NCBI RefSeq assembly: GCF_900114565.1
Contig: NZ_FOTM01000025.1
Span: 1 to 56,297 of the forward strand
Direction of reading: 5' to 3'
Length of the DNA stretch: 56,297 nucleotides
Origin: Leifsonia sp. CL147
GTDB taxonomy: Bacteria > Actinomycetota > Actinomycetes > Actinomycetales > Microbacteriaceae
Shown: positions 1 through 56,297 of the stretch, piece by piece
Position numbering within the stretch: the first letter of the stretch is position 1
Layout of the letters: each line of letters opens with the position of its first letter
Translations under genes and position numbers: made by a program
Notes under the pieces: model-generated
Told to the model about the DNA's origin: nothing
What the model saw: only the letters and a program-made list of their open reading frames with translations
Database searches by the model: none

Positions 1-23
1 CGCCTCCCTCCCGGCCACATGCT

Positions 24-234
24 GGAAACGGAGGACTTTGGGGGCATGGATGCCGCATCCTTCCTCCGTTTCCCTACCTGCAGCGGCGTGTCGAGCCGCA
101 CATCCTCCGTTTCCGGCACTGGCGTCGGCGGACTGGTCTCCACAGAAAAGGGAGGAATGGAGCGGGATGTTGCGGCGCGTAAGCGGGAAACGGAGGCAGT
201 TTCGCCCGAGGGCCCCGATGACTCCTCCGTTTCC
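24..234. repeat. Cluster of five copies of a 12-bp motif TCCTCCGTTTCC
   Basis: Within 211 bases the motif TCCTCCGTTTCC or its complement occurs at 24-35 (reverse), 62-73 (forward), 103-114 (forward), 186-196 (reverse, 11 of 12 bases) and 223-234 (forward). The stretch has no credible gene; the short open frames here lack domains and ribosome binding sites. Mixed orientation allows several alternative hairpins. The cluster lies downstream of the small minus-strand gene that ends at 271, so it could serve in transcript termination or as a protein-binding cluster. No function is known to me. Confidence 0.6.
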
Positions 235-270
235 GCGGGGAGAGATGCAACCGTGGCGTCGCGCGACTGG

Positions 271-528
271 TCAGGTGCCGCTGTCGCTCGCTCGCCGCGA
301 ATTGATGAGCGACAGGGCCGCCTCGAAGGAGTCCGCGAAAGCGGTCTCGGTGAAGCCGGGACGCAGCATGATGATGTCGAAACCGCCGCTGTCCTGTTCG
401 ATGTAGGCGAGCAGTCCGCCCGGATCGGTGGGTTCGACACGGGTGTCGCAGATCCGCCACGAGGTGCCGGTGAGCGCGATGATCTCGAGAGCGGGGTCGA
501 GCGGGACCCCTTCGAAGCCGGCCAGCAT
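271..528 (-). CDS. Small hypothetical protein, 85 aa
   Basis: The open frame extends further upstream, but an ATG at 528 is preceded at a good distance by AGGAGG, so translation very likely begins there. The 85-residue product is mildly acidic, with no signal peptide, membrane segment or recognised domain. It has alternating hydrophobic strands and one predicted helix near the C-terminus (around the residues TAFADSFEAALSLINSRR). The next gene on the right runs divergently and starts 340 bases away. I do not recognise the family. It is called real because of the strong ribosome binding site and natural composition. Confidence 0.6.
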   Translation of the reverse strand: MLAGFEGVPLDPALEIIALTGTSWRICDTRVEPTDPGGLLAYIEQDSGGFDIIMLRPGFTETAFADSFEAALSLINSRRASDSGT

Positions 529-810
529 CGGCGTGCCTCCTGTTCGTGCATCCTTCACACAACCACTGCTTCGCCCCGCGGGTGAGGGCTTGACACGCAC
601 GCGAAAATCACGGGCACGCGACCGGGGCCCCGGCCGGAATGAGACCAGGGGAGCGATCGACCGCGCACCGGCCGAGGACGTCGGTGCCCGCATCCATCGC
701 CGGCTCCGGCGTCTGCGCGGATGGTCCCCACATACCGACGAGACCGTTCTGTGTACCCAGTGATGGGGGTTTAAGGCCCTGATCAGGGTGATCGCAGGGT
801 TAAAACGCTA

Positions 811-838
811 TTGCGGCGCCTCGGCCGGGCGGTAGCGT
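811..838 (+). promoter_or_regulatory. Possible sigma-70-type promoter of the SipW operon
   Basis: TTGCGG at 811-816 and TAGCGT at 833-838 are separated by 16 bases and lie 29 bases before the ATG at 868. The stretch 529-810 upstream holds no gene; it contains a GC-rich part and then a more AT-rich part around 770-810 (TTTAAGG, TTAAAACG) suited to regulation. The same TAGCGT hexamer occurs at 3473-3478, before the ECF transporter genes. The assignment rests on hexamer similarity only. Confidence 0.35.
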
Positions 839-867
839 GCAGCCAACCCGACGAAAGGCTGGACCCG

Positions 868-1524
868 ATGGATGACCAGGCAGCGAATCCCGAACCCGTC
901 ACCCGTGCACGACACGCCGAGCAGGCCGAACCGCGGAAGCGCCGACGCGTCTCCGGTCGCGTGCGGGCGCTGCTCGCCGGCGGCCTCGTCCTCGGCGTCG
1001 GTGCGACCGTCACCCTTGCGGCCTGGAACGACTCCGAGTTCGCGACGGGCACCTTCCAGGCCGGCACGTTCAACCTGCAGGGCTCCACAGACGGCACCGC
1101 GTTCAGCGACCACGCCACCACTCCCGGTGCCGCGCTGGGCTTCAGCGTGAACGCTTCGTCGCTGTCCCCGGGCGACGTCGTCTACGCGCCCTACGCCGTC
1201 CGGCTCGCGGCCAACACCACGAGTCCGGCGACGGTGACGGTGACCGCGCCCTCCACGACGGGCACGGTCGCGAACCTGACGTACACGCTCATCCAGCCCT
1301 CCAGCTTCGGGTGCACGTCCTCGACGACCGGCACCGTCCTGGTGCCCGCGGCGACAGCCGTGGGGAGCGTTCCGGGGACCGTGACGTTCGAGCTGGCGCC
1401 GGGCGCTCCGGTGACCAGCGCCGGCGCCGCCGTCGACCTGTGCTTCGCCGTGACCGCGGGCGCCGGGCTCACCCAGTCGCAGGCCGGGACCGCGACATGG
1501 CAGTTCCAAGCGTCCTCGCACTGA
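868..1524 (+). CDS. SipW-dependent-type exported protein (TasA/camelysin-like), 218 aa
   Basis: Translation is placed at ATG 868, preceded by GAAAGG, rather than at the TTG further upstream. The protein has a basic N-terminus (RKRRR), a hydrophobic segment around residues 33-52 (LLAGGLVLGVGATVTLAAW) and then WNDSEFATGTFQAGTF. That is the hallmark of alternate, SipW-processed signal peptides, in which the mature chain begins near an aromatic/Asp stretch followed by the F-x-AGT motif. The rest is Thr/Ser/Val/Gly-rich beta structure with two cysteines. TasA/camelysin relatives form extracellular fibres or act as surface proteases, but which of these applies here cannot be seen. The next gene overlaps by 28 bases and encodes the matching peptidase type. 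Confidence 0.8.
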   Translation: MDDQAANPEPVTRARHAEQAEPRKRRRVSGRVRALLAGGLVLGVGATVTLAAWNDSEFATGTFQAGTFNLQGSTDGTAFSDHATTPGAALGFSVNASSLSPGDVVYAPYAVRLAANTTSPATVTVTAPSTTGTVANLTYTLIQPSSFGCTSSTTGTVLVPAATAVGSVPGTVTFELAPGAPVTSAGAAVDLCFAVTAGAGLTQSQAGTATWQFQASSH

Positions 1525-2129
1525 GCGCAGACGGAGTCACCCCACCGAGCCGTCGGCGACGCAGCGCGGGCCGGTGGCTCCGCAGCGCCCTGCTGAACGT
1601 GGCCGCTGTCGGGGGAGTGCTGTGCCTGCTGTGGGTCGCGGCCGCTCTGGTGTTCCATCTGAGTCTCATCATGTTCAAGACCGGGTCCATGTCACCGACC
1701 ATCCCGACCGGGTCGCTGGCGCTGGTCCACCAGGTTCCGGCCGCCGAGGCCCGGGTGGGGGATGTCGTGACCGTCGACCGGCCGGGTCAGCTCCCGGTGA
1801 CGCACCGTGTGGTGTCCGTCGAGCCCGCTCAGGATGGGCGTGCCCGCCTGGTCCTGAAGGGTGACGCCAACCCGACGGTCGACCCGGCTCCCTATGACGT
1901 CGCCACGGTCCGCGAGGTGTTGTGGTCTGCGCCGGGTCTCGCACGGGTCGTGGTGTGGCTGGGCAGCCCGTGGGTGGTCGGCGTGCTCACTCTCGGTGTC
2001 GCGGCCCTGGTCACGTGGGTGTTCTGGCCGCGCGAGCGGGGAGAGCAACGGGAGGGACGCGAACGGGGCGGGCGCCGCCGCCGGTCGCGCGGACGTCGCC
2101 GCGTCGATGTCGCGGGGTTCCGCACATGA
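1497..2129 (+). CDS. sipW: Signal peptidase I, SipW/ER-type (S26B), 210 aa
   Basis: This membrane serine peptidase is predicted to cleave the special signal peptides of the flanking genes. The start is ATG 1497, inside the end of the previous gene, which suggests translational coupling. A hydrophobic segment at about residues 30-55 is followed by GSMSPTIPTGS with the nucleophile Ser64. The usual bacterial Lys general base is replaced by His103 in VTHRVV, the Ser-His arrangement of archaeal/ER-type and SipW enzymes. KGDANPTVDP follows as the conserved box. A second hydrophobic segment lies near residues 150-180, and the tail is strongly Arg-rich. It overlaps the next gene by ATGA. SipW-type peptidases typically sit beside their substrates, as here. 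Confidence 0.9.
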   Translation: MAVPSVLALSADGVTPPSRRRRSAGRWLRSALLNVAAVGGVLCLLWVAAALVFHLSLIMFKTGSMSPTIPTGSLALVHQVPAAEARVGDVVTVDRPGQLPVTHRVVSVEPAQDGRARLVLKGDANPTVDPAPYDVATVREVLWSAPGLARVVVWLGSPWVVGVLTLGVAALVTWVFWPRERGEQREGRERGGRRRRSRGRRRVDVAGFRT

Positions 2130-2842
2130 GTCGCCGGCGCGCGATGCGGTTCGCGGCGACAGCCTGCGCTGCCGCACCCATGATCCTTGTCGGCCTCCTC
2201 GGTTCGGGAGCTCCCGCCGCGGCCGCCGCATCCGCTCCCGCCGCCGCCGCGGCCGCTCCCCCTGCGGCCGCAGCACCCGCTCCCACGCCGCAGCCGCTGA
2301 CGCTCACCTCCGATGCCGGCCCGCGGCCCTTCCTGCTGGTGCCGGGACAGAGCACGCCGTGGCTCGTGGATGTGGTGGCCGACGTGAGCGAGCTCGACAG
2401 CCTCCTCGGGCAGCTCTCCGCGACCGGTCCGCTCGCCCGCTCCGACGCCATCACCGCAGAGGTGGAGAGCTGCGTCCGCCCGTGGGCCAGGGGGATCTGT
2501 TCCTCGGGCGCCCGGACCGTCCTGCCGGCCACCGCGCTGAGCGCGCTGCCCGCCGCCCGCGCGGCCCTCGAGGCGAGCGCGAAGCCAACGCCCGGCACGG
2601 TCCACCTGCAGATCCGGCTCGCCCTCGCCTCCGACGCCTCCATCGATACCGCGCGCAACACCGTCACCGCTGTCCTGCGCGTGGATGCGTCCGGGACCAT
2701 CACGGAGGCGGGCCGCCCAGCGACCCTCCCGGACACCGGAACCCGCATCGGCGACTACGGAGTGCTGGCGGCCGGGGCCGTCCTCGGCGGCATCCTGCTC
2801 GCGCGGGCCGGCGCCGCGCTGAGGCGGCGACGTCGTGCCTAG
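2126..2842 (+). CDS. LPxTG-like anchored surface protein, 238 aa
   Basis: The ATG at 2126 overlaps the sipW stop. The chain has a signal peptide (RRRAMRF, then a hydrophobic stretch, Ala-rich cleavage region near residue 30), a Pro/Ala linker and a domain of about 150 residues with two Cys near residues 115-125. It ends in LPDTG at residues 201-205, a hydrophobic helix and RRRRR. That ending is the classical sortase sorting signal, so the protein is predicted to be covalently wall-linked or membrane-retained. No sortase gene is in this window. Its place between peptidase and second substrate suggests it anchors or organises the fibre-like proteins. Domain function is unknown. Confidence 0.75.
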   Translation: MSRRRAMRFAATACAAAPMILVGLLGSGAPAAAAASAPAAAAAAPPAAAAPAPTPQPLTLTSDAGPRPFLLVPGQSTPWLVDVVADVSELDSLLGQLSATGPLARSDAITAEVESCVRPWARGICSSGARTVLPATALSALPAARAALEASAKPTPGTVHLQIRLALASDASIDTARNTVTAVLRVDASGTITEAGRPATLPDTGTRIGDYGVLAAGAVLGGILLARAGAALRRRRRA

Positions 2843-3350
2843 GCGGGTCACCCGGCTGCTGCTCGCCGCCACGCTCACCTCCCTCATCGCGGTCGGCGCT
2901 CTCGTCTCCGTTCCACAGCCGGTCGACGCGCAGTGGCGCGATCAGGAGGTGGCGACGGCGACCCTCCAGGCCAAGACCATCCCCCCGGTCTCGCTCGCCG
3001 GAGCGTCGCCGTTCTGCTCCTGGGCGGGCTTGATCACGACGACGAGCATCAGCCTCCAGTGGTCGCCTCCGGCGGGCTACGCTTCGACGACCGTCCAGTT
3101 CGTCGCCCAGAAGGGCACGAACAGTCAGCTCGTCACCGGCGCGACGACGACCGTCGCCGGCGGCGTGTACACGACGACCATCCCGATCAGCATCCTGAAC
3201 GCCATCGGCAGCCTGCTGGGCGGAAGCTTCGTCATCCATGTCACCGTCGTCGACCCGCAGACCGGATGGAGCTCGAAGGTCGTCGACTACACGTACGTCA
3301 TGACGCTCGCGGGCATCGTGACCTCCTGCTCCGCCACTCCCGCCGGGTGA
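2835..3350 (+). CDS. Second SipW-type exported protein, 171 aa
   Basis: GTG 2835 overlaps the previous stop by 8 bases. Residues 5-27 form a hydrophobic signal segment, followed by AQWRDQEVATATLQAKTI. This resembles the W-x-D-x-E...A-x-T pattern of SipW-processed proteins and parallels the motif in the gene at 868. The remainder is a beta-rich Thr/Val/Ser domain (fibronectin-III-like in flavour: ISLQWSPPAGYASTTVQF) with two cysteines. This is likely the last gene of the operon beginning at 868. Either extracellular fibre subunit or accessory protein would fit. Confidence 0.75.
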   Translation: MPRRVTRLLLAATLTSLIAVGALVSVPQPVDAQWRDQEVATATLQAKTIPPVSLAGASPFCSWAGLITTTSISLQWSPPAGYASTTVQFVAQKGTNSQLVTGATTTVAGGVYTTTIPISILNAIGSLLGGSFVIHVTVVDPQTGWSSKVVDYTYVMTLAGIVTSCSATPAG

Positions 3351-3393
3351 GCGTGGCGCCGGGTGAGCGTGGCGCGGGGTGAGCGTGGCGCCG
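3345..3393 (+). repeat. Tandem repeat, about 16-bp unit, three copies
   Basis: The unit GGGTGAGCGTGGCGCC starts at 3345 and recurs at 3361 and about 3376 with single changes. Degenerate relatives (TTGAGCCCGCCC, repeated) continue to about 3450. The repeat begins within the last codons of the upstream gene, so unit number could alter nothing but the spacer to the ECF genes. The spacer between 3351 and 3507 has no other gene. Confidence 0.7.
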
Positions 3394-3507
3394 GCTGATC
3401 CTGCGCGCCCGGCGATTGAGCCCGCCCGCCGGTTGAGCCCGCCCGGCGGCTGAACCGGCGCGCCCGGTGCCGTAGCGTGGAGGCGGCCGGGCGAGAGGAG
3501 GGCATCC

Positions 3508-5334
3508 GTGGACGGTCCGCCCCCGCTCGCTCCTGCGGCCGTCGCCCGCTCCGTGCGCGTCCGCCATCCCGGTGCGACCGCCTGGACGCCCGACGAGGTG
3601 GATGTGGATGTGGCGCCCGGCGAGGTGCTCCTCATCCTCGGCCCGAGCGGATGCGGCAAATCGACGTTCGCGCTGACCTTCAACGGGCTCGTGCCGCACG
3701 CGGTTCCCGCCGAGTTCGCCGGCACGATGACGGTCGGCGGGGTCTCGACGCGGGAGGCGAGCGTGGCGGAGCTCAGCGAGCGCGTGGCGATGGTGTTCCA
3801 GGACCCGGAGGCGCAGCTGGTCACCCGCACGGTCCTCGACGAAGTGTGCTTCGGCCCGGAGAACCGGCTCGTCCCGGCGGCCGAGGTCGAGGCGCGCGCG
3901 GAGGCCGCCCTGCGCGCCGTCGGACTGTGGGACCGCCGCGACGAGAACCCGGACATCCTGTCCGGTGGCGGCAAGCAGCGACTCGCCATCGCGTGCGCCC
4001 TGGCGCTCGGGTCGCCGCTGCTGGTCCTCGACGAGCCGACCTCCAGCCTCGACCCGGCCGGTGCCGAGGAGGTGTACCGGCTGCTCGGCGAGCTCACGGC
4101 GCCCGGCTCGACGCGGTCGGTCGTGCTGGTCGAGCACGACCTCGACCTGGCGCTCGGGATCGTGGATACGGTGCTCGTGCTGGACGGCGCCGGCCGGCCC
4201 TTCGCCTCCGGCCCGGTCCGTGAGGTGCTGCGCGCCCGCGCCGAGGACCTCGAGGCGCTCGGCGTGTGGCTGCCCACTCCGACGACCGCCGCCCTCCGGA
4301 TGCGGCGGGCGGGCATCCCGCTGGATCCGTTGCCGCTCACGGCCGGGGAGCTGGCGGCTGCGCTGGCGGATCCGGATGTGGATGGTGCGGGCGAGCCGGC
4401 AGGGGCTGGAGGGTCGGAGGTCGCCGGTGGCGGAGGAGCGTGGGCGGAGGTTTGTGCGGAGACCCCGGGAGACCGGGGCGGGGCCGAGGGGCCGAGCGGG
4501 GCCGGTCCCGGCCGGGATGCGGAGGTACGCCCGGCGATCTCGGTCACCGGACTCACCGTGAAGCGCGGCGGCCGCCGCATCCTGAACGAGGTCTCGCTGC
4601 GCGTGCCCCGGGGCGACTTCCTCGCCGTGGTCGGGCCGAACGGAGCGGGCAAGAGCACGCTCGTGCAGTCGCTCGCGGGCGTCCTCCGCGTGCCGCGGGG
4701 GACCGTGGAGGTGCTCGGCCTCGAACCGGCGCGAGCATCGGCGAGCGCGCTCCGCGAGACGATCGGTTTCGTGTTCCAGAATCCCGAGCACCAGTTCGTG
4801 GCTCACACCGTGCAGGACGAACTGGCGCTGGCGCTCGGTCTGCGACAGCGCCGGCTCCCCGAGGCGCAGGTCACCGCCGGCGTCGACGGGATGCTCACTC
4901 TGCTGGACCTGCACGCGCACCGCTCATCGCATCCATTCCGGCTCTCGGGCGGGCAGAAGCGGCGCCTGTCGGTGGGCACGGCGCTGATCGAGGGCGCGCC
5001 CGTCCTGGTCCTGGACGAGCCGACCTCGGGCCAGGACCGCGCCCGCGCGGCCGACCTCCTGGAGCTGCTCGCCGCGCTGAACGCGACCGGCACGACGGTC
5101 ATCGTCGTCACTCACGACCTCGGACTGATCGGCCAGTACGCACGCCATGTCGCGATCCTCGACGAGGGGCGGGTCGTGGCCCTGGACGAGACGGCGCGCA
5201 TCCTGGGCGACCGTGCGCTGCTCGAGGCGCACGCGCTCCGGCAGCCGCCGCTGGTGCGCGCGCTCGCCGGGCCGTCCATCCCTGTGGAGCTGCGCGGACT
5301 GACGCGACTCGCCGACCTTCCCGGGCTGCGATGA
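3508..5334 (+). CDS. ECF transporter energising ATPase, two fused ABC domains (YkoD-like), 608 aa
   Basis: This cytosolic subunit powers an energy-coupling-factor vitamin transporter. Start GTG 3508 follows GAGAGGAGG. Domain 1 (about 15-250) has Walker A GPSGCGKST, Q-loop FQDPEAQ, signature LSGGGKQR, Walker B LLVLDEPTSS and switch VEHD. A Gly/Ala-rich linker spans about 290-340. Domain 2 (345-575) has GPNGAGKST, FQNPEHQ, LSGGQKRR, LVLDEPTSGQD and VTHD. Two fused halves replace EcfA and EcfA', as in YkoD-type thiamine-precursor systems. The T component overlaps its stop by ATGA. No S component is adjacent; a candidate lies at 19354. The signature of domain 1 is slightly altered (extra Gly). 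Confidence 0.92.
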   Translation: MDGPPPLAPAAVARSVRVRHPGATAWTPDEVDVDVAPGEVLLILGPSGCGKSTFALTFNGLVPHAVPAEFAGTMTVGGVSTREASVAELSERVAMVFQDPEAQLVTRTVLDEVCFGPENRLVPAAEVEARAEAALRAVGLWDRRDENPDILSGGGKQRLAIACALALGSPLLVLDEPTSSLDPAGAEEVYRLLGELTAPGSTRSVVLVEHDLDLALGIVDTVLVLDGAGRPFASGPVREVLRARAEDLEALGVWLPTPTTAALRMRRAGIPLDPLPLTAGELAAALADPDVDGAGEPAGAGGSEVAGGGGAWAEVCAETPGDRGGAEGPSGAGPGRDAEVRPAISVTGLTVKRGGRRILNEVSLRVPRGDFLAVVGPNGAGKSTLVQSLAGVLRVPRGTVEVLGLEPARASASALRETIGFVFQNPEHQFVAHTVQDELALALGLRQRRLPEAQVTAGVDGMLTLLDLHAHRSSHPFRLSGGQKRRLSVGTALIEGAPVLVLDEPTSGQDRARAADLLELLAALNATGTTVIVVTHDLGLIGQYARHVAILDEGRVVALDETARILGDRALLEAHALRQPPLVRALAGPSIPVELRGLTRLADLPGLR

Positions 5335-6170
5335 CTGCGCCCGCCCTCCGCCTGGCGACGCCGGCGCCGAGCTTCCTCCACCGGCTCAACCCGCTCGCGA
5401 AGGTCGCCGCGGTCGTCCCGGCCTGGATCGCGCTGCTGGTCACCCGGGATGCGGCCGCGCCGCTCCTCCTGTTGCTGCTGGCCGTCGTGCTCCTGCTCGC
5501 GGGATGCCGCCTCCGCGGCCGCGCACTGGTCCTCCTCCTCGTCGGCGTGCCGGTCGGCATCCTCGTGGTGTCGGTCGGATCCGCCGTCTGGGTCGATCCC
5601 GGCCGTGCGTCCGGCACGGACGTGCTCGTCGTCGCCGGTCCGCTCCGGCTCACCGCCGGGGCGCTCCTCCTCGGCCTGACGACCGCCCTCCGGCTGGCGG
5701 CCCTGCTGGCCCTCGGCCTGATCGGTGGTCTCACGACGAGCGGGCCGGAGCTCGCGCGGGCGTTGACCGCGCAGCTGCGCATCCCGTACCGCTTCGCCTA
5801 CGCAGCCGTGGCCGCCTACCGGTTCGTGCCGCGCTCCGCCGCCGAGCTGACGCTGATCCGCCAGGCCCTGAGGATCCGCGGCGTCGCCCCGGGGCGCGGG
5901 CCGATCGCGGCCGTCAGGCGGATGCTGTCCGGCGTCGTGCCCCTCCTCGCCTCCAGCATCCGTCACGCCGACCGCGTCGCCCTCGCGATGGAGTCCCGGG
6001 CGTTCGGCGCCCACCCGCGACGAACGGAACGCGTCCCTCCGCGCTGGCGGACGGCCGACGCCGTGTTCACGGTGGCGGGATGGGCGGCGACGGCGGCAGT
6101 GCTGGTGCTGGTGCTGGTGCCGGTGCCGGTGCTGGTGCCGGTGCTGGTGCTGGTGCCGCGGTTGCCGTGA
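5331..6170 (+). CDS. ECF transporter transmembrane T component, 279 aa
   Basis: The ATG at 5331 overlaps the ATPase stop, showing coupled expression. The protein starts with the usual FLHRLNPLAKV entry and has several membrane segments (VVPAWIALL, LLLLLLAVVLLLAG, LVLLLVGVPVGILVV, ALRLAALLALGLIGGL). It carries the two Arg-containing coupling helices of EcfT, RIRG at about residue 182 and ESRAFG at about 220, which contact the ATPases. The last 30 residues are an odd Val-Leu-Val-Pro stretch encoded by a perfect hexanucleotide run, unlike the rest of the family. It works with the fused ATPase and a substrate-binding S protein encoded elsewhere. Confidence 0.9.
   Translation: MTAPALRLATPAPSFLHRLNPLAKVAAVVPAWIALLVTRDAAAPLLLLLLAVVLLLAGCRLRGRALVLLLVGVPVGILVVSVGSAVWVDPGRASGTDVLVVAGPLRLTAGALLLGLTTALRLAALLALGLIGGLTTSGPELARALTAQLRIPYRFAYAAVAAYRFVPRSAAELTLIRQALRIRGVAPGRGPIAAVRRMLSGVVPLLASSIRHADRVALAMESRAFGAHPRRTERVPPRWRTADAVFTVAGWAATAAVLVLVLVPVPVLVPVLVLVPRLP
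6099..6158 (+). repeat. Hexanucleotide microsatellite, GTGCTG/GTGCCG, ten units
   Basis: Sixty bases consist of ten consecutive GTGCTG or GTGCCG units inside the 3' end of the EcfT gene, encoding alternating Val-Leu and Val-Pro. The unit is a multiple of three, so copy-number change would lengthen or shorten the C-terminal tail without frameshift. Confidence 0.85.
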
Positions 6171-6364
6171 CGTCGCGCTCCCGACGCCCCTCCTGCCCCA
6201 CGATGCGCGACTGCGCCCTTACGGAACATGTGCGGCCCGGCGAACACCGGCAAACGTTCCAAACCGTGGCATTCACCGCCGCGTCCGTGCATCCGACGGC
6301 TCCCATCCGCGCCGGGGCGATGCTCTCACCCTCCGGCGATTGGCTGACGGGCGGGTATGTCACG

Positions 6365-6660
6365 ACATTCGTGACGAATGGTCGCTCTGGTGGCGGGGAG
6401 CACGACATTCGTGACGAATGGTCGCTCTGGTGGCGGGGAGGGTGACATTCGTGACGAATCGTCGCTCTGGTGGCGGGGAGGGCGACATTCGTGACGAATG
6501 GTCGCTTTGGGCGGGTGGAGGGTGACGTTCGTGACGAATCGTTGCTCTGGGTGCGGGGAGGGTGACATTCGTGACGAATGGTTGCTTTGGGCGGGTGGAG
6601 GGTGACATTCGTGACGAATGGTCGCTTTGGGGGCGGGGAGGGTGACATTCGTGACGAATC
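6365..6660 (+). repeat. 40-bp tandem array with eight near-palindromic cores ATTCGTGACGAAT
   Basis: The core ATTCGTGACGAAT, a palindrome apart from its central base, starts at 6367, 6407, 6447, 6487, 6527 (first base G), 6567, 6607 and 6647, exactly 40 bases apart. The 27-base intervals are also related to each other (GGTCGCTCTGGTGGCGGGGAG type), with a few alternating variants such as GCGGGTGGAG. The array ends about 200 bases before the adhesin start at 6858. The 6171-6366 stretch before it and the 6661-6857 stretch after it hold no gene I can support; a short C5/G6 hairpin lies near 6697-6710. Regular spacing suggests cooperative protein binding, but tandem duplication alone would also give it. 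Confidence 0.95.
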
Positions 6661-6857
6661 GCGCCCGCCGGGTGCCTGAGAAGGCTCGCAGATTGACCCC
6701 CGAAGGGGGGTGATTTGGCCGATTCCGGGGTGAACCCGGGGTGAAAACCGTCCGGTTGGGATGTCGCAGTCGGCAGACTCGACGGTATCCCGCCAGCAGT
6801 GCGTCCTCGCTGCACGTGCTGTCGGACCGAAACCGTTCTGCCCGAAGGACTTTCGCC

Positions 6858-9800
6858 GTGCTCAGCCGACTTCGTTCATTGCTCGTACCCTCCGATCGCG
6901 ACGGCCGACGCCACCGCCAGAGCGGCCCAAGCCGCCACCGCCGCGACCGCGACCGCCGCGACCGCCGCCGCACGCTCCGCGCTCCGGCCAGCGTCGCGAC
7001 CGGCATCGTCCTCGCCCTGATCGGCGCGGTCGCCATCGGCGCCCCGGCCGCGAACGCCGACGACCTCGGCTCGGGTGTGCTCAACCTGTCGAAGACGGCG
7101 AGCGTCACGCAGGTCGAGCCGGGGCAGAGCTTCCTCTACACGATCAACTATGGATGCTCGTCGACGACCACGGGATGCGTGAACGCGGTCCTGACCGACC
7201 CCGTCCCCGCCCCGCTGCAGATCGTGGGCAAGCCGACGGTGGTGGGCGCGGGCAGCGTCACGACCACGGTGACCGGGAACACGGTGACGGTGGCGTTCGC
7301 GGACAACGTGCCCAACACCGTCCCGGCGAGCACGGGACTCGCCGCGGGCACCACGGGGTCCGTGCAGATCCAGGTCACCATGCCGTCCGACGTCGCCAAG
7401 GACCAGGACGGCGTGCAGCTCACCAATACGGCGACGTTGCAGGCGACCAACGCGACGACCGTCAGCAGCGGCGTCCCCGTGACGGTGCACGTTCCGGACG
7501 TGATCGCGGCGACGGTGTCGAAGACGTGGACGCCGGGCTCCACCCAGTACAACCCGGGGGAGACCTCGCAGGTCGCGCTGACCGTGAAGAACACCTCCAA
7601 CATCCCGGCGACCAGCCTCACCATCGCCGAGCCCGCCGACCCGAGCGCGGCCACGAGCACGTTCGAGTTCTACGATTTCGCGGGCTTCGGCGCCGTCACC
7701 TTCCCGGCCGGCGCCGACCAGGTGCAGGTCGTCGCGATCACCGCGGGGGGACCGGTCGACGGTCCCGTGGGTGCCACCCCGCAGCTGCCCGGGGGCGTGC
7801 AGGCCGCGGACGTGACCGGCCTCCAGTTCGTCTTCTCCTCCAGCACGGGCGACACCATCGCGGCGGGCGGCACCGCCGGGTCCGTCGCGCTGACGCTCGC
7901 GCAGCGCGCCGTCAGCCGCACGGACGGAACCGCCCTCGTGACCGGAGGCACCCGCACCAACCAGGTCGGCGCCTCGGTGAGCACGCCGGACGGCGACGGC
8001 CAGGCTCCTCCCGCGTCGGCCCAGCAGGTGGTGGCGCCCCTCACCGTGAGCGTCGCCGCGGGCAAGTCGTTCCAGGATCAGCAGATCCCAGCCGGGCAGT
8101 CGTCCACGGCCACCCTCACGGCGAAGAACACCTCGACCGGCCCCCTCACCAGCCTGACCGTGAGCGAGCCGGGATCCGGCACCTTCTTCACCGGCAAGGT
8201 CACCTTCGGAGGTTTCACCTCCGGCGCCACGTGGCCGCAGGGCGCGACCAGCGGAACCGTCCACTGGCTCGTGAACACCGGATCCGCGCCGGCGGATTCC
8301 ACGTTCGACCAGAACTCCGGCCTCCCGCCGACGCCGGCCCTCGCGACCGGCCAGTTCCTCACCGGGTTCCAGGTCGTCTACGCCGGCGCGATCGCGCCGG
8401 GCGCGTCGGCGAGCATCCCGTTCACCGTGGACACGACGACGGATGCGGGCCCGGCCGGCTCCGGCTTCGTCAGCTACCCGAACACCGTCACGGTGACCGG
8501 CGTCAATCCGGCCGGGACGGCGTCGCAGGACGCCGGCGCGAGCCTCGACGTGTACTTCCCCGAAGTGAAGCTGACCCTCGGCAAGTCGGTCACCCCCAGC
8601 ACGGTGATCCCCGGAGGCACCAGCCTCGTGCAGCTGTCCGCTCAGACGCCCACGGGCACCAGCTCCGTCCGCCCGAACACCATCGTGGTCACCGAGCCCC
8701 AGGACACCGCGAACGCTCCGTACTGGAACGCGTTCGACGCCACCGGGATCGCGTCGACCGCCGTGCCCGCGGGTTCGACGCTGACGATCGAGTACACGAC
8801 CGACGGCACCACCTGGCAGACCTTGACCGTGGTGGATGCGACGGCCGGCTCGAAGACGTACTCGGCCACGCTCGACAGCGTGCTGCCCAGCGGGACGACG
8901 CACTCCGACCTCCGGGGCCTGCGTTTCACCTTCGCGGATGCGGACGGCTTCGGCCAGGCGACCAACGTGAAGCCGGCCATCACCTTCACCGCGCGCTCTC
9001 TGCTCCGCGACGGCACCGGCCCGACGAACCCGGGCGCGTACCCGACGGTCACCCCCTACCAGAACTGCGCCGTCGGCCAGGCGTCCGGGACGGTCGCCGG
9101 CAGCACGACCGTCACGAGCCAGCCCGCGTCGGCCTGCGCCACGGTGGGCGTGCAGGCGACCACGGGCGGCCCGGGCCCGCTGATCGCGGCGAAGAGCTGG
9201 GACGGCCAGAAGGTCGTCCTGGCGCAGTCGGGTGTCACGACGGGTGTCACTCTCGGCTGGGGCAGCCAGGTGAGCGGGATGCAGTCGATGACCATCCAGG
9301 ATCCTGCGGTGCCGAGCCCGATCGCGGGCAGTGTCTTCCAGGCGTTCGACCTGGCGCGGATCGACGCCATCACCCCGACCGTGACGCAGGGCGCGACGTT
9401 CGACCCGCTGATCCGGTGGGACAAGGTCTCGAAGGTCGAGCTCTTCGACGGGACGACCTGGAACGACATCACGTCGGAGGCGTGCGCGAGCGCGAACGCG
9501 TGCGACGGGATCTTCCCCGGGTACACGCTGACCGCAGCGGAGCGCGCGAGCACGCAGGGGGTGCGGCTCACCGTCGTGGAGAGCCCCAACCGCGCGGCCC
9601 GCATCCAGTCGACCGGCGACCCGACCGCGCCGGCCGTCGGCAGCGGCGTGGCCAGCGTGAGCGCCGGCGCCGTTCCCGGAGGCCGCACCATCCACCTCGA
9701 TCTCACGTTGCGCAACAGTGTGCGCGGCAGCACCGTCACCGACTGGGTGACCGGCACCCGCACCTACAACCTGGCCGGCTCGCCGGGGGCGGTCGACAAC

Positions 9801-12800
9801 TCCGTCGAGGTGGGCGCGCAGCCCTTCACCGGCGCTCCGACCACCCGGGATGCGGACGACCACGTCACGATCGTCGATCCGACGTTCACCACGAAGGTGA
9901 CCAAGACCGCGTCTCCGCAGACGCTGGTGATCCCGCAGCCGGATGTCCCCGCTTCCGCGTATCCGTCGACGACGTACACGACGACGGCGACCAACACCTC
10001 GAACAGCAGCACGTGGCAGCTGCGGCTGTCCGACCCGACGGAGTGCGCGAACGCGACCACCTCGGACCCGTGCGTGTTCGCGCCGTACGATGCGACCACC
10101 AACCCGTTCGAGCAGCTCACCCTGACGAAGATCGCCGTGGACCTGTCCCAGGCGCCGGGCGTGCAGGCGTCTCAGAGCAGTGTGTCCCTGCTGCACCGGG
10201 CTGCTGACGGCACCGAGACCACCGAGACGCTCAGCCTGGCCGCCGCGACCGCCCTGACGGCTGCCGACCTGAGCGACGTCGTCGCCGTCAGCGCACTGCT
10301 GCGCGGCACCAACGCACAGGGACCAGACGGCACGGGAGGCACGATCTCGCCGTCGCAGAAGATCACCCTGGCGCTGACCGCGCAGCTGCGCAAGACGAGC
10401 CGCACCGGGGGAGCGGCTCCGACGCCCAGCACCATCCAGAACACCGCGCACGCGACGCTGCACGACGACGTCTACCCCGGCGTCCAGGCGGCCGACACGC
10501 GCGGTGTCGCGCTCACGCTGCAGAACGGCAACCTGCAGGTCACGACGGCGAAGTCGTTCAACCCGTCGAGCACCCTGCAGTCGGCGCCCGCGGACCCGAT
10601 CCAGGTGAACCTGCGTGCGCGCTCGACCGGGACGCTGTCGCCCAAGGTGCTCGTGATCGAGGATGCGGATCCGACGTTCTGGAACGCCTTCACTCTGAAG
10701 TCCTTCACTCTGCCCAACACGCCGACCGGCGCCGACCAGGTCCAGGTGGATGCGCAGACGGGCCAGGGGCCGGCCGCCGCGTGGCAGACCGGGACGCCGG
10801 CTGCGATCGCCTCCGCCGCGCTGCCCTCCGGCGTCGCCGCGGCGGATGTGACCGGCCTGCGCTTCACCTTCTCCCGCTCCGATGGCGCCCCGTTCGCCGC
10901 CTCCAATGACGTGGACGAGGTCACCCTGAACCTCTCGCTGCGGAGCACTCTGCGCGACGGCAGCGGACCGGTGACCTCGACCGTCGTCCCACAGCCGATG
11001 CCGGGCGAGACGGCGCCGGGGACGGTGTCGGACACCGTGACGGCCGACGCGTCGTACAACGACGTGCAGGCGCAGCAGGCGAACGCCACCGCGACCTTCA
11101 CCGTCGACCCGGGCACCGCGAAGATCGCCGTGGAGAAGACCAGCCCCGGCCAGGCCGCGTCGGGACGCGAAGTGAACTGGACGCTGCGCTTCAAGAACAC
11201 CGGGACGGGAATCCTGCCGAACCCGGTGGTGACGGACACGCTGCCGGCCGACGGCTCCCTGCTGTACGTCCCGACGAACGTCCCGACGTACAGCACCTCG
11301 ACGGGAGGGACGCTCCCGACGGACGGCGCGGTCATCGCCCGCGCCTACGATCCCGTGACGGGCAGCATCCGCTTCACCTGGCCTGCCGGGTCGCAGCTGG
11401 CCCCCGGAGAGACGTACAGCATCACGATCGGCCTGCAGATCAAGCCGGGCCTCGCGCCGGCGTCGTCCGCGGTCAACACGTTCGGCGTCACGACCGACCG
11501 CCAGCTCGCGAGCAGCGACTGCACGGCGCTGAACCCGGGCAACGGCCGTGCGGTGACCTTCGCCGCGAACACCTGCTCGACCAGCAACGTGGTGACCACC
11601 CTCTCGCAGGGCTCGTTCACCGCATCGAAGGGTGTCAAGTCGCCAACCGGCCAGGCGCAGAACATCGTCAACCCGGCGCTTCCGTGCACCCCCGACAGCG
11701 AGGGCTTCTACCGGTACCCGTGCGCCGCGGTCAGCGCGATCGGCGCGACCGACGACTGGAAGCTCGACATGGTGAACGGCGGGAACGTGGCCGCCAAGAA
11801 CCTCACCGCCGTGGATGTGTTCCCCGCGCCCGGTGACACGGGTGTCGTCGACTCCTCCCCCCGCGGCTCGGTCTACACGCCGCGCTTCAACGGCGACCTC
11901 GCCTTCCAGCCGTCCGCGGACGCCGCGGGCGCCGTGATGACCTGGTTCGTGACCACCGCGGCGAAGCCGTGCGCGGCCGACATCACGCCGGGCTCCTCGT
12001 GCCCGGCCGGCTCGTGGGTGCCCTCGAGCGCGGTGGGGACCACCATCCAGGCTGCGGATGTCACCGGCGTCAAGATGGTGTTCGACTTCAGCGGAACGGC
12101 CACGGGTACCCTCGCGCCGGGCGCTGAGGTGAAGGTCACCTACACCAGCACGAACATCCCGACCACCGCCGCCGGCGACGACCGCGCGTCGGTGAGCGCT
12201 CCGGTCACGGCCGTGCGTGCGTGGAACTCGTTCGGCTTCTACCCGACCTACGTGTCGGGGTCGCAGCCGGCCGGCCCCCAGGAGCCCATCAAGGCGGGCG
12301 TCATCCTGACGGGCGGACCCCTGCAGATCACCAAGACGGTCACGGGAGCGGCGGCGCAGTACGCGCCGGCGAGCTTCCAGGCGGATGTCGTCTGCACGGT
12401 GACCGGCGTCCCGGTCGATCTGGGCGGGAACGCCTCCGTCACCCTCAGCGCCGCGAACCAGTACACGGCGCGGATCGACGGCATCCCCACCGGCGCCCAG
12501 TGCGCGGTCACCGAGCACGGGGCCGACGGCTCGTACGGTGAGTCGAGCCGCAGCGTCACGCCGGGATCCGTCACCATCGCGGCCGCCGACGCGACCGCGC
12601 CGGTGCCGGCCGGCCAGCAGGTCGCCATCGTCAACGACTACGGCGTGACCTCTCTCACCGTGACCAAGCACGTGGACACGGCGGCGACCGCGGGCACGTT
12701 CGGACCGTTCGCCGTCGGCGTCGCCTGCACGGCGCCGCTCGGCCAGAGCATCCCGCTCGCAGCCGGCGACGCCGCCTTCACCCTGCAGGACGGCGGATCG

Positions 12801-14462
12801 CACACCATCGGCGGCCTGCCGGCGCACGCGGCCTGCGTCGTGACCGAGACGGATGCGGATGGTGCAGCGGCCTCGCCGAACCAGGTGTCGTTCTCGGTCG
12901 ACGGCGCCGCGGCGACGGACGGCTCGCAGGCCACCGTGACCCTCGGTGCCGGCCCGCAGCCGACCACCGCGGAGATCGTCAACCACTACGCGGCGGGCAC
13001 TCTCGCCATCAGCAAGATCGTCGACGGCGACGCCGCGGGGAGCTTCGGCGACGGGCCCTTCACGGTGCACGTCACCTGCGTCTACGGAGGCGACCAGACG
13101 CTGTTCGACGGCGACCTGACGATCGCCGGCGGCCAGACGCTGACCGTGCCGGGCGTCTATCCGGCGGGCACCCAGTGCTCGGTGGCCGAGACCACCGACG
13201 GCGGGGCGACCGGAAGCACGGTGGACCTGCCGACGGTGACCATCCCGGGTGCGACGGACGGCAGCATCCCGAGCGTCACGGTGAGCGTGACGAACACGTT
13301 CTCGTCCGGCAGCGTCACCATCGTCAAGCAGCGCACCGGTGACGGGGTCGACCGTTACGGCTCCGGCCCGTTCACCGCCCAGCTCGTCTGCATCTGGCAG
13401 AAGGACGGCCAGACGCTCACCATCCCGCTGCCGGACGGGGGCCTCGTCACTCTGGATGCGGCGAACGGCTACACGGCGACGGTGACCGGACTCATCCAGC
13501 GCGCGCACTGCGAGGTGACGGAGACCGCCACGGGTGGGGCGACCGCCGTCGCCATCGCGCCGGACGGTGGGGTGACCGTCCCGGCCGGCGACCCGGCGCA
13601 GGTCACGATCACGAACACGTTCGACACGGGCTCGCTCGTCATCGACAAGAAGCGGATCGGCGACGGCGTCGCGAAGTTCGGAGCCGGCCCGTTCACGATG
13701 CAGGTGACCTGCAGCTACGACGTGGATGGCGTGGTCACCCCGATCGAGCTCGCCGACGGCGGCACGGTGGTCCTGTCGAAGGACAACGGCTACACCGCCA
13801 CCGTCGACGGCCTGATCGCGGGCGCCTCCTGTGCCGTCGAGGAGACGGACGCCGGGCTCGCGACGGCGACCACGATGGATCCCGCGGACGGCCGGGTGAC
13901 GATCGGCGCCGGTCAGAGCGCGACCGTCACGGTGACCAACCGCTTCGACGTGGGCCACCTGAGCATCGCGAAGACCGCGGACCGTTCGACGGCGGAGGTG
14001 GGCGACACCATCGTCTACACGATCACCGTGACCAACGACGGCCAGATCGACGCGAAGGACGTCGCCGTCACCGACCTGCTGCCCGGAGGACTCCAGCTGA
14101 TCGGCGCCCAGCCGGCGGCGACGAAGGCCGCGAACGGCGACCTGACGTGGGTCATCGCGGGCATCGCGAAGGGGGCGAAGGCCACCATCACCGTCGCCAC
14201 GAAACTGATCGCGCCGCAGGACATCACCAACCGGGCGACCCTCGGGCCGCTGTCCGGTCCCTGGGATCCCTCCACGGGCGACAGCCGTTGCGGCGACGAC
14301 GGGACCGCCTGCGCCACGGTGACCGACCCGGGCGTGCACGGCCTGGCGAGCACCGGCAGCGACATGCTCGGCTCGCTCGCCGGAGCCCTGACGGCTCTGG
14401 CGGCGCTGATCGCGGGCGCCGGCCTGATGCTGCTGCGTCGCCCGAGGCCGCGGAGGCGGTGA
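6858..14462 (+). CDS. Giant sortase-anchored surface adhesin with DUF5979 and DUF11 repeats, 2534 aa
   Basis: The frame is open from 6741, but GTG 6858 has GAAGGA eight bases upstream and gives a sensible export signal: a very basic 45-residue N-region, hydrophobic core VATGIVLALIGAVAIGA and cleavage near ANA|DD. The first roughly 1800 residues are successive Thr/Val-rich beta domains (DUF11-like, each with lysine near a KT or KS strand and NT-containing ends). Five DUF5979-type repeats of about 100 aa follow (about 1820-2365), each beginning like LTVTKHV and ending in VTNTF or similar. One canonical DUF11 domain comes next (2367-2470). The end is LASTG (2496-2500), a hydrophobic helix and RRPRPRRR, a LAxTG class-E-type sorting signal. 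It should be displayed on the wall as a long stalk, with a role in attachment or biofilm (inferred). It probably forms its own transcript. Confidence 0.9.
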   Translation: MLSRLRSLLVPSDRDGRRHRQSGPSRHRRDRDRRDRRRTLRAPASVATGIVLALIGAVAIGAPAANADDLGSGVLNLSKTASVTQVEPGQSFLYTINYGCSSTTTGCVNAVLTDPVPAPLQIVGKPTVVGAGSVTTTVTGNTVTVAFADNVPNTVPASTGLAAGTTGSVQIQVTMPSDVAKDQDGVQLTNTATLQATNATTVSSGVPVTVHVPDVIAATVSKTWTPGSTQYNPGETSQVALTVKNTSNIPATSLTIAEPADPSAATSTFEFYDFAGFGAVTFPAGADQVQVVAITAGGPVDGPVGATPQLPGGVQAADVTGLQFVFSSSTGDTIAAGGTAGSVALTLAQRAVSRTDGTALVTGGTRTNQVGASVSTPDGDGQAPPASAQQVVAPLTVSVAAGKSFQDQQIPAGQSSTATLTAKNTSTGPLTSLTVSEPGSGTFFTGKVTFGGFTSGATWPQGATSGTVHWLVNTGSAPADSTFDQNSGLPPTPALATGQFLTGFQVVYAGAIAPGASASIPFTVDTTTDAGPAGSGFVSYPNTVTVTGVNPAGTASQDAGASLDVYFPEVKLTLGKSVTPSTVIPGGTSLVQLSAQTPTGTSSVRPNTIVVTEPQDTANAPYWNAFDATGIASTAVPAGSTLTIEYTTDGTTWQTLTVVDATAGSKTYSATLDSVLPSGTTHSDLRGLRFTFADADGFGQATNVKPAITFTARSLLRDGTGPTNPGAYPTVTPYQNCAVGQASGTVAGSTTVTSQPASACATVGVQATTGGPGPLIAAKSWDGQKVVLAQSGVTTGVTLGWGSQVSGMQSMTIQDPAVPSPIAGSVFQAFDLARIDAITPTVTQGATFDPLIRWDKVSKVELFDGTTWNDITSEACASANACDGIFPGYTLTAAERASTQGVRLTVVESPNRAARIQSTGDPTAPAVGSGVASVSAGAVPGGRTIHLDLTLRNSVRGSTVTDWVTGTRTYNLAGSPGAVDNSVEVGAQPFTGAPTTRDADDHVTIVDPTFTTKVTKTASPQTLVIPQPDVPASAYPSTTYTTTATNTSNSSTWQLRLSDPTECANATTSDPCVFAPYDATTNPFEQLTLTKIAVDLSQAPGVQASQSSVSLLHRAADGTETTETLSLAAATALTAADLSDVVAVSALLRGTNAQGPDGTGGTISPSQKITLALTAQLRKTSRTGGAAPTPSTIQNTAHATLHDDVYPGVQAADTRGVALTLQNGNLQVTTAKSFNPSSTLQSAPADPIQVNLRARSTGTLSPKVLVIEDADPTFWNAFTLKSFTLPNTPTGADQVQVDAQTGQGPAAAWQTGTPAAIASAALPSGVAAADVTGLRFTFSRSDGAPFAASNDVDEVTLNLSLRSTLRDGSGPVTSTVVPQPMPGETAPGTVSDTVTADASYNDVQAQQANATATFTVDPGTAKIAVEKTSPGQAASGREVNWTLRFKNTGTGILPNPVVTDTLPADGSLLYVPTNVPTYSTSTGGTLPTDGAVIARAYDPVTGSIRFTWPAGSQLAPGETYSITIGLQIKPGLAPASSAVNTFGVTTDRQLASSDCTALNPGNGRAVTFAANTCSTSNVVTTLSQGSFTASKGVKSPTGQAQNIVNPALPCTPDSEGFYRYPCAAVSAIGATDDWKLDMVNGGNVAAKNLTAVDVFPAPGDTGVVDSSPRGSVYTPRFNGDLAFQPSADAAGAVMTWFVTTAAKPCAADITPGSSCPAGSWVPSSAVGTTIQAADVTGVKMVFDFSGTATGTLAPGAEVKVTYTSTNIPTTAAGDDRASVSAPVTAVRAWNSFGFYPTYVSGSQPAGPQEPIKAGVILTGGPLQITKTVTGAAAQYAPASFQADVVCTVTGVPVDLGGNASVTLSAANQYTARIDGIPTGAQCAVTEHGADGSYGESSRSVTPGSVTIAAADATAPVPAGQQVAIVNDYGVTSLTVTKHVDTAATAGTFGPFAVGVACTAPLGQSIPLAAGDAAFTLQDGGSHTIGGLPAHAACVVTETDADGAAASPNQVSFSVDGAAATDGSQATVTLGAGPQPTTAEIVNHYAAGTLAISKIVDGDAAGSFGDGPFTVHVTCVYGGDQTLFDGDLTIAGGQTLTVPGVYPAGTQCSVAETTDGGATGSTVDLPTVTIPGATDGSIPSVTVSVTNTFSSGSVTIVKQRTGDGVDRYGSGPFTAQLVCIWQKDGQTLTIPLPDGGLVTLDAANGYTATVTGLIQRAHCEVTETATGGATAVAIAPDGGVTVPAGDPAQVTITNTFDTGSLVIDKKRIGDGVAKFGAGPFTMQVTCSYDVDGVVTPIELADGGTVVLSKDNGYTATVDGLIAGASCAVEETDAGLATATTMDPADGRVTIGAGQSATVTVTNRFDVGHLSIAKTADRSTAEVGDTIVYTITVTNDGQIDAKDVAVTDLLPGGLQLIGAQPAATKAANGDLTWVIAGIAKGAKATITVATKLIAPQDITNRATLGPLSGPWDPSTGDSRCGDDGTACATVTDPGVHGLASTGSDMLGSLAGALTALAALIAGAGLMLLRRPRPRRR

Positions 14463-14463
14463 G

Positions 14464-14507
14464 CCGCGGCGGAGGACCGGGGCTGCGGCCCCGGTGAGCC
14501 GCCGCGG
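14464..14507. terminator. Strong stem-loop after the adhesin gene
   Basis: CCGCGGCGG (14464-14472) pairs with CCGCCGCGG (14499-14507), and inside it ACCGGGGC (14476-14483) pairs with GCCCCGGT (14488-14495). It begins two bases after the adhesin stop codon and lies between convergent genes. It has no U-tract, as usual in GC-rich actinobacteria. Confidence 0.75.
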
Positions 14508-14510
14508 AGC

Positions 14511-14540
14511 GCGGGGTCGGGGGCGGGGCCGCGACCCCGC
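14511..14540. terminator. Second stem-loop between convergent genes
   Basis: GCGGGGTCG (14511-14519) pairs perfectly with CGACCCCGC (14532-14540) across a 12-base GC-rich loop. It follows the first hairpin directly and precedes the minus-strand stop at 14552, so the two hairpins together may stop transcription from both sides. Confidence 0.65.
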
Positions 14541-14551
14541 CCGCTCCGGGA

Positions 14552-16741
14552 TCAGGGCAGCGTGACCGGAGCGTCGCTCAGGACGCCGTGGCGGGTGCCG
14601 GTTGCCGTCGCGAACAGCGCGACCACACCGATCCGATGGGTCCCGGAGTCCGTCCACGCGTAATCGCTGGAGGCGTCGCCTGCCGCATCCAGGATCAGGT
14701 CCGGAAGCTGCGGCGCCGGCGTGCCGTCGGCCCAGACCGCCAGCGTGGTTCCCGGCGTGCCGTGCACGGCCATGTGCACCCCGCCGGGCACCACGGTCGC
14801 CGTGACGGCCGGGACGGTCACCGTTCCGGTCACCGGTACGGACTGCGCCGACACGTTCCCGAGCGGGTCGGTCTGCCGCGCGGTGAGCGAGTAGGCGGAG
14901 GGGATCGCGATGAGTTCCGGCGAGCTCCACTGGCCCTGAGCGTCCGCGGTGACCGTTGCGATGCCCGTGCCGTGATCGAAGAGCTCGACGGTGGCCCCGG
15001 GCTCGGCCGTACCGGTCAGGATGGGCGCGAGCAGCGCGGCGGTCGCTCCCGTTCCCGTGTCCACCGCGGCGATGACGGGAGGCTCCGCCGTGCGGTCCAC
15101 CCCGATGCGGACGGTGGCGCCCGCCGAGGTCCCGCTGCTGGTGGTCTGCGTCGCGCTCAGCACCCACGCACCGTCGGTCAGAGCGGCGATGTTCGCCTCC
15201 ACGGCCCACGTGCCGTCCGCGGCGACGGTCGCCGTCGCGAGAGGCGCCGGAGCGGAGAGGGCGGTCGCGCTCGTCGCACTGAGTGCGGTTCCGGCGGGCG
15301 AGGCGGTGATGGCGACTGTCGCACCGGGCTGCCCGGTTCCCGCGAGCGGGAGGGTCGTCGCGGCCGTCTGCCAGCCGGCCGGGATCACCGTGGTGATGGC
15401 CGGTGCGGCGGGCGGCGCGGCCGGCGTGACCGGAGGCGTCGTCGGCGCCGTCGGCGGGGTGACGGGCGGAATCGTCGCCTGGATCACGGGCGAGGGCGCG
15501 GGGGTCTGCGCGAGCGGACCAGGAGCCGCCGGGCTAGGATCGGTCGGGCCCGGAACCGTCGGCCCGGGAACGGCCGGAACCACCGGAGGGGCCGTCGGAA
15601 CCGCAGGAGCGGTGGACGCCCCCGAGGACGTGCCCGGCGCATCCTGAGCCGACGCCGGCGGAGCGCCGTCGGACCGGCTCGACGCCACGTCATGTCCTGG
15701 CCCGCCCAGCAACTGCGGCCCGAGGACGATCGCCCCTGCGACCCCGGCGGCGACCGCCAGGCCGGCGACCGTGGCGCCGACGCCGATCGCCGCGCGACTC
15801 GCACCCGTACCGGTGCGCCCGAGCGACCGGGTCATCCCGATCGTGGATGCTGCGGCCGGCTGGCCGCCGGTCGCAGCAGCGCCCGCACCGCCTCCCAGGC
15901 CCGCCGCCGCGGCGGTCACCGCCGCTGCGCGCGCGATCTGCGCGGCGTACGCGGTCGCTCCGCCGATCCCGAGCAGCAGCGGCAACAGGATGAGGGCGAG
16001 CCGCGACCCGACGTTCTGCGCCTCCGCGGCGACGATCGAGCAGCGCGTGCACTCGGCGAGGTGGCGCTCGAGGCGCGCGGTCTCCCGCTTGCCGAGGCCT
16101 CCGCGTGCGTACGCGCCCATCCGCTCGGTGGTCCAGCGGCAGTCGGAGCCCTCGGCGCTCGCGTTGATATGCGCCTGGATCCAGGCCTGGCGGAGTCCCT
16201 CGCGGGCGCGGTAGGCGAGCGCCGCCGTGCCGTTCGCCGTGAGGCCGAGCAGCGGTGCGACGGCGGCCGGCGTCATCCGCTCGACCTCGCTGTACCAGAG
16301 CACCTCCTGCCAGCGAGCGGGCAGCGACCGGAAGGCCTGTGCGGTCAGGGAGCGGTCCAGCGCCTCCATGCTCGCCGCCTCCGTCGACGTCGGGTCCGGA
16401 ATCGTGGTCGCATCCTCGATGGGTGCCTCGCGTCGGCCGCCGCCCCAGCCCGCGGCGACATTGCGGATGGTCGTGAACAGGTAGGGCCGGAAGCCGGTGT
16501 GCGGCCCGCGTCCGTCGCGGACGGCCTTCAGGATGAGGGCGTACGCCTCGGCGACGACGTCGTCCGGGTCCTCGTCGGTGAAGGACCGGGCGACCGTCCG
16601 CCCTGCCGCAGCGTGGCGGCGCCACAGCTCCGCGAAGGCCTCCGTGTCGCCTGCGCGCGCGGACTCGACGAGGTCGGTGTCCGACCGCTCGGGCGCGGCG
16701 TCCATCCACTCGTCCTCGCGCAGGCCGTCGTCGCTCCTCAT
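14552..16741 (-). CDS. Single-chain ECF sigma factor fused to zinc-finger anti-sigma, membrane helix and Ig-like ectodomain, 729 aa
   Basis: Residues 21-100 resemble sigma-70 region 2 (DLVESARAGDTEAFAELW, DVVAEAYALILKAVR, FRPYLFTTIRN). Residues 128-188 resemble region 4 (LPARWQEVLWYSEVERMTPAAVAPLLG). An anti-sigma zinc-finger motif follows, H227-x3-C231-x2-C234, then hydrophobic segments at about 247-270 and 316-340, a Pro/Thr/Ala stalk (350-440) and two or three Ig-like beta domains with GTGQPGATV and GTAEPGATV motifs. The sigma part should be cytoplasmic and the Ig part outside. Release of the sigma part would need proteolysis or a conformational change. Fused-extension ECF sigma factors are known in actinobacteria; the Ig-like ectodomain is the notable part. 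An alternative start at 16705 has a better GAGGA site. Confidence 0.85.
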   Translation of the reverse strand: MRSDDGLREDEWMDAAPERSDTDLVESARAGDTEAFAELWRRHAAAGRTVARSFTDEDPDDVVAEAYALILKAVRDGRGPHTGFRPYLFTTIRNVAAGWGGGRREAPIEDATTIPDPTSTEAASMEALDRSLTAQAFRSLPARWQEVLWYSEVERMTPAAVAPLLGLTANGTAALAYRAREGLRQAWIQAHINASAEGSDCRWTTERMGAYARGGLGKRETARLERHLAECTRCSIVAAEAQNVGSRLALILLPLLLGIGGATAYAAQIARAAAVTAAAAGLGGGAGAAATGGQPAAASTIGMTRSLGRTGTGASRAAIGVGATVAGLAVAAGVAGAIVLGPQLLGGPGHDVASSRSDGAPPASAQDAPGTSSGASTAPAVPTAPPVVPAVPGPTVPGPTDPSPAAPGPLAQTPAPSPVIQATIPPVTPPTAPTTPPVTPAAPPAAPAITTVIPAGWQTAATTLPLAGTGQPGATVAITASPAGTALSATSATALSAPAPLATATVAADGTWAVEANIAALTDGAWVLSATQTTSSGTSAGATVRIGVDRTAEPPVIAAVDTGTGATAALLAPILTGTAEPGATVELFDHGTGIATVTADAQGQWSSPELIAIPSAYSLTARQTDPLGNVSAQSVPVTGTVTVPAVTATVVPGGVHMAVHGTPGTTLAVWADGTPAPQLPDLILDAAGDASSDYAWTDSGTHRIGVVALFATATGTRHGVLSDAPVTLP

Positions 16742-17071
16742 GGCGTCAGCGGCTTCCGGCGAGCACCCGCGGGTGCTGGAGGTCGGCCGGTCGGTGAATC
16801 GGGTCGGGCATCGTGTGTTCTTCCTCTGGGCCCACCGGGAGCGCCCGCCGCAGGACGGCGGACGCTACCGGCGTCGAGCGGGGTTCGGGTCTCCCGGCGC
16901 CGGCCCCGCAGGGGAGCCGGACATCGAAACGGCGATTCGGATCGCCGGTGGTGCATGTTCGGGTCACGCGCCGCTTAAGAGATGCGGAAGCCGGGCGATC
17001 ATGACGCGGCTTTTCGGAGATCTTTTCCGCGGGCGGTGCCGCGGCCGCCGGCGCGGCGTCGGTGCGGGCCC
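16742..17071. other. Intergenic stretch upstream of the sigma-fusion gene
   Basis: These 330 bases separate the two minus-strand genes at 17072 and 16741. Open frames across it are high-GC artefacts with Arg/Pro-rich products and no ribosome binding sites. Around 16970-17020 the sequence is less GC-rich (CTTAAGAG), suitable for a promoter of the sigma-fusion gene, but I cannot assign clear -35/-10 boxes. A self-recognised ECF promoter may lie here. Confidence 0.4.
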
Positions 17072-17479
17072 TCATGGCGCGAGGAGGAGGGCGACAAGGT
17101 CGTCGCTGTGGAGACGCCCCTCCTCGTCGACGACCAGGCCCGAGCGGGCGCACCGCTCGAGCAGCCCGTCCGCATCCCGTCCGGAGAGCACGGCGACATC
17201 GGCGAGCGAAGTCCATCCGGCTTGGGCGCGGGTGCGGATGGATTCGCTGCGCACGCCGAGCTCGCGCGCCAGCAGGCCCGCCGGGTACCCGGCGGTCAGC
17301 AGCCCGCTGATCACCTGGCGGGTGAGCAGGTAAGCGGCGCGACGCTGTGGACCGAGCGCCAGCCTCTCGTCGTCCCGGGCCGCGACCAGGAGGGACGCCA
17401 AAGTCTCCGGCAGCGTTCGCCGGAAGCGCGCCGCGGCGCTGGGGCGACGGAGGGTCGGTGCGCTCTCGTCGAGGGTCAT
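17072..17479 (-). CDS. Hypothetical protein with helix-turn-helix-like segment, 135 aa
   Basis: ATG 17479 follows GAGGA. The product is mostly helical. Residues about 60-85 (AGYPAGLLARELGVRSESIRTRAQAG) look like a helix-turn-helix, as in short DNA-binding or adaptor proteins. The C-terminus is acidic and hydrophobic (LHSDDLVALLLAP). No signal peptide or membrane segment is seen. It lies upstream of the sigma-fusion gene on the same strand, 330 bases away, so it need not be co-transcribed. It could be a small transcription factor of unknown target. Confidence 0.6.
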   Translation of the reverse strand: MTLDESAPTLRRPSAAARFRRTLPETLASLLVAARDDERLALGPQRRAAYLLTRQVISGLLTAGYPAGLLARELGVRSESIRTRAQAGWTSLADVAVLSGRDADGLLERCARSGLVVDEEGRLHSDDLVALLLAP

Positions 17480-17592
17480 GTCGTTCCTCGGTCACTGGGC
17501 GGGTATGCGGTGTCAGTCGGAACGCTACTGCCCGGAAGGCTCGGACGCGGTGGATTTCACCCTGCGATCACCCCATGGGCCACGATCCGCGA

Positions 17593-19167
17593 TCACTCCC
17601 GTTCGACTAGGAGGTGCCGGTTCAGGGCGACCGCGATCGCATCCTCCCGGTTTCTGACGCCCAGTTTCCGGTACACGCTGCGCAACTGCGTCTTCACTGT
17701 GTTCGCGGAGACGACCAGCGCCGAAGCGATCTCGGACACCGAGCCGGTCCCCATCAGCTGGCCGAGAACGGCGAGCTCGCGATCGGTGAGCTGCAGGTCG
17801 GCCTCCGCGACCGGGAGCAGCGAACGGAGCGGCACGTCGGTCGTGACGTGCCCGTAGCCGGCCTCGTCGAGAGCAGCTGCGACGCGGTCGAGGTCATCGC
17901 CGGGCAGCAACGCGATCGCCAGGCGCTGCCGCGTCTTGTCGAGGAGGGCGCCGAGATGTTGCACGACGCCGCGGGTGCGGGACGTCGGCGACAACCGGAG
18001 CAGCACCGCCGCCTCCAGCGCCGCCGCCTCGGCCGAGGAACGCGCGGTCCGCAGGTGGCCTGCGGTCGCTCGCAGCTCGCTCAAGGTGGATCCGTTCTTG
18101 CCGAGCGACAGGCCGACCCTCGCTCGTGCCAGGTGGCGCTCCGGGCCGGCGACGGTGTCCCGCTCGACGATGACGCCCGCCGCATCCGGGTTCCCGAGCG
18201 CCAGCTGGAGGATGGAGCGCGTCCGCGCGAGCCGGTTCCGGGCGGCTGCCGTGCGGGACTCGGCCCCACGCATGGATGCGTAAGCCTCCAGCCCGGCGAG
18301 GGCCTCGCCCGGGCGGCCCTCGACGAGCTCGAGGAGTGCTGTGACCTCCGCCTCGGCGATCCAGTGCTCGATCGAGCGCCGGTCGTGCTCCATCGCCTCC
18401 AGATGAGTGCGGGCTGCGGCGGTGTCGAAGCGCTCGAGCGCCAGCGTCGCCTCGGCCAGCCGGTAGAAGGTCCCCGTGTACATCCGCCGTTGCCGATCGG
18501 TCCACGGCCCGGTCCTCGCATAGTCGATGTGCGCTGCGGCCTCCGGAAGGTCGCCCTGGAGGGCGTGCACGCCGGCGAGCATCGCCAGGTTCCCGAAGCC
18601 GGAGGACGGAGGCGTCGTGGGCGAGACCGCCAGTCCCTTCGCGAAGGTGTCCATGGCATCGTCCACCTCGCCCGCGTAGTAGAACGAGATGCCCAGCTGC
18701 CCGTAGAGGCGGGGGAGCTCGCCGAGGGACTCCCGCTCCTCGTCGTCCAGCCGGTCGAGCTCGGAGACCGCGGCGTGGGCAGGCCCGATGGAGAGTCGCG
18801 GCCGCCCGATCAGCCGGAACGCGGTGGCCTCGGCCGAACGGATCAGCACGCGGTCGGCGCCGCTCACGGTCATACTGCGCGGGGCCTGGGCCGCCCGGAC
18901 GGCGGTCACCAGATACCGCAGCCCGCGCAGTCGATGGAATCCATGGGTGTTGTAGATCAGGCCGAGCATCATGGCGAGCAGGGGGTGGGTGCGGAGAGCG
19001 TGGCCGGGTGCGCGCTCCAGGAGGACGCGGACCGCCTCGCCGTGCTCGGTCATGAGCTCGAACCAGCCGGCGCAGACCGCCCTGTTGGCCGCATCCCAGT
19101 CGTCGGCGTCGACCGCCTCCTTCAACTGCGCGAGCGCGGACCGGCCCGCCTGCGATCGATCGGGCAT
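17593..19167 (-). CDS. LuxR-family regulator with TPR-like helical domain, about 524 aa
   Basis: The last 65 residues are a LuxR/GerE helix-turn-helix (LTDRELAVLGQLMGTGSVSEIASAL, then SANTVKTQLRSVYRKLGVRNREDAIAVA). The preceding roughly 450 residues are repeated helical pairs of tetratricopeptide type, without an ATPase P-loop, so it is not a full MalT/LAL protein. The frame is open further upstream, but that part (to 19335) is poor coding sequence; ATG 19167 or the TTG about 20 bases upstream, next to GGGAGGG, are the likely starts. It is paralogous to the gene at 20016-21653 (shared HWF/GWFEL, ALERVPAHEL-type and HTH motifs). It is divergent from the putative S component at 19354 and may regulate it. 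Confidence 0.88.
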   Translation of the reverse strand: MPDRSQAGRSALAQLKEAVDADDWDAANRAVCAGWFELMTEHGEAVRVLLERAPGHALRTHPLLAMMLGLIYNTHGFHRLRGLRYLVTAVRAAQAPRSMTVSGADRVLIRSAEATAFRLIGRPRLSIGPAHAAVSELDRLDDEERESLGELPRLYGQLGISFYYAGEVDDAMDTFAKGLAVSPTTPPSSGFGNLAMLAGVHALQGDLPEAAAHIDYARTGPWTDRQRRMYTGTFYRLAEATLALERFDTAAARTHLEAMEHDRRSIEHWIAEAEVTALLELVEGRPGEALAGLEAYASMRGAESRTAAARNRLARTRSILQLALGNPDAAGVIVERDTVAGPERHLARARVGLSLGKNGSTLSELRATAGHLRTARSSAEAAALEAAVLLRLSPTSRTRGVVQHLGALLDKTRQRLAIALLPGDDLDRVAAALDEAGYGHVTTDVPLRSLLPVAEADLQLTDRELAVLGQLMGTGSVSEIASALVVSANTVKTQLRSVYRKLGVRNREDAIAVALNRHLLVERE

Positions 19168-19353
19168 CCCCGTGAACTCGTCGTCCAATCGCCCTCCCAG
19201 CTGTGTCGTCGCGCAGGTCGTGTCCTCCGGCGGGTCCGTGATCGAAGCCGCTCTGTCGACAAAACCACACATCTTCGCCGGGTGACCCCGTTTTGCGCCG
19301 TACGTCCCTTCGACTGGGGGCAGGATTGAGTGCACTCACGAGAGAGGTGGACG

Positions 19354-20040
19354 ATGGCGGCGAAACCGACCGGGCCGGCGAGCCCTCGCCTCAGCACGCG
19401 CGCCCTCCTGATCATCGCGGCGTTCGCCGCGCTGGGAGCCCTGCTGCTCATCCTCATCGCTCCCGTCACCGGGCTCCTCGCCGTGCTGTTCCCTCCCGCG
19501 TACGCGGTGGCGGCGGGCATCCACAGCGTCCTGCCCCTCCTGGCCCGGAGGCTGGTCGGCTTCCCGTGGACGACCACCATCGCGTTCGCGCTGGTCGGCA
19601 TCCTCGCCATCGGGTTCACCCCGCTCGGTGTGCTCATCGTCATCCCGCTGGTCATCACGGGGGCGGGGTTCGACGTCACGCTGCTGCTCCTGGCCCGCCG
19701 CAGTGAGCCGCGCCTGCGGCACTTCGCGGTTGGCGCGCTCGTCTCCGCCCTGCTGCTGTTCCTGGTGTCGCTGCCTGTCTTCTCACCGCGCGACCTCACG
19801 CCGTGGATCGTTCTGCTCGCGCTCGCCGGCCGGATCGTCGGGCAGCTCGCCGCCGCGGGCGCCGCCTGGGCGATCGGGCAGCGCGTGCTCGCCGCGGGGA
19901 TCCTCCCCGCCGCCGCCGCCGCCGCCCCTCCCGCCGCCGCCCCTCCCGCCGCCGCGCCTCCCGCCGCCGCCGCAACGACCACTCGATCGCAGGGTCGGCT
20001 CGGCCGGCGCATCCGTCAGTCCCGCTCCGTCAGCAGGTGA
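19354..20040 (+). CDS. Membrane protein, candidate ECF transporter S component (YkoE-like), 228 aa
   Basis: ATG 19354 follows GAGAGGTGG. Five or six membrane segments lie between residues 15 and 190: LLIIAAFAALGALLLILIAP, an FPPAYAVAAGIHSVLPLLA region, TIAFALVGILAI, VLIVIPLVITGAGFDV, ALVSALLLFLVSLP and IVLLALAGRIVG. Length, helix count and the PAYAVAAG motif after the second helix fit thiamine-precursor-type S components. The tail is a soluble Ala/Pro-repeat stretch with basic residues, unusual for the family. The gene ends 25 bases inside the convergent LuxR gene. The ATPase/T genes at 3508-6170 lack an adjacent S gene, so this protein may supply it. A generic membrane protein remains possible. 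Confidence 0.55.
   Translation: MAAKPTGPASPRLSTRALLIIAAFAALGALLLILIAPVTGLLAVLFPPAYAVAAGIHSVLPLLARRLVGFPWTTTIAFALVGILAIGFTPLGVLIVIPLVITGAGFDVTLLLLARRSEPRLRHFAVGALVSALLLFLVSLPVFSPRDLTPWIVLLALAGRIVGQLAAAGAAWAIGQRVLAAGILPAAAAAAPPAAAPPAAAPPAAAATTTRSQGRLGRRIRQSRSVSR
19909..19973 (+). repeat. Low-complexity Ala/Pro codon repeat
   Basis: A GCC run is followed by three approximately 15-base units coding Ala-Ala-Ala-Pro-Pro, and then by more GCC codons. It forms the C-terminal tail of the membrane protein and is a plausible slippage site that keeps frame when whole units change. Confidence 0.7.
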
Positions 20041-21653
20041 CGCTCGAGGGCGATCGCGATCGCCTCGTCCCGGGTCTTGACGCCGAGCTTCCGGTACACG
20101 CTGCGCAGCTGCGACTTGACGGTGTTCACCGAGACGTTCAGCCGCGCGGCGATGGCCGCGTGCGACGGATGCTCGAGCAGAGTGGCGAGCACCGCCGTCT
20201 CCCGCGGCGTGAGCGGGTCCTCGGCCTCCAGGTCGTAGAGCAGGGAACGCAGCCGCCCGTGCGCGACGAGCTCGCCGTAGCCGCCGGTCGTGAGTGCGGC
20301 CGAGACGCGGAGCAGATCCGACGCGGGCAGGAGCGCCAGCGGCAGAAGCAGCCGGCTGTGCTGGAGCATCGCGCCGAGGTGGTCGACGACCGCTGTCGTC
20401 CGCCGCTCCGTCGAGAAGCGAAGGAGAGCGGCCGCTTCGAGCGCCGACGCCTCCGCCTGCTGCCGTATCGACATGACGCTGCCGGACAGTGGTCGCAGCT
20501 GCTGCAGGGCGGCTCCGTGCCGCCCGCGCATCAGCTCGAGCCGGGCATGTCCGATGCAGCCGACGACACTCGGGCCGGCGTCCCGGTCGAGGATGGCGGC
20601 CGCGGCATCCGGATTCCCCAGAGCGCATTGCAGGACCGCTCGCAACGGTGCCAGAGCGCGCCGTGCCGCGTCGGTGCGGCCCTCCGGCCCGCGCGCCCGG
20701 GCGGACTGCTCGAGGCGGGCCAGGCCGCGTCCGGGATAGCCGCCCACCAGCTCGACCATCCCGGCGATCAGGATGGCCGGCATCCAGTGCGCGGTGGGTG
20801 GGGCCTCGGCTTGGGCTTGGATGGCGGCTTCGACGCCGGCTTCGGAGTCGGCTTCGACCTCGGCTTCGAAGAGATGGGCCTGGGCCGCGGTCGCGTCGAG
20901 CTCGTCGAGCGCGACCATCGCCTCCGCCAGCCGCAGCAGCACCAGGTCCTCCTGCCGGAGCGGGCGGCCCTGGGAGCGGGCGGCGTGGATGTTCTCCCTC
21001 GCCGAGGCCAGTTCGCCGGTCGTCGCATTGAGGCCGGCCAGGGTCGCGAAGATGGCGGGAGCGGCGGAGTCGCCGAGCGTCTGGGCGTGCAGCAGTGCCC
21101 TCTCGGCGGCGTCGAGGGCGTCGGCGTCGGCGCCGGTGTCGAGCAGACAGGCTGCGAGCTGCGCATACAGGCCGCCGACCGTCTCGTTGCCGCGCGCCTC
21201 GGCATCCGGCAGCGCTTCGAGCTCGGCGAGAGCCGTGCGGGCCGAGGTCCGCGCCCGGTCCGGCCTGCCCAGCATCCGGTGCAGGTCGGCCTGGTTGGTC
21301 TGAATGATCGCGCGGTCGAGCCCGCGCATCCCGTGTGCCGGCCTGTCCAGCGCCGCGCCGGCCTGGCCCATCCGTCTGAGGCCGTGCACGCGGCGCCGGG
21401 CCAGGGTCAGCGTGCTCCGTCCGAGCAGTGCGACGATCAACGGTCGCCGGTCGAGTTCGTGAGCCGGCACCCGCTCGAGCGCGACTGTCAGCTCGTGCGC
21501 AGGGCCGGAGAGCAGGTCGAACCAGTGGCGCCGGATCACCTCGGCGACGTCGTCGTAGCGCTCCGACGTGAGCGCAGCATCCAATCGGGACCAGGCCGCG
21601 GCGAAGAGCGCGGCCTGCTCGGTGTCGTGTGTTGTGTTGATCGCTCGTTCCAC
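20016..21653 (-). CDS. Second LuxR-family regulator with TPR-like domain, 545 aa
   Basis: GTG 21653 is preceded by GGAGGA at 7 bases; the frame is open upstream, but that part is Arg-rich shadow. The helical repeat domain fills residues 1-470. It includes an Ala/Glu-rich segment (around EAEVEADSEAGVEAAIQAQ) encoded by a repetitive stretch near 20810-20880. The HTH is at the C-terminus (LTPRETAVLATLLEHPSHAAIAARLNV, VNTVKSQLRSVYRKLGVKTRDEAIAIA). It shares architecture and C-terminal sequence with the regulator at 17593-19167, so the pair probably arose by duplication with the membrane gene at 19354 caught between. Ligand and targets are unknown. Confidence 0.88.
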   Translation of the reverse strand: MERAINTTHDTEQAALFAAAWSRLDAALTSERYDDVAEVIRRHWFDLLSGPAHELTVALERVPAHELDRRPLIVALLGRSTLTLARRRVHGLRRMGQAGAALDRPAHGMRGLDRAIIQTNQADLHRMLGRPDRARTSARTALAELEALPDAEARGNETVGGLYAQLAACLLDTGADADALDAAERALLHAQTLGDSAAPAIFATLAGLNATTGELASARENIHAARSQGRPLRQEDLVLLRLAEAMVALDELDATAAQAHLFEAEVEADSEAGVEAAIQAQAEAPPTAHWMPAILIAGMVELVGGYPGRGLARLEQSARARGPEGRTDAARRALAPLRAVLQCALGNPDAAAAILDRDAGPSVVGCIGHARLELMRGRHGAALQQLRPLSGSVMSIRQQAEASALEAAALLRFSTERRTTAVVDHLGAMLQHSRLLLPLALLPASDLLRVSAALTTGGYGELVAHGRLRSLLYDLEAEDPLTPRETAVLATLLEHPSHAAIAARLNVSVNTVKSQLRSVYRKLGVKTRDEAIAIALERHLLTERD

Positions 21654-21868
21654 GAGCTGTCCTCCGAAGTTTCTGGACGCGCGTCGCCGCGGCTCAGACC
21701 GGAAGGAGGTGTGCGTCCGCAGAGGGACGTGCCCGTTCCGGCCTGGCAGCGTGTCCGCGCGTCGGCTCCGCGCCCGTCGTGGGCGCCGTGCGAGCCGGCG
21801 CCCCACCGAACGAGTTCGGGCGGCTGCCGAGAGGGGAGGCGCAGTGGGCCTCCGTCCGGAGAGGGCGG

Positions 21869-22849
21869 TCAGCCGGGGCTGACGTCGTGTTCGCCCGGTG
21901 GACCTGTGGGAGGTGGGCTCGACGAAGGGCTGCCCGTCGCGGCGCTGAGCGCGAGGGGAGGGAGCCAGCCGGCTTCGACCTCGCCGACGGCGCCTCCGGC
22001 CTGCCCGGCGGACGGCACGAACGTGCCTCCTGCCGTAGCGGAGCCGTCGAAGTAGTGCGGTTGGGCGGGGAGGTCACCGGGGAGAGCGGTCGCCGTGCCC
22101 GGCGGGACGGTGAGCACCGGGAGCGGGGTCACGGCCGGGACGCCGGCGCGCCCCTTCGCCGATGCCGTGGTGGAGGCCGGGGCTGCGGGAGCCGGAACGG
22201 CGGGCACGCCCGCGACGACGGCGCCCGGCGCACCGGCGGTGACGGGGCCGGTCGGACTCGTCGAGCCCGCGGCGCCCCCGGGCGAGGTGGAGGGTGGGGT
22301 CGGCTGACCCGGCGGAGTCGCGACCCCGCCCGAACCTCCCGTACCTCCCGAGCCGCCGGTCACTCCACCGACCACCCCTCCGACGGCACCGTCGACGGTC
22401 CCGACGACGGGTGCCGTGATCGAGCCGATCGGGGTCGGACCGAGGATGCCGTCGACCGCCGTTCCCACGATCGGGACGGACGAGACGACCGAGTCGACGG
22501 CCGAGGTGACCGGAGTCACGATGGAGCCGAGAAGTCCGGAGCCGCTCGCGGTGCCGGTGCCGGTGCCGCTCGCGGTGCCGGTGGCGCTCGCGCCGCTGGT
22601 GCCGCTCGGCGCCGTCGAGGCCTGCGCCGTCGAGGTCAGCGACCCCACGGCGCCCTGCGCCGCCTGGACGACCGACCCGAGAAGAGACCCCGACGGTGGC
22701 GGCGCCTGTTCGGCGGAGGCCGGAGACGACTGAAGCAGGAAGCCGAACAGCGTGAGCGCGCCGGCACCGGCCAGACCGAGGAGGGCCAGGCGAAGCGGGC
22801 GCGCGCGGGAAGCCGCCGTCTCCGGCACCTGCTGTCCCTGGTCGCGCAC
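21869..22849 (-). CDS. Exported low-complexity protein, 326 aa
   Basis: GTG 22849 follows GGGGGA. A signal peptide is clear: RPLRLALLGLAGAGALTLFGFLL, with cleavage near PASA|EQ. The mature part is Ser/Thr/Gly/Pro/Ala-rich with valine-glycine runs (PIVGTAVDGILG, VVGTVDGAVGGVVGGVTGG) and long Pro/Ala stretches. It ends without an anchor, so it should be secreted or loosely wall-associated. No enzymatic domain is visible. Such proteins often serve as surface spacers. It stands alone between the LuxR gene and the metallo-hydrolase gene. Confidence 0.7.
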   Translation of the reverse strand: MRDQGQQVPETAASRARPLRLALLGLAGAGALTLFGFLLQSSPASAEQAPPPSGSLLGSVVQAAQGAVGSLTSTAQASTAPSGTSGASATGTASGTGTGTASGSGLLGSIVTPVTSAVDSVVSSVPIVGTAVDGILGPTPIGSITAPVVGTVDGAVGGVVGGVTGGSGGTGGSGGVATPPGQPTPPSTSPGGAAGSTSPTGPVTAGAPGAVVAGVPAVPAPAAPASTTASAKGRAGVPAVTPLPVLTVPPGTATALPGDLPAQPHYFDGSATAGGTFVPSAGQAGGAVGEVEAGWLPPLALSAATGSPSSSPPPTGPPGEHDVSPG

Positions 22850-22988
22850 TGTTCCCCCACTGGCCGACGTTGTCGATCGCGACTATACCGAAGGAGGAGA
22901 CCGTCCGGGTGATGCCGGGGTGAATTCCGCGCGGAACGCCTGCTTCCGTGGTAGGACGCGCAGCTGCCACCGTCACCGGCGCTGTGCG

Positions 22989-23765
22989 TCAGCCGGCCGA
23001 ATCCAGCTCGACCGACTCGCCCGGTCGCAGCATCCGGAGGCGGTCGCTCAAGCCGTGCTCGGCATAGGCCGCCTCCACGTCCGCCTGGCCCTGGGTGAAG
23101 TGCGCCCAGCCCTCGGCGTGCACCGGGACGATCACGGCGTCGCCGAGCAGGGCCGCCGCCCGGGCGGCCTTGTCCGCGGTGAGGGTGAGGAACGCATCCA
23201 GCCGGGCGGTGCGCGCCGCGCCCGCGAAGAGCAGGGCGATGTCGATCGGACCCAGGTTCTCGGCGACCTCCTCCACGACGCGGAGGGACGCGTTGTCGCC
23301 GCTCACGTAGACGGTGGGCACACCCTCGCCGGCGAGCACGAAGCCGATCACCGGGCCGGAGGAGGCGTCCATCCCGTCGGGTCCGTGCTGGGCCGGGACC
23401 GCGTGCACCCGGAGCTCGGAGCCGTCCGGCCGGGGAACGGTCAGATGCGTCCACGGGCCGAGTCCGCGCACCGCGCCCTCGACCCGTTCGGCCGCAGCGG
23501 CCGTGCTCACGGTGAGCGGCGCAGCGCGCACGACGTCGCGCCCCCGATCGTCGAGGTTGTCGGGGTGCTGATCGTGTGAGAGGAGCACCACATCCACCGC
23601 TCCGACCTGTTCGGGAGTCAGGCCCGCCGGCGCGGTCTTGACCAGCACACGACCGGCGACGGGATGCTCGCCCGGCGGGTCGAACGTGGGGTCGGTGAGG
23701 ATGCGGAGGCCGCCGAGCTCGATGAGCGCGGTCGGTCCTCCGATCAGGGTCACGCGGACGGTCAC
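22989..23765 (-). CDS. MBL-fold metallo-hydrolase (UlaG-like), 258 aa
   Basis: GTG 23765 follows GAGGAGGA at a good distance and overlaps the permease stop (GTGA). The protein starts VRVTLIGGPTALIELGGLRILTDPTF, typical of UlaG/YtnP-like beta-lactamase-fold proteins. The metal-binding motif is LLSHDQHPDNLD (H-x-x-H-x-D-N family variant), with PAQHGP, VSGDN (metal-bridging Asp) and VPVHAEGW downstream. It is predicted to be a cytosolic metal-dependent hydrolase of unknown substrate, probably co-expressed with the amino-acid-type permease upstream. Confidence 0.85.
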   Translation of the reverse strand: MTVRVTLIGGPTALIELGGLRILTDPTFDPPGEHPVAGRVLVKTAPAGLTPEQVGAVDVVLLSHDQHPDNLDDRGRDVVRAAPLTVSTAAAAERVEGAVRGLGPWTHLTVPRPDGSELRVHAVPAQHGPDGMDASSGPVIGFVLAGEGVPTVYVSGDNASLRVVEEVAENLGPIDIALLFAGAARTARLDAFLTLTADKAARAAALLGDAVIVPVHAEGWAHFTQGQADVEAAYAEHGLSDRLRMLRPGESVELDSAG

Positions 23766-25051
23766 GGGTCCTCCTCTCGCCGCCGCGACCCGCTGGCCGC
23801 GCGCAGCCGGAGGAAACGGTAACCCATCCCGATCGCGAGGACCACGAGGCCGGCGACGACGGCCGGCAGGGGCAGGGTCGCGACGAGGACCACGCAGCCG
23901 ACGGCGCCGGCCACGGCGAGCGCGCGCGGGTAGCGTCGGTGGGCCCGATCCTGCGTCCAGGCGGAGGCGTTCGCGGTCAGGTAGTAGAGCAGCACGCCGA
24001 ACGACGAGAAGCCGATCGCGCCGCGCAGATCGGTGACAGCCACGAGGACGCAGACGATCAGGCCGAGCACCAGTTCCGCCCGGTAGGGGACGCGGAAGCG
24101 TGGATGGACGGCTGCGAACCAGGAGGGGATGTCGCGGTTGCGCGCCATAGCGAGGCTCGTGCGTCCGATCCCGGCGATCATCGCCAGCAGCGCACCGAGG
24201 GCGGCCGCAGCGGCCCCGATCCGGATGACCACCCCGGGCCACGCGGCCCCGCCGGTGTCCGCCACCGCGCTCAGCGGCGCCGTGACCTCCGCCAGGCCGG
24301 CCGCTCCGATGGCGTGCAGCGCCGACACGGCGACGAGTGCGTACACGACCAGGGTGATGCCTAACGCGGTGGTGATGGCACGGGGGATGGTGCGCACCGG
24401 ATCCACCACCTCCTCGCCCATCGTGGCCACGCGTGCATACCCGGCGAAGGCGAAGAACAGGAATCCGGCCGACTGCAGGATGCCGTACGCGGTCACCGCC
24501 GGACCGGGTTGCGCCGCGCTCGCCGCGCTGTGCGTGAACCCGATGACGACCGCGACGGTGAGCGCCGCCAGGGAGACGGCGACGAGGAGGCGGGTCAGCA
24601 GGGCCGTGCGCGTCACCCCCAGAGTGTTGACGACGGTGAGCGCTGCGACGGCCAGGACGGCGACCGGCTTCACCCAGGGACCGGGCACCGCGTACGTGGC
24701 GAAGGTGAGGGCCATCGCCGCCGAGCTGGCCGTCTTGCCGACCACGAACGACCAGCCGGCGAAGAACCCGGCCCACTCGCCGAGCCGCTCCCGGCCGTAG
24801 ACGTAGGTGCCGCCGGAGGTCGGGTACTGGGCGGCGAGCTGCGCCGAGGAGGTCGCATTGCAGAATGCGATGAACCCGGCGACGACGAGTCCCACGAGGA
24901 GTCCGGCACCGGCGGCGGCCGCGGCCGGAGCGAACGCGGCGAAGACGCCCGCGCCGATCATCGACCCGAGACCGATGCTGATCGCATCCCCCAGGGTCAG
25001 TCGCCGGGCGAGCGAGCCGTCGCCCCGCGGCGGGGTGGATGCGTCGGTCAC
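23762..25051 (-). CDS. APC-superfamily amino acid permease, 429 aa
   Basis: About 12 membrane helices are seen. The first carries the APC motif SIGLGSMIGAGVF, and GGTYVYGRERLGEWAGFFAGW and FFAFAGYARVATMGEEVVDP mark the amino acid/polyamine family. The likely start is GTG 25051: TAGACT on the minus strand (25064-25059) leaves seven bases to this codon, the geometry of a leaderless transcript. An ATG at 25081 in the same frame lies upstream of that box. The stop overlaps the next gene's GTG, so both are one operon. Substrate is not predictable from sequence; amino acid:proton symport is the family norm. Confidence 0.88.
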   Translation of the reverse strand: MTDASTPPRGDGSLARRLTLGDAISIGLGSMIGAGVFAAFAPAAAAAGAGLLVGLVVAGFIAFCNATSSAQLAAQYPTSGGTYVYGRERLGEWAGFFAGWSFVVGKTASSAAMALTFATYAVPGPWVKPVAVLAVAALTVVNTLGVTRTALLTRLLVAVSLAALTVAVVIGFTHSAASAAQPGPAVTAYGILQSAGFLFFAFAGYARVATMGEEVVDPVRTIPRAITTALGITLVVYALVAVSALHAIGAAGLAEVTAPLSAVADTGGAAWPGVVIRIGAAAAALGALLAMIAGIGRTSLAMARNRDIPSWFAAVHPRFRVPYRAELVLGLIVCVLVAVTDLRGAIGFSSFGVLLYYLTANASAWTQDRAHRRYPRALAVAGAVGCVVLVATLPLPAVVAGLVVLAIGMGYRFLRLRAASGSRRREEDP

Positions 25052-25058
25052 GGGACGC

Positions 25059-25064
25059 AGTCTA
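25059..25064 (-). promoter_or_regulatory. -10 box TAGACT for a probably leaderless permease mRNA
   Basis: TAGACT fits the actinobacterial -10 consensus. With seven bases between it and the GTG at 25051, transcription would begin at or next to the start codon. No Shine-Dalgarno sequence precedes that codon. No convincing -35 is visible. Confidence 0.5.
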
Positions 25065-25183
25065 GGGCCGGCGGGTGACATCCCCGGATGCCGTCATGCT
25101 TCTGCGCGCCCGTGCGGACGGTGGACCTCCAGCGCCGGACGGAGTACCGTCGCGCGGTCAGCACAGAACGGAAGGACGACGCC

Positions 25184-25321
25184 ATGAGCGACGAGAACAC
25201 CCGCCCCGACGCCGACGAGCTGCCCGACGGCGCCGCCTCCGACGGCAGCGCCCCCGAGCCCGGCGAGGACACCAGCTCCGGCGGCGGCCCCGACGAGCAC
25301 AAGCCCGCCCACCGCGCCTAG
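25184..25321 (+). CDS. Small acidic disordered protein, 45 aa
   Basis: ATG 25184 follows GGAAGGA at ideal distance. The protein is rich in Asp, Glu, Pro, Gly and Ser and has no hydrophobic core, so it is likely disordered and cytosolic. It has its own promoter region after the divergent permease start and is followed 35 bases later by a 75-base palindrome that may end its mRNA. The family is not recognised; similar tiny acidic proteins are common in Microbacteriaceae (general impression). Confidence 0.6.
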   Translation: MSDENTRPDADELPDGAASDGSAPEPGEDTSSGGGPDEHKPAHRA

Positions 25322-25356
25322 CCGCCCCGCCCCGCTCGCGCCCCGCCCCGCTCGCG

Positions 25357-25431
25357 CCCCACCGTCGAGTACACGAAGACTGCACGTTCTGAGCTCGAAA
25401 TCGTGCAGTCTTTGCGTACTCGACGGTGGGG
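25357..25431. repeat. Long intergenic palindrome, family A, copy 1
   Basis: A 30-base arm (25357-25386, beginning CCCCACCGTCGAGTAC) is followed by a 15-base loop and its complement (25402-25431), with 28 of 30 positions paired. The same 30-base arms occur at 39202-39277 with an unrelated loop. It sits between the small protein's stop and the convergent SDR gene, so it could act as a two-way terminator, but its sequence conservation exceeds what a terminator needs. Confidence 0.9.
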
Positions 25432-25485
25432 CGGAGGGGCGGAGGGGCGGTGGGGCGCGAGGGGCGGGGGCGGAGGGGCGGGGGG

Positions 25486-26187
25486 TCAGCGGCGGCGGAG
25501 GGGGCGGACGCTGAGGGACTCGACGGTTCCGGAGGGCGGCAGGTCGACGGCGATGCGGACGGTCGCCGCGACCATCTCGGGCGTGATCGTGTACGCCGTG
25601 TCGTACTCGTCGCCTTCGCGGGCGACGAGCGCGCGCTGCATGTCGGTGTCGACGCGACCCGGATGGATGCTGCTGACGCGCACTCCGCGCGGCCGCTCCT
25701 CCTCGCGGAGCGCGTCCGTGAGCGCCCGCAAGGCGAACTTCGACGCCGCGTAGACCCCGCCGCCGGGAGAGCTGGCCAGTCCCGACCCGCTGTTGATGGC
25801 GACGACCAGCCCGCCGGCCGCCCGCAACGCCGGCAGCGCCCGACGGGTCAGCTCCGCGACGGCGAACACATTCACCTCGAAGACGCGCCGCCAGGTCTCG
25901 ACGCCGGTCTCCTCGACCGTGCCGCCGTCCTCGACCCCGGCCGAATGGACCAGCACATCCAGTCGCCCGGGCAGAGGCGGAAGCGTGTCGCCGGCGAGGT
26001 CGGCGACGAAGGGCTCGGCGGACGGCAGCTGAGCGACCACCGCATCGACGGCGGCGGCGTCCCGCCCTCCGACGAGGATGTGGTGCGTGCGGCCGAGCTC
26101 GACCGCGATCGCCCGGCCGATCCCGCGCGACGCGCCCGTCACGAGGGCGACCGGCCGGTCCGCGGCGACGGTGTCCGAAGAGTCCAT
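25486..26187 (-). CDS. Short-chain dehydrogenase/reductase, 233 aa
   Basis: Classical SDR: cofactor motif TGASRGIG near residues 17-24, NADP-suggestive arginines, LVHSAGV in place of NNAG, VNVFAVAELTRRALP helix, catalytic Ser in INSGSGLAS, and YAASK with Tyr/Lys at about 146/150. Length is typical. RVSSIHPGRVDT follows as the post-catalytic loop. It is a soluble NAD(P)-dependent oxidoreductase with unknown substrate. The gene is alone and divergent from the arabinose regulator, with a repeat-rich 470-base spacer between their starts. Confidence 0.9.
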   Translation of the reverse strand: MDSSDTVAADRPVALVTGASRGIGRAIAVELGRTHHILVGGRDAAAVDAVVAQLPSAEPFVADLAGDTLPPLPGRLDVLVHSAGVEDGGTVEETGVETWRRVFEVNVFAVAELTRRALPALRAAGGLVVAINSGSGLASSPGGGVYAASKFALRALTDALREEERPRGVRVSSIHPGRVDTDMQRALVAREGDEYDTAYTITPEMVAATVRIAVDLPPSGTVESLSVRPLRRR

Positions 26188-26318
26188 GCCCCGACCCTAC
26201 GCGGATCGTCCGTGACCGCTGCTGCGGGAGCCGAGGTGACCGGAAGCTGGCCGGTGCGGCCGTCGCGGCGGCGCCGGTTCGGGCGCCGGTTCGGGCGCCG
26301 GTCGGCCGGGCGATTGCG

Positions 26319-26396
26319 GGAGATTCGAACGAATCCCGTTCGAATCTCCTTCAGTACTGCCATTCGAAGGAGATTCGAAACCCGATCTCCTTCGAT
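26319..26396 (+). repeat. Compound palindromic element, family B, copy 1
   Basis: GGAGATTCGAAC (26319-26330) pairs with GTTCGAATCTCC (26338-26349). The second arm overlaps ATCTCCTTC, which can instead pair with GAAGGAGAT at 26366-26374, and a further ATCTCCTTCGAT follows at 26385-26396. Bases 26341-26396 reappear inverted at 37708-37763, with the first 34 bases identical. The element lies in the divergent promoter region between the SDR and LacI-type genes, so a terminator role alone does not explain it. Confidence 0.85.
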
Positions 26397-26460
26397 AGCC
26401 CACCGGCGGGTGGGGGTGGGAGGTGGCAGGTGGCAGGGACCGGTCGGCAGGTTGGCAGGT

Positions 26461-26520
26461 CGGCAGGTGACCGGCCGGCAGGTGACCGGCCGGCAGGTGA
26501 CCGGTCGGCAGGCGGCCGGT
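26461..26520 (+). repeat. 15-bp tandem repeat containing GTGACCGG, four units
   Basis: The unit CGGCAGGTGACCGGC repeats at 26461, 26476, 26491 and (degenerate) 26506, with looser GGCAGGT relatives on both sides (26420-26550). Three units contain GTGACCGGC or GTGACCGGTC, ten bases of which match the palindromic operator at 27684-27697. The position, 140-200 bases before the regulator start, suggests possible autoregulation. Confidence 0.75.
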
Positions 26521-26662
26521 CGGCAAGTGGCAAGTGGCGGGAAGGCAGGTCAGGCGGCCAGACATGTAGGCGGGCCGCCGGCCGGCGAGCCGGCCCGGGC
26601 GGCCCCCCGTCCGGCAGACCGGCCCGGCTCCCCTAGGGTGTGGATGTGCGGGAGGTGTGGAC

Positions 26663-27661
26663 GTGAGCGAGCCAGGGCGTGCCCCGGGGGTGCGTGAGGT
26701 GGCCGCTGCGGCGGGCGTCTCGCGTCAGACGGTGTCGCGCGTGCTCAACGATCATCCGAGCATCCGGCCCGAGACGCGGGAGCGCGTGCTCGCGGCGATG
26801 ACCGACCTGGACTTCCGGCCGAATCGCGCGGCGCGGATGCTGACGACGGCGCGCTCGCGCACGATCGGGGTGCTCGCCGCATCCACGTCGTCGCTGTTCG
26901 GGCCGGCCTCGAGCATCGACGCGGTGGAGCGTGCCGGTCGCGACGCCGGCTACACGGTCACCGTGGCGCACGCCGGGTCCCTCGACTCGGATGATCTGGA
27001 GGCTGCCCTCGACCACCTGCGCGCGCAGGCCGTGGAGGGTGTGGTCGTGATCGCTCCGCAGCAGCGGGTGCAGGATGCGATGGCGCAGTTCTCGCTGTCC
27101 GTCCCCTCGGTCACGCTCCACGGCGCGGGCGGGGCCGGCGACGAAGGCGTCTTCGTGGACCAGGTGCTCGGCGCGCGGCTGGCCACCCGCCACCTGCTCG
27201 CTGCCGGCCACCGGCGGATCGCGCACCTGACCGGGCCGGGTGACTGGACGGAGGCGCGGGCGCGACGGGAGGGATTCCTGTCCGAGATGGCGGCGGCCGG
27301 CGCCGATCCCGTGGTCTCGCCCGAGGGCGACTGGACCGCGGCGTCCGGTGCCGCGATCGGTGCGGCCCTGGTGGGAGACCGGGCGATCTCGGCGGTGTTC
27401 GCCTCCAACGACCAGATGGCGCTCGGGGTGCTCTACGCGGCCCGGCTCATAGGACGCGCCGTGCCGGGCGAGTTGGCCGTCGTGGGGTTCGACGACATCC
27501 CCGAGGCCGCGTTCTTCGCTCCGCCGCTGACGACCGTGCGGCAGGAGTTCGACGAGCTGGGACGGCGGTGCGTCGCCCGGCTGGTGTCACTGATCGAGGG
27601 CGGTGACCTCGGCTTCGAGGAGCCGGTCGCGCCCGTGCTCGTCGTGCGCGACTCGGCCTGA
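26663..27661 (+). CDS. LacI-family regulator of the arabinose operon, about 332 aa
   Basis: The N-terminal helix-turn-helix VREVAAAAGVSRQTVSRVLN is followed by the hinge RPNRAARML and a periplasmic-binding-protein-like sugar domain (RTIGVLAAS, VEGVVVIAPQQ, GHRRIAHLTGP, AVFASNDQMALGVL, LAVVGFDDIPEAAFFAPPLTTVRQ). GTG 26663 has GGGAGG seven bases before it; GTG 26657 in the same frame is the alternative. It ends 50 bases before araB. Binding to the palindrome at 27684 and release by an arabinose-derived sugar are inferred from position and family. Confidence 0.9.
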   Translation: MSEPGRAPGVREVAAAAGVSRQTVSRVLNDHPSIRPETRERVLAAMTDLDFRPNRAARMLTTARSRTIGVLAASTSSLFGPASSIDAVERAGRDAGYTVTVAHAGSLDSDDLEAALDHLRAQAVEGVVVIAPQQRVQDAMAQFSLSVPSVTLHGAGGAGDEGVFVDQVLGARLATRHLLAAGHRRIAHLTGPGDWTEARARREGFLSEMAAAGADPVVSPEGDWTAASGAAIGAALVGDRAISAVFASNDQMALGVLYAARLIGRAVPGELAVVGFDDIPEAAFFAPPLTTVRQEFDELGRRCVARLVSLIEGGDLGFEEPVAPVLVVRDSA

Positions 27662-27666
27662 TGGCG

Positions 27667-27703
27667 TATGCTTCCTGTGTCAATGTGACCGGTCACAAAG
27701 GAG
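27667..27703 (+). promoter_or_regulatory. araBDA promoter -10, LacI-type operator and ribosome binding site
   Basis: TATGCT (27667-27672) is a good -10 box. TGTGACCGGTCACA (27684-27697) is a perfect 14-base palindrome with the central CG step typical of LacI-family operators, lying just downstream of the expected transcription start. AAAGGAG follows at 27698-27703 and precedes ATG 27712. A repressor bound here would block both initiation and ribosome entry. Confidence 0.85.
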
Positions 27704-27711
27704 TGGATGCC

Positions 27712-29412
27712 ATGCAGCCCGCCGCCGCACCCGACGCCCGCGCGCGCGAAGCCATCGCCGCCGGACGCACCGCCCTCGGCATCGAGCTCGGCTCGACGCG
27801 GATCAAGGCGTGCCTGGTGGACGCCGACGATCCGTCGGTCGTCCTCGCCGTCGGCGCCCACGAGTGGGAGAACTCCTACGTCGACCGGCGCTGGACCTAC
27901 TCGCTGGAGGAGGTCTGGACCGGCCTCCGTGCCGCCTACGCCGGCCTCGTCGCCGACGCCGAGCAGCGCCACGGCGTCGCACCGACGACCATCGGAGCGC
28001 TCGGCGTCTCGGCCATGATGCACGGCTACCTGGCCTTCGACGAACGGGACGAGCTCCTCGTCCCGTTCCGCACGTGGCGCAACACCAGCACGGGCGCCGC
28101 TGCACGCGAGCTGACCGACCTGCTCGGGGTCAACATCCCGCTCCGCTGGTCGATCGCCCACCTGCACCAGGCCGTGATCGACGCCGAGCCGCACATCCCC
28201 TCGGTCCGCTTCGTCACCACCCTCGCGGGTTACGTGCACTGGCAGCTGACGGGCCGCCGGGTGCTCGGCGTCGGCGACGCGTCCGGCATGTTCCCGATCG
28301 ACCCGGCCACGACCGACTACGACGAGGCCCTCGTCGGCCGCTACGACGGCCTGGCAGCCGGCCGCATCCCGCCGCTGCGCGACCTGCTGCCGGAGGTGCT
28401 CTCGGCCGGCGAACCGGCCGGCGAGCTGACCGCCGCGGGCGCCGCCCTCCTCGACCCGTCCGGTGTGCTGCGTCCCGGCGTGCCGCTGTGCCCGCCCGAG
28501 GGCGACGCGGGAACCGGGATGGTCGCGACCGCCTCGGTCGCGCCGCGCACGGGCAACGTGAGCGCAGGCACGAGCATCTTCGCGATGGTCGTGCTGGAGC
28601 GTGCGCTGGCCGAGGTGCATGACGAACTGGATGTCGTGACCACGCCCGCAGGGGATCCCGTGGCGATGGTGCACTGCAACAACGGCGCCAGCGAGCTCGC
28701 GGAGTGGGCCGGCCTGTTCGGCCGGTTCGCCGCGGCCTCCGGCAGCCCGGTCGAGCCCGATTCCGTGTTCGAGACGCTGTTGCGCGAGGCTCTGACCGGT
28801 GAGGACGACGCGGGCGGCCTGCTCGCCTACAACCACCTGGCCGGGGAGCCGATCGCCGGCCTCGACGAGGGGCGGCCGCTGCTCGTCCGCACGCCCGGCA
28901 GCCGCTTCACGCTCGGCAACCTGATGCGCGCCGAGGTGTACGGCGTCTTCGCGACCCTGGCGCTCGGGATGCGCGTGCTCGCCCACGAGGGCGTGGCGCT
29001 CGACCGCATGCTCGCGCACGGCGGCGTGTTCCGCACGGCGGGCGTGGCGCAGCGTTTCCTCGCCGGCGCTCTCGACGCCCCGGTCTCGGTCGCGCACACC
29101 GCCTCCGAAGGCGGGGCGTGGGGGATCGCGGTGCTCGCCGCCTACCTCGGCTCGCGCGCGGAGACGGGGCAGGACCTCGACACGTACCTGCGGGAGAGCG
29201 TGTTCCGCGACGTCGCCTTCGAGACCGCCGAGCCGAGCGCGGCGGATGTCGCCGGCTTCGCCGCCTACCTCGACCGCTACGACGCCGGCCTCGCCGTCGA
29301 GCGCGCAGCGGTCGTCGCGCTGCCCGACGCCCCCAGCACCGCCCCCGACGACACGAGCGCCCCCGACGCCCTCACCGACGCCCCCGCCACCCCGGAAGGA
29401 ACCGACCAGTGA
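27712..29412 (+). CDS. araB: FGGY-family sugar kinase, probable L-ribulokinase, 566 aa
   Basis: The first step after isomerisation: ATP-dependent phosphorylation of L-ribulose. ATG 27712 follows AAAGGAG. FGGY features include the phosphate-1 loop [14 protein letters not shown] (about residues 22-35), [53 protein letters not shown] and the adenosine loop with [20 protein letters not shown]. This subgroup is closer to the actinobacterial/xylulokinase-like kinases than to E. coli AraB, but the araD and araA neighbours fix the role. The C-terminal 30 residues are a disordered Asp/Ala/Pro/Thr tail. The stop overlaps araD (GTGA). Confidence 0.88.
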
Positions 29413-30110
29413 CCCCCGCCGAATCCGCCGCCGTCCGCGCCGCCCGCGAGCGCGTCGCCGCCCTGCACGCCGAGCTCGTCCGTTACGGGCTCGTCGTCTG
29501 GACCGGCGGCAACGTCTCCGAGCGCGTCCCGGGCGAGGGCCTCTTCGTCATCAAGCCCAGCGGCGTCGACTACGACGACCTGGCGCCCGAGAACATGATC
29601 CTCTGCACCCTCGACGGCGCGGTCGTCCCCGGCTCCCCCGGCTCGGAGCGGTCGCCCTCCTCGGACACCGCGGCGCATGCCTTCGTCTACCGGAACATGC
29701 CCGAGGTCGGCGGCGTCGTGCACACGCACTCCACCTACGCCACCGCCTGGGCGGCGCGCGCCGAGCCCATCCCGTGCGCCATCACCGCCATGGCGGACGA
29801 GTTCGGCGGCGACATCCCGGTGGGTCCGTTCGCGATCATCGGCGACGACTCCATCGGCCGCGGCATCGTCCAGACCCTGACCGGTCACCGCAGCCGTGCC
29901 GTACTCATGCAGAATCACGGCGTCTTCACCATCGGCAAGGATGCGCGGGATGCCGTGAAGGCCGCCGTCATGGCCGAGGACGTCGCCCGCACGATGCACA
30001 TCGCCCGCCAGGGCGGCGACATCGTCCCCATCCCGCAGGAGGCGATCGACAGCCTCTTCGACCGCTATCAGAACGTGTACGGACAGAACCCGGAAGGATC
30101 CATCTCCTGA
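29409..30110 (+). CDS. araD: L-ribulose-5-phosphate 4-epimerase, 233 aa
   Basis: Class II aldolase fold. It converts L-ribulose 5-phosphate to D-xylulose 5-phosphate. GTG 29409 overlaps the kinase stop and follows GGAAGGA. Motifs: TGGNVSERV (phosphate-binding), [43 protein letters not shown] with zinc-binding His-x-His, and [18 protein letters not shown] with the third zinc His. Length matches AraD. It is the middle gene of the araBDA operon, and its stop overlaps the araA start. Confidence 0.95.
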
Positions 30111-31627
30111 TGCCGAAGCTCACCACCTCCCTCGATGTCTACGAGGTCTGGTTCCTGACCGGGAGCCAGCACCTGTACGGGCCGGAGACCCTCGCCCAGG
30201 TCGCCGACCAGTCGCGCGCCATCGCCGACCAACTGGGCGCCTCTTCCGGCGTGCCCGTCCGCATCGTGTGGAAGCCGGTCCTCACCGACTCCGACGCCAT
30301 CCGCCGCATCATGCTGGAGGCGAACGCCGACGACCGCGTCATCGGCGTGATCGCGTGGATGCACACCTTCAGCCCCGCGAAGATGTGGATCACGGGCCTC
30401 GACGCCCTCCAGAAGCCGCTCCTGCACCTGCACACGCAGGCGAACGTGGAGCTGCCCTGGGCCGAGATCGACTTCGACTTCATGAACCTGAACCAGGCCG
30501 CCCACGGCGACCGCGAGTTCGGCTACATCCTGACCCGCCTCGGGGTCCCCCGCACGACCGTCGCCGGCCATGTCTCCAACCCGGTCGTGGCCGCACGGGT
30601 CGGAACGTGGATGCGCGCCGCCGCCGGACACGCGGCCACCCGCACCCTGAAGCTCGCCCGCTTCGGCGACAACATGCGCTTCGTCGCCGTGACCGAGGGC
30701 GACAAGACGGAGGCGGAGCACGTCTTCGGCGTCCAGGTGAACACCTGGGGCGTGAACGAGCTCGCAGCGGCGGTGGCCGCAGCATCCACCGAGGACGTCG
30801 ACGCCCTGGTCGCCGAGTACGAGGAGCTGTACGACGTCGCGCCGGAGCTCCGCCGCGGCGGCGAGCGCCACCAGTCGCTGCGCGACGGCGCCGCGATCGA
30901 GCTGGGCCTGCGCTCCTTCCTGGAGGAGGGCGGCTTCGGCGCCTTCACCACCAGCTTCGAGGACCTGGGCGACCTGAAGCAGCTGCCCGGTCTCGCGGTG
31001 CAGCGCCTGATGGCCGAGGGATACGGCTTCGGCGCCGAGGGCGACTGGAAGACCGCGGTCCTGGTCCGCGCGGCCAACGTGATGGGCGCGGGGCTCCCGG
31101 GCGGCGCCTCCCTCATGGAGGACTACACCTACGACCTGACGCCCGGCGACGAGCGCATCCTCGGCGCGCACATGCTCGAGGTGAGCCCGTCGCTGTCGTC
31201 GGCCAAGCCGACCCTCGAGGTGCACCCGCTCGGCATCGGCGGCAAGGACGACCCGGTCCGCCTGGTCTTCACCGCCGACTCCGGTCCCGCGGTGGTCGTC
31301 GCCCTGTCGGACGTGCGGGACCGCTTCCGCCTGGTCGCCAACGTCGTGGAGGTCGTGGAGCCGTCGGCCCCGCTGCCCAAGCTCCCGGTCGGCCGCGCCG
31401 TCTGGAAGCCGGCGCCCGACTTCACCACCTCCGCCACCGCGTGGCTGGAGGCGGGGGCCGCGCACCACACCGTCATGAGCACGGCCGTCGGCGTCGAGGT
31501 GTTCGAGGACTTCGCCCGGATGGCGCGCACCGAGCTGGTCGTCATCGACGAGTCGACCACGCTGCGGCAGTTCCGCCGCGACCTCGAGGGCAACGCGGCG
31601 TACTACCGCCTCGCCCGCGGGATCTGA
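30110..31627 (+). CDS. araA: L-arabinose isomerase, 505 aa
   Basis: Converts L-arabinose to L-ribulose. ATG 30110 overlaps the araD stop (TGATG). Family landmarks run the whole length: [136 protein letters not shown] and a C-terminal HHTVMS segment. The catalytic Glu/His metal ligands are present within GAEGDWK, LMEDYTY, MLEVSP and AHHTVMS. Length fits the roughly 500-aa family. No arabinose transporter is in the window. Confidence 0.97.
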
Positions 31628-31636
31628 CGCTCCTCT

Positions 31637-31694
31637 CGCCGGGGGACACCTCGTTGCACGCGTCATCGCGACCGCGACGGGGTGCCCTCCGGCG
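31637..31694. terminator. Imperfect stem-loop between araA and the convergent MFS gene
   Basis: CGCCGGGGGACACC (from 31637) pairs, with a bulge and a mismatch, with GGGGTGCCCTCCGGCG (to 31694). It lies directly after the araA stop and before the minus-strand gene end at 31703, a logical place for a bidirectional terminator. Confidence 0.5.
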
Positions 31695-31702
31695 CAATCC
31701 GA

Positions 31703-32917
31703 TCAGGTGCGGCGGAGCATCCGGAGGCCGGCGGGGATGGACAGCACCACGACCGCCGCGACGAAGACCACCAGCACCGTGACCAGCGGCCAGAGGATGA
31801 GCGCGACGCCGACGAGCAGGACCGGCAGCGCCAGGCCGAGGTAGGCGATCAGGAAGATCGCCGCGAGCACCTCGCCCCGGCGGTCGGGAGCCGCCAGCGA
31901 CGCCGCCACCGCGATGGCGGAGCGGAACTGCAGGCCGACGCCGGCGCCCGCCAGCACCCCGCTGACGACGAACGCCGGGAGGGATGCCGACAGCACACCC
32001 GCCGCCAAGCCGCCGAGGCCGGACAGCATGAGCACCAGCGCGAGGATCAGCTGGGCGCGGGTACTGAGCCGGGCGAAGACGATCTGCGACACCGCGGAGG
32101 CGGCGAACACCGCGAACGGCACGAAGCCGGCCAGCAGGTGCGAGGTCTGGTGCAGCGTCCCGGCCAGTACGCTCGGCGCCAGGGACGTGAACAGCCCGAA
32201 TACCGCGAAACCGGCGAACGCGGCGACCGCCGCCGCGGAGAACGCCCCGCGCGCCTCCGCCGGGAGCGAGATGCGCTGCGGACGGTACGGCGGCCGCTCC
32301 TGCGCGCGCGCGACCGTCTCCGGCACCAGCGGCACGGCGACGGCGGCCACGGCCAGGATCAGCAGGAACACCGCGTACGGCAGCACGAGCGGCTGCGGAA
32401 GCAACTGGGCGAAGGCGCCGGCGATCAGGGGACCGAGCGCAAGGCCTCCCGTGTTGACGACGGTGGAGACGGTGCCCGCCAGGCGCGGACCCTCCTCCGG
32501 GCGCGCGACCGCCCGGAGCTCGCTCAGCTGGGCGGTCGCGCTCGCCGTGAGCGCGCCGACGCCCGCACCGGAGACGATCCGCGCCACGATGAGGCCGGCC
32601 ACGTCGTTCCACACCAGGAAGAGCGCGGCGGCCACGATTTCGAGCAGAACGGCGATCAGCACCATCCGCCTCCGCCCGGTCCGGTCGCTGAGGTGCCCGA
32701 TGAGGAAGAGGCTGGCGATGACGCCGACCGCGTACGCCGCGAAGATGACCGTCACGACCCAGGTCGGGAAGCCGTCCCGCGCCTGGTACAGCGAATACAG
32801 CGGAGTGGGGATGGTCGAGAACGCCATGACCGCGAGGAACGCTGCCGCGATGACCCAGAAGCCCGCGCCGTGGCGGAGGCGGAACCGGCCGGGGACGGTG
32901 CCGAGCGTGCTCGTCAT
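31703..32917 (-). CDS. Major facilitator superfamily transporter, about 404 aa
   Basis: Twelve hydrophobic helices. The loop 2-3 signature is GHLSDRTGRRRMVL, and a central Arg/Pro loop (ERPPYRPQRISLP) separates the halves, which fits a drug/metabolite exporter of the DHA1 type. ATG 32917 gives MTSTLGTVPGRF; the frame is open to ATG 32941, and neither has a good ribosome binding site. It is not obviously linked to arabinose use: the orientation is convergent. The gene is followed upstream by the response regulator on the same strand, 46 bases away. Substrate is unknown. Confidence 0.85.
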   Translation of the reverse strand: MTSTLGTVPGRFRLRHGAGFWVIAAAFLAVMAFSTIPTPLYSLYQARDGFPTWVVTVIFAAYAVGVIASLFLIGHLSDRTGRRRMVLIAVLLEIVAAALFLVWNDVAGLIVARIVSGAGVGALTASATAQLSELRAVARPEEGPRLAGTVSTVVNTGGLALGPLIAGAFAQLLPQPLVLPYAVFLLILAVAAVAVPLVPETVARAQERPPYRPQRISLPAEARGAFSAAAVAAFAGFAVFGLFTSLAPSVLAGTLHQTSHLLAGFVPFAVFAASAVSQIVFARLSTRAQLILALVLMLSGLGGLAAGVLSASLPAFVVSGVLAGAGVGLQFRSAIAVAASLAAPDRRGEVLAAIFLIAYLGLALPVLLVGVALILWPLVTVLVVFVAAVVVLSIPAGLRMLRRT

Positions 32918-32962
32918 GATCCGATGATGCGCCCCGGGCATCCATGGGGTCCAGCGGCGGCG

Positions 32963-33649
32963 TCAGCCCAGCCAGCGGTACTCGAGCTCCGGGCGGCCGG
33001 GGGTGCCGTAGCGGGGCGAGCGCGAGATCCGCTCGGTGTCGGCCAGGTGCTCCAGGTAGCGGCGGGCGGTGACCCGGGACAAGTGGAGCGGCTCCGCCAC
33101 CTCCACCGCGGAGAGCGGCCGGTCGACGCCGCGGAGGTACTCCACGACCGCCTGCAGGGTCGGCTCGGACAGGCCCTTGGGGAGCGGGACGTCGGACGGC
33201 GTGCGAAGCGAGGCGAGCATCCGGTCGACGTCGTCCTGCGTGGCGTGCGCCGAGCCGCTCTCGAGCCGGCGCCGGTAGTCGAGGTAGGTCTGCAGCTTCG
33301 CGGCGAAGGTCGCGAACGCGAACGGCTTGATGAGGTACTGCACGATCCCGACCGACACCGCGGAGTGCACCATGTCGATATCGCGCACGGCCGTGATGGC
33401 GATGATGTCGACCGCGATCCCGGCCGACCGGATGCGCCGTGCGATGTCGATGCCCGTGCCGTCGGGGAGGTTCATGTCGAGCAGTACCAGCTCGATCGGC
33501 TCGGACGTGAGGGAGGCGCGGATCGCCGCGAGCGCCGCGGCGGCCGTCCCGACCACACCGGCCACCGCGAAGCCGTCCAGCCGGGCCAGGTAGCTGGCGT
33601 GCGCTTCGGCGGCGAGCGGATCGTCCTCGACGACCAGGGTGTGGATCAT
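32963..33649 (-). CDS. Response regulator, CitB/DctR family, 228 aa
   Basis: Receiver domain 1-120 with acidic pocket VVEDD, phosphoacceptor Asp in LVLLDMNLPDGTG (about residue 58), Thr in AITAVRD and Lys in YLIKPF. The C-terminal part (160-228) has a winged-helix-like HTH, LSAVEVAEPLHLSRVTARRYLEHL, the CitB/DcuR type that controls carboxylate uptake. The start at 33649 overlaps the kinase stop by ATGA. With the kinase and divergent dctA it should respond to an external C4-dicarboxylate or citrate-like compound. Confidence 0.93.
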   Translation of the reverse strand: MIHTLVVEDDPLAAEAHASYLARLDGFAVAGVVGTAAAALAAIRASLTSEPIELVLLDMNLPDGTGIDIARRIRSAGIAVDIIAITAVRDIDMVHSAVSVGIVQYLIKPFAFATFAAKLQTYLDYRRRLESGSAHATQDDVDRMLASLRTPSDVPLPKGLSEPTLQAVVEYLRGVDRPLSAVEVAEPLHLSRVTARRYLEHLADTERISRSPRYGTPGRPELEYRWLG

Positions 33650-35247
33650 GCGGCCACCGCCCAGCGCGCCACGAACTCCGTGGGAGGCCCCTGCCGCAAG
33701 TGGATGCTGCCGCCGTTGGACTCCAGCAGCTCGCGCACCAGCGCCAGCCCGAATCCGCGGCCGGTTGGTCCGCTCGGCTTCGTGGAGAACCCCCGGGTGT
33801 AGATCCGGTCGGCCACCGTCGCGTCCACCCCGCCGCCGCTGTCCGCGACGGTCAGCTCGAGCATCCCTTCGGCGCGGTCCGCGGTCAGGGTCACCCGCAC
33901 CCAGGCCGGACCTGCGCTCTCGGCGGCCGCATCGATCGCGTTGTCGACGAGGTTGCCGACCACGGACACCAGATCGACGGGGGAGAGCCGGGAGTCCGGC
34001 AGTCCCTCGTCCACCGCGACCTGGAGCTCGACCCCGCGTTCGGCCGCCTGCGCCACCTTCCCCAGCAGCAACGCGGCGACCGCCGGCTGGTTGGCGGCGC
34101 CGAGCACGTCGTCGGCGAGCGACTGGCTGCGTTCCACCTGCTCCGCGATCAGCTCGATCGCCTCCTCCGGCCTCCCCAGTTCCAGCAGCGAGACGACCGT
34201 GTGCAGCCGGTTCGTGTACTCGTGGCTCTGCGACTGCAGCGCCTCCGTCAGAGTGCGCACCGACTCCAGCTCGCCCGCGAGGCGCTGCACCTCGGTGCGG
34301 TCGCGGAGCATCGTGAGCGTGCCGAGGGCCTGCCGCGAACCGCCGGCCGGAGTCGCCGGCTCCTGATTCACGACGATGAGCCGCCGGCCCGCCACATACG
34401 TCTGGTCGGTCACGCGGCCGCCGCCGGAGATCACTTCCGCGATCGCGGCCGGCAGCTCCAGCTCGCTCACCGGCACCGGCTGCTGATCGCCGGAGGCCGG
34501 CGGGAGGTCGAGCAGGTCGGCGGCCTCGTCGTTGTAGAGGACGACGCGCCCCTTCTCATCGGTGAGGATGAGCCCCTCCCGCACCGAATGCAGCACCGAC
34601 TGGTAGTAGGTCACCATCCGCGAGAGCTCGGTCGGCTGCATCGCCCCCGTCACCCGCGAGAGGAAGCGGCGGGCGAGCATCGCGCCGAGGGTGCCGATCA
34701 GCACCAGGAGCACCGCGCCGGCGAGGACGAACGGGATGCGCGCGGCGACCGACGACGTCACGTTGCTCTCCGTCACGCCGGCCGCGACCATCCCGACGAC
34801 CGTTCCGTGGTCGAGGACCGGGACGACCGCCCGCACGGACGGTCCGAGGGTGCCCGTGTAGGTCTCGGTGAGGGTCCGTCCCGCCTGCGCAGGCGCGATC
34901 GTGCCGATGTACTTCTTGCCGATCTCCGCCGGGTTGGGATGCGTGAAGCGGGTGCCCGACGGATCCATGATCGTCACGAAGTCGACGCCCGTCGCGTGCA
35001 TCTCCTCGAGGGCGAGCGGTTGCAGGCGTGCGGTCGGCTGGAGCGCCTGGACGCCGGAGACGACGGCAGGGTCGTGTGCGAGCGTCGAGGCGACGGCCAG
35101 GCTCACCCGGGTCGCCGTCTCGTTCGCCGACTGGCGGGAGCTCAGCCACAGGATGAGCGTCAGCGCGCCGGCGACGACCAGCACGGCGACGAGCTGCAGC
35201 GCGAAGATGCGGCTCGCGATGCTCCATCGCCGTCGTGCCCGGACCAT
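33646..35247 (-). CDS. Sensor histidine kinase, CitA/DcuS family, 533 aa
   Basis: Two membrane helices (about 14-34 and 172-192) enclose a periplasmic PAS-like sensor with the carboxylate-binding style FVTIMDPSGTRFTHPNPAEIGKKYIGTI. A cytoplasmic PAS (VREGLILTDEKGRVVLYNDEAADLL) follows. The phosphoacceptor His sits in SQSHEYTNRLHTVVSLLELG, a CitA/DcuS-type H-box. The ATPase has N-box VVGNLVDNAIDAA, GGGV, and RGFGLALVRELL. It probably senses C4-dicarboxylates or citrate and phosphorylates the regulator at 32963. The divergent region to dctA holds about 130 bases. Confidence 0.93.
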   Translation of the reverse strand: MVRARRRWSIASRIFALQLVAVLVVAGALTLILWLSSRQSANETATRVSLAVASTLAHDPAVVSGVQALQPTARLQPLALEEMHATGVDFVTIMDPSGTRFTHPNPAEIGKKYIGTIAPAQAGRTLTETYTGTLGPSVRAVVPVLDHGTVVGMVAAGVTESNVTSSVAARIPFVLAGAVLLVLIGTLGAMLARRFLSRVTGAMQPTELSRMVTYYQSVLHSVREGLILTDEKGRVVLYNDEAADLLDLPPASGDQQPVPVSELELPAAIAEVISGGGRVTDQTYVAGRRLIVVNQEPATPAGGSRQALGTLTMLRDRTEVQRLAGELESVRTLTEALQSQSHEYTNRLHTVVSLLELGRPEEAIELIAEQVERSQSLADDVLGAANQPAVAALLLGKVAQAAERGVELQVAVDEGLPDSRLSPVDLVSVVGNLVDNAIDAAAESAGPAWVRVTLTADRAEGMLELTVADSGGGVDATVADRIYTRGFSTKPSGPTGRGFGLALVRELLESNGGSIHLRQGPPTEFVARWAVAA

Positions 35248-35374
35248 TCCGACCTCGATCCTGACCTCGATCCTCTGGTGATCAGTATGACCACAAATAG
35301 CGCCGCCCGGTCCGCCTCCGCAGGCTGATGGTGCACCACCTCAGGTGGATCAGGCACAACGACGTTCCGATCGA

Positions 35375-36802
35375 ATGGACCATCCCATGCTAAAGAAGCC
35401 CGGCGCCCGCCGCCGAATCAACCGAAACCACTACCTCTACTTCGCCGTCATCGTGGCCGTGATCGCCGGGGCCATCGTGGGTATCGTCGCCCCGGCGTTC
35501 GCCGTCACGCTTCAGCCGATCGGCACCGCCTTCGTCGGCCTCATCAAGATGATGATCGCGCCGGTGATCTTCTGCACGATCGTCATCGGCGTCGGCTCGA
35601 TCGCCAAGGCGGCCACGGTCGGCAAGATCGGCGGACTCGCGCTCGGCTACTTCCTCGTGATGTCGACCTTCGCGCTGGCGATCGGGCTGGTGGTGGGCAA
35701 CCTGCTGCACCCCGGCACCGGCCTCCACCTCCAGGGGATCAGCTACAAGGCCACCGGCGAGGCGGTCTCGGGCACCGACTTCATCCTCGGCATCATCCCC
35801 GTGTCGCTGTTCTCGGCGTTCTCGTCCGGCAGCATCCTGCAGGTCCTGCTGGTGGCGCTGCTCGTCGGCTTCGCCGTCCAGGGCCTCGGCGCGCGCGGCG
35901 CCGGCATCGTCAAGGCCGTCACGAGCCTGCAGGCGGTCGTCTTCCGCATCCTGTCGATGATCCTGTGGCTGGCTCCGGTCGGTGCGTTCGGCGCCATCGC
36001 GGCCGTCGTGGGCGGCACGGGAGCGGGCGCGCTGGTGAGCCTCGCGACCCTCATGATCGGCTTCTACATCACCTGCGCGATCTTCATCGTGGTCGTGCTC
36101 GGTCTGCTGCTGAAGGTCGTCACGGGAGTGAACATCTTCTCGCTGCTGAAGTACCTGCGCCAGGAGTACCTGCTCATCGTCGGCACCTCCTCCTCCGAGG
36201 CGGCCCTGCCCCGGCTCATCGCCAAGATGGAGCACCTCGGCGTCTCCCGGTCGGTCGTCGGCATCACCGTCCCGACGGGCTACTCCTTCAACCTGGATGG
36301 CACGGCCATCTACCTGACGATGGCGTCGCTGTTCATCGCCAACGCCATGGGCACGCCGCTCGCCCTCGGTGAGCAGATCGGCCTCCTCCTGTTCATGGTG
36401 ATCGCGTCGAAGGGTGCTGCGGGCGTCACCGGAGCGGGCCTCGCGACCCTGGCCGGCGGACTGCAGACGTACCGCCCCGACCTGGTCAACGGCGTCGGCG
36501 TCATCGTCGGCATCGACCGGTTCATGTCCGAGGCGCGTGCGGTGACCAACTTCACCGGCAACGCGGTCGCCACCCTCATCATCGGACGCTGGACGCGGCA
36601 GATCGACGCCGAGCAGGTCCGTCTGACGCTCTCGGGCGCACGGCCGTTCGACGAGGAGACCATGGGAGAGGACCACGGCCTGCCGCCGGTCGAGGCTCCC
36701 GTCGCGACGCCGGTCCCCACCACCGCCAACCTCCACGCGATCGTCGGCACCACCCCCGCGGACACGCAGCTGGAGGAGTCGGCCGGCGGACGGAACCGAT
36801 GA
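35375..36802 (+). CDS. dctA: C4-dicarboxylate:cation symporter DctA type, about 475 aa
   Basis: DAACS family, with helices throughout. Motifs: IGTAFVGLIKMMIAPVIFCTIVIGV, the first re-entrant loop serine box VGTSSSEAALPRLI, PTGYSFNLDGTAIYLTMASLFIANA (helix 7 NLDGT), SKGAAGVTGAGLATL (second re-entrant loop) and GIDRFMSEARAVTNFTGNAVATLI. Together these define glutamate/C4-dicarboxylate carriers, and RFMSEAR-type residues favour dicarboxylates. ATG 35375 or ATG 35387 are both plausible starts without strong ribosome binding sites. The C-terminus has a 55-residue soluble tail. The gene is divergent from the two-component system and overlaps the next gene by ATGA. Confidence 0.93.
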   Translation: MDHPMLKKPGARRRINRNHYLYFAVIVAVIAGAIVGIVAPAFAVTLQPIGTAFVGLIKMMIAPVIFCTIVIGVGSIAKAATVGKIGGLALGYFLVMSTFALAIGLVVGNLLHPGTGLHLQGISYKATGEAVSGTDFILGIIPVSLFSAFSSGSILQVLLVALLVGFAVQGLGARGAGIVKAVTSLQAVVFRILSMILWLAPVGAFGAIAAVVGGTGAGALVSLATLMIGFYITCAIFIVVVLGLLLKVVTGVNIFSLLKYLRQEYLLIVGTSSSEAALPRLIAKMEHLGVSRSVVGITVPTGYSFNLDGTAIYLTMASLFIANAMGTPLALGEQIGLLLFMVIASKGAAGVTGAGLATLAGGLQTYRPDLVNGVGVIVGIDRFMSEARAVTNFTGNAVATLIIGRWTRQIDAEQVRLTLSGARPFDEETMGEDHGLPPVEAPVATPVPTTANLHAIVGTTPADTQLEESAGGRNR

Positions 36803-37641
36803 CCCACCTCACGGAGAGCCGCGCAGCCACCGCCCACCCGGCGGTGCCTGCGCGGCTCGCGCGCTCCTGGCACCTGGTCTCCGGGCTCCGGCTCGAGGAT
36901 GCTGCTGCATCCCGAGCGGATGCCGTCGTGATCGACCTCGAGGATGCGGTCCCCGCGGCCGAGAAGGAGTCCGCCCGTCAGGCCGCGGCCCGCTTCCTGG
37001 ACGACCGGCCCGCCTGGGTCCGCGTGAACGACGTCACCTCGCCGCACTGGGCGCACGACCTCCGCGTCATCGGGGCGTCGCACGGTCTGCTCGGGATCAT
37101 CCTGGCCAAGACCGAGTCGGCCGCCGATATCGAGCGGACCGCCCTGGCGCTGGCGCGGGGAGCGAAGATCGTCGCGCTCATCGAGAGCGCGTGCGGCCTC
37201 GAGGCCGCCTCCGAGATCGCCCGGCAGGAGAGGACGTTCCGGCTGGCCTTCGGGTCGGGCGACTTCCGGCGCGACACCGGGATGCACGACGACCCGGTCG
37301 CCCTCGCCTACCCGCGCTCGCGGCTCGTGGTGGCCAGCGCCGCGGCCGGGCTTCCCGGACCGATCGACGGGCCGACCCTCGCGGACTCGCCCGACCGGGT
37401 GTCCGAGGCGACCAGCGCCTCCCGGGCCCTCGGCATGACCGGCAAGCTGATGCTGCGCTCCGCGCACGCGGCAGCCATCAACGAAGCGCTGAGCCCGTCG
37501 CCGGCGGAACTCGCCTGGGCGGAGGCCACCGTGGAGGCGGCGACCGACGGATCCGCCATCGACGGAAGCTACCTGCCGACCCTCGCCCGCGCCCGGGCGA
37601 CGCTGACGCTGGCCGCCGACCTCGGACTCGCGCGCGGCTGA
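36799..37641 (+). CDS. CitE-like lyase, HpcH/HpaI aldolase family, 280 aa
   Basis: TIM-barrel lyase. Motifs: VVIDLEDAVP (Mg-binding region), WVRVND, IILAKTESAADI, IVALIESACGLEAASEIA with the metal-binding Glu, and LAFGSGDFRRDTG with the metal-binding Asp. Actinobacterial stand-alone CitE proteins without CitD/CitF act on CoA thioesters such as malyl- or citramalyl-CoA, so this is unlikely to be a full citrate lyase. The ATGA overlap with dctA implies co-expression and degradation of the imported acid (inference). Confidence 0.88.
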   Translation: MTHLTESRAATAHPAVPARLARSWHLVSGLRLEDAAASRADAVVIDLEDAVPAAEKESARQAAARFLDDRPAWVRVNDVTSPHWAHDLRVIGASHGLLGIILAKTESAADIERTALALARGAKIVALIESACGLEAASEIARQERTFRLAFGSGDFRRDTGMHDDPVALAYPRSRLVVASAAAGLPGPIDGPTLADSPDRVSEATSASRALGMTGKLMLRSAHAAAINEALSPSPAELAWAEATVEAATDGSAIDGSYLPTLARARATLTLAADLGLARG

Positions 37642-37707
37642 CGGGTGGGGCGCGGCCGACGGGTCGGGCGCGGCCGGGCCCGGCCGGGCGGGCCGGGCGC
37701 GGTTGCG

Positions 37708-37763
37708 ATCGAAGGAGAATCGGGCCCGGATCTCCTTCGAATGGCAGTACTGAAGGAGATTCG
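37708..37763 (-). repeat. Compound palindromic element, family B, copy 2
   Basis: On the minus strand this 56-base segment repeats 26341-26396: the first 34 bases are identical and the rest differs at about seven positions while keeping the three ATCTCCTTC/GAAGGAGAT arms. Here it lies between convergent gene ends (37641 and 37768), where it could terminate transcription. The short upstream part 37642-37707 is GGGC-rich filler with no gene. Confidence 0.85.
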
Positions 37764-37767
37764 GCGG

Positions 37768-38934
37768 TCAGGCCTGCGAATCTCCGACGGTGGCGAGAGG
37801 GTGTTGCTGCGTGCGGCGCGCCAGCGCGCCGACCGCCACCGCCGCGACCGCGACGCTGATCAGCGCCCCGAGCAGGAGCGCCGATCCCTCGCCCGGGAGG
37901 AGGCCGCCGGCCTGCAGGCCCAGTGCCACGGCCGCGACCGGCACGCCCAGCTGCCCGGCGGACACGACGGCCTGACTCCAGGGCAGGCCCGCGGCCCGGG
38001 ATGCGGTGTGCGCGATCACCGCGCTCGCGCCGAGGCTGACGCCGAGCAGCACCATCCAGGGATGGCCGCCGAGGTCTCGCAGGTCCAGCGACGCGCCCAG
38101 CCAGACGAAGAAGAGGGGACCGAAGAAGCCTTCCGTCATCCCGAACAGCTGCCGGGCGAGCCGATGAGGCTCCCCGATCGCCGAGAGCACGAGGCCTAGC
38201 GCGAACCCGGCCAGCATGATCGAGAGCTGGGCCGTCTGCGCGATCGCGGCGAAGACGAAGAGCACGAGCATGCTCAGCCGGAGCTCGAGGGCGAAACGCC
38301 GCCGCTCCGAGTAGGCGTGCATGCGCCGGCGCAGGCCGTTCCGGTCGAGCCGTGGCAGAACGACGACCAGTGCGATCGAGACCGCCGCGATCACGACCGC
38401 ACCGATCGCCGCGGGGCCCGCATCCTGAGGGGCGACGGCGAACGGAAGGGCGACGATGCAGACGAGGTCGGCGACCGCGATCTGCGCGATCAGCGGGCCG
38501 AGCCCCGCCGACGAGAGCCCGACGGATCCCAGCATCGGCAGGACGACGGCAGCGGACGACGACGCGAGCACCACGGCGTACATCGCCGCATGCCCGGTCC
38601 CGAAGGCCGTCGCCAGGACCACGCCCAGGATGGCGGCCGCCACACCCGCGACGGCCGCTCCCGCGAGGCCCCGGAGCCCGACCGTGGAGCGGAGGCGCGG
38701 GTCGCGCAGCGGGATCTGCGAACCGACCACCACCATCGTCAGGCCGAACCCGATGTTCGCGAGCAGCCGGAACGCGTCGGTGTGCGGATCCACCAGGCGC
38801 AGCCCGGTGTCGCCGATGAGCAATCCTCCCGCGAGCTCGCCCACGACGACCGGGACGCGCCACGCCGCCCTCGCCGAGAGCACGGGCCCGAGCAGCCCGA
38901 TCGCCACGATGAGGGCGAGGGAGGCGGCGGTCAC
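37768..38934 (-). CDS. Cation:proton antiporter, CPA2/KefB type, 388 aa
   Basis: GTG 38934 overlaps the stop of the DUF1918 gene (GTGA); the frame continues upstream but only as shadow of other genes. Eleven to twelve helices with the CPA2 pattern: RVPVVVGELAGGLLIGDTGL, LANIGFGLTMVVVG, ASSSAAVVLPML, IAQIAVADLVCIVALPF with the ion-binding Asp, AGFALGLVLSAIGEPHRLARQLFGMTEGFFGPLFFVWLGASLDLRDL and a C-terminal helix bundle. No TrkA-N regulatory domain is present. It exchanges Na+ or K+ for H+ across the membrane, specificity not determined. Confidence 0.9.
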   Translation of the reverse strand: MTAASLALIVAIGLLGPVLSARAAWRVPVVVGELAGGLLIGDTGLRLVDPHTDAFRLLANIGFGLTMVVVGSQIPLRDPRLRSTVGLRGLAGAAVAGVAAAILGVVLATAFGTGHAAMYAVVLASSSAAVVLPMLGSVGLSSAGLGPLIAQIAVADLVCIVALPFAVAPQDAGPAAIGAVVIAAVSIALVVVLPRLDRNGLRRRMHAYSERRRFALELRLSMLVLFVFAAIAQTAQLSIMLAGFALGLVLSAIGEPHRLARQLFGMTEGFFGPLFFVWLGASLDLRDLGGHPWMVLLGVSLGASAVIAHTASRAAGLPWSQAVVSAGQLGVPVAAVALGLQAGGLLPGEGSALLLGALISVAVAAVAVGALARRTQQHPLATVGDSQA

Positions 38935-39119
38935 CCGGCGTGCTCGACGTGCGCGTCCGGGCCGGGGACGACGACGGCCGTGTGGTCGGCGTCCTCCCAG
39001 CGGACGACGTAGGGCGGCTCTCCTTCGTTCCCGTGCACCTCGACGATGACCCCGATGCGTTGTTTCCCGGCGACACTCCTCGACATGACGATCAGGCGGT
39101 CTCCGACTGAGGCCTGCAT
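38931..39119 (-). CDS. DUF1918 domain protein, 62 aa
   Basis: ATG 39119 follows GAGGAGGTG. The whole chain matches the actinobacterial DUF1918 pattern: MQASVGDRLIV near the start, then RIGVIVEVHGNEGEPPYVVRW and PGPDAHVEH at the end, a small SH3-like beta barrel. The role is unknown. Overlap with the antiporter start suggests the two are co-translated, which might link it to ion or pH homeostasis (inference). Confidence 0.92.
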   Translation of the reverse strand: MQASVGDRLIVMSRSVAGKQRIGVIVEVHGNEGEPPYVVRWEDADHTAVVVPGPDAHVEHAG

Positions 39120-39201
39120 GCGCCCACCTCCTCGATGCGGATGACCCCAGAATGCTCGCTCCGCACCCCGCCCGCAACCGTCCCGTCCCCGCTCCCTCAC
39201 C

Positions 39202-39277
39202 CCCCACCGTCGAGTACACGAAGATTGCACGCTGCGGCGGCGTGTCGCGTGCAGTCTTCGTGTACTCGACGGTGGGG
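39202..39277. repeat. Long intergenic palindrome, family A, copy 2
   Basis: Arms 39202-39231 and 39248-39277 pair at 29 of 30 positions across a 16-base loop (CTGCGGCGGCGTGTCG). The arms are the same sequence as those at 25357-25431, while the loops differ. It lies between divergent genes (39119 minus, 39340 plus), where a terminator is not expected. Confidence 0.9.
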
Positions 39278-39339
39278 CTGGTTCTGCGAAGTCGCTCACA
39301 GGGGTGGCGGGGGAGAGGCTCGCGTGCTTGCCTGGCGGC

Positions 39340-40548
39340 ATGGCAGCGGTGAAGCGCGTGATCGTCTTTCTGCAGGAGAACAAGACAACCGACTTCTACT
39401 TCCCCACCCTCGCCGACTGGGGCGCCCAGGTGGCGGACAATGGCGGTTTGCGCACGACGGCCCCGGATTTCGACCAGCCGCACGATCGCAACGCCTGGGT
39501 GCACTACCGGATGGGGGACTACCCGGCCGAGCGCATGCAGCTCGACAACGACCAGCTCATCCCGTACTACAGCTGGCTCGCCAAGACCTTCGTCTTCAGC
39601 GACCACCACTTCGGGTCCGGCTCCAACTCGACCCCCGGGCACATGCTGGCGATCGGCGGCCAGATGCCCACCCTCAAGAACCCGCCGTTCGTCGGACCGC
39701 ATCCGGTGTGGAACCTGCCCTCCATCTTCAGCGTCGCCGAGAAGGCCGGCGTCAGCTGGGCGGCCTTCCCCGACCAGGACGGGTACCCGACGAAGTTCTA
39801 CACCACCCTCACCGAAGCGCCGGGAAACGCCAACCTGCACCCGCCGTCGCAGTTCATCCCGATGGCGAAGGGAGGGACGCTGCCGGACATCTGCTACGTC
39901 TGGTCGCCCGCGGGCTACGACGAGCATCCGCCCTTCACGAGCGCGCCCGACTACCTGACCAAGGGGCAGGGTCTCGTCTGGCAGCGGGTGCAGGCCGTGA
40001 TCGACGGCGGAGGCTGGGACGAGACCGTGTTCATCCTCACCTGGGACGACTGGGGCGGATACGCGGACTCCGTCCCGACGCCCGCCATCGAAACCGTGCC
40101 GGACGCCCTCCACCCGGACGGTTTCCCGATCATCGGCGGCTCCCGCATCCCGCTGCTGATGTTCGGCGGTGCCGTTCCGCAGGCGATCGACTCGGAGTGG
40201 CACTCGCACGCGTCCATCCCGAAGACCATCTGCGACCTGCTGGGCCTCGGCACGTTCGGTGTGCCGCGAGTGGATGAGGCACCATCCTTGGCGCAGCTCG
40301 TCCAGCCGGGACTCGGCCGGCCGGTGCCCCCGGCGCCCGGCAGCGCGATCACCCAGCCGACCCCTCCGTCGCCGCGGCCGACGCCCGTGGAGCCGAAGCC
40401 GTGGCCCGGGCCTCTCGGCCAGCCGCTGCCCGCGCTGGTCACCCTCGACGGGAGCTCCGTCCCCGCGCCGACCGACGGCGTGGTGCGGAAGTCGCCGCCG
40501 AAGGCGCCGGTCGCGCCGCCGGTCGCGCCGGTCGCGCCGCCGGCGTGA
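39340..40548 (+). CDS. Phosphoesterase / alkaline phosphatase-like protein, 402 aa
   Basis: The N-terminus KRVIVFLQENKTTDFYFPTL matches the start of the PF04185 phosphoesterase (phospholipase C/acid phosphatase) family, in which the ENxxxDxYF motif carries metal ligands. SDHHFGSGSNSTPGHMLAIGG, FILTWDDWGGYADSV and GGSRIPLLMFGG follow as the core metal-binding strands. ATG 39340 yields no signal peptide, unlike most secreted relatives, and upstream in-frame codons do not supply one. The last 90 residues are Pro-rich (PSPRPTPVEPKPWPGPLG, KAPVAPPVAPVAPPA). Likely a hydrolase of phosphate esters, cytosolic or leaderless-exported; substrate unknown. Confidence 0.8.
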   Translation: MAAVKRVIVFLQENKTTDFYFPTLADWGAQVADNGGLRTTAPDFDQPHDRNAWVHYRMGDYPAERMQLDNDQLIPYYSWLAKTFVFSDHHFGSGSNSTPGHMLAIGGQMPTLKNPPFVGPHPVWNLPSIFSVAEKAGVSWAAFPDQDGYPTKFYTTLTEAPGNANLHPPSQFIPMAKGGTLPDICYVWSPAGYDEHPPFTSAPDYLTKGQGLVWQRVQAVIDGGGWDETVFILTWDDWGGYADSVPTPAIETVPDALHPDGFPIIGGSRIPLLMFGGAVPQAIDSEWHSHASIPKTICDLLGLGTFGVPRVDEAPSLAQLVQPGLGRPVPPAPGSAITQPTPPSPRPTPVEPKPWPGPLGQPLPALVTLDGSSVPAPTDGVVRKSPPKAPVAPPVAPVAPPA

Positions 40549-40576
40549 GTCGCTGCGCTTGCTCACGGCCCTCGCG

Positions 40577-40638
40577 ATCGAGTGGTCCCAACACGCCGTA
40601 TGGGCCCGCTGTGACACGGCGTGTTGCGACCACTCGAT
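40577..40638. repeat. Long palindrome, family C, full copy
   Basis: Arm ATCGAGTGGTCCCAACACGC plus CGT (40577-40599) pairs with 40616-40638 at 22 of 23 positions across a 16-base loop. It lies between convergent genes (40548 and 40660) and may terminate both. A half copy of the same arm is at 41893-41911. Confidence 0.85.
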
Positions 40639-40659
40639 GCCGCGCGAGCGGACGAACCG

Positions 40660-41064
40660 CTATTCGACGGTGATGGTTGTGGAGTACCCGGCGCAGGATC
40701 CCGTGTCGACGCAATCGTCGTAGGTGCTGCCACTCACCACCACGAAAGCCTCACCGTGCGGGAAATCGGCGGGCACCGTGAGCTCCGTGCCGAACGAGCC
40801 GTCAGGCGCGACTCTCACGCTGATGGATTCCGAGTGGATGCCGCGGTGCCAGAGGACGATGGAATACGTATGGCCACCCGGGTAGCCCAGGTCGCAGCGC
40901 GCTGCGGCGCTCGATATGGTCACGGCCCCACCTGCCGCCACGCTCGTCGGCGTCGCCTTCAGCGGCTCTGGAAAGCAGCGTGCTGCCGGAGCGCACCCGG
41001 TCACCATCAGCGATGCAGCCGCAAGGGAGAGAGCGAGGCCTGCTGCGGCCAGCCGGCGGTCCAT
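40660..41064 (-). CDS. Small lipoprotein, 134 aa
   Basis: ATG 41064 follows GGGAGG. Signal peptide of type II: MDRRLAAAGLALSLAAASLMV followed by the lipobox VTGC, so Cys23 should be lipidated and the mature protein anchored outside the membrane. The mature part is a beta-sandwich-like domain of about 110 residues (ATPTSVAAGGAVTISSAAA, ISVRVAPDGSFGTELTVP) with four more Cys that could form disulfides. Function not recognised. It stands alone between the family-C palindrome and the truncated kinase. Confidence 0.8.
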   Translation of the reverse strand: MDRRLAAAGLALSLAAASLMVTGCAPAARCFPEPLKATPTSVAAGGAVTISSAAARCDLGYPGGHTYSIVLWHRGIHSESISVRVAPDGSFGTELTVPADFPHGEAFVVVSGSTYDDCVDTGSCAGYSTTITVE

Positions 41065-41102
41065 GGTGCCTCCCTGTCGGCGGACGAGTGGAGTGGTCGA
41101 CT

Positions 41103-41237
41103 CTAGTTGTCGAAGAGAACCTCTTTGATCGTGTCCTTGGCGACGGAAGGGAGCTGCCACCGCTCAGCGATGGCGCGACTGATGGTGGTCTTTCCCGAGG
41201 CGGGACGGCCCACGACGAGGACGACCGTCTGTCCCAC
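41103..41237 (-). pseudogene. Truncated AAA-type small-molecule kinase, N-terminal 44 aa only
   Basis: The frame reads VVLVVGRPASGKTTISRAI, then LPSVAKDTIKEVLFDN and a TAG stop. The Walker A loop and the KDTIKE-LFD motif are characteristic of the AAA_33/zeta-toxin-like kinase family, whose members normally run for about 170 residues. All later parts, including the lid and Arg finger, are missing, and the downstream sequence does not continue the family in any frame I can read. It starts (GTG 41237) three bases after the stop of the gene at 41240, so an operon was broken by deletion. Confidence 0.65.
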
Positions 41238-41239
41238 TG

Positions 41240-41830
41240 CTAGTCCTCGCCCCACACCGGGCGCGCTTGCGAAGCGAGCTCGCGCAGCGGCACACTGTCG
41301 AGCACGACGCGGGACTCTGGCACATCGAACGCGGGCCACTGGACGACCACCTCCACGGGGCCTTCCGGTGGCAACGGCCATAACCACAAGGCGTCGTCGG
41401 CCCGGTAGAAATCCTCGGACCCGCCCCCGCCCCCTCCCGTGTGGCTGAGGGTGTGGCTTTGAGGCGTGACGCCGTAGACACCCGGCGGCGAGCCGAGGAT
41501 CACCTGCTGACCGTCGCCGAGCAGGACCCCGTAACGGAGGCGCTTGGGGTGGAAGCGTACGAAGTGGTCGTTGATCTTCGACTGCATCTCGCGCCATTCC
41601 TGGCTGCTCGCACGTCCGCGCCGGATGCGGCGGTCGATCAGGAACTCGACGCCATTGCTGTAGACGCGAACCGCCGCCAGGATGATGGCGACATTCTCGG
41701 TGACGGCGATCGTCGCGTCGATCGGGAAGAGGGGAGCGAACTCTGTGTCCGACGGCTTCCACCACGGCGTGGGCTCGCGCTCCGGGCCTTCGCTCTCGAC
41801 TTCGGGCGGGTCCGGCGGAAAGAAGCTCAC
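41240..41830 (-). CDS. Hypothetical protein, 196 aa
   Basis: GTG 41830 (VSFFPPDPPEVESEGPE) is the chosen start; the open frame extends to about 41932 but that part is unlike coding sequence. No clear Shine-Dalgarno is present, so a leaderless message is possible. The protein is soluble: an acidic Pro-rich N-terminus, then a beta-rich domain (IDATIAVTENVAIILAAVRVYSNGVEFLIDRR), a Gly-rich loop near residue 135 and WLWPLPPEGPVEVVVQWPAF near the end. The general plan (beta sandwich with ligand-free strands) suggests a binding or stress protein, but I do not recognise the family. Confidence 0.7.
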   Translation of the reverse strand: MSFFPPDPPEVESEGPEREPTPWWKPSDTEFAPLFPIDATIAVTENVAIILAAVRVYSNGVEFLIDRRIRRGRASSQEWREMQSKINDHFVRFHPKRLRYGVLLGDGQQVILGSPPGVYGVTPQSHTLSHTGGGGGGSEDFYRADDALWLWPLPPEGPVEVVVQWPAFDVPESRVVLDSVPLRELASQARPVWGED

Positions 41831-41892
41831 GGGGCCAAGACGATCACACCGCCGACGCTGACCGCAAGAGTCATCCCAGGCCGGGGTGCAGG

Positions 41893-41911
41893 ATCGAGTG
41901 GTCGTAACGCG
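41893..41911. repeat. Half copy of family-C palindrome
   Basis: ATCGAGTGGTCGTAACGCG matches the complement of the right arm of the element at 40616-40638 at 17 of 19 bases; no opposing arm follows. It sits just upstream of the hypothetical gene and may be an eroded copy. The region 41831-42023 holds no supported gene. Confidence 0.6.
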
Positions 41912-42023
41912 CGACGACCAGCATCCCGACACCGAAGTCGGCAGCGTAGGGGTGGCCGACGCTACCTCGCAGGCAGCTGCGGAATTCCGCTGTCTAGCGG
42001 GGGTCGGTGCAGCGACGCGCCGG

Positions 42024-42329
42024 CTAGAACTTATCGGGAGAATCCACGGATTCGCCGACGGTGATCTCCGGGGCTACGTTCGGGTCAGCGCCGACAGAAC
42101 CGATGAACGACATCAGCTCGGGATCGCTGAAGAACGTGTTGAACGCGTCCGCGGACTCCCATTCGTCGATGATGAGGACGTATCCATCCCCGGAGCCGAA
42201 CTGGTGGTGAAGGGCGCCTTGCTGCCGCCCCATCTCCGCGATCCTTCGGTAGTCGTCCGCGCGTTCGGTGAGCGATCTCTTGAACGCGTCCACATCGGCG
42301 GAAATCTTGACGGCGACAATGACAGACAT
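42024..42329 (-). CDS. Antibiotic-biosynthesis-monooxygenase-like (ABM) dimeric alpha/beta barrel protein, 101 aa
   Basis: ATG 42329 follows AGGAGGT. The 101-residue chain has the ABM pattern: a first strand SVIVAVKISADVDAFKRSL, a helix with ADDYRRIAEM, GALHHQFGSGDGYVLIIDEWESADAFNTFFSDPELMSFI, then a final strand. Such proteins form dimers and act as small monooxygenases, heme-degrading enzymes or unrecognised binding proteins. No catalytic residues are distinctive. It is a stand-alone gene. Confidence 0.8.
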   Translation of the reverse strand: MSVIVAVKISADVDAFKRSLTERADDYRRIAEMGRQQGALHHQFGSGDGYVLIIDEWESADAFNTFFSDPELMSFIGSVGADPNVAPEITVGESVDSPDKF

Positions 42330-42456
42330 GGCGATGACCTCCTAGGGCCCCCGATTCGGTGCCGATAGTACCGCCGGCCGAGACGACCGGCAATAGACCA
42401 GAGCGTGCTTTCGCTACGCACAGGCTGGGCTCGGGCGCGACGCCGGGCTCGGGCGA

Positions 42457-42525
42457 CGCTCGACGTTTGGCGACCGAGTCTCGAATGCGTTCGCGTTTGA
42501 TCTCGAGTTCCATCTGCGCGAGCGC
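42457..42525 (-). pseudogene. Relic of a serine recombinase/resolvase
   Basis: Reading the minus strand, ALAQMELEIKRERIRDSVAK is the conserved helix E/linker segment of serine resolvases (ERE-like ELEIKRER motif). The sequence before and after does not continue the family and no start codon or catalytic domain is present. The 281 bases between 42330 and 42610 contain only this recognisable fragment. It is evidence of an old mobile element. Confidence 0.5.
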
Positions 42526-42610
42526 TCGGGTTCGCTGAACGGCTTGGCGTTGGTAATGACGGTGTCGAACCCGGGCCAATAGAGTCGGCATAACGAGCAG
42601 AGTCGTTCTC

Positions 42611-43078
42611 ATGTGTGGGCCGGCAGGTGCAGGCAAGTCCACCGTTGCTCGACAGTTGGAAGCAGACGGGACGACTCGGCTCTCGTTCGATCAGGAGGCG
42701 TGGAACCGCGGACTCCGGGTCATGCCGCTTTCCCCGGAGTTGCGCGAGGAGATCGAGCGTGAGCTCAGAGCCCGTCTCGTTCAGCTGGTTGCTGATGGCG
42801 TTGACGTCGTTCGTGACTTCTCGTTCTGGTCACGCCGCGCACTCATCGAGTACCGCGAGCTGCTGCGTCCGCTCGGCATCGAACCCGTAACCGTGTACCT
42901 CGATACACCACGACAGGTGGCGTCGGAGCGGATGCGCGCTCGTCGACTTGCGCACGAGGACGACTACCCATTGGACGAAGCGCTCATTGCCGCATACTTC
43001 GATCACTTCGAGCCGCCCACCGAAGCTGAGGGCCCACTGACCGTCATCCACATCATTTCGTATTCGCTCAGCCGGTGA
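42611..43078 (+). CDS. AAA-type small-molecule kinase, about 155 aa
   Basis: Walker A GPAGAGKSTVARQL is near the start, followed by TRLSFDQEAWNRGL, RARLVQLVADGVDVVRDFSFW (the substrate-side D-x-S/W region), PVTVYLDTPRQVASERMRARR and a C-terminal FEPPTEAEGPLTVI. This is the same AAA_33 kinase type as the fragment at 41103. The bases before ATG 42611 continue the frame as RVVL, the expected first beta strand, but no ATG/GTG/TTG precedes it; the native start may be the ATA at 42590 or one lost by mutation. It overlaps the end of the convergent gene by 11 bases. Substrate unknown. Confidence 0.75.
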   Translation: MCGPAGAGKSTVARQLEADGTTRLSFDQEAWNRGLRVMPLSPELREEIERELRARLVQLVADGVDVVRDFSFWSRRALIEYRELLRPLGIEPVTVYLDTPRQVASERMRARRLAHEDDYPLDEALIAAYFDHFEPPTEAEGPLTVIHIISYSLSR

Positions 43079-43667
43079 CCACTGGGCTCCGATCGAGCGT
43101 TCCCTCGCCACCGTCTCGCGACTTTGTCCACGACTCTCCGTCGCGCTCATACACGACTCGAATGTGACGCCGATCTGGTGAACCTTGCCAGAATTCCACG
43201 CGCTTCGGCTCAACCCACCACAAGGTCCAATCACCCGGCGCGACGCCTTGGCGTGCTGATGCTGAGCGCCCGGCGAGGTCGGCGGCGCTCTCCTCCAGCG
43301 TTGCTTCGCGGACTGCTCCGCGCACGCGTACGGCCCGCACGATTGGCTGCCACCAGAAATTCAGAGCGGCCACCGGGTTCGTACCTAGCTGCACCCCTTT
43401 GGCGGAGGAGCGCAACCCAGCGACCGCCCAGCCACGAGAGCCAACGTCCTTCAGGATGAGAGTGCGCGCATCGGGCATACCGCTGGCATCCACCGTTGAC
43501 AGCGTCGCGGCGTGGGGTTCTGGCACTCCAGCGTCTGCTGCTTCGACTATCCACGTCGTGAACAATTCAGCCGGATCGCTCGCCAGCACCGTCAAGTCGA
43601 GCGGCGGTGGCGATCCGACAAGGGCGGGCTGAGCCCGCAGCCAGCGGGCGAAGGTGTTCGTCGCCAT
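43068..43667 (-). CDS. Pyridoxamine 5'-phosphate oxidase-like flavoprotein, 199 aa
   Basis: ATG 43667 follows GAGGATG. FMN-binding split-barrel: HAATLSTVDASGMPDARTLILKDV, KGVQLGTNPVAALNFWWQPIVRAVRVRGAV and the C-terminal WTLWWVEPKRVEFWQGSPDRRHIRVVYERDG, which matches the dimerisation/PdxH C-terminal motif. The order and length agree with PdxH, which oxidises pyridoxamine or pyridoxine phosphate to PLP. The family also includes other FMN oxidoreductases, so I leave the symbol off. Confidence 0.88.
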   Translation of the reverse strand: MATNTFARWLRAQPALVGSPPPLDLTVLASDPAELFTTWIVEAADAGVPEPHAATLSTVDASGMPDARTLILKDVGSRGWAVAGLRSSAKGVQLGTNPVAALNFWWQPIVRAVRVRGAVREATLEESAADLAGRSASARQGVAPGDWTLWWVEPKRVEFWQGSPDRRHIRVVYERDGESWTKSRDGGEGTLDRSPVVTG

Positions 43668-43725
43668 AGCATCATCCTCGCCCTCCCGCGTGGGGCATGA
43701 GCGGAGTTCCCGCATAATCGTCGGT

Positions 43726-44265
43726 ATGAACCACGCGCGAGTCTCCGGTGGCGACGTCGTCGTTGAGACGGAGCGTTTGCTGCTTCGGCGTTGGCGAGTG
43801 TCCGATGCCGCCCTCCAGCGGGAACTGTGGACCGAGCGCGATCCTCGCGTGCCTCCGCATCGTCGGATAGACCCGGACGGTCACCCGACAGTGGAGGATA
43901 TCGAGGACTGGTTCCGTCGGGGGGACCCAGATGCTTCGCTGGGACTTTTGGCAGCACAGCGAAAGAGCTCAGCGGAGGTCATCGGCTATTGCGGTCTGAT
44001 TGCGAACGTGCACGGACAGGATGGCGAGCCGGAATTGGCGTACGAGTTTCTCCGCAGGGTCTGGGGTCAGGGATTTGCGACCGAGGCATCCTGGGCTGTG
44101 CTCGCCTGGGCCAAAGAGTCGGGCTACCGACGAGTATGGGCGACCGTCCGCGACTGGAACACTGCCTCGCGTCGTGTGATGACCAAGCTCGGGTTCGTCG
44201 AGACCGGTCGAGTGGAACCTGACGGTGCCCACGGAAACTCGCTGTTCTACGCGAGAGACCTCTAG
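43726..44265 (+). CDS. GNAT N-acetyltransferase, 179 aa
   Basis: RimJ/RimL-type GNAT: VETERLLLRRWRVSDA at the start, GYCGLIANVHGQDGEPELAYEFLRRVWGQGFATEASWAVLAWA (acetyl-CoA loop G-x-G-x-A), then WATVRDWNTASRRVMTKLGFVETGRVE. ATG 43726 lies six bases after TAATCG, so the mRNA may be leaderless; the upstream frame is shadow. It is divergent from the PNPOx-like gene with only 58 bases between starts. Substrate (small amine, ribosomal protein or antibiotic) is unknown. Confidence 0.85.
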   Translation: MNHARVSGGDVVVETERLLLRRWRVSDAALQRELWTERDPRVPPHRRIDPDGHPTVEDIEDWFRRGDPDASLGLLAAQRKSSAEVIGYCGLIANVHGQDGEPELAYEFLRRVWGQGFATEASWAVLAWAKESGYRRVWATVRDWNTASRRVMTKLGFVETGRVEPDGAHGNSLFYARDL

Positions 44266-44654
44266 TCGCAGTCATCGCGACGCGCGCAAGCCCGACGCCG
44301 AGATTGACCACGAGTATCGCCGGCTCGCCGATGGTGAGTACGACGAGTCGAGCCCCTCCGGCGATGGCCTACCGATTCCGGGCATAACTAGGCGCTTGCC
44401 GCGGCTTAGCCGTTCCGGGGAGTTGGCGTAGTTTGCGGCCGCCTCGTTTAAGGCGCCGTCAAGGAGGCTCCCAAACACCGTACGGCGCCTGAGAGGTTTC
44501 ACATATTGGGTTTCTCGTACGGTCAATCTGCCCCCAATAGGGGGTGCAAAACGGGTTCTGCGTGTCGCCTGCTATTCCTTTCCAGGACGTACCGGCCCTA
44601 CGGTTTGGTTTGGTCGAGCCGCCACTGGGGAGGTTCTGAGACTTCGGAGTCACA
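44266..44654. other. Non-coding stretch before the RHS locus
   Basis: No supported gene. It is noticeably less GC-rich than the 0-39 kb part and contains a small hairpin CCCCC-AATA-GGGGG at 44531-44544. It ends with GGAG at 44646 before the TTG start of the following gene. Promoters for the toxin locus should lie here, but I cannot assign boxes with confidence. Confidence 0.5.
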
Positions 44655-47636
44655 TTGCGTCAGGCGCCCGCGCTCGCAAGATCCACAAGACCGCTCCAGG
44701 TTCGAAGCAACAAAGCATCGCTCGGTTCACTTCGCAGAAGCCGAACTGTACTTGTAGTGGCCGCTTTCTCGCTCTGCGTTGCGGCTCAGGCAACCGCGCT
44801 GGCACCGGCTGGTGCGGCCGGACCGCTAGTACAAGCGGATATCTCGACTGTTGCAGATTCGGCGACTGCTGACACCGAGGCCAACGCCTCCGTGATCGCG
44901 GTCAAGTTTCAGCATGACGTCACGGTCACATCCGAAACGTCGCCGACGCTGTTGACCACGGCTCTGGCTGTCGGCGGGTTCAAGCAAGAGGCGGACCAGG
45001 TCCCTTCGCGCGTGCTTCAGAACGGCGCATGGACGCCCGAGGACACGACTCTGGGTTCCGCTGTCGATGGATGGTTCAGCCCGCGCGCGGCGGCTGCATC
45101 AGTGCGTTTCTCCGCTGGCGGTACCACGCAGATGGCCCAGGTCCAAGTGCCGAGCGGGGACTGGGTAACCGAGTCGTGGCCCTACGGAGCCCTTCCGACG
45201 CCCCAAATCAGCGGATCCAGCGTGACCTATCCGAATGTCTTCCCCGACGTGGATCTTGAACTCACGGCGACGGCGCCGGGTATGTCAGAGGTCCTGGTGG
45301 TGAAGACACCGGCCGGCGCCGCGGACCCCCAACTCGCGAACGTACAGTTCGGCATCGCTGGCGCGACACTGACGGTTGCGAATTCCACCACGAAGGCCCT
45401 TCTGGCGACTACGCCTGGTGGGGCCAAGGCAGTCTCGGCCGCGCCACTGTGGTGGGATTCCGCGGGAGCCAAGGCGGGCCCGTTGGGGGCTGGTGGCGGT
45501 GATGCTCGGGCGATGGCCTATTCGAATACCGCGACATCAGTGGGTTTGAAGGTCGACTCGGTCACTGCAACGCCTAATCTCCAGTATCCGGTCTACATCG
45601 ATCCCGATTGGAGCAGCAACTCCGCATATCTGCAGGCCGATTGGTACGACGACCGTGCATACCCGAACCAGTCGTATCTGGACCCGAGTTCGGACAGCGT
45701 CGGATACGGCATCTCCGGTGGCATCGGTTACCTGTCGCGGGCGTTCTTCCAGTTCCAGACGAGCCAACTCGCCGGCAAGTACATCTCCAGTTCTCAATTC
45801 CGCGCCAACCAGACGTATTCAAACAGTTGCGATACCACCACAACGCAGTTGTGGAACTACGGTCCCTCCACGAGCCCTGGGTTCACCTGGAACCAGGAGC
45901 CGGCAGCATGGAACACCCTGCTCGACCAGAACGTGGAGGAGAACGGCGGACCGTGCGCGCCAGCCGCCAACTGGGTGGGCCTGAACGCCACCAGCGCCGT
46001 CACCGCTGCGGCAGCCGGCGGTCAGGGAAGTATTCAGCTCGGTCTGCGGTCGGCGAACGAGGGCAACAGCCTGACGCGGAAGCATTACGACTGGAACGCC
46101 CAGCTGATCACCATCTATGACACGCCGCCCAATGCGCCCTCGAACCTGAAGTTCGGGTCGGCGATCGGCAGCAAAGGCTGTGGGACGCAGACCAGCCCGA
46201 CGCCGTTGAACCCGACAGTGGCCGGGGTGAACCTGCCGATGCAGGCCGTGATCTCAGACGCCGACAGCGGCCAGACGGTCCAAGGGGTCTTCTACATCGA
46301 CGACATGAGCGTGAGTCCTATCGTAGGGACTGCGTCATACACATCTTCGCTCCTGAATCAGGGTTCGACGTTCGTGTGGAATTACACGGCGCCGACGACA
46401 GGCTCGAGCGCGTGGGTCAACGGGCACACCTATAAGTGGTACGTCGTGTCCCGCGATGACACAGGAATGGCCGGACCGCACTCGATCGACTGCTTCTTCA
46501 AGGTGTACACGACAGGTCCGTCGGCGGCGAACATCTCTGTCACGCCCACTGCCGGTCAAACTTTGGGGGACGTTGCGACCGCAGTGATCACGGATCCCAC
46601 CGATCAGGCGTCCATCCAAGGCTATGAATACTGGGTTACTCCGGGAGGCACCGTCTCGGCGGGCGACCCGCCCGTGGCCGAAACGGTCAACGCGCCCTCG
46701 CCGTGCACGGGCGGCCTGACGGTAACACCGGGCGGCAATCTTGTGGGCTTTGCCTGCCCGTCCGGGACGAACGGCCAGGCCACGATCAGCATCGGGATGC
46801 CGGACCTCACCTCGGTTTTGAATGTTGTGGCATATGACGCGGCAGGTAACGTGTCGCCGCGCATTTCGGGTTCCGATCGTGGTGCATATGCGGCCTTTTC
46901 CCTGAAGCCTGCGGCGAACCTCTCGTTTGAGACGGGCGGTCACCAATGGACGACCGACTTGGTCAGCGGGAGTCCGATACCCGATTCGAATACGACGTCA
47001 AATGCGACCAATCTTAACCTCGCTGGAGACGTGTCGGTCGCGAGCGGAAACTCACCCGTCTATTCGGGTTCGGGTACGTCGCTCGCTTTCACAGGTACCA
47101 ACGGCCAGGCGCCAACAGAAGCGAGCCCGGTTACCGGCGGCTCGCTGCTCAACTCGAGCGCGTCCTTCAGCGCGAGCGTTTGGATGGAGCCGACAACCGC
47201 GGGAGAGAGTGCCACAGCACTGTCCCTGGTCGGTCCGCAGGGGTACGGGTTCTCGCTAGAGCTCAGCCAAGGCCACCCGGTGTTCTGCATGCGCAGTCAG
47301 GTCGCGGCCACCCCGGCGCACGGTGCTTGCCTCACCGACACCGTCGACACGCCCGCGGTAAACACCTGGACGTGGGTGACCGGGGTTTATGACGCCAAGA
47401 ACCATCTGATGCGCATCCTGTTGAACGGCTCGACCCAAAGCACGGCTGTCATGATCTGGGTTGATGACACGACTGATCCGGGAGCGTCCGGACCGCTCGC
47501 GGTCGGGTCCGACGTCACTTCAACCGGTATCACAACCCAGGAGTGGGTCGGGCAGCTCGGTAGCCCCGCGGTTGTACCCGGAGTTATTGACGGAAGCCAA
47601 TTGGGTCAGCTCATGAGCGACTCTGACCCTAGCTAG
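44655..47636 (+). CDS. Secreted DNRLRE/LamG-domain protein, RHS-locus partner, 993 aa
   Basis: TTG 44655 follows GGAG. The basic N-terminus and hydrophobic segment (VLVVAAFSLCVAAQATALAP) form a Sec signal, with cleavage near residue 54. Residues about 100-300 are a beta domain. DNRLRE-like sequence follows at 310-490 (VYIDPDWSSNSAYLQADWYDD..., LSRAFFQFQTSQLAGKYI), then two Ig-like/fibronectin-like domains. A LamG-like lectin fold occupies about 790-990 (SFSASVWMEPTTAGESATALSLVG, WTWVTGVYDAKNHLMRILLNG). The gene ends 44 bases before the RHS gene. In actinobacteria such proteins precede RHS toxins and may help surface attachment or delivery; this pairing is from family knowledge. It has no sorting signal. 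Confidence 0.85.
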   Translation: MRQAPALARSTRPLQVRSNKASLGSLRRSRTVLVVAAFSLCVAAQATALAPAGAAGPLVQADISTVADSATADTEANASVIAVKFQHDVTVTSETSPTLLTTALAVGGFKQEADQVPSRVLQNGAWTPEDTTLGSAVDGWFSPRAAAASVRFSAGGTTQMAQVQVPSGDWVTESWPYGALPTPQISGSSVTYPNVFPDVDLELTATAPGMSEVLVVKTPAGAADPQLANVQFGIAGATLTVANSTTKALLATTPGGAKAVSAAPLWWDSAGAKAGPLGAGGGDARAMAYSNTATSVGLKVDSVTATPNLQYPVYIDPDWSSNSAYLQADWYDDRAYPNQSYLDPSSDSVGYGISGGIGYLSRAFFQFQTSQLAGKYISSSQFRANQTYSNSCDTTTTQLWNYGPSTSPGFTWNQEPAAWNTLLDQNVEENGGPCAPAANWVGLNATSAVTAAAAGGQGSIQLGLRSANEGNSLTRKHYDWNAQLITIYDTPPNAPSNLKFGSAIGSKGCGTQTSPTPLNPTVAGVNLPMQAVISDADSGQTVQGVFYIDDMSVSPIVGTASYTSSLLNQGSTFVWNYTAPTTGSSAWVNGHTYKWYVVSRDDTGMAGPHSIDCFFKVYTTGPSAANISVTPTAGQTLGDVATAVITDPTDQASIQGYEYWVTPGGTVSAGDPPVAETVNAPSPCTGGLTVTPGGNLVGFACPSGTNGQATISIGMPDLTSVLNVVAYDAAGNVSPRISGSDRGAYAAFSLKPAANLSFETGGHQWTTDLVSGSPIPDSNTTSNATNLNLAGDVSVASGNSPVYSGSGTSLAFTGTNGQAPTEASPVTGGSLLNSSASFSASVWMEPTTAGESATALSLVGPQGYGFSLELSQGHPVFCMRSQVAATPAHGACLTDTVDTPAVNTWTWVTGVYDAKNHLMRILLNGSTQSTAVMIWVDDTTDPGASGPLAVGSDVTSTGITTQEWVGQLGSPAVVPGVIDGSQLGQLMSDSDPS

Positions 47637-47680
47637 CGCACCATTCCCCGCATCGAACAGCGTCAAGAACAGAGGGCAGC

Positions 47681-50600
47681 ATGCGAGCACGTCGAGTTGG
47701 GCCGGCCGGTTTTCTTAAGCGTGGAGTAGGCGCGGCAGCGATCGCAGTGCTCGTGAGTGCGCTGATCACCGCTACCCCTGCGTTTGCCACAACGGAGGCA
47801 CCCAAGCCTGTGCTGGGCAAACCCGTTCCTGGTCATCACGCCAACAGTGTCGCTTCCGCGACCGCCGCGCCTTCTTCGAACAGTGTTAAGCCCGACCTGA
47901 AGAGCCTGCCGAAGGCGGGCACGTACACGGTTGCAACAAAGCCAGATGGACGCCGAACGGCGATGAAGTTCGCGGGGAAGCGGTTTGGTGATCTGCTCGG
48001 GGCGTGGCAGGCGGTCGGCGCTACAGGAATTGAACTTGCACCAGCCGACGTCGGCTCACACTCCGGCCCTTCGACCAGCGTGAAATCCGTGACGGCCCAA
48101 GTTCTTTCCGCGTCCCAGGCAAAGAAGTTCGGGCTCTCCGGGCTGGTGATCCAGCTCCAGCGCTCGGACTCGGCTCGCTCCCAAGCGACGACCGCCATCC
48201 GAATTCCTGCAACGCTTCTCAACTCACTGTTTGGCGCAGACTACGCCTCCCGCATTCACTGGACCGAGCTGCCCGCGACCAAAGCGAGCTCCTCACCAAA
48301 AACCAGCGCACTTTCCTCCGTGGCCGACCCGTCGAGCAAATCGGTCGTAACCGCGGCCCAGGTCTCCGCAACGCCCATGCTTCTCGCGGCGACCGCCGCT
48401 CCCTCATCGACTGCGGGGACCGGCACTTTTACCGCCACCTCACTGAAGCCCTCCGACACCTGGGACGTCAGCGCCCAAACGGGCGACTTCTCTTGGACCT
48501 ACCCACTGCGGGTGCCGCCGACTGCTGCCGGGCCCGCTCCCGATCTGTCGCTGGCGTACGACTCGCAGTCGATCGATGGCGAGACAGCCTCCACCAACAA
48601 TCAGCCCTCATCGGTTGGAGATGGCTGGCATATCACCGGATCCGGATTCATCGAACGCACGTATGTTCCTTGCGCATTAGACGATGGCTCCTCGGGTCCC
48701 GTCACCACCTCCGGCGACCTGTGCTGGAAGACCGACAACGCTACCCTGGACCTCAACGGTCACACCGGCCAGCTCGTCCAAATCGGTACGAGCGGTAACT
48801 GGCGGCTGCTGCACGACGACGGCACGCGCATTCAGCACACGAGCGGCGCGTCCTGTGGGAGCAACGGAACCTACGACAGCGACTGCTGGACCGTCACCAC
48901 AGCAGACGGCACCCGCTACCTCTTCGGCGCAAACCCGTCCTCGAACTCCACCTGGACGGTCCCGGTGTTCGGGAACGACCCGGGGGAGCCGTGCCACGCC
49001 GCGACGTTCGCCGCGTCATCGTGCAGTCAAGGATGGCGCTGGAATCTCGACGAGGTCATCGACACAAACGGGAACGCCGAAGCCTTCACCTACAATGCGC
49101 AGACCAACGAGTACGCGCTAAATGGCACCACGGCGACACCGTATGTCCGCGGCGGCGAACTCGCATCTATCCAATACGGTGCGCCCAGCTCGAGCATCCA
49201 CACCGCAAACACACCCTCCCAAATCGTGTCCTTCGGGTACGACAGCTACGGCCGATGCAGCGACGCGAGTCACGCGAATTGCACCGCAGAGCCAGTTTCA
49301 GGAAGTGCCGTCACCCCAGCTGTCCCCGCGAACTACCCGGATATTCCGTACGACCAGAACTGCACCACCGGAACGTGCTCAACGCAGCTCTCGCCCACCT
49401 TCTGGTCCAATTCGATGCTCGACACGATCACCACCTCCGTGTGGTCCAGCACGGCCTACTCCACCGTCGACACCTGGACGCTTGGCCACTCGTTCCCGGA
49501 CCCCGGAGACAGCAGCAGTGCTGCCCTCTGGCTCACATCAATCACGCACACCGGGCACGTAGGCTCTACCACCGGCCTGAGCGAACCGCCCACAACCTTC
49601 ACCGGACGCACGCTTCAGAACCGCGTCTACGCCATTGACGGCGAACTGCCCCTGAACCGGTACCGGATCTCCGGGATCACCTCCGCTCTCGGCGCACAGA
49701 CAACGGTGGGCTACTCATCACCACAGTGCACCGCCGCGCAGGTTTCCGGGATCGAGGCGAACCCGTGGTCGAACAACGAACTGTGCTTCCCTGAATGGTG
49801 GACCCCGCAGGGCGGCACCCAGCGAGAGGACCTCTTCAACAAGTACGTCATCAATAGCGTCGTCAGCAACCCGACAACAGGGGGAAGCAACGACGTCATC
49901 CAACAGTCGACCTACACTTACGGCACCCCGGGCTGGCGATACGACACCTCACCGTTGATCCCGGACGCCCAGCGCACCTGGTCAGTCTTCGCCGGCTTCA
50001 ACACCGTCAACGTCCTCACCGGTGACCCGACGATTCCAGCCCAGGAACACGAGAACGACTACGTGTACTACCAGGGCCTCGACCAAGACCGGGCCAACGC
50101 GTCGGGTGGAACGAAGACCGTTGACGTCACCGGCACGACGATCCTGGATTCGCTGTGGTTCGCCGGCAGGGTCTACTCACAAAAGACCCTCAACGGCGCT
50201 GCAGGGTCCCAGCTCTCGCAAGCGATCCACACGCCATGGGTGTCCGCTGCCACCGCGACCGACTCCAGCGGGACTGCCTACCTGACCGGTGACGCGCAGA
50301 CGGTCGTAACCACACCGAACTCCACCGGCACCGCCACCACGACCACGAACACAACGTTCGACCCCACCTATGGATTCGTCACGCAGGTGGACACTGAGCA
50401 CTCCGACGGCGCCACAAACACCTGCCAAACAATCACGGCGACCGCCCCGAATTTGACCGCCTGGATCATCGGCGCGACCGCCGAGAGCGTCACGGTCGGC
50501 CAGAAGTGCGGAACCAGTCCCACCTTCCCTGCCGACGCGATCTCAGACACCCGAACGTTCTACGACGGCAGCAGCACCCTCGGTGCGGCTCCCACAATCG

Positions 50601-53600
50601 GGAACGTGACCTCAACACAGGTGGCAACCAGCTACACCAACGGTCAACCGCAGTTCACGACCGCATCCACGACAACCGTGGACAGCCTCGGACGCCCGCT
50701 CGCGCGAACGGACGTCCTCGGCCACACGACCACCACGACTTACACGCCCACAGCGGGCGCTGCCCACGCCGCAGCCAACAGCTCACAGTCGGTCGTGAAC
50801 AACTCCGCACCGGTTTCCTGGACCACGTCGGTTCAGTTCAACCCGGCACTCGGCCTGGAGACCTCCGCCACAGATCAGAACGGACTGGTCACCAGCGCCA
50901 GCTACGACGCGCTCGGCCGGCGAACCGGGGTCTGGCTACCCGGGAACGCCCAAAGCACGAACCCCACCAACCCGAACACGGCATACACTTACGCCCTTTC
51001 CCAGACCGCCGCATCATCGGTCGAGACCACGACGTGGACTTCGAACTCGACCCTGAGCAGTTACACCCTGTATGACGGACTCGGCCGAGCAGTCCAGACA
51101 CAATCCCTCTCACCTGCCGGTGGCACCATCGTGACCGACACCGGCTACGACGCCAACGGTCAAGCCAACTTCACCCAAGGCCCCTATTGGACGACCTCCG
51201 TGACCCCGTCGAGCACGGTCTTCATCGCCAACAACCCACAGAACATCCCAACCTCGCTCGTCACGACCTTCGACGGCGCCGGCCGGACAACCGCTTCGAT
51301 CACCAACAGCTACGGCACGGAACAGTTCCGCACCAGCTACGTCTACCCGTTCACCAACGAAACCGACACCAACCCCCCGACCGGCGGGACACCCACGAGC
51401 GTCTTCACGAACTCTGCGGGACAAAAGACGAAGCTCGTCCAATATCAGGCCGCGTCTGTATCGACCACGGCCCCGACCGACACCACGGCGTACACCTACG
51501 ACGCGCGCGGAAACATGTCCTCCATGACCGACCAGGCCGGTAATGCGTGGAGCTGGACATACGACGTCCTCAACCACCAAACCTCGGCCACCGACCCGGA
51601 CACCGGGACGACCTCAACCAGCTATGACCTAGCGGGCAACCTACTCACCAGCACCGATGCTCGCGGGCAACAACTGTCGTACACCTATGACCCGCTTAAC
51701 CGGAAACTCGCCGAATACGCTGGCGGTACTACGGGGAGCCTCCTTGCAGCGTGGACGTACGACACCGTCGCCAACGCAACCGGTCAACTCGCCTCTTCCA
51801 CCAGCTACCAGGGATCCGTGCCCGGAACTCCCGGCGCCGCCTACAAGGCGACGGTCAACGGGTACGACAAGGCGTACAAGCCCACCGGAACCACACTGAG
51901 CATTCCCGCCGGAGCTCCCGCATTCGCCGGCACAAGCTACACCACATCGAACATTTACAACCGCGACGAAAGCCTCGCCGCGGAGATCCTGCCCGCCGAA
52001 GGCGGCCTCGCCTCCGAAACTCTCCACTTCACCTACAACACCACCGCTCAACTCAGCGGGCTGCACGGCTCAACCTCCTACGGCGTCGTCTCATTCACCG
52101 GGATCGGGCAAACAGCGCAGATCCAGAAGGGAACCAGCGTTCTCGACACGACAAGCTTCGGCTACGACGCGGCCACTGGAGCGGTCACAGGAATCCAGGA
52201 AACCGAGTACAACGGCACCGCATACTCCACCCCAGCCACCCTCACGTACGGCCGCGACCACAGCGGAAATGTCACCAGCCTGAAAAACGCAGGGATCTCC
52301 GCCACTGACACCCAATGCTTCAACTACGACTACCTGAAAAACCTCACCCAAGCCTGGACGCCCACCGACGGCAACTGCACAACCGCAGCATCCGCAAGCA
52401 ACATCGGGGGGCCCGCTCCTTACTGGGAGAGCTTCAATGTCGATGACGCGACCGGCAACCGGACCCAAGAAGTCCAGCACGGCACCTCGGCCAGTGCGCC
52501 ATCGACGACGAACACATACTCGTACCCGGCAGCCGGCGCAGCCAAACCACACGCCATCACGACAGTAGCGGCCACCGGTGGGACCACTTCGACATCCAGC
52601 TACAGCTACGACGCAGCCGGTAACACTGCAACGCGCCCCGGGCAGACCCTCACGTTCGATGCAGCGGGCAAACTCGCCTCAGACAATGTCTCATCGCACA
52701 CTCAATCGAACATCTACGACCCATCCGGGAACCTCCTGCTTCAAACAGATCCAACCGCGGGAAGCACCCTCTTCGTCGGGGATACCCAACTCCACGTCAC
52801 ACCCGGGACGACAACCGCCTCCGCAGTACGTGACTACAGCATCAGCGGCCAGCTGGTTGCCGAACGAACAACCCAGGCTGGTGTCACTGGGTCCGTTTTG
52901 AACTTCGTCGGAACCGACGCCAACGGAACCCCGTACCTCGAGATCAACAACACAACAGCGGCCACGACCGAGCGGTATTTCGACCCATACGGAAACGCCC
53001 GCGGTACGTCAGCCAGCTGGTCAAGCACCAACACCTACCTCAACGCGCCACAATCGACCACAACGGGTCTAAGCATCGTTGGAGCCCGCGCGTACGACCC
53101 CACCATCGGGAAATTCCTCTCCGTCGATAGCGTCCTGGCTCCGGACAATCCGATGCAGAACAATGGCTACACCTACGCCCTGAATAACCCGATTACCCAA
53201 GCCGATCCCTCCGGCAACGAACCCACGAACCCCGACCCTAGCTGCAATACCGCCGCGTGCCGCAACGCCTACTACGGCGCACCAGCCAACGGCGACGGAA
53301 CCGACATCTCCAACGCTCCACCTCCCGCGGGTAACGGCGGATCCGGTCCGAGCCAACACCAATCTTCCGACAGCTCGGGCGACGCCAATCTCTTGCACGC
53401 TCCCACGAACGCTAGCCAGTTCTTCAGCTTCTATACGTGGTCGCCTTTGCCTGACAAGTTCAAGAACGGCCCTGTCGATTGGACCGGACTGGGGGAAGCC
53501 GCTGGTACGGCGGTCGTGGTGGGTGGAATAGCACTCACGGTGGTCGGGTGTATTGCGGCGACCGAGGGGGTCTGCGGCGCATTCCTTGTCGAAGAAGGCG

Positions 53601-53977
53601 GCGCAGTCACCGAAATCTCGACTGAGCAGTCGGTAGCTGAAATCAGCTCGATACTCCAGGAACACACCGACGCCGCCGTGGCCAGATTTGACGCCGGGGA
53701 CATTGCGTTGTCTGCCAAGCAGGAGCTGGCTGCCGGCAAGAACGGCAATCTATACGAAATGTTCAGAGGGCAGGTCCTCGACAGTGCGATCAAGAACTCT
53801 GTCGAGGGCGACTCTCGTCTGAGCCTTTGGATATCCAAATCTGGCGAATACGGCCCCGACTTTCACGACGTGAATACAAATACTTGGTGGGACATCACCA
53901 CTCCCGGTAGGTTTCAAGCGCACTTGAACCAGTACAGCGACCCGTTCGGTCAGGGAATAGGCTTGTTCACGAAATGA
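47681..53977 (+). CDS. RHS-repeat polymorphic toxin with Sec signal and C-terminal toxin domain, 2098 aa
   Basis: ATG 47681 begins a Sec signal (FLKRGVGAAAIAVLVSALITATPAFA). An SpvB-like/N-terminal RHS shell lies at about 245-800, followed by many YD repeats (YDALGRRTGVW, YDPLNRKLAEY, YDLAGNLLTS). The RHS core GARAYDPTIGKFLSVD...NNPITQADPSG ends at about residue 1844; in this family it processes off the toxin tip. The variable tail (1845-2098) has a Gly/Ser linker, a hydrophobic helix at about 1942-1973 and a final 95-aa domain. That domain has E2026 in NLYEMFRGQ, D2060 in YGPDFHDV and D2071 in WWDITTPGRF. This layout fits a divergent PD-(D/E)xK nuclease fold, with Thr where Lys is usual. No T6SS or T7SS gene is near. 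Confidence 0.88.
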   Translation: MRARRVGPAGFLKRGVGAAAIAVLVSALITATPAFATTEAPKPVLGKPVPGHHANSVASATAAPSSNSVKPDLKSLPKAGTYTVATKPDGRRTAMKFAGKRFGDLLGAWQAVGATGIELAPADVGSHSGPSTSVKSVTAQVLSASQAKKFGLSGLVIQLQRSDSARSQATTAIRIPATLLNSLFGADYASRIHWTELPATKASSSPKTSALSSVADPSSKSVVTAAQVSATPMLLAATAAPSSTAGTGTFTATSLKPSDTWDVSAQTGDFSWTYPLRVPPTAAGPAPDLSLAYDSQSIDGETASTNNQPSSVGDGWHITGSGFIERTYVPCALDDGSSGPVTTSGDLCWKTDNATLDLNGHTGQLVQIGTSGNWRLLHDDGTRIQHTSGASCGSNGTYDSDCWTVTTADGTRYLFGANPSSNSTWTVPVFGNDPGEPCHAATFAASSCSQGWRWNLDEVIDTNGNAEAFTYNAQTNEYALNGTTATPYVRGGELASIQYGAPSSSIHTANTPSQIVSFGYDSYGRCSDASHANCTAEPVSGSAVTPAVPANYPDIPYDQNCTTGTCSTQLSPTFWSNSMLDTITTSVWSSTAYSTVDTWTLGHSFPDPGDSSSAALWLTSITHTGHVGSTTGLSEPPTTFTGRTLQNRVYAIDGELPLNRYRISGITSALGAQTTVGYSSPQCTAAQVSGIEANPWSNNELCFPEWWTPQGGTQREDLFNKYVINSVVSNPTTGGSNDVIQQSTYTYGTPGWRYDTSPLIPDAQRTWSVFAGFNTVNVLTGDPTIPAQEHENDYVYYQGLDQDRANASGGTKTVDVTGTTILDSLWFAGRVYSQKTLNGAAGSQLSQAIHTPWVSAATATDSSGTAYLTGDAQTVVTTPNSTGTATTTTNTTFDPTYGFVTQVDTEHSDGATNTCQTITATAPNLTAWIIGATAESVTVGQKCGTSPTFPADAISDTRTFYDGSSTLGAAPTIGNVTSTQVATSYTNGQPQFTTASTTTVDSLGRPLARTDVLGHTTTTTYTPTAGAAHAAANSSQSVVNNSAPVSWTTSVQFNPALGLETSATDQNGLVTSASYDALGRRTGVWLPGNAQSTNPTNPNTAYTYALSQTAASSVETTTWTSNSTLSSYTLYDGLGRAVQTQSLSPAGGTIVTDTGYDANGQANFTQGPYWTTSVTPSSTVFIANNPQNIPTSLVTTFDGAGRTTASITNSYGTEQFRTSYVYPFTNETDTNPPTGGTPTSVFTNSAGQKTKLVQYQAASVSTTAPTDTTAYTYDARGNMSSMTDQAGNAWSWTYDVLNHQTSATDPDTGTTSTSYDLAGNLLTSTDARGQQLSYTYDPLNRKLAEYAGGTTGSLLAAWTYDTVANATGQLASSTSYQGSVPGTPGAAYKATVNGYDKAYKPTGTTLSIPAGAPAFAGTSYTTSNIYNRDESLAAEILPAEGGLASETLHFTYNTTAQLSGLHGSTSYGVVSFTGIGQTAQIQKGTSVLDTTSFGYDAATGAVTGIQETEYNGTAYSTPATLTYGRDHSGNVTSLKNAGISATDTQCFNYDYLKNLTQAWTPTDGNCTTAASASNIGGPAPYWESFNVDDATGNRTQEVQHGTSASAPSTTNTYSYPAAGAAKPHAITTVAATGGTTSTSSYSYDAAGNTATRPGQTLTFDAAGKLASDNVSSHTQSNIYDPSGNLLLQTDPTAGSTLFVGDTQLHVTPGTTTASAVRDYSISGQLVAERTTQAGVTGSVLNFVGTDANGTPYLEINNTTAATTERYFDPYGNARGTSASWSSTNTYLNAPQSTTTGLSIVGARAYDPTIGKFLSVDSVLAPDNPMQNNGYTYALNNPITQADPSGNEPTNPDPSCNTAACRNAYYGAPANGDGTDISNAPPPAGNGGSGPSQHQSSDSSGDANLLHAPTNASQFFSFYTWSPLPDKFKNGPVDWTGLGEAAGTAVVVGGIALTVVGCIAATEGVCGAFLVEEGGAVTEISTEQSVAEISSILQEHTDAAVARFDAGDIALSAKQELAAGKNGNLYEMFRGQVLDSAIKNSVEGDSRLSLWISKSGEYGPDFHDVNTNTWWDITTPGRFQAHLNQYSDPFGQGIGLFTK

Positions 53978-54927
53978 CGATGGTCGAGCTGCGGAAACGT
54001 TGGGATACTGCCGAAGGTCGAGCGCTTGCCGCTGCGGTATCCGCGTGGCTGTATGGGCGCGCGCGTCGCCCGCGAAATCTGGACTCGATCGATGGGCGCC
54101 ACGATCTGCGCGGGCTCGCGATGCACCATCTGCAAAGCCAGCGACCCGCGACCATCTACGGGACCGTGGAGAACGCGCGTTGGAAAGACTTGGACCTCCG
54201 TGGCGCGAGCTTGGACCACATGCGGTGGTCGTCGGTGGAAGTCGGGGGATGCCTTTTCGACGGTGCTTCGCTCGATGGCTTGCGTGTGTGGGAATCGTCG
54301 ATCGAACACACGTCCTTCACGCGTGCGAAGCTAGAGGGGGCGCTCATCGGCGCGGGCGAGAAATACCCACGCAACCAGTGGCGACACGTCAGTTTTCAGC
54401 GCGCGAAGATGCGTGACGCCATCATTCACAATGCCGACCTCGACGATGTGGATTTCAGTAACGCCGATCTGAAGGGCGCTTCGTTTCGCCATTCGAGGCT
54501 CGAAGGAATCCGTTTCGCCGGTCCGCTACGGGATGTGCTGTTCGAGAATAGAGACTTCGTCACCGTGACCAGCGTCGGGCATCCGATGCGCTCGGTGGAT
54601 TTCAGCGACTCCGAGTTTTACGATGTCGAGTTCCGCGGTTCACATTTCGATTCCGTCACGTTCCCCACATCCCAAGAGCACCTGCTTATCCCTCGCTTTC
54701 CGTCGGCTGCCCGGTGGGTCCTGCACCGGCTCGAGGGTGACGACTCCGAGTGGTCACGAATGCTCACGGCGATGCTCAGCGGTGGGCTGGTCCGTCTCAG
54801 CGCGGAGGATTCCACCGGCTTCTTTATCAGGGACGACTTCGTTCGCTGGGAAGGCGAAGGGTTCGCCGACTTCGTATTCGATCTGCTCCGCAGTGCCTCT
54901 CTCGCGATAGCTGGCGAAGCTCCTTGA
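53974..54927 (+). CDS. Pentapeptide-repeat protein, predicted immunity protein, 317 aa
   Basis: ATG 53974 overlaps the toxin stop (ATGA), the classical toxin-immunity junction. Residues about 65-230 consist of A(D/N)LxG-type five-residue repeats: DLDLRGASLDHMRWSSVEVGG, FDGASLDGLRVWESSIEHTSFTRAKLEGA, then NADLDDVDFSNADLKGASFRHSRLEGIRF and SVDFSDSEFYDVEFRGSHFDSVTF. This is a right-handed quadrilateral beta-helix, which in MfpA/Qnr proteins mimics B-DNA. The last 80 residues are a helical cap with W and F residues. No signal peptide is present, so it acts in the cytosol, as expected for protection from an incoming toxin. Immunity is inferred from position and family; direct binding to the toxin is untested. 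Confidence 0.8.
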   Translation: MTMVELRKRWDTAEGRALAAAVSAWLYGRARRPRNLDSIDGRHDLRGLAMHHLQSQRPATIYGTVENARWKDLDLRGASLDHMRWSSVEVGGCLFDGASLDGLRVWESSIEHTSFTRAKLEGALIGAGEKYPRNQWRHVSFQRAKMRDAIIHNADLDDVDFSNADLKGASFRHSRLEGIRFAGPLRDVLFENRDFVTVTSVGHPMRSVDFSDSEFYDVEFRGSHFDSVTFPTSQEHLLIPRFPSAARWVLHRLEGDDSEWSRMLTAMLSGGLVRLSAEDSTGFFIRDDFVRWEGEGFADFVFDLLRSASLAIAGEAP

Positions 54928-54931
54928 CCCG

Positions 54932-55045
54932 ATGATTCGTCGGCGACGCCACTCTCGGACAACGAAGCTGGAACAAGATCCGCAGTTCCGTGACCGGGTA
55001 CAGTCCCTACTGGACACTGGGATGAAGCCACAAATCTGTGCTTAA
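54932..55045 (+). CDS. Very short open frame after the immunity gene, 37 aa
   Basis: ATG 54932 begins four bases after the pentapeptide gene stop. The peptide is basic at the start (MIRRRRHSRTTKLEQDPQF) and helical in the middle (RDRVQSLLDTG). The stop overlaps the next GTG by eight bases. It has no ribosome binding site and no relatives I know, so it may be noise. The overlap chain is the only reason for listing it. Confidence 0.2.
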   Translation: MIRRRRHSRTTKLEQDPQFRDRVQSLLDTGMKPQICA

Positions 55046-55226
55046 GCAGAGCGATATTCACCGCCGCTGCGGGCTGCTGCTCCTGGGTATCGCGTTTGTT
55101 CTTATCGCGGGTGGCCTCCTTATGTACTCGCGAACACGACCCCTCAGCCAATGCCTTCCTAGTGTTGGAGAGATTGCTTCGATAGCGACTGGCGTCAGTC
55201 GATCGGATGTGGCCAGCCGGCGGTGA
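55038..55226 (+). CDS. Possible single-pass membrane protein, 62 aa
   Basis: GTG 55038 overlaps the stop of the preceding short frame. The chain begins with a short polar part (LKQSDIHRRC) and has one good membrane helix, GLLLLGIAFVLIAGGLLMY, followed by SRTR. The end runs into the convergent gene by 32 bases. It lacks a clear ribosome binding site. It could be an accessory immunity-type membrane protein, as small membrane proteins often follow toxins, but no family resemblance is seen. Confidence 0.35.
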   Translation: MLKQSDIHRRCGLLLLGIAFVLIAGGLLMYSRTRPLSQCLPSVGEIASIATGVSRSDVASRR

Positions 55227-55722
55227 GGGCGAAAAGCTCCGGTGTCAGCGGGCGCGCACCGTCGGATTCATGTTCGCGGACGAAGTCACGGACTTCGTCT
55301 CGGGACGAGGCGTCGGAAGCAGGGAACACAAGCAGCGCCTCCCGATGCGGGACTGAGGCAACCAGTTTGGTCCCCAGATGCGGGCCGAGTATCGACAACA
55401 AGGACGGCAGGATCAAAACGCTCGACGCTGCCCAGTGACCGCCAAATAGCGCGAACGGCATCCCTCCCGGACCAGTCGGGAAAACGCGCGAACCGATCGC
55501 TCCGGATCTGAGCAAGGCATCGAGGTTGGCGATCGCCTCAGGCAGACAAACCTCAATACCTCCACCGCCAGAGGCCAGGCGTTCAGGTCCAGCAGAAGCG
55601 ACCACCCCGTCGTGATCCTCCACTATCTGAACAAACACGCCATGGCCGATGCCGCGCGACAGCGAGGCGTCGCTCGTTCCGGGGTACGCATCCGTCACAA
55701 GGTATGGGTAGATGAGCGACAT
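55195..55722 (-). CDS. Hypothetical protein, possibly DUF1444/YtpQ-like, about 175 aa
   Basis: The frame is open to 55797; ATG 55722 (MSLIYPYLVTDAYPGTSD) is the likelier start, though no Shine-Dalgarno is obvious. Features: VQIVEDHDGVVASAGPERLASGGGGIEVCLPEAIANLDALL, FPTGPGGMPFALFGGHWAASSVLILPSLLSILGPHLGTKLVASVPHREALLVFPASD. The order 'leader helix, surface loop, aVPHRE-lLVFP' resembles DUF1444-type proteins (YtpQ family) found among immunity genes and stress regulators. The resemblance is weak. It lies beyond the toxin locus on the opposite strand and may be an orphan immunity or unrelated. Confidence 0.5.
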   Translation of the reverse strand: MSLIYPYLVTDAYPGTSDASLSRGIGHGVFVQIVEDHDGVVASAGPERLASGGGGIEVCLPEAIANLDALLRSGAIGSRVFPTGPGGMPFALFGGHWAASSVLILPSLLSILGPHLGTKLVASVPHREALLVFPASDASSRDEVRDFVREHESDGARPLTPELFALTAGWPHPID

Positions 55723-55799
55723 CCCGCGATTCTCGACGTTGTGGGAAATGTTCGCGGCACGACACGCGGAGGTGCTACGGCGATCCGAGAGCACCAAGG

Positions 55800-56091
55800 T
55801 GACTACTTAGCCACGTGGAAGGTCTTGTTGTTGACGATCAGGAGGACTATTCAACGCCGGGGCGCACGTGACACTTGGTTACACGAATGCAAGATCAGCA
55901 AGCGACCTTGCCGGGTCATTCAGAACCGTTAGCGCCTCAGCAGGGGATTCCTTCGCTGCTGTGGGTGGAACGTAAGTAGTGCCCCGTAATGTGGTGTAGC
56001 GCGGTGGCCGGCTCGTCGTTTCGGACGTGGGCGCGGTCACCGTGTGATCCTTCGAGAAGTCTCTTACCTCCACTCGAAAGGCATCATCACG
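55800..56091. other. Intergenic and left flank of the IS256-type element
   Basis: No gene is supported in 55800-55970. From about 55975 the sequence (GTAGTGCCCCGTAATGTGGTG onward) may be the left inverted end of the insertion sequence; the right end lies outside the window, so this cannot be confirmed. A CGAAAGG ribosome binding site precedes ATG 56092. Confidence 0.35.
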
Positions 56092-56297
56092 ATGACCGCA
56101 CTTCACATTGTCGACCCTGCGAGCGTGCTCGCTGAAGCCTTGACCGACGCGTCGGGCGGATCTGATGCGCAGCCTGTTGCAGACCACGATCAATGCGCTC
56201 CTCTCCGCGGATGCTGACGCCGTCGTCGGCGCGGAATGGGGCAAGCCCAGCCCCGACCGCACCGCGCAACGCAATGGCTACCGGCACCGCGACCTCG
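56092..56297 (+). pseudogene. IS256-family transposase, 5' part, frameshifted and cut by the window edge
   Basis: ATG 56092 reads MTALHIVDPASVLAEALTDAS and then falls into a stop. If the frame shifts by one base near 56152-56159, reading continues as DLMRSLLQTTINALLSADAD, then GKPSPDRTAQRNGYRHRDL to the edge. This second part is the classic start of IS256-type (mutator family) transposases. The most likely explanation is a single extra G in the GGGCGG run, either a true frameshift mutation or a read error. If true, the copy is inactive unless frameshifting occurs. It marks the right boundary of the accessory region. Confidence 0.8.

Follow-up and report, generated by a model that had tools for sequence, protein, structure and literature searches.

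Polymorphic RHS toxins and toxin tips of the restriction type are already known. The available part of PMC3482391 describes Tox-REase families 1-10, in which RHS and other vehicles end in a domain of restriction-endonuclease-type fold. Pentapeptide-repeat proteins such as QnrB, MfpA, McbG and AlbG have a protective role, and the best known of them shield gyrase (excerpts of PMC7897471).

Here we describe a locus of Leifsonia sp. CL147 (NZ_FOTM01000025.1, GCF_900114565.1; 44655..54927, + strand) that lies in a window of 56,297 nucleotides, the whole stretch of DNA analysed. Its RHS protein ends in a tip that resembles the Tox-REase families in predicted fold and C-terminal position, and its layout of a Gly-led helix, then D, then an acidic-x-residue is reminiscent of Tox-REase-7 (GxxxE, IxD, ExK) as given in the same part of PMC3482391. 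The tip differs from these families in having Thr for Lys, in matching none of their profiles (11 tips) and in its putative pentapeptide immunity; the word "pentapeptide" is not found in the available text of PMC3482391. The downstream protein shares pentapeptide repeats and a presumed protective role with QnrB, MfpA, McbG and AlbG, but it is longer, has non-repeat N- and C-terminal parts and is tied to a toxin gene. The tip family, with Thr for Lys and most likely a pentapeptide antidote, is named in none of the family libraries searched. The best explanation of the locus as a whole is a polymorphic-toxin locus of the RHS/YD type with a nuclease-type tip and a pentapeptide antidote that would bind the tip directly, a reading to which we give a probability of about 0.68.

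Locus layout and delivery vehicle

The locus encodes a DNRLRE protein, an RHS protein and a pentapeptide-repeat protein, all three borne out as open reading frames (Table 1). A preliminary description of this DNA had named the same three proteins, and each of them is matched by a Pfam or NCBIfam profile. It had also placed the pentapeptide frame over the RHS stop, where the two genes indeed share 4 nt (ATGA). LamG, which it had assigned to the DNRLRE protein, was not recovered (no Pfam family matches this protein up to E 1). A LamG likeness of this protein is seen by eye alone.

Table 1. Features of the Leifsonia sp. CL147 locus, in window positions
Feature	Position	Strand	Evidence
DNRLRE-domain protein, 993 aa	44655..47636	+	TTG start; NCBIfam NF033679 E 7.3e-11, residues 329-473
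RHS/YD-repeat protein, 2098 aa	47681..53977	+	PF05593 E 2.8e-12, TIGR01643, TIGR03696
RHS-associated core domain, residues 1767-1845, near vehicle end	52979..53215	+	TIGR03696 E 1.1e-13
Putative toxin tip, RHS residues 1983-2098, predicted restriction-endonuclease-type fold, uncatalogued family	53627..53974	+	AlphaFold2, VIA-align
PD-x10-D-x-T motif: D2060, D2071, T2073 (tip D78, D89, T91)	53858..53899	+	13-row alignment
Conserved H2081 (tip H99), 3' of the PD-x10-D-x-T motif	53921-53923	+	13-row alignment
Putative pentapeptide-repeat immunity protein, 317 aa	53974..54927	+	PF00805/PF13599/PF13576; recurrent pairing

The N-terminal stretch of the RHS protein reads by eye as a Sec signal peptide. 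A paralogue in the same genome (G000:C20) is 52% identical to the locus RHS protein, confined to residues 2-1897, and identity to two related RHS proteins stops at residue 1897-1898. Because the paralogue continues with another toxin and another downstream gene, we consider the last ~116 aa of the locus protein to be a separate tip. A variable C-terminal tip after RHS repeats and a core domain is the arrangement of RHS/YD polymorphic toxins.

The same RHS vehicle bears other ends and other downstream genes in the paralogue, and another end is also found in G779. Homologues of the DNRLRE protein (41% and 36% identity) are also present with both of these RHS genes with other tips. By this association, the DNRLRE protein is assigned to the delivery vehicle and not to the toxin pair. 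The paralogue and the locus RHS protein share the vehicle, a DNRLRE partner and a 4-nt overlap with the downstream gene. In contrast to the locus, the paralogue carries a catalogued Tox-REase-7 tip (PF15649 E 1.6e-13) and its downstream gene is HEAT-like (PF13646 E 5.9e-5, a sub-threshold 23.7 bits against a cut-off of 27.7).

Predicted fold and motif of the tip

A structure prediction of the tip alone, suggested in the preliminary description and run on residues 1983-2098, returned a nuclease-type fold (AlphaFold2, pLDDT 95.6, pTM 0.87). The modelled elements are a helix at 40-60, a two-residue strand at 68-69, strands at 79-81 and 86-91, a helix at 96-107 and a strand at 109-114, which corresponds to the alpha-beta-beta-beta-alpha-beta core order of PD-(D/E)XK proteins. 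Nucleases of the restriction-endonuclease fold head the VIA-align structural rows, albeit with weak Z (5.5 or less). The model supports the fold first proposed for the tip, a divergent one of the restriction-endonuclease type.

The tip sequence has no match in Pfam, NCBIfam or the PDB, the latter tried by sequence and profile. The profile search proposed for Tox-REase and other families likewise gave no relevant family in 11 tips: no Tox-REase Pfam profile matches, and the sole row is PF08515 (E 0.16) in 1 of 11. NCBIfam has no relevant match in the window and Rhizobium leguminosarum tips. In four sister proteins (defined below), Ntox10 (PF15520) matches a stretch just upstream of the tip (L005, 29.7 bits against a cut-off of 26.8; L015, 25.1; L008, 19.4; L009, 18.5), but these matches extend over no more than the initial 82-104 positions of the 193-position model and lie 5' of the motif. 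Pfam gives no Ntox10 match in the window proteins. Compared with EcoRV, EcoRII, PspGI and Cas4-type nucleases, the tip shows 6-14% identity and has no Lys in the motif; EcoRV is roughly twice as large.

The D...D-x-T motif set of the preliminary description is real (D78, D89 and T91 of the tip) and extends to PD-x10-(D/E)-x-T with Thr at the usual Lys position. The acidic pair of PD-(D/E)XK, D followed by D/E, is kept in the tips: D78 is invariant in 13 aligned tips, of which 12 have D at position 89 and one has E. The Lys two residues past the second acidic residue is missing. It is replaced by Thr in all 13, a conservation that, like that of the His, is partly built in because the search pattern demanded D, T-T, A-H and Y (not D78). 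The Thr and His are also kept in the three rows found without the pattern (window, G647 and G1075). Because the motif Lys is replaced, we class the tip as a fold relative and not as a canonical PD-(D/E)XK member.

A tip that keeps the fold but binds nucleic acid or carries out other chemistry would accommodate both the Thr and the acidity of the locus tip (pI 4.8, net -6; eight related tips are basic). We regard this as unlikely, as PD and (D/E) are retained and a His eight residues further along is conserved too, which resembles selection on an active site, and the pattern-free rows agree. We infer that the tip is a nuclease and that its target is nucleic acid.

Recurrent pairing with a pentapeptide gene

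Altogether, 16 tips were collected. Nine are of the window's kind (window, G647, L010, L011, which equals L003, L012, L013, L016, L017 and L018), one is a more distant E-x-T tip (G1075), five are sisters (L005, L008, L009, L014 and L015, with identical tips in L008 and L014) and one is a distant relative in Escherichia coli (L004, hhalign 95%). The tip is rare: of 396 genomes of the phylum only its own has it, 394 of the class yield its own, G647 and a single weak row, 372 of the order yield its own, G647 and G1075, and 60 of the genus of G647 yield G647 alone. Searches for related loci in genome contigs (a single tip), viral contigs (two tips) and phages led to nothing further, nor did the motif pattern in viral contigs. 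Plasmids searched with the L016 tip gave R. leguminosarum again and nothing further; the L018 antidote and the G1075 tip added nothing there. A match in G669 (E 0.002) was discarded as chance, given an internal stop and its position over what appear by eye to be histidine-biosynthesis genes.

A pentapeptide gene lies directly 3' of 9/9 tips of the window's kind and of the G1075 tip, hence of 10 of the 16 overall. The tips without it are the five sisters, which have longer tails and other neighbours, and the E. coli tip, whose neighbour was rejected as a pentapeptide protein (no Pfam match, no clear 5-residue periodicity with z 1.0, hhalign 4.9% to the antidotes). Searches with the tip only, in which neighbours were ignored, yielded nine further tips (eight of the window's kind and G1075), each of which then proved to have a pentapeptide gene on the same strand at a distance of -10 to +144 nt. 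Pentapeptide_4 matches 10/10 neighbours at E 0.001 or better. Among the host record titles of these tips are Rhizobium, Armatimonadetes, Flavobacteriaceae, Bacillota and Rariglobus. Chance adjacency was rejected, since PF00805 has just 8 matches in 6 ORFs of the window's own genome, yet such a gene follows all of these tips.

Tips and antidotes also diverge in step. Over eight pairs, with neither L010, whose antidote is cut, nor G1075 among them and with host relatedness uncorrected, r is 0.91 (matched by 4 of 5040 permutations); with one of two Rhizobium pairs dropped, it is 0.78 (20 of 5040). In 296 genomes, the antidote profile reaches at least 333 bits only in the window and G647, both part of the model, followed by 101.6 and then at most 67.5 bits.

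The vehicles of the tip vary. They are RHS proteins by profile in the window, G647 and G1075 and by eye only in L016, whereas the tip of R. leguminosarum is carried by a Tox-PAAR-like protein (PF13665 E 4.7e-26). The latter, and the pentapeptide proteins contained in T6SS clusters (PMC11883445, PMC13373197 and PMC3942780, each in part), could suggest that the gene is a delivery accessory with no immunity role, comparable to TagB/TvpB or DUF2169-fused proteins. However, the same antidote family lies 3' of the tip in the three profile-defined RHS vehicles, and where a locus-type RHS vehicle ends differently, the genes downstream of it differ too. The antidote gene therefore tracks the tip and not the vehicle, and an accessory role is highly improbable. 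An immunity-type gene directly downstream, here with the ATGA overlap and recurrent pairing, is typical of polymorphic toxins. The overlapping protein is most likely the cognate antidote of the tip, an assignment made from the start that now draws on linkage across hosts and vehicles.

Mode of action of the putative antidote

The locus antidote matches PF00805 (E 6e-15, 54.9 bits against a cut-off of 20.2) and has a lag-5 periodicity of z 3.9; Pentapeptide_4 matches 8/8 aligned antidotes at E 0.001. The family has a conserved F-[ST]-G-type block (F-A-G in the locus protein) and a non-repeat C-terminal part. Among solved sequences, the best match is QnrB1 (E 4.2e-10), at the level of the repeats.

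Pentapeptide proteins that protect gyrase in a poison-specific way are on record in the accessible sections of PMC7897471. A protein that guards the target of the toxin, for example a topoisomerase, as McbG and AlbG do for gyrase, is nevertheless very unlikely here. All Qnr/MfpA NCBIfam scores of the locus antidote fall below cut-off (37.5 against 460, 35.5 against 240 and 22.9 against 360 bits), and the antidotes change quickly together with the tips, with 16-38% identity between groups. This would be expected if their partner is the tip and not a conserved host enzyme.

In the preliminary description, it was suggested that the antidote mimics B-DNA and could thereby occupy the surface with which a DNase tip binds DNA. 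The repeats with their QnrB1 match and the predicted fold of the tip are compatible with this idea, which has been described for MfpA and relatives, although mimicry of the G-segment fails to explain protection by QnrB1 (both in the portion of PMC7897471 at hand). A fairly acidic character is seen in two antidotes (G647, net -15; locus, net -7 and pI 5.96), and eight tips are basic. On the other hand, the eight full-length antidotes, a set that omits G1075, range up to neutral (pI 4.9-8.1, net -15 to +2), and the locus tip is itself acidic; overall charge, computed for whole tips and antidotes, is a weak test here. In alignments, the blocks that the family conserves are found where the plain repeats run out and past that point. 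We therefore disfavour DNA mimicry and consider it improbable. Direct binding of the antidote to the tip is most likely, and the binding itself is what we infer.

The mechanism that we propose builds on what is observed or computed here: where the modules end, how the tip is predicted to fold, its PD-(D/E)-x-T motif and the repeated pairing. An exported RHS shell and its DNRLRE partner would carry the C-terminal tip, which may attack nucleic acid inside a neighbouring cell. The pentapeptide protein would guard the producer and its kin as cognate immunity by binding the tip in the cytoplasm, shape-specifically and probably over the active-site face.

To our knowledge, no role has been assigned to most pentapeptide-repeat proteins. 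We speculate, with considerable doubt, that these tips form a nuclease-toxin superfamily that has no name yet. Its active site would read PD-(D/E)-x-T...H, with Thr or the conserved His in the role of the catalytic Lys, and a dedicated pentapeptide beta-helix clade that fits the nucleic-acid cleft would keep these toxins in check; the pentapeptide helix would then be a general immunity fold. The change from Lys to Thr in the tip poses a clean question of catalysis. A pentapeptide clade tied to one toxin domain across several phyla would have a concrete job, and an uncatalogued toxin family would gain a name.

Gene content and the exchangeable end of the RHS protein

The window encodes a DNRLRE-domain protein, an RHS protein and a pentapeptide-repeat protein, the last two joined by an ATGA overlap. 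The preliminary description had given the same three ORFs and overlap; it also placed a LamG domain in the DNRLRE protein, for which Pfam and NCBIfam scans returned no match. Elsewhere in the window, region 6741-15209 holds two very long, mutually overlapping ORFs (2573 aa, + strand; 2777 aa, - strand).

Two related RHS proteins align with that of the window up to nearly the same residue. One, on contig C20 of the same genome, shares 52% identity over residues 2-1897, where identity ends; the other, from genome G779, shares 51.5% over residues 11-1898 and likewise diverges thereafter. The C20 protein terminates in a Tox-REase-7 tip, and the next gene, which overlaps its gene by 4 nt, encodes a HEAT-like protein; the end of the G779 copy differs from both. 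A DNRLRE homolog adjoins each of these RHS genes (41% and 36% identity, respectively). Since related RHS copies keep the DNRLRE protein and change their ends, we regard the former as part of the delivery vehicle and the tip with its downstream gene as the exchangeable part. The window tip (RHS residues 1983-2098) is, to judge from these alignments, a separate module.

Features of the locus and of related loci
Feature	Location	Strand	Remarks
DNRLRE-domain protein ORF	44655-47636	+	Pfam/NCBIfam: DNRLRE domain
RHS protein ORF	47681-53977	+	Pfam/NCBIfam: RHS repeats, RHS core
Pentapeptide-repeat protein ORF (probable antidote)	53974-54927	+	Pfam/NCBIfam: pentapeptide repeats
Second RHS/DNRLRE locus, same genome	L055 (G000:C20:86000-100000), L029		Tox-REase-7 tip, HEAT-like downstream protein
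Sister tips	L005, L008, L009, L014, L015		Tails longer than in the window's kind
E. coli Rhs tip	L004:2890-4141		Distant relative of the window tip's family (hhalign 95%)
R. sophoriradicis orphan antidote	L006:4938-5871		Annotated as two pieces
Proteins with R-N-x-F/V-x-G-N-D-F block	L034, L036, L060:1786-2535		Pentapeptide proteins

Pairing of tip and pentapeptide gene

A tblastn search with the window tip gave one match on Rhizobium leguminosarum pRLN1 (32.6% identity, E 2e-8); the matched stretch closes a Tox-PAAR-like protein whose gene is immediately followed by a pentapeptide gene. A motif pattern, written by hand without considering neighbors and run on species genomes, retrieved 11 loci. 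Seven belonged to the window's kind: the R. leguminosarum locus already known, two further Rhizobiales, and Armatimonadetes, Flavobacteriaceae, Bacillota and Rariglobus. A pentapeptide gene adjoins every one of these seven tips (truncated by the locus end in L010). Tips from G647 and G1075 came from profile searches. The G1075 tip has E in place of D and scores 22 bits, below the 37-42 bits of the sister tips; its neighbor carries the conserved block of the antidotes.

Altogether, a pentapeptide gene follows 9/9 tips of the window's kind, plus that of G1075. The division into kinds used tail and sequence, read from output that also displayed the neighbors, and so was not blind. Pentapeptide_4 matches each of the ten neighbors with an E value of 0.001 or lower, that of G1075 under the curated cut-off. 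None of the five sister tips (Actinobacillus twice, Janthinobacterium, Neisseria, Sulfurovum) has such a neighbor, nor does the E. coli relative; without the division into kinds, 10 of 16 tips have one. In four sister loci the next gene encodes a small protein (142-163 aa) with an MGYH start, and the three of these that were scanned lack Pfam matches above cut-off. Of the five sister proteins, the four scanned (L005, L008, L009 and L015) all show an Ntox10 stretch ahead of the tip, exceeding the cut-off in L005 only. Among 5426 complete E. coli genomes, 158 carry the E. coli tip together with its uncharacterized downstream gene; one further genome retains just the final part of that gene.

Divergence of tip and antidote is correlated (r 0.91 over eight pairs, reached in 4 of 5040 permutations; r 0.78 over seven pairs, reached in 20 of 5040). 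In a rival reading, the pentapeptide protein might serve as a T6SS accessory, a role described in PMC11883445, PMC13373197 and PMC3942780; against this, the gene goes with the tip across differing vehicles.

We conclude that the locus is a real toxin-immunity-type module with an unusual type of antidote and a predicted, uncatalogued tip of restriction-endonuclease type. Both the nuclease-type tip and the pentapeptide antidote proposed from sequence are retained. The literature searched, which takes in no bioRxiv preprints and few subscription papers and so cannot prove absence, yielded no report of a pentapeptide protein as the immunity partner of an RHS or nuclease tip.

Proposed antidote action and the wider antidote family

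We infer that the pentapeptide protein would bind the tip directly and shape-specifically. The preliminary description proposed a DNA mimic, which predicts acidic antidotes and basic tips. Eight other tips (one partial) are indeed basic (pI 9.4-11.6), and local surface charge could differ from overall charge. However, the antidotes span pI 4.9-8.1 (net -15 to +2), and in the window both partners are acidic (tip pI 4.8, net -6; antidote pI 5.96, net -7), so mimicry is not upheld so far. A further rival reading is target protection in the manner of the pentapeptide proteins McbG and AlbG, as presented in PMC7897471.

Beyond the repeats, alignments of the antidotes reveal a common block, F-[ST]-G-x-[LIV] (F-A-G in the window) followed by [FW] and later F-x-x-[AS], and a shared non-repeat C-terminal part. 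The antidote profile has matches with E values of 1e-12 or lower in 22 of 296 genomes of the class. Scores of at least 333 bits are confined to the window and G647, which are both part of the model; G468 follows at 101.6 bits, and all others score at most 67.5, mostly across repeats.

Orphan antidotes are common at toxin-immunity loci. Genes in G468 and G500, which have the block and no tip in the retrieved stretch, look like such orphans. So does an antidote of Rhizobium sophoriradicis (87% identical), which follows a PAAR gene and has no tip within 10.9 kb. Of the three proteins with the R-N-x-F/V-x-G-N-D-F form of the block, one lies behind the G1075 tip and two have no tip in the retrieved stretch. 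The antidote clade may serve further tips.

What the first reader, a model, noticed from the sequence alone, without database searches (positions are those of the whole stretch)
44655..54927. RHS toxin with DNRLRE/LamG partner and a pentapeptide-repeat immunity protein overlapping its stop
The toxin tip has a D...D-x-T motif set consistent with a divergent restriction-type nuclease, and the overlapping downstream protein is a beta-helix of the B-DNA-mimic type. A DNA-mimic as the antidote of a DNase tip would be an elegant mechanism: the antidote could occupy the DNA-binding face of the toxin. Both proteins overlap, the usual toxin-immunity sign.
Basis: partly seen in the sequence, partly recalled or inferred. 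Interest (0 to 1): 0.85.

Follow-up and report, generated by a model that had tools for sequence, protein, structure and literature searches.

The report
RHS toxin with pentapeptide-repeat immunity protein
An actinobacterium carries a large contact toxin whose exchangeable tip looks like a divergent DNA- or RNA-cutting enzyme, and the next gene makes a square-spiral 'pentapeptide' protein that most likely neutralises it; a related tip and the same kind of partner also sit side by side in a Rhizobium secretion locus, so the pairing looks real, although the idea that the partner imitates DNA is not supported by its charge.

The parts
44655..47636 (+). DNRLRE-domain partner protein, 993 aa, 44 bp upstream of the RHS gene
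   Evidence: ORF; NF033679 DNRLRE 7.3e-11; gap; a similar partner (419 identities in a 1032-column alignment) precedes the paralogous RHS gene on contig C20; no LamG family detected
47681..53977 (+). RHS protein, 2098 aa: hydrophobic N-terminal segment near residue 18, RHS repeats, RHS-associated core 1767-1845, hydrophobic segment 1942-1960, C-terminal tip
53627..53974 (+). toxin tip (RHS residues 1983-2098); conserved D2034, K2038, P2059-D2060, W2069-x-D2071-x-T2073, H2081, Y2085
   Evidence: boundaries from BLASTP to the Agromyces and Rhizobium proteins; conservation; numbering; AF2 model pLDDT 91.4
53974..54927 (+). pentapeptide-repeat protein, 317 aa, probable cognate immunity protein: N-terminal helices, quadrilateral beta-helix about 38-239, C-terminal helical domain

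Best explanation
This is a polymorphic RHS toxin operon. A DNRLRE surface protein and an exported RHS shell present or carry a C-terminal tip of about 115 residues (inferred from WapA-type RHS proteins). The tip works like a nuclease of the restriction-endonuclease type: predicted fold of that kind, a PD...D-x-T site, plus a helix acid/lysine (D2034/K2038) and an invariant His (H2081) where the usual motif lysine is missing (fold predicted, activity inferred; not filed as a PD-(D/E)xK member, as the lysine test failed). The overlapping PRP is its cognate immunity protein and most likely binds the tip directly and covers its active site (inferred). The PRP goes with this tip family rather than with RHS delivery: diverged copies of the tip on an RHS reading frame of Agromyces and on a type VI PAAR-like effector of Rhizobium are each followed by a PRP gene (shown).
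Against: Only three tip-PRP pairs seen. The Agromyces RHS frame is only 519 aa long. The Rhizobium and actinobacterial PRPs are similar mainly in the repeats; outside them the C-terminal match is borderline (hhalign score 21.7 against a best of 19.4 among 100 shuffles tried and 7.6-15.6 for seven other PRPs; by hmmsearch two shuffles of 500 ranked above it). The PF00805 genome scan misses the Agromyces PRP (0 matches in G289) though Pfam scores the protein, so PRP base rates are lower bounds. Foldseek gives the tip no PDB match below E 0.86, and an unrelated chain has the same top VIA Z (Rep15, 4.4). The motif lysine is absent. The window tip is acidic (pI 4.6), as are two other tips (4.6, 5.7), unusual for a nucleic-acid enzyme; three are basic (9.8-10.8). 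No interaction or toxicity data.
Confidence: 0.65

Rival explanations
1. DNA- (or RNA-) mimic antidote: the PRP beta-helix imitates a nucleic-acid duplex and occupies the substrate groove of the tip, as MfpA and Qnr do on gyrase.
For: Same fold as MfpA/Qnr/AlbG; MfpA and Qnr are described as gyrase-directed DNA mimics (PMC8145042 and PMC10886550, passages); predicted tip fold fits a nuclease.
Against: Beta-helix of low net charge in the 10 family members measured (-11 to +4; Rhizobium +4 with a +6 tip; window -7 with a -8 tip); no Qnr or MfpA model reaches its cut-off (best 37.5 of 460 bits). Net charge does not exclude one acidic face, and no MfpA/Qnr charge was computed as a yardstick.
Confidence: 0.12
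2. Target protection: the PRP shields the target (for example gyrase) rather than binding the toxin, as is thought of the microcin B17 immunity protein.
For: The microcin B17 operon encodes a PRP immunity protein similar to MfpA (PMC10886550, passage); that it acts on gyrase is recalled.
Against: The tip has a nuclease-like predicted fold rather than that of a gyrase poison; PRP and tip occur together in two phyla; no Qnr/MfpA model reaches its cut-off.
Confidence: 0.08
3. Delivery accessory: the PRP is a chaperone or adaptor like pentapeptide TvpB of type VI systems.
For: Class III Tvp systems have pentapeptide-repeat TvpB proteins (PMC13373197, passages), and the Rhizobium locus has DUF2169 and DUF4150/PAAR-like proteins.
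Against: The window and Agromyces toxins are RHS proteins of actinobacteria. The Rhizobium DUF2169 protein shows only DUF2169 and no pentapeptide domain, which fits Class I, described as including only TvpA. A PRP 87% identical sits among 13 annotated features without DUF2169 in R. sophoriradicis. The other RHS contigs listed in the own genome have no PF00805 match.
Confidence: 0.07
4. The tip is not a nuclease: an enzyme or inactive domain that happens to share an alpha/beta order, with the PRP still its immunity protein.
For: Threonine replaces the lysine in 6 of 6 tips; structure matches are weak and mixed.
Against: PD...WxDxT with a helix acid at the expected places; lysine replacement is known in a PD-(D/E)xK CDI toxin (His in CdiA-CT E479; PMC9086364, passage); half of the listed VIA rows are this fold (membership recalled).
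Confidence: 0.25

Closest known systems
RHS/WapA polymorphic toxins of Gram-positive bacteria
   Same: Exported RHS shell, variable C-terminal tip, DNRLRE domain in the system (WapA-CT1 of Streptococcus suis has a DNRLRE domain; passages of PMC12704120)
   Different: Here the DNRLRE domain is on a separate upstream protein, and the WapA tips described in those passages resemble NucB and colicin E5
Tox-REase-7 with HEAT immunity (Zhang 2012, PMC3482391)
   Same: Restriction-endonuclease-like tip on RHS with a repeat-protein neighbour; such a pair exists in the same genome on contig C20 (the HEAT match is below its cut-off)
   Different: Different tip family (no Pfam match, T in place of K) and a pentapeptide beta-helix instead of HEAT repeats
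PD-(D/E)xK CDI toxins (CdiA-CT TA271, YPIII, Bp1026b, E479)
   Same: Exchangeable toxin tip with restriction-endonuclease-like core; E479 also lacks the usual lysine
   Different: The tip profile has no sequence match to any PDB chain at E<=10
Pentapeptide-repeat proteins MfpA, Qnr, AlbG, microcin B17 immunity
   Same: Quadrilateral beta-helix; some are self-protection factors
   Different: MfpA and Qnr act on gyrase; this family has conserved N- and C-terminal helical parts, low net charge, and linkage to a toxin tip
T6SS DUF4150/PAAR-like effector of Rhizobium leguminosarum pRLN1
   Same: Same tip family and a PRP gene directly downstream
   Different: Type VI locus instead of RHS; PRP similar mainly in the repeats

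Membership tests
Polymorphic RHS toxin system | RHS repeats and RHS-associated core before a variable C-terminal tip | tested here: met
   PF05593 and TIGR03696 above cut-off; identity to the C20 paralog is 41-69% per 100-residue bin from 101 to 1900 and 20-22% after
Polymorphic RHS toxin system | Tip occurs on other backbones | tested here: met
   Rhizobium DUF4150 effector and Agromyces RHS frame
Polymorphic RHS toxin system | Cognate immunity gene directly downstream | tested here: inconclusive
   Position and recurrent linkage fit; neutralisation not testable here
[quoted passage not shown]
PD-(D/E)xK nuclease superfamily | D...(D/E)-x-K signature | tested here: not met
   PD...D-x-T in 6 of 6 tips; no lysine at that place
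PD-(D/E)xK nuclease superfamily | Metal-dependent nucleic-acid cleavage | not testable with these tools
   needs the purified tip
Tox-REase-1 to -10 | D-[EQ]xK site | tested here: not met
   signature as stated in PMC3482391 (passage); tip has DxT
Tox-REase-1 to -10 | Match to the Pfam models of these toxins | tested here: inconclusive
   only DUF6019 at E 0.17, almost wholly before the tip; Pfam holds Tox-REase-7, the other nine were not checked for presence
Pentapeptide-repeat superfamily | Repeat profile above cut-off and quadrilateral beta-helix | tested here: met
DNA-mimic PRP (Qnr, MfpA) | Family model above cut-off | tested here: not met
   best 37.5 bits against 460; MfpA 22.9 against 360
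DNA-mimic PRP (Qnr, MfpA) | DNA-like (acidic) surface | tested here: inconclusive
   net charge of the beta-helix -11 to +4 in 10 family members; surface potential not computed
Tvp class III accessory (TvpB) | T6SS with a pentapeptide-fused DUF2169 protein and TvpC | tested here: inconclusive
   Rhizobium DUF2169 protein has no pentapeptide domain; TvpC, and T6SS genes in the window genome, were not searched

The most novel reading that the evidence does not exclude
A family of pentapeptide beta-helix antidotes, shared by RHS systems of actinobacteria and a type VI locus of an alphaproteobacterium, disarms a lysine-less nuclease tip by lying in its substrate groove as a nucleic-acid mimic.
Probability: 0.12. 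Interest if true: 0.85.

Novelty: new variant of a known kind. Interest (0 to 1): 0.58.

Why it matters
Repeat proteins named as polymorphic-toxin antidotes in the 2012 survey are HEAT, ankyrin and leucine-rich types (PMC3482391, passages); a pentapeptide beta-helix would add a new fold. The pair occurs in two phyla and two kinds of toxin with a tip family that matched no Pfam or NCBIfam model here, so it defines a candidate toxin/immunity family that is directly testable. It would also give a function to some PRPs found near toxins, which are annotated only by their repeats.

Tried and rejected
DNA mimicry as the leading mechanism: set back by charge. LamG in the partner: no Pfam or PDB match. 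Membership in Ntox10: only the part of the Sulfurovum protein before the tip matches it (residues 35-113). Defence-system membership: no PADLOC match for RHS or PRP; in NCBIfam the Hailong effector HalA gives the PRP 14.1 bits against a cut-off of 250.

More relatives: the tip was found in 2 of 394 (class, single sequence), 1 of 396 (phylum), 2 of 396 (order) and 2 of 376 (family) genomes, own genome counted each time, otherwise only Agromyces. PRP in 3 of 398 family and 1 of 28 genus genomes, own counted. One locus in genome contigs, again Agromyces; none in viral contigs; none in phages, searched with the Rhizobium tip only; plasmids gave Rhizobium and Sulfurovum. PRP in plasmids: none for the window PRP, three Rhizobium records for the Rhizobium PRP.

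PDB sequence search with the tip profile: none. BFVD: best E 0.07, unnamed. The VIA list re-ranks Foldseek's own candidates only, so fold families absent from it are not excluded.

Homology of the Rhizobium and actinobacterial PRPs outside the repeats: tried with HMMER and hhalign, borderline. Context of P0004, P0022 and P0005-P0011 could not be read. A complex model of tip and PRP could not be run with these tools.

Literature: ten searches ran, seven of them bearing on PRP immunity. No listed paper, by its title, abstract start or the passages I read, describes a PRP as immunity to a polymorphic toxin; the lists (20 of 207; 15 of 95) were capped, and 55 and 66 listed 12 of 13. 'pentapeptide' occurs 0 times in PMC3482391 (first 300,000 of 357,715 characters held; 0 also in the listing); 'immunity' occurs 0 times in the PRP review PMC8145042. 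No paper was read whole. The library lacks most subscription papers.
Full report
What is there. No LamG domain was found in the first protein. The RHS body is 62.8% G+C against 69.8% for the window, and the tip 54.9%, which would fit recent arrival (inference). The genome is of the same family as Agromyces, so most likely Microbacteriaceae.

The operon type. The same genome has a second operon of the same build on contig C20: a DNRLRE-type partner, a 2097-aa RHS protein and an overlapping small gene with the same ATGA junction. Its tip is Tox-REase-7 (8.8e-12) and its neighbour has HEAT-like repeats (5.9e-5, below the curated cut-off), a pairing listed in the 2012 survey of polymorphic toxins (PMC3482391, passages read). 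The two RHS proteins are 41-69% identical per 100-residue bin from 101 to 1900 and 20-22% after. This serves as an internal control for reading the window operon as toxin plus immunity.

The tip. No Pfam or NCBIfam family covers it. A protein search with residues 1975-2098 found one relative among 95 candidates, P0004, an RHS protein 76% identical in the tip; its body is 89-99% identical per bin up to residue 1600 and 69-84% after, so the tip region diverges faster. Wider searches found Agromyces subbeticus (a 519-aa RHS reading frame), Rhizobium leguminosarum plasmid pRLN1 (a DUF4150 PAAR-like effector behind VgrG-like (by eye) and DUF2169 genes) and, more distantly, an RHS remnant of Sulfurovum mangrovi. 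The Rhizobium protein matches the window protein in the tip only. Twelve columns are invariant in all six tips: G, V, D, PD, W-x-D-x-T, H, Y, G-x-G. The helix acid D2034 and K2038 are shared by five of six.

Why it is probably immunity. In 3 of 4 tip loci with visible neighbours the next gene is a PRP, at -4, 25 and 0 bp; the exception is the most diverged tip, in an RHS remnant. PRPs are rare neighbours: in the own genome PF00805 matches lie on seven contigs (C13, C15, C22, C24, C28, C32, C35), RHS repeats on six among the 100 matches listed (C7, C13, C17, C20, C36, C38), and only C13 has both; on the 1.1-Mb Rhizobium plasmid the two PF13599 matches are in this one gene. The PF00805 scan is not complete: it misses the Agromyces PRP, which Pfam scores as a protein. 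PRP homologs also occur without the tip, as orphan immunity genes do: in G530 behind another RHS gene, a transposase (by eye) and other small genes, and in R. sophoriradicis, split over two frames, beside a PAAR gene in a type VI island. A third such place, a 69-residue match in R. gallicum, was not followed up beyond finding no tip there. So 3 of 6 PRP loci seen have the tip. Against this: three pairs are few, and the Rhizobium PRP is related to the others mainly through its repeats.

DNA mimicry. The beta-helix carries -7 in the window and -11 to +4 across ten members (median -2); the Rhizobium one is +4 against a +6 tip; the window tip is -8 overall, -2 in its core. A rod meant to imitate DNA for a DNA-binding tip should be clearly acidic, so I rate this at 0.12. 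Caveats: net charge does not show single faces, and I did not compute Qnr or MfpA as a yardstick. Direct capping of the active site by the PRP or by its C-terminal helical domain is the simpler view (inference).

Rivals. A type VI accessory role like TvpB (PMC13373197, passages) does not explain the actinobacterial RHS cases, and the Rhizobium DUF2169 protein lacks the pentapeptide part. Target protection like that of the microcin B17 immunity protein (PMC10886550, passage) remains possible but needs a gyrase-type target.

Novelty. PMC3482391 names HEAT, ankyrin and leucine-rich repeats as repeat-type immunity (passages) and does not contain 'pentapeptide' in the text held. Seven relevant searches (some lists capped) gave no PRP immunity to a polymorphic toxin in what I read; the microcin B17 PRP is the nearest precedent. 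I file this as a new variant of a known kind: a new tip family and a new immunity fold class within polymorphic toxin systems.

Noticed in passing
L017 (own genome C20: 84000-98000), 2638-12565 -: Paralogous DNRLRE-type/RHS operon with a Tox-REase-7 tip and an overlapping HEAT-like gene.
   Followed up: partly
window 56090-56297: Start of an IS256-like transposase (recognised by eye, no family search) read in two different frames at the contig end; the window is the whole contig C13.
   Followed up: no
window 55195-55797 -: 200-aa ORF without a Pfam match, facing the PRP gene.
   Followed up: no
L015 5704-7799: Run of small genes with a PRP behind an RHS gene and an IS3-like transposase (by eye): looks like a polyimmunity locus.
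   Followed up: partly
L025 4938-5871: R. sophoriradicis PRP 87% like the R. leguminosarum one, split over two overlapping annotated genes, directly after a PAAR gene and without the tip.
   Followed up: partly
L022 3629-4396: Sulfurovum RHS remnant with a distant relative of the tip, not annotated as a gene; the next annotated gene is a small hypothetical protein, not called a PRP.
   Followed up: partly
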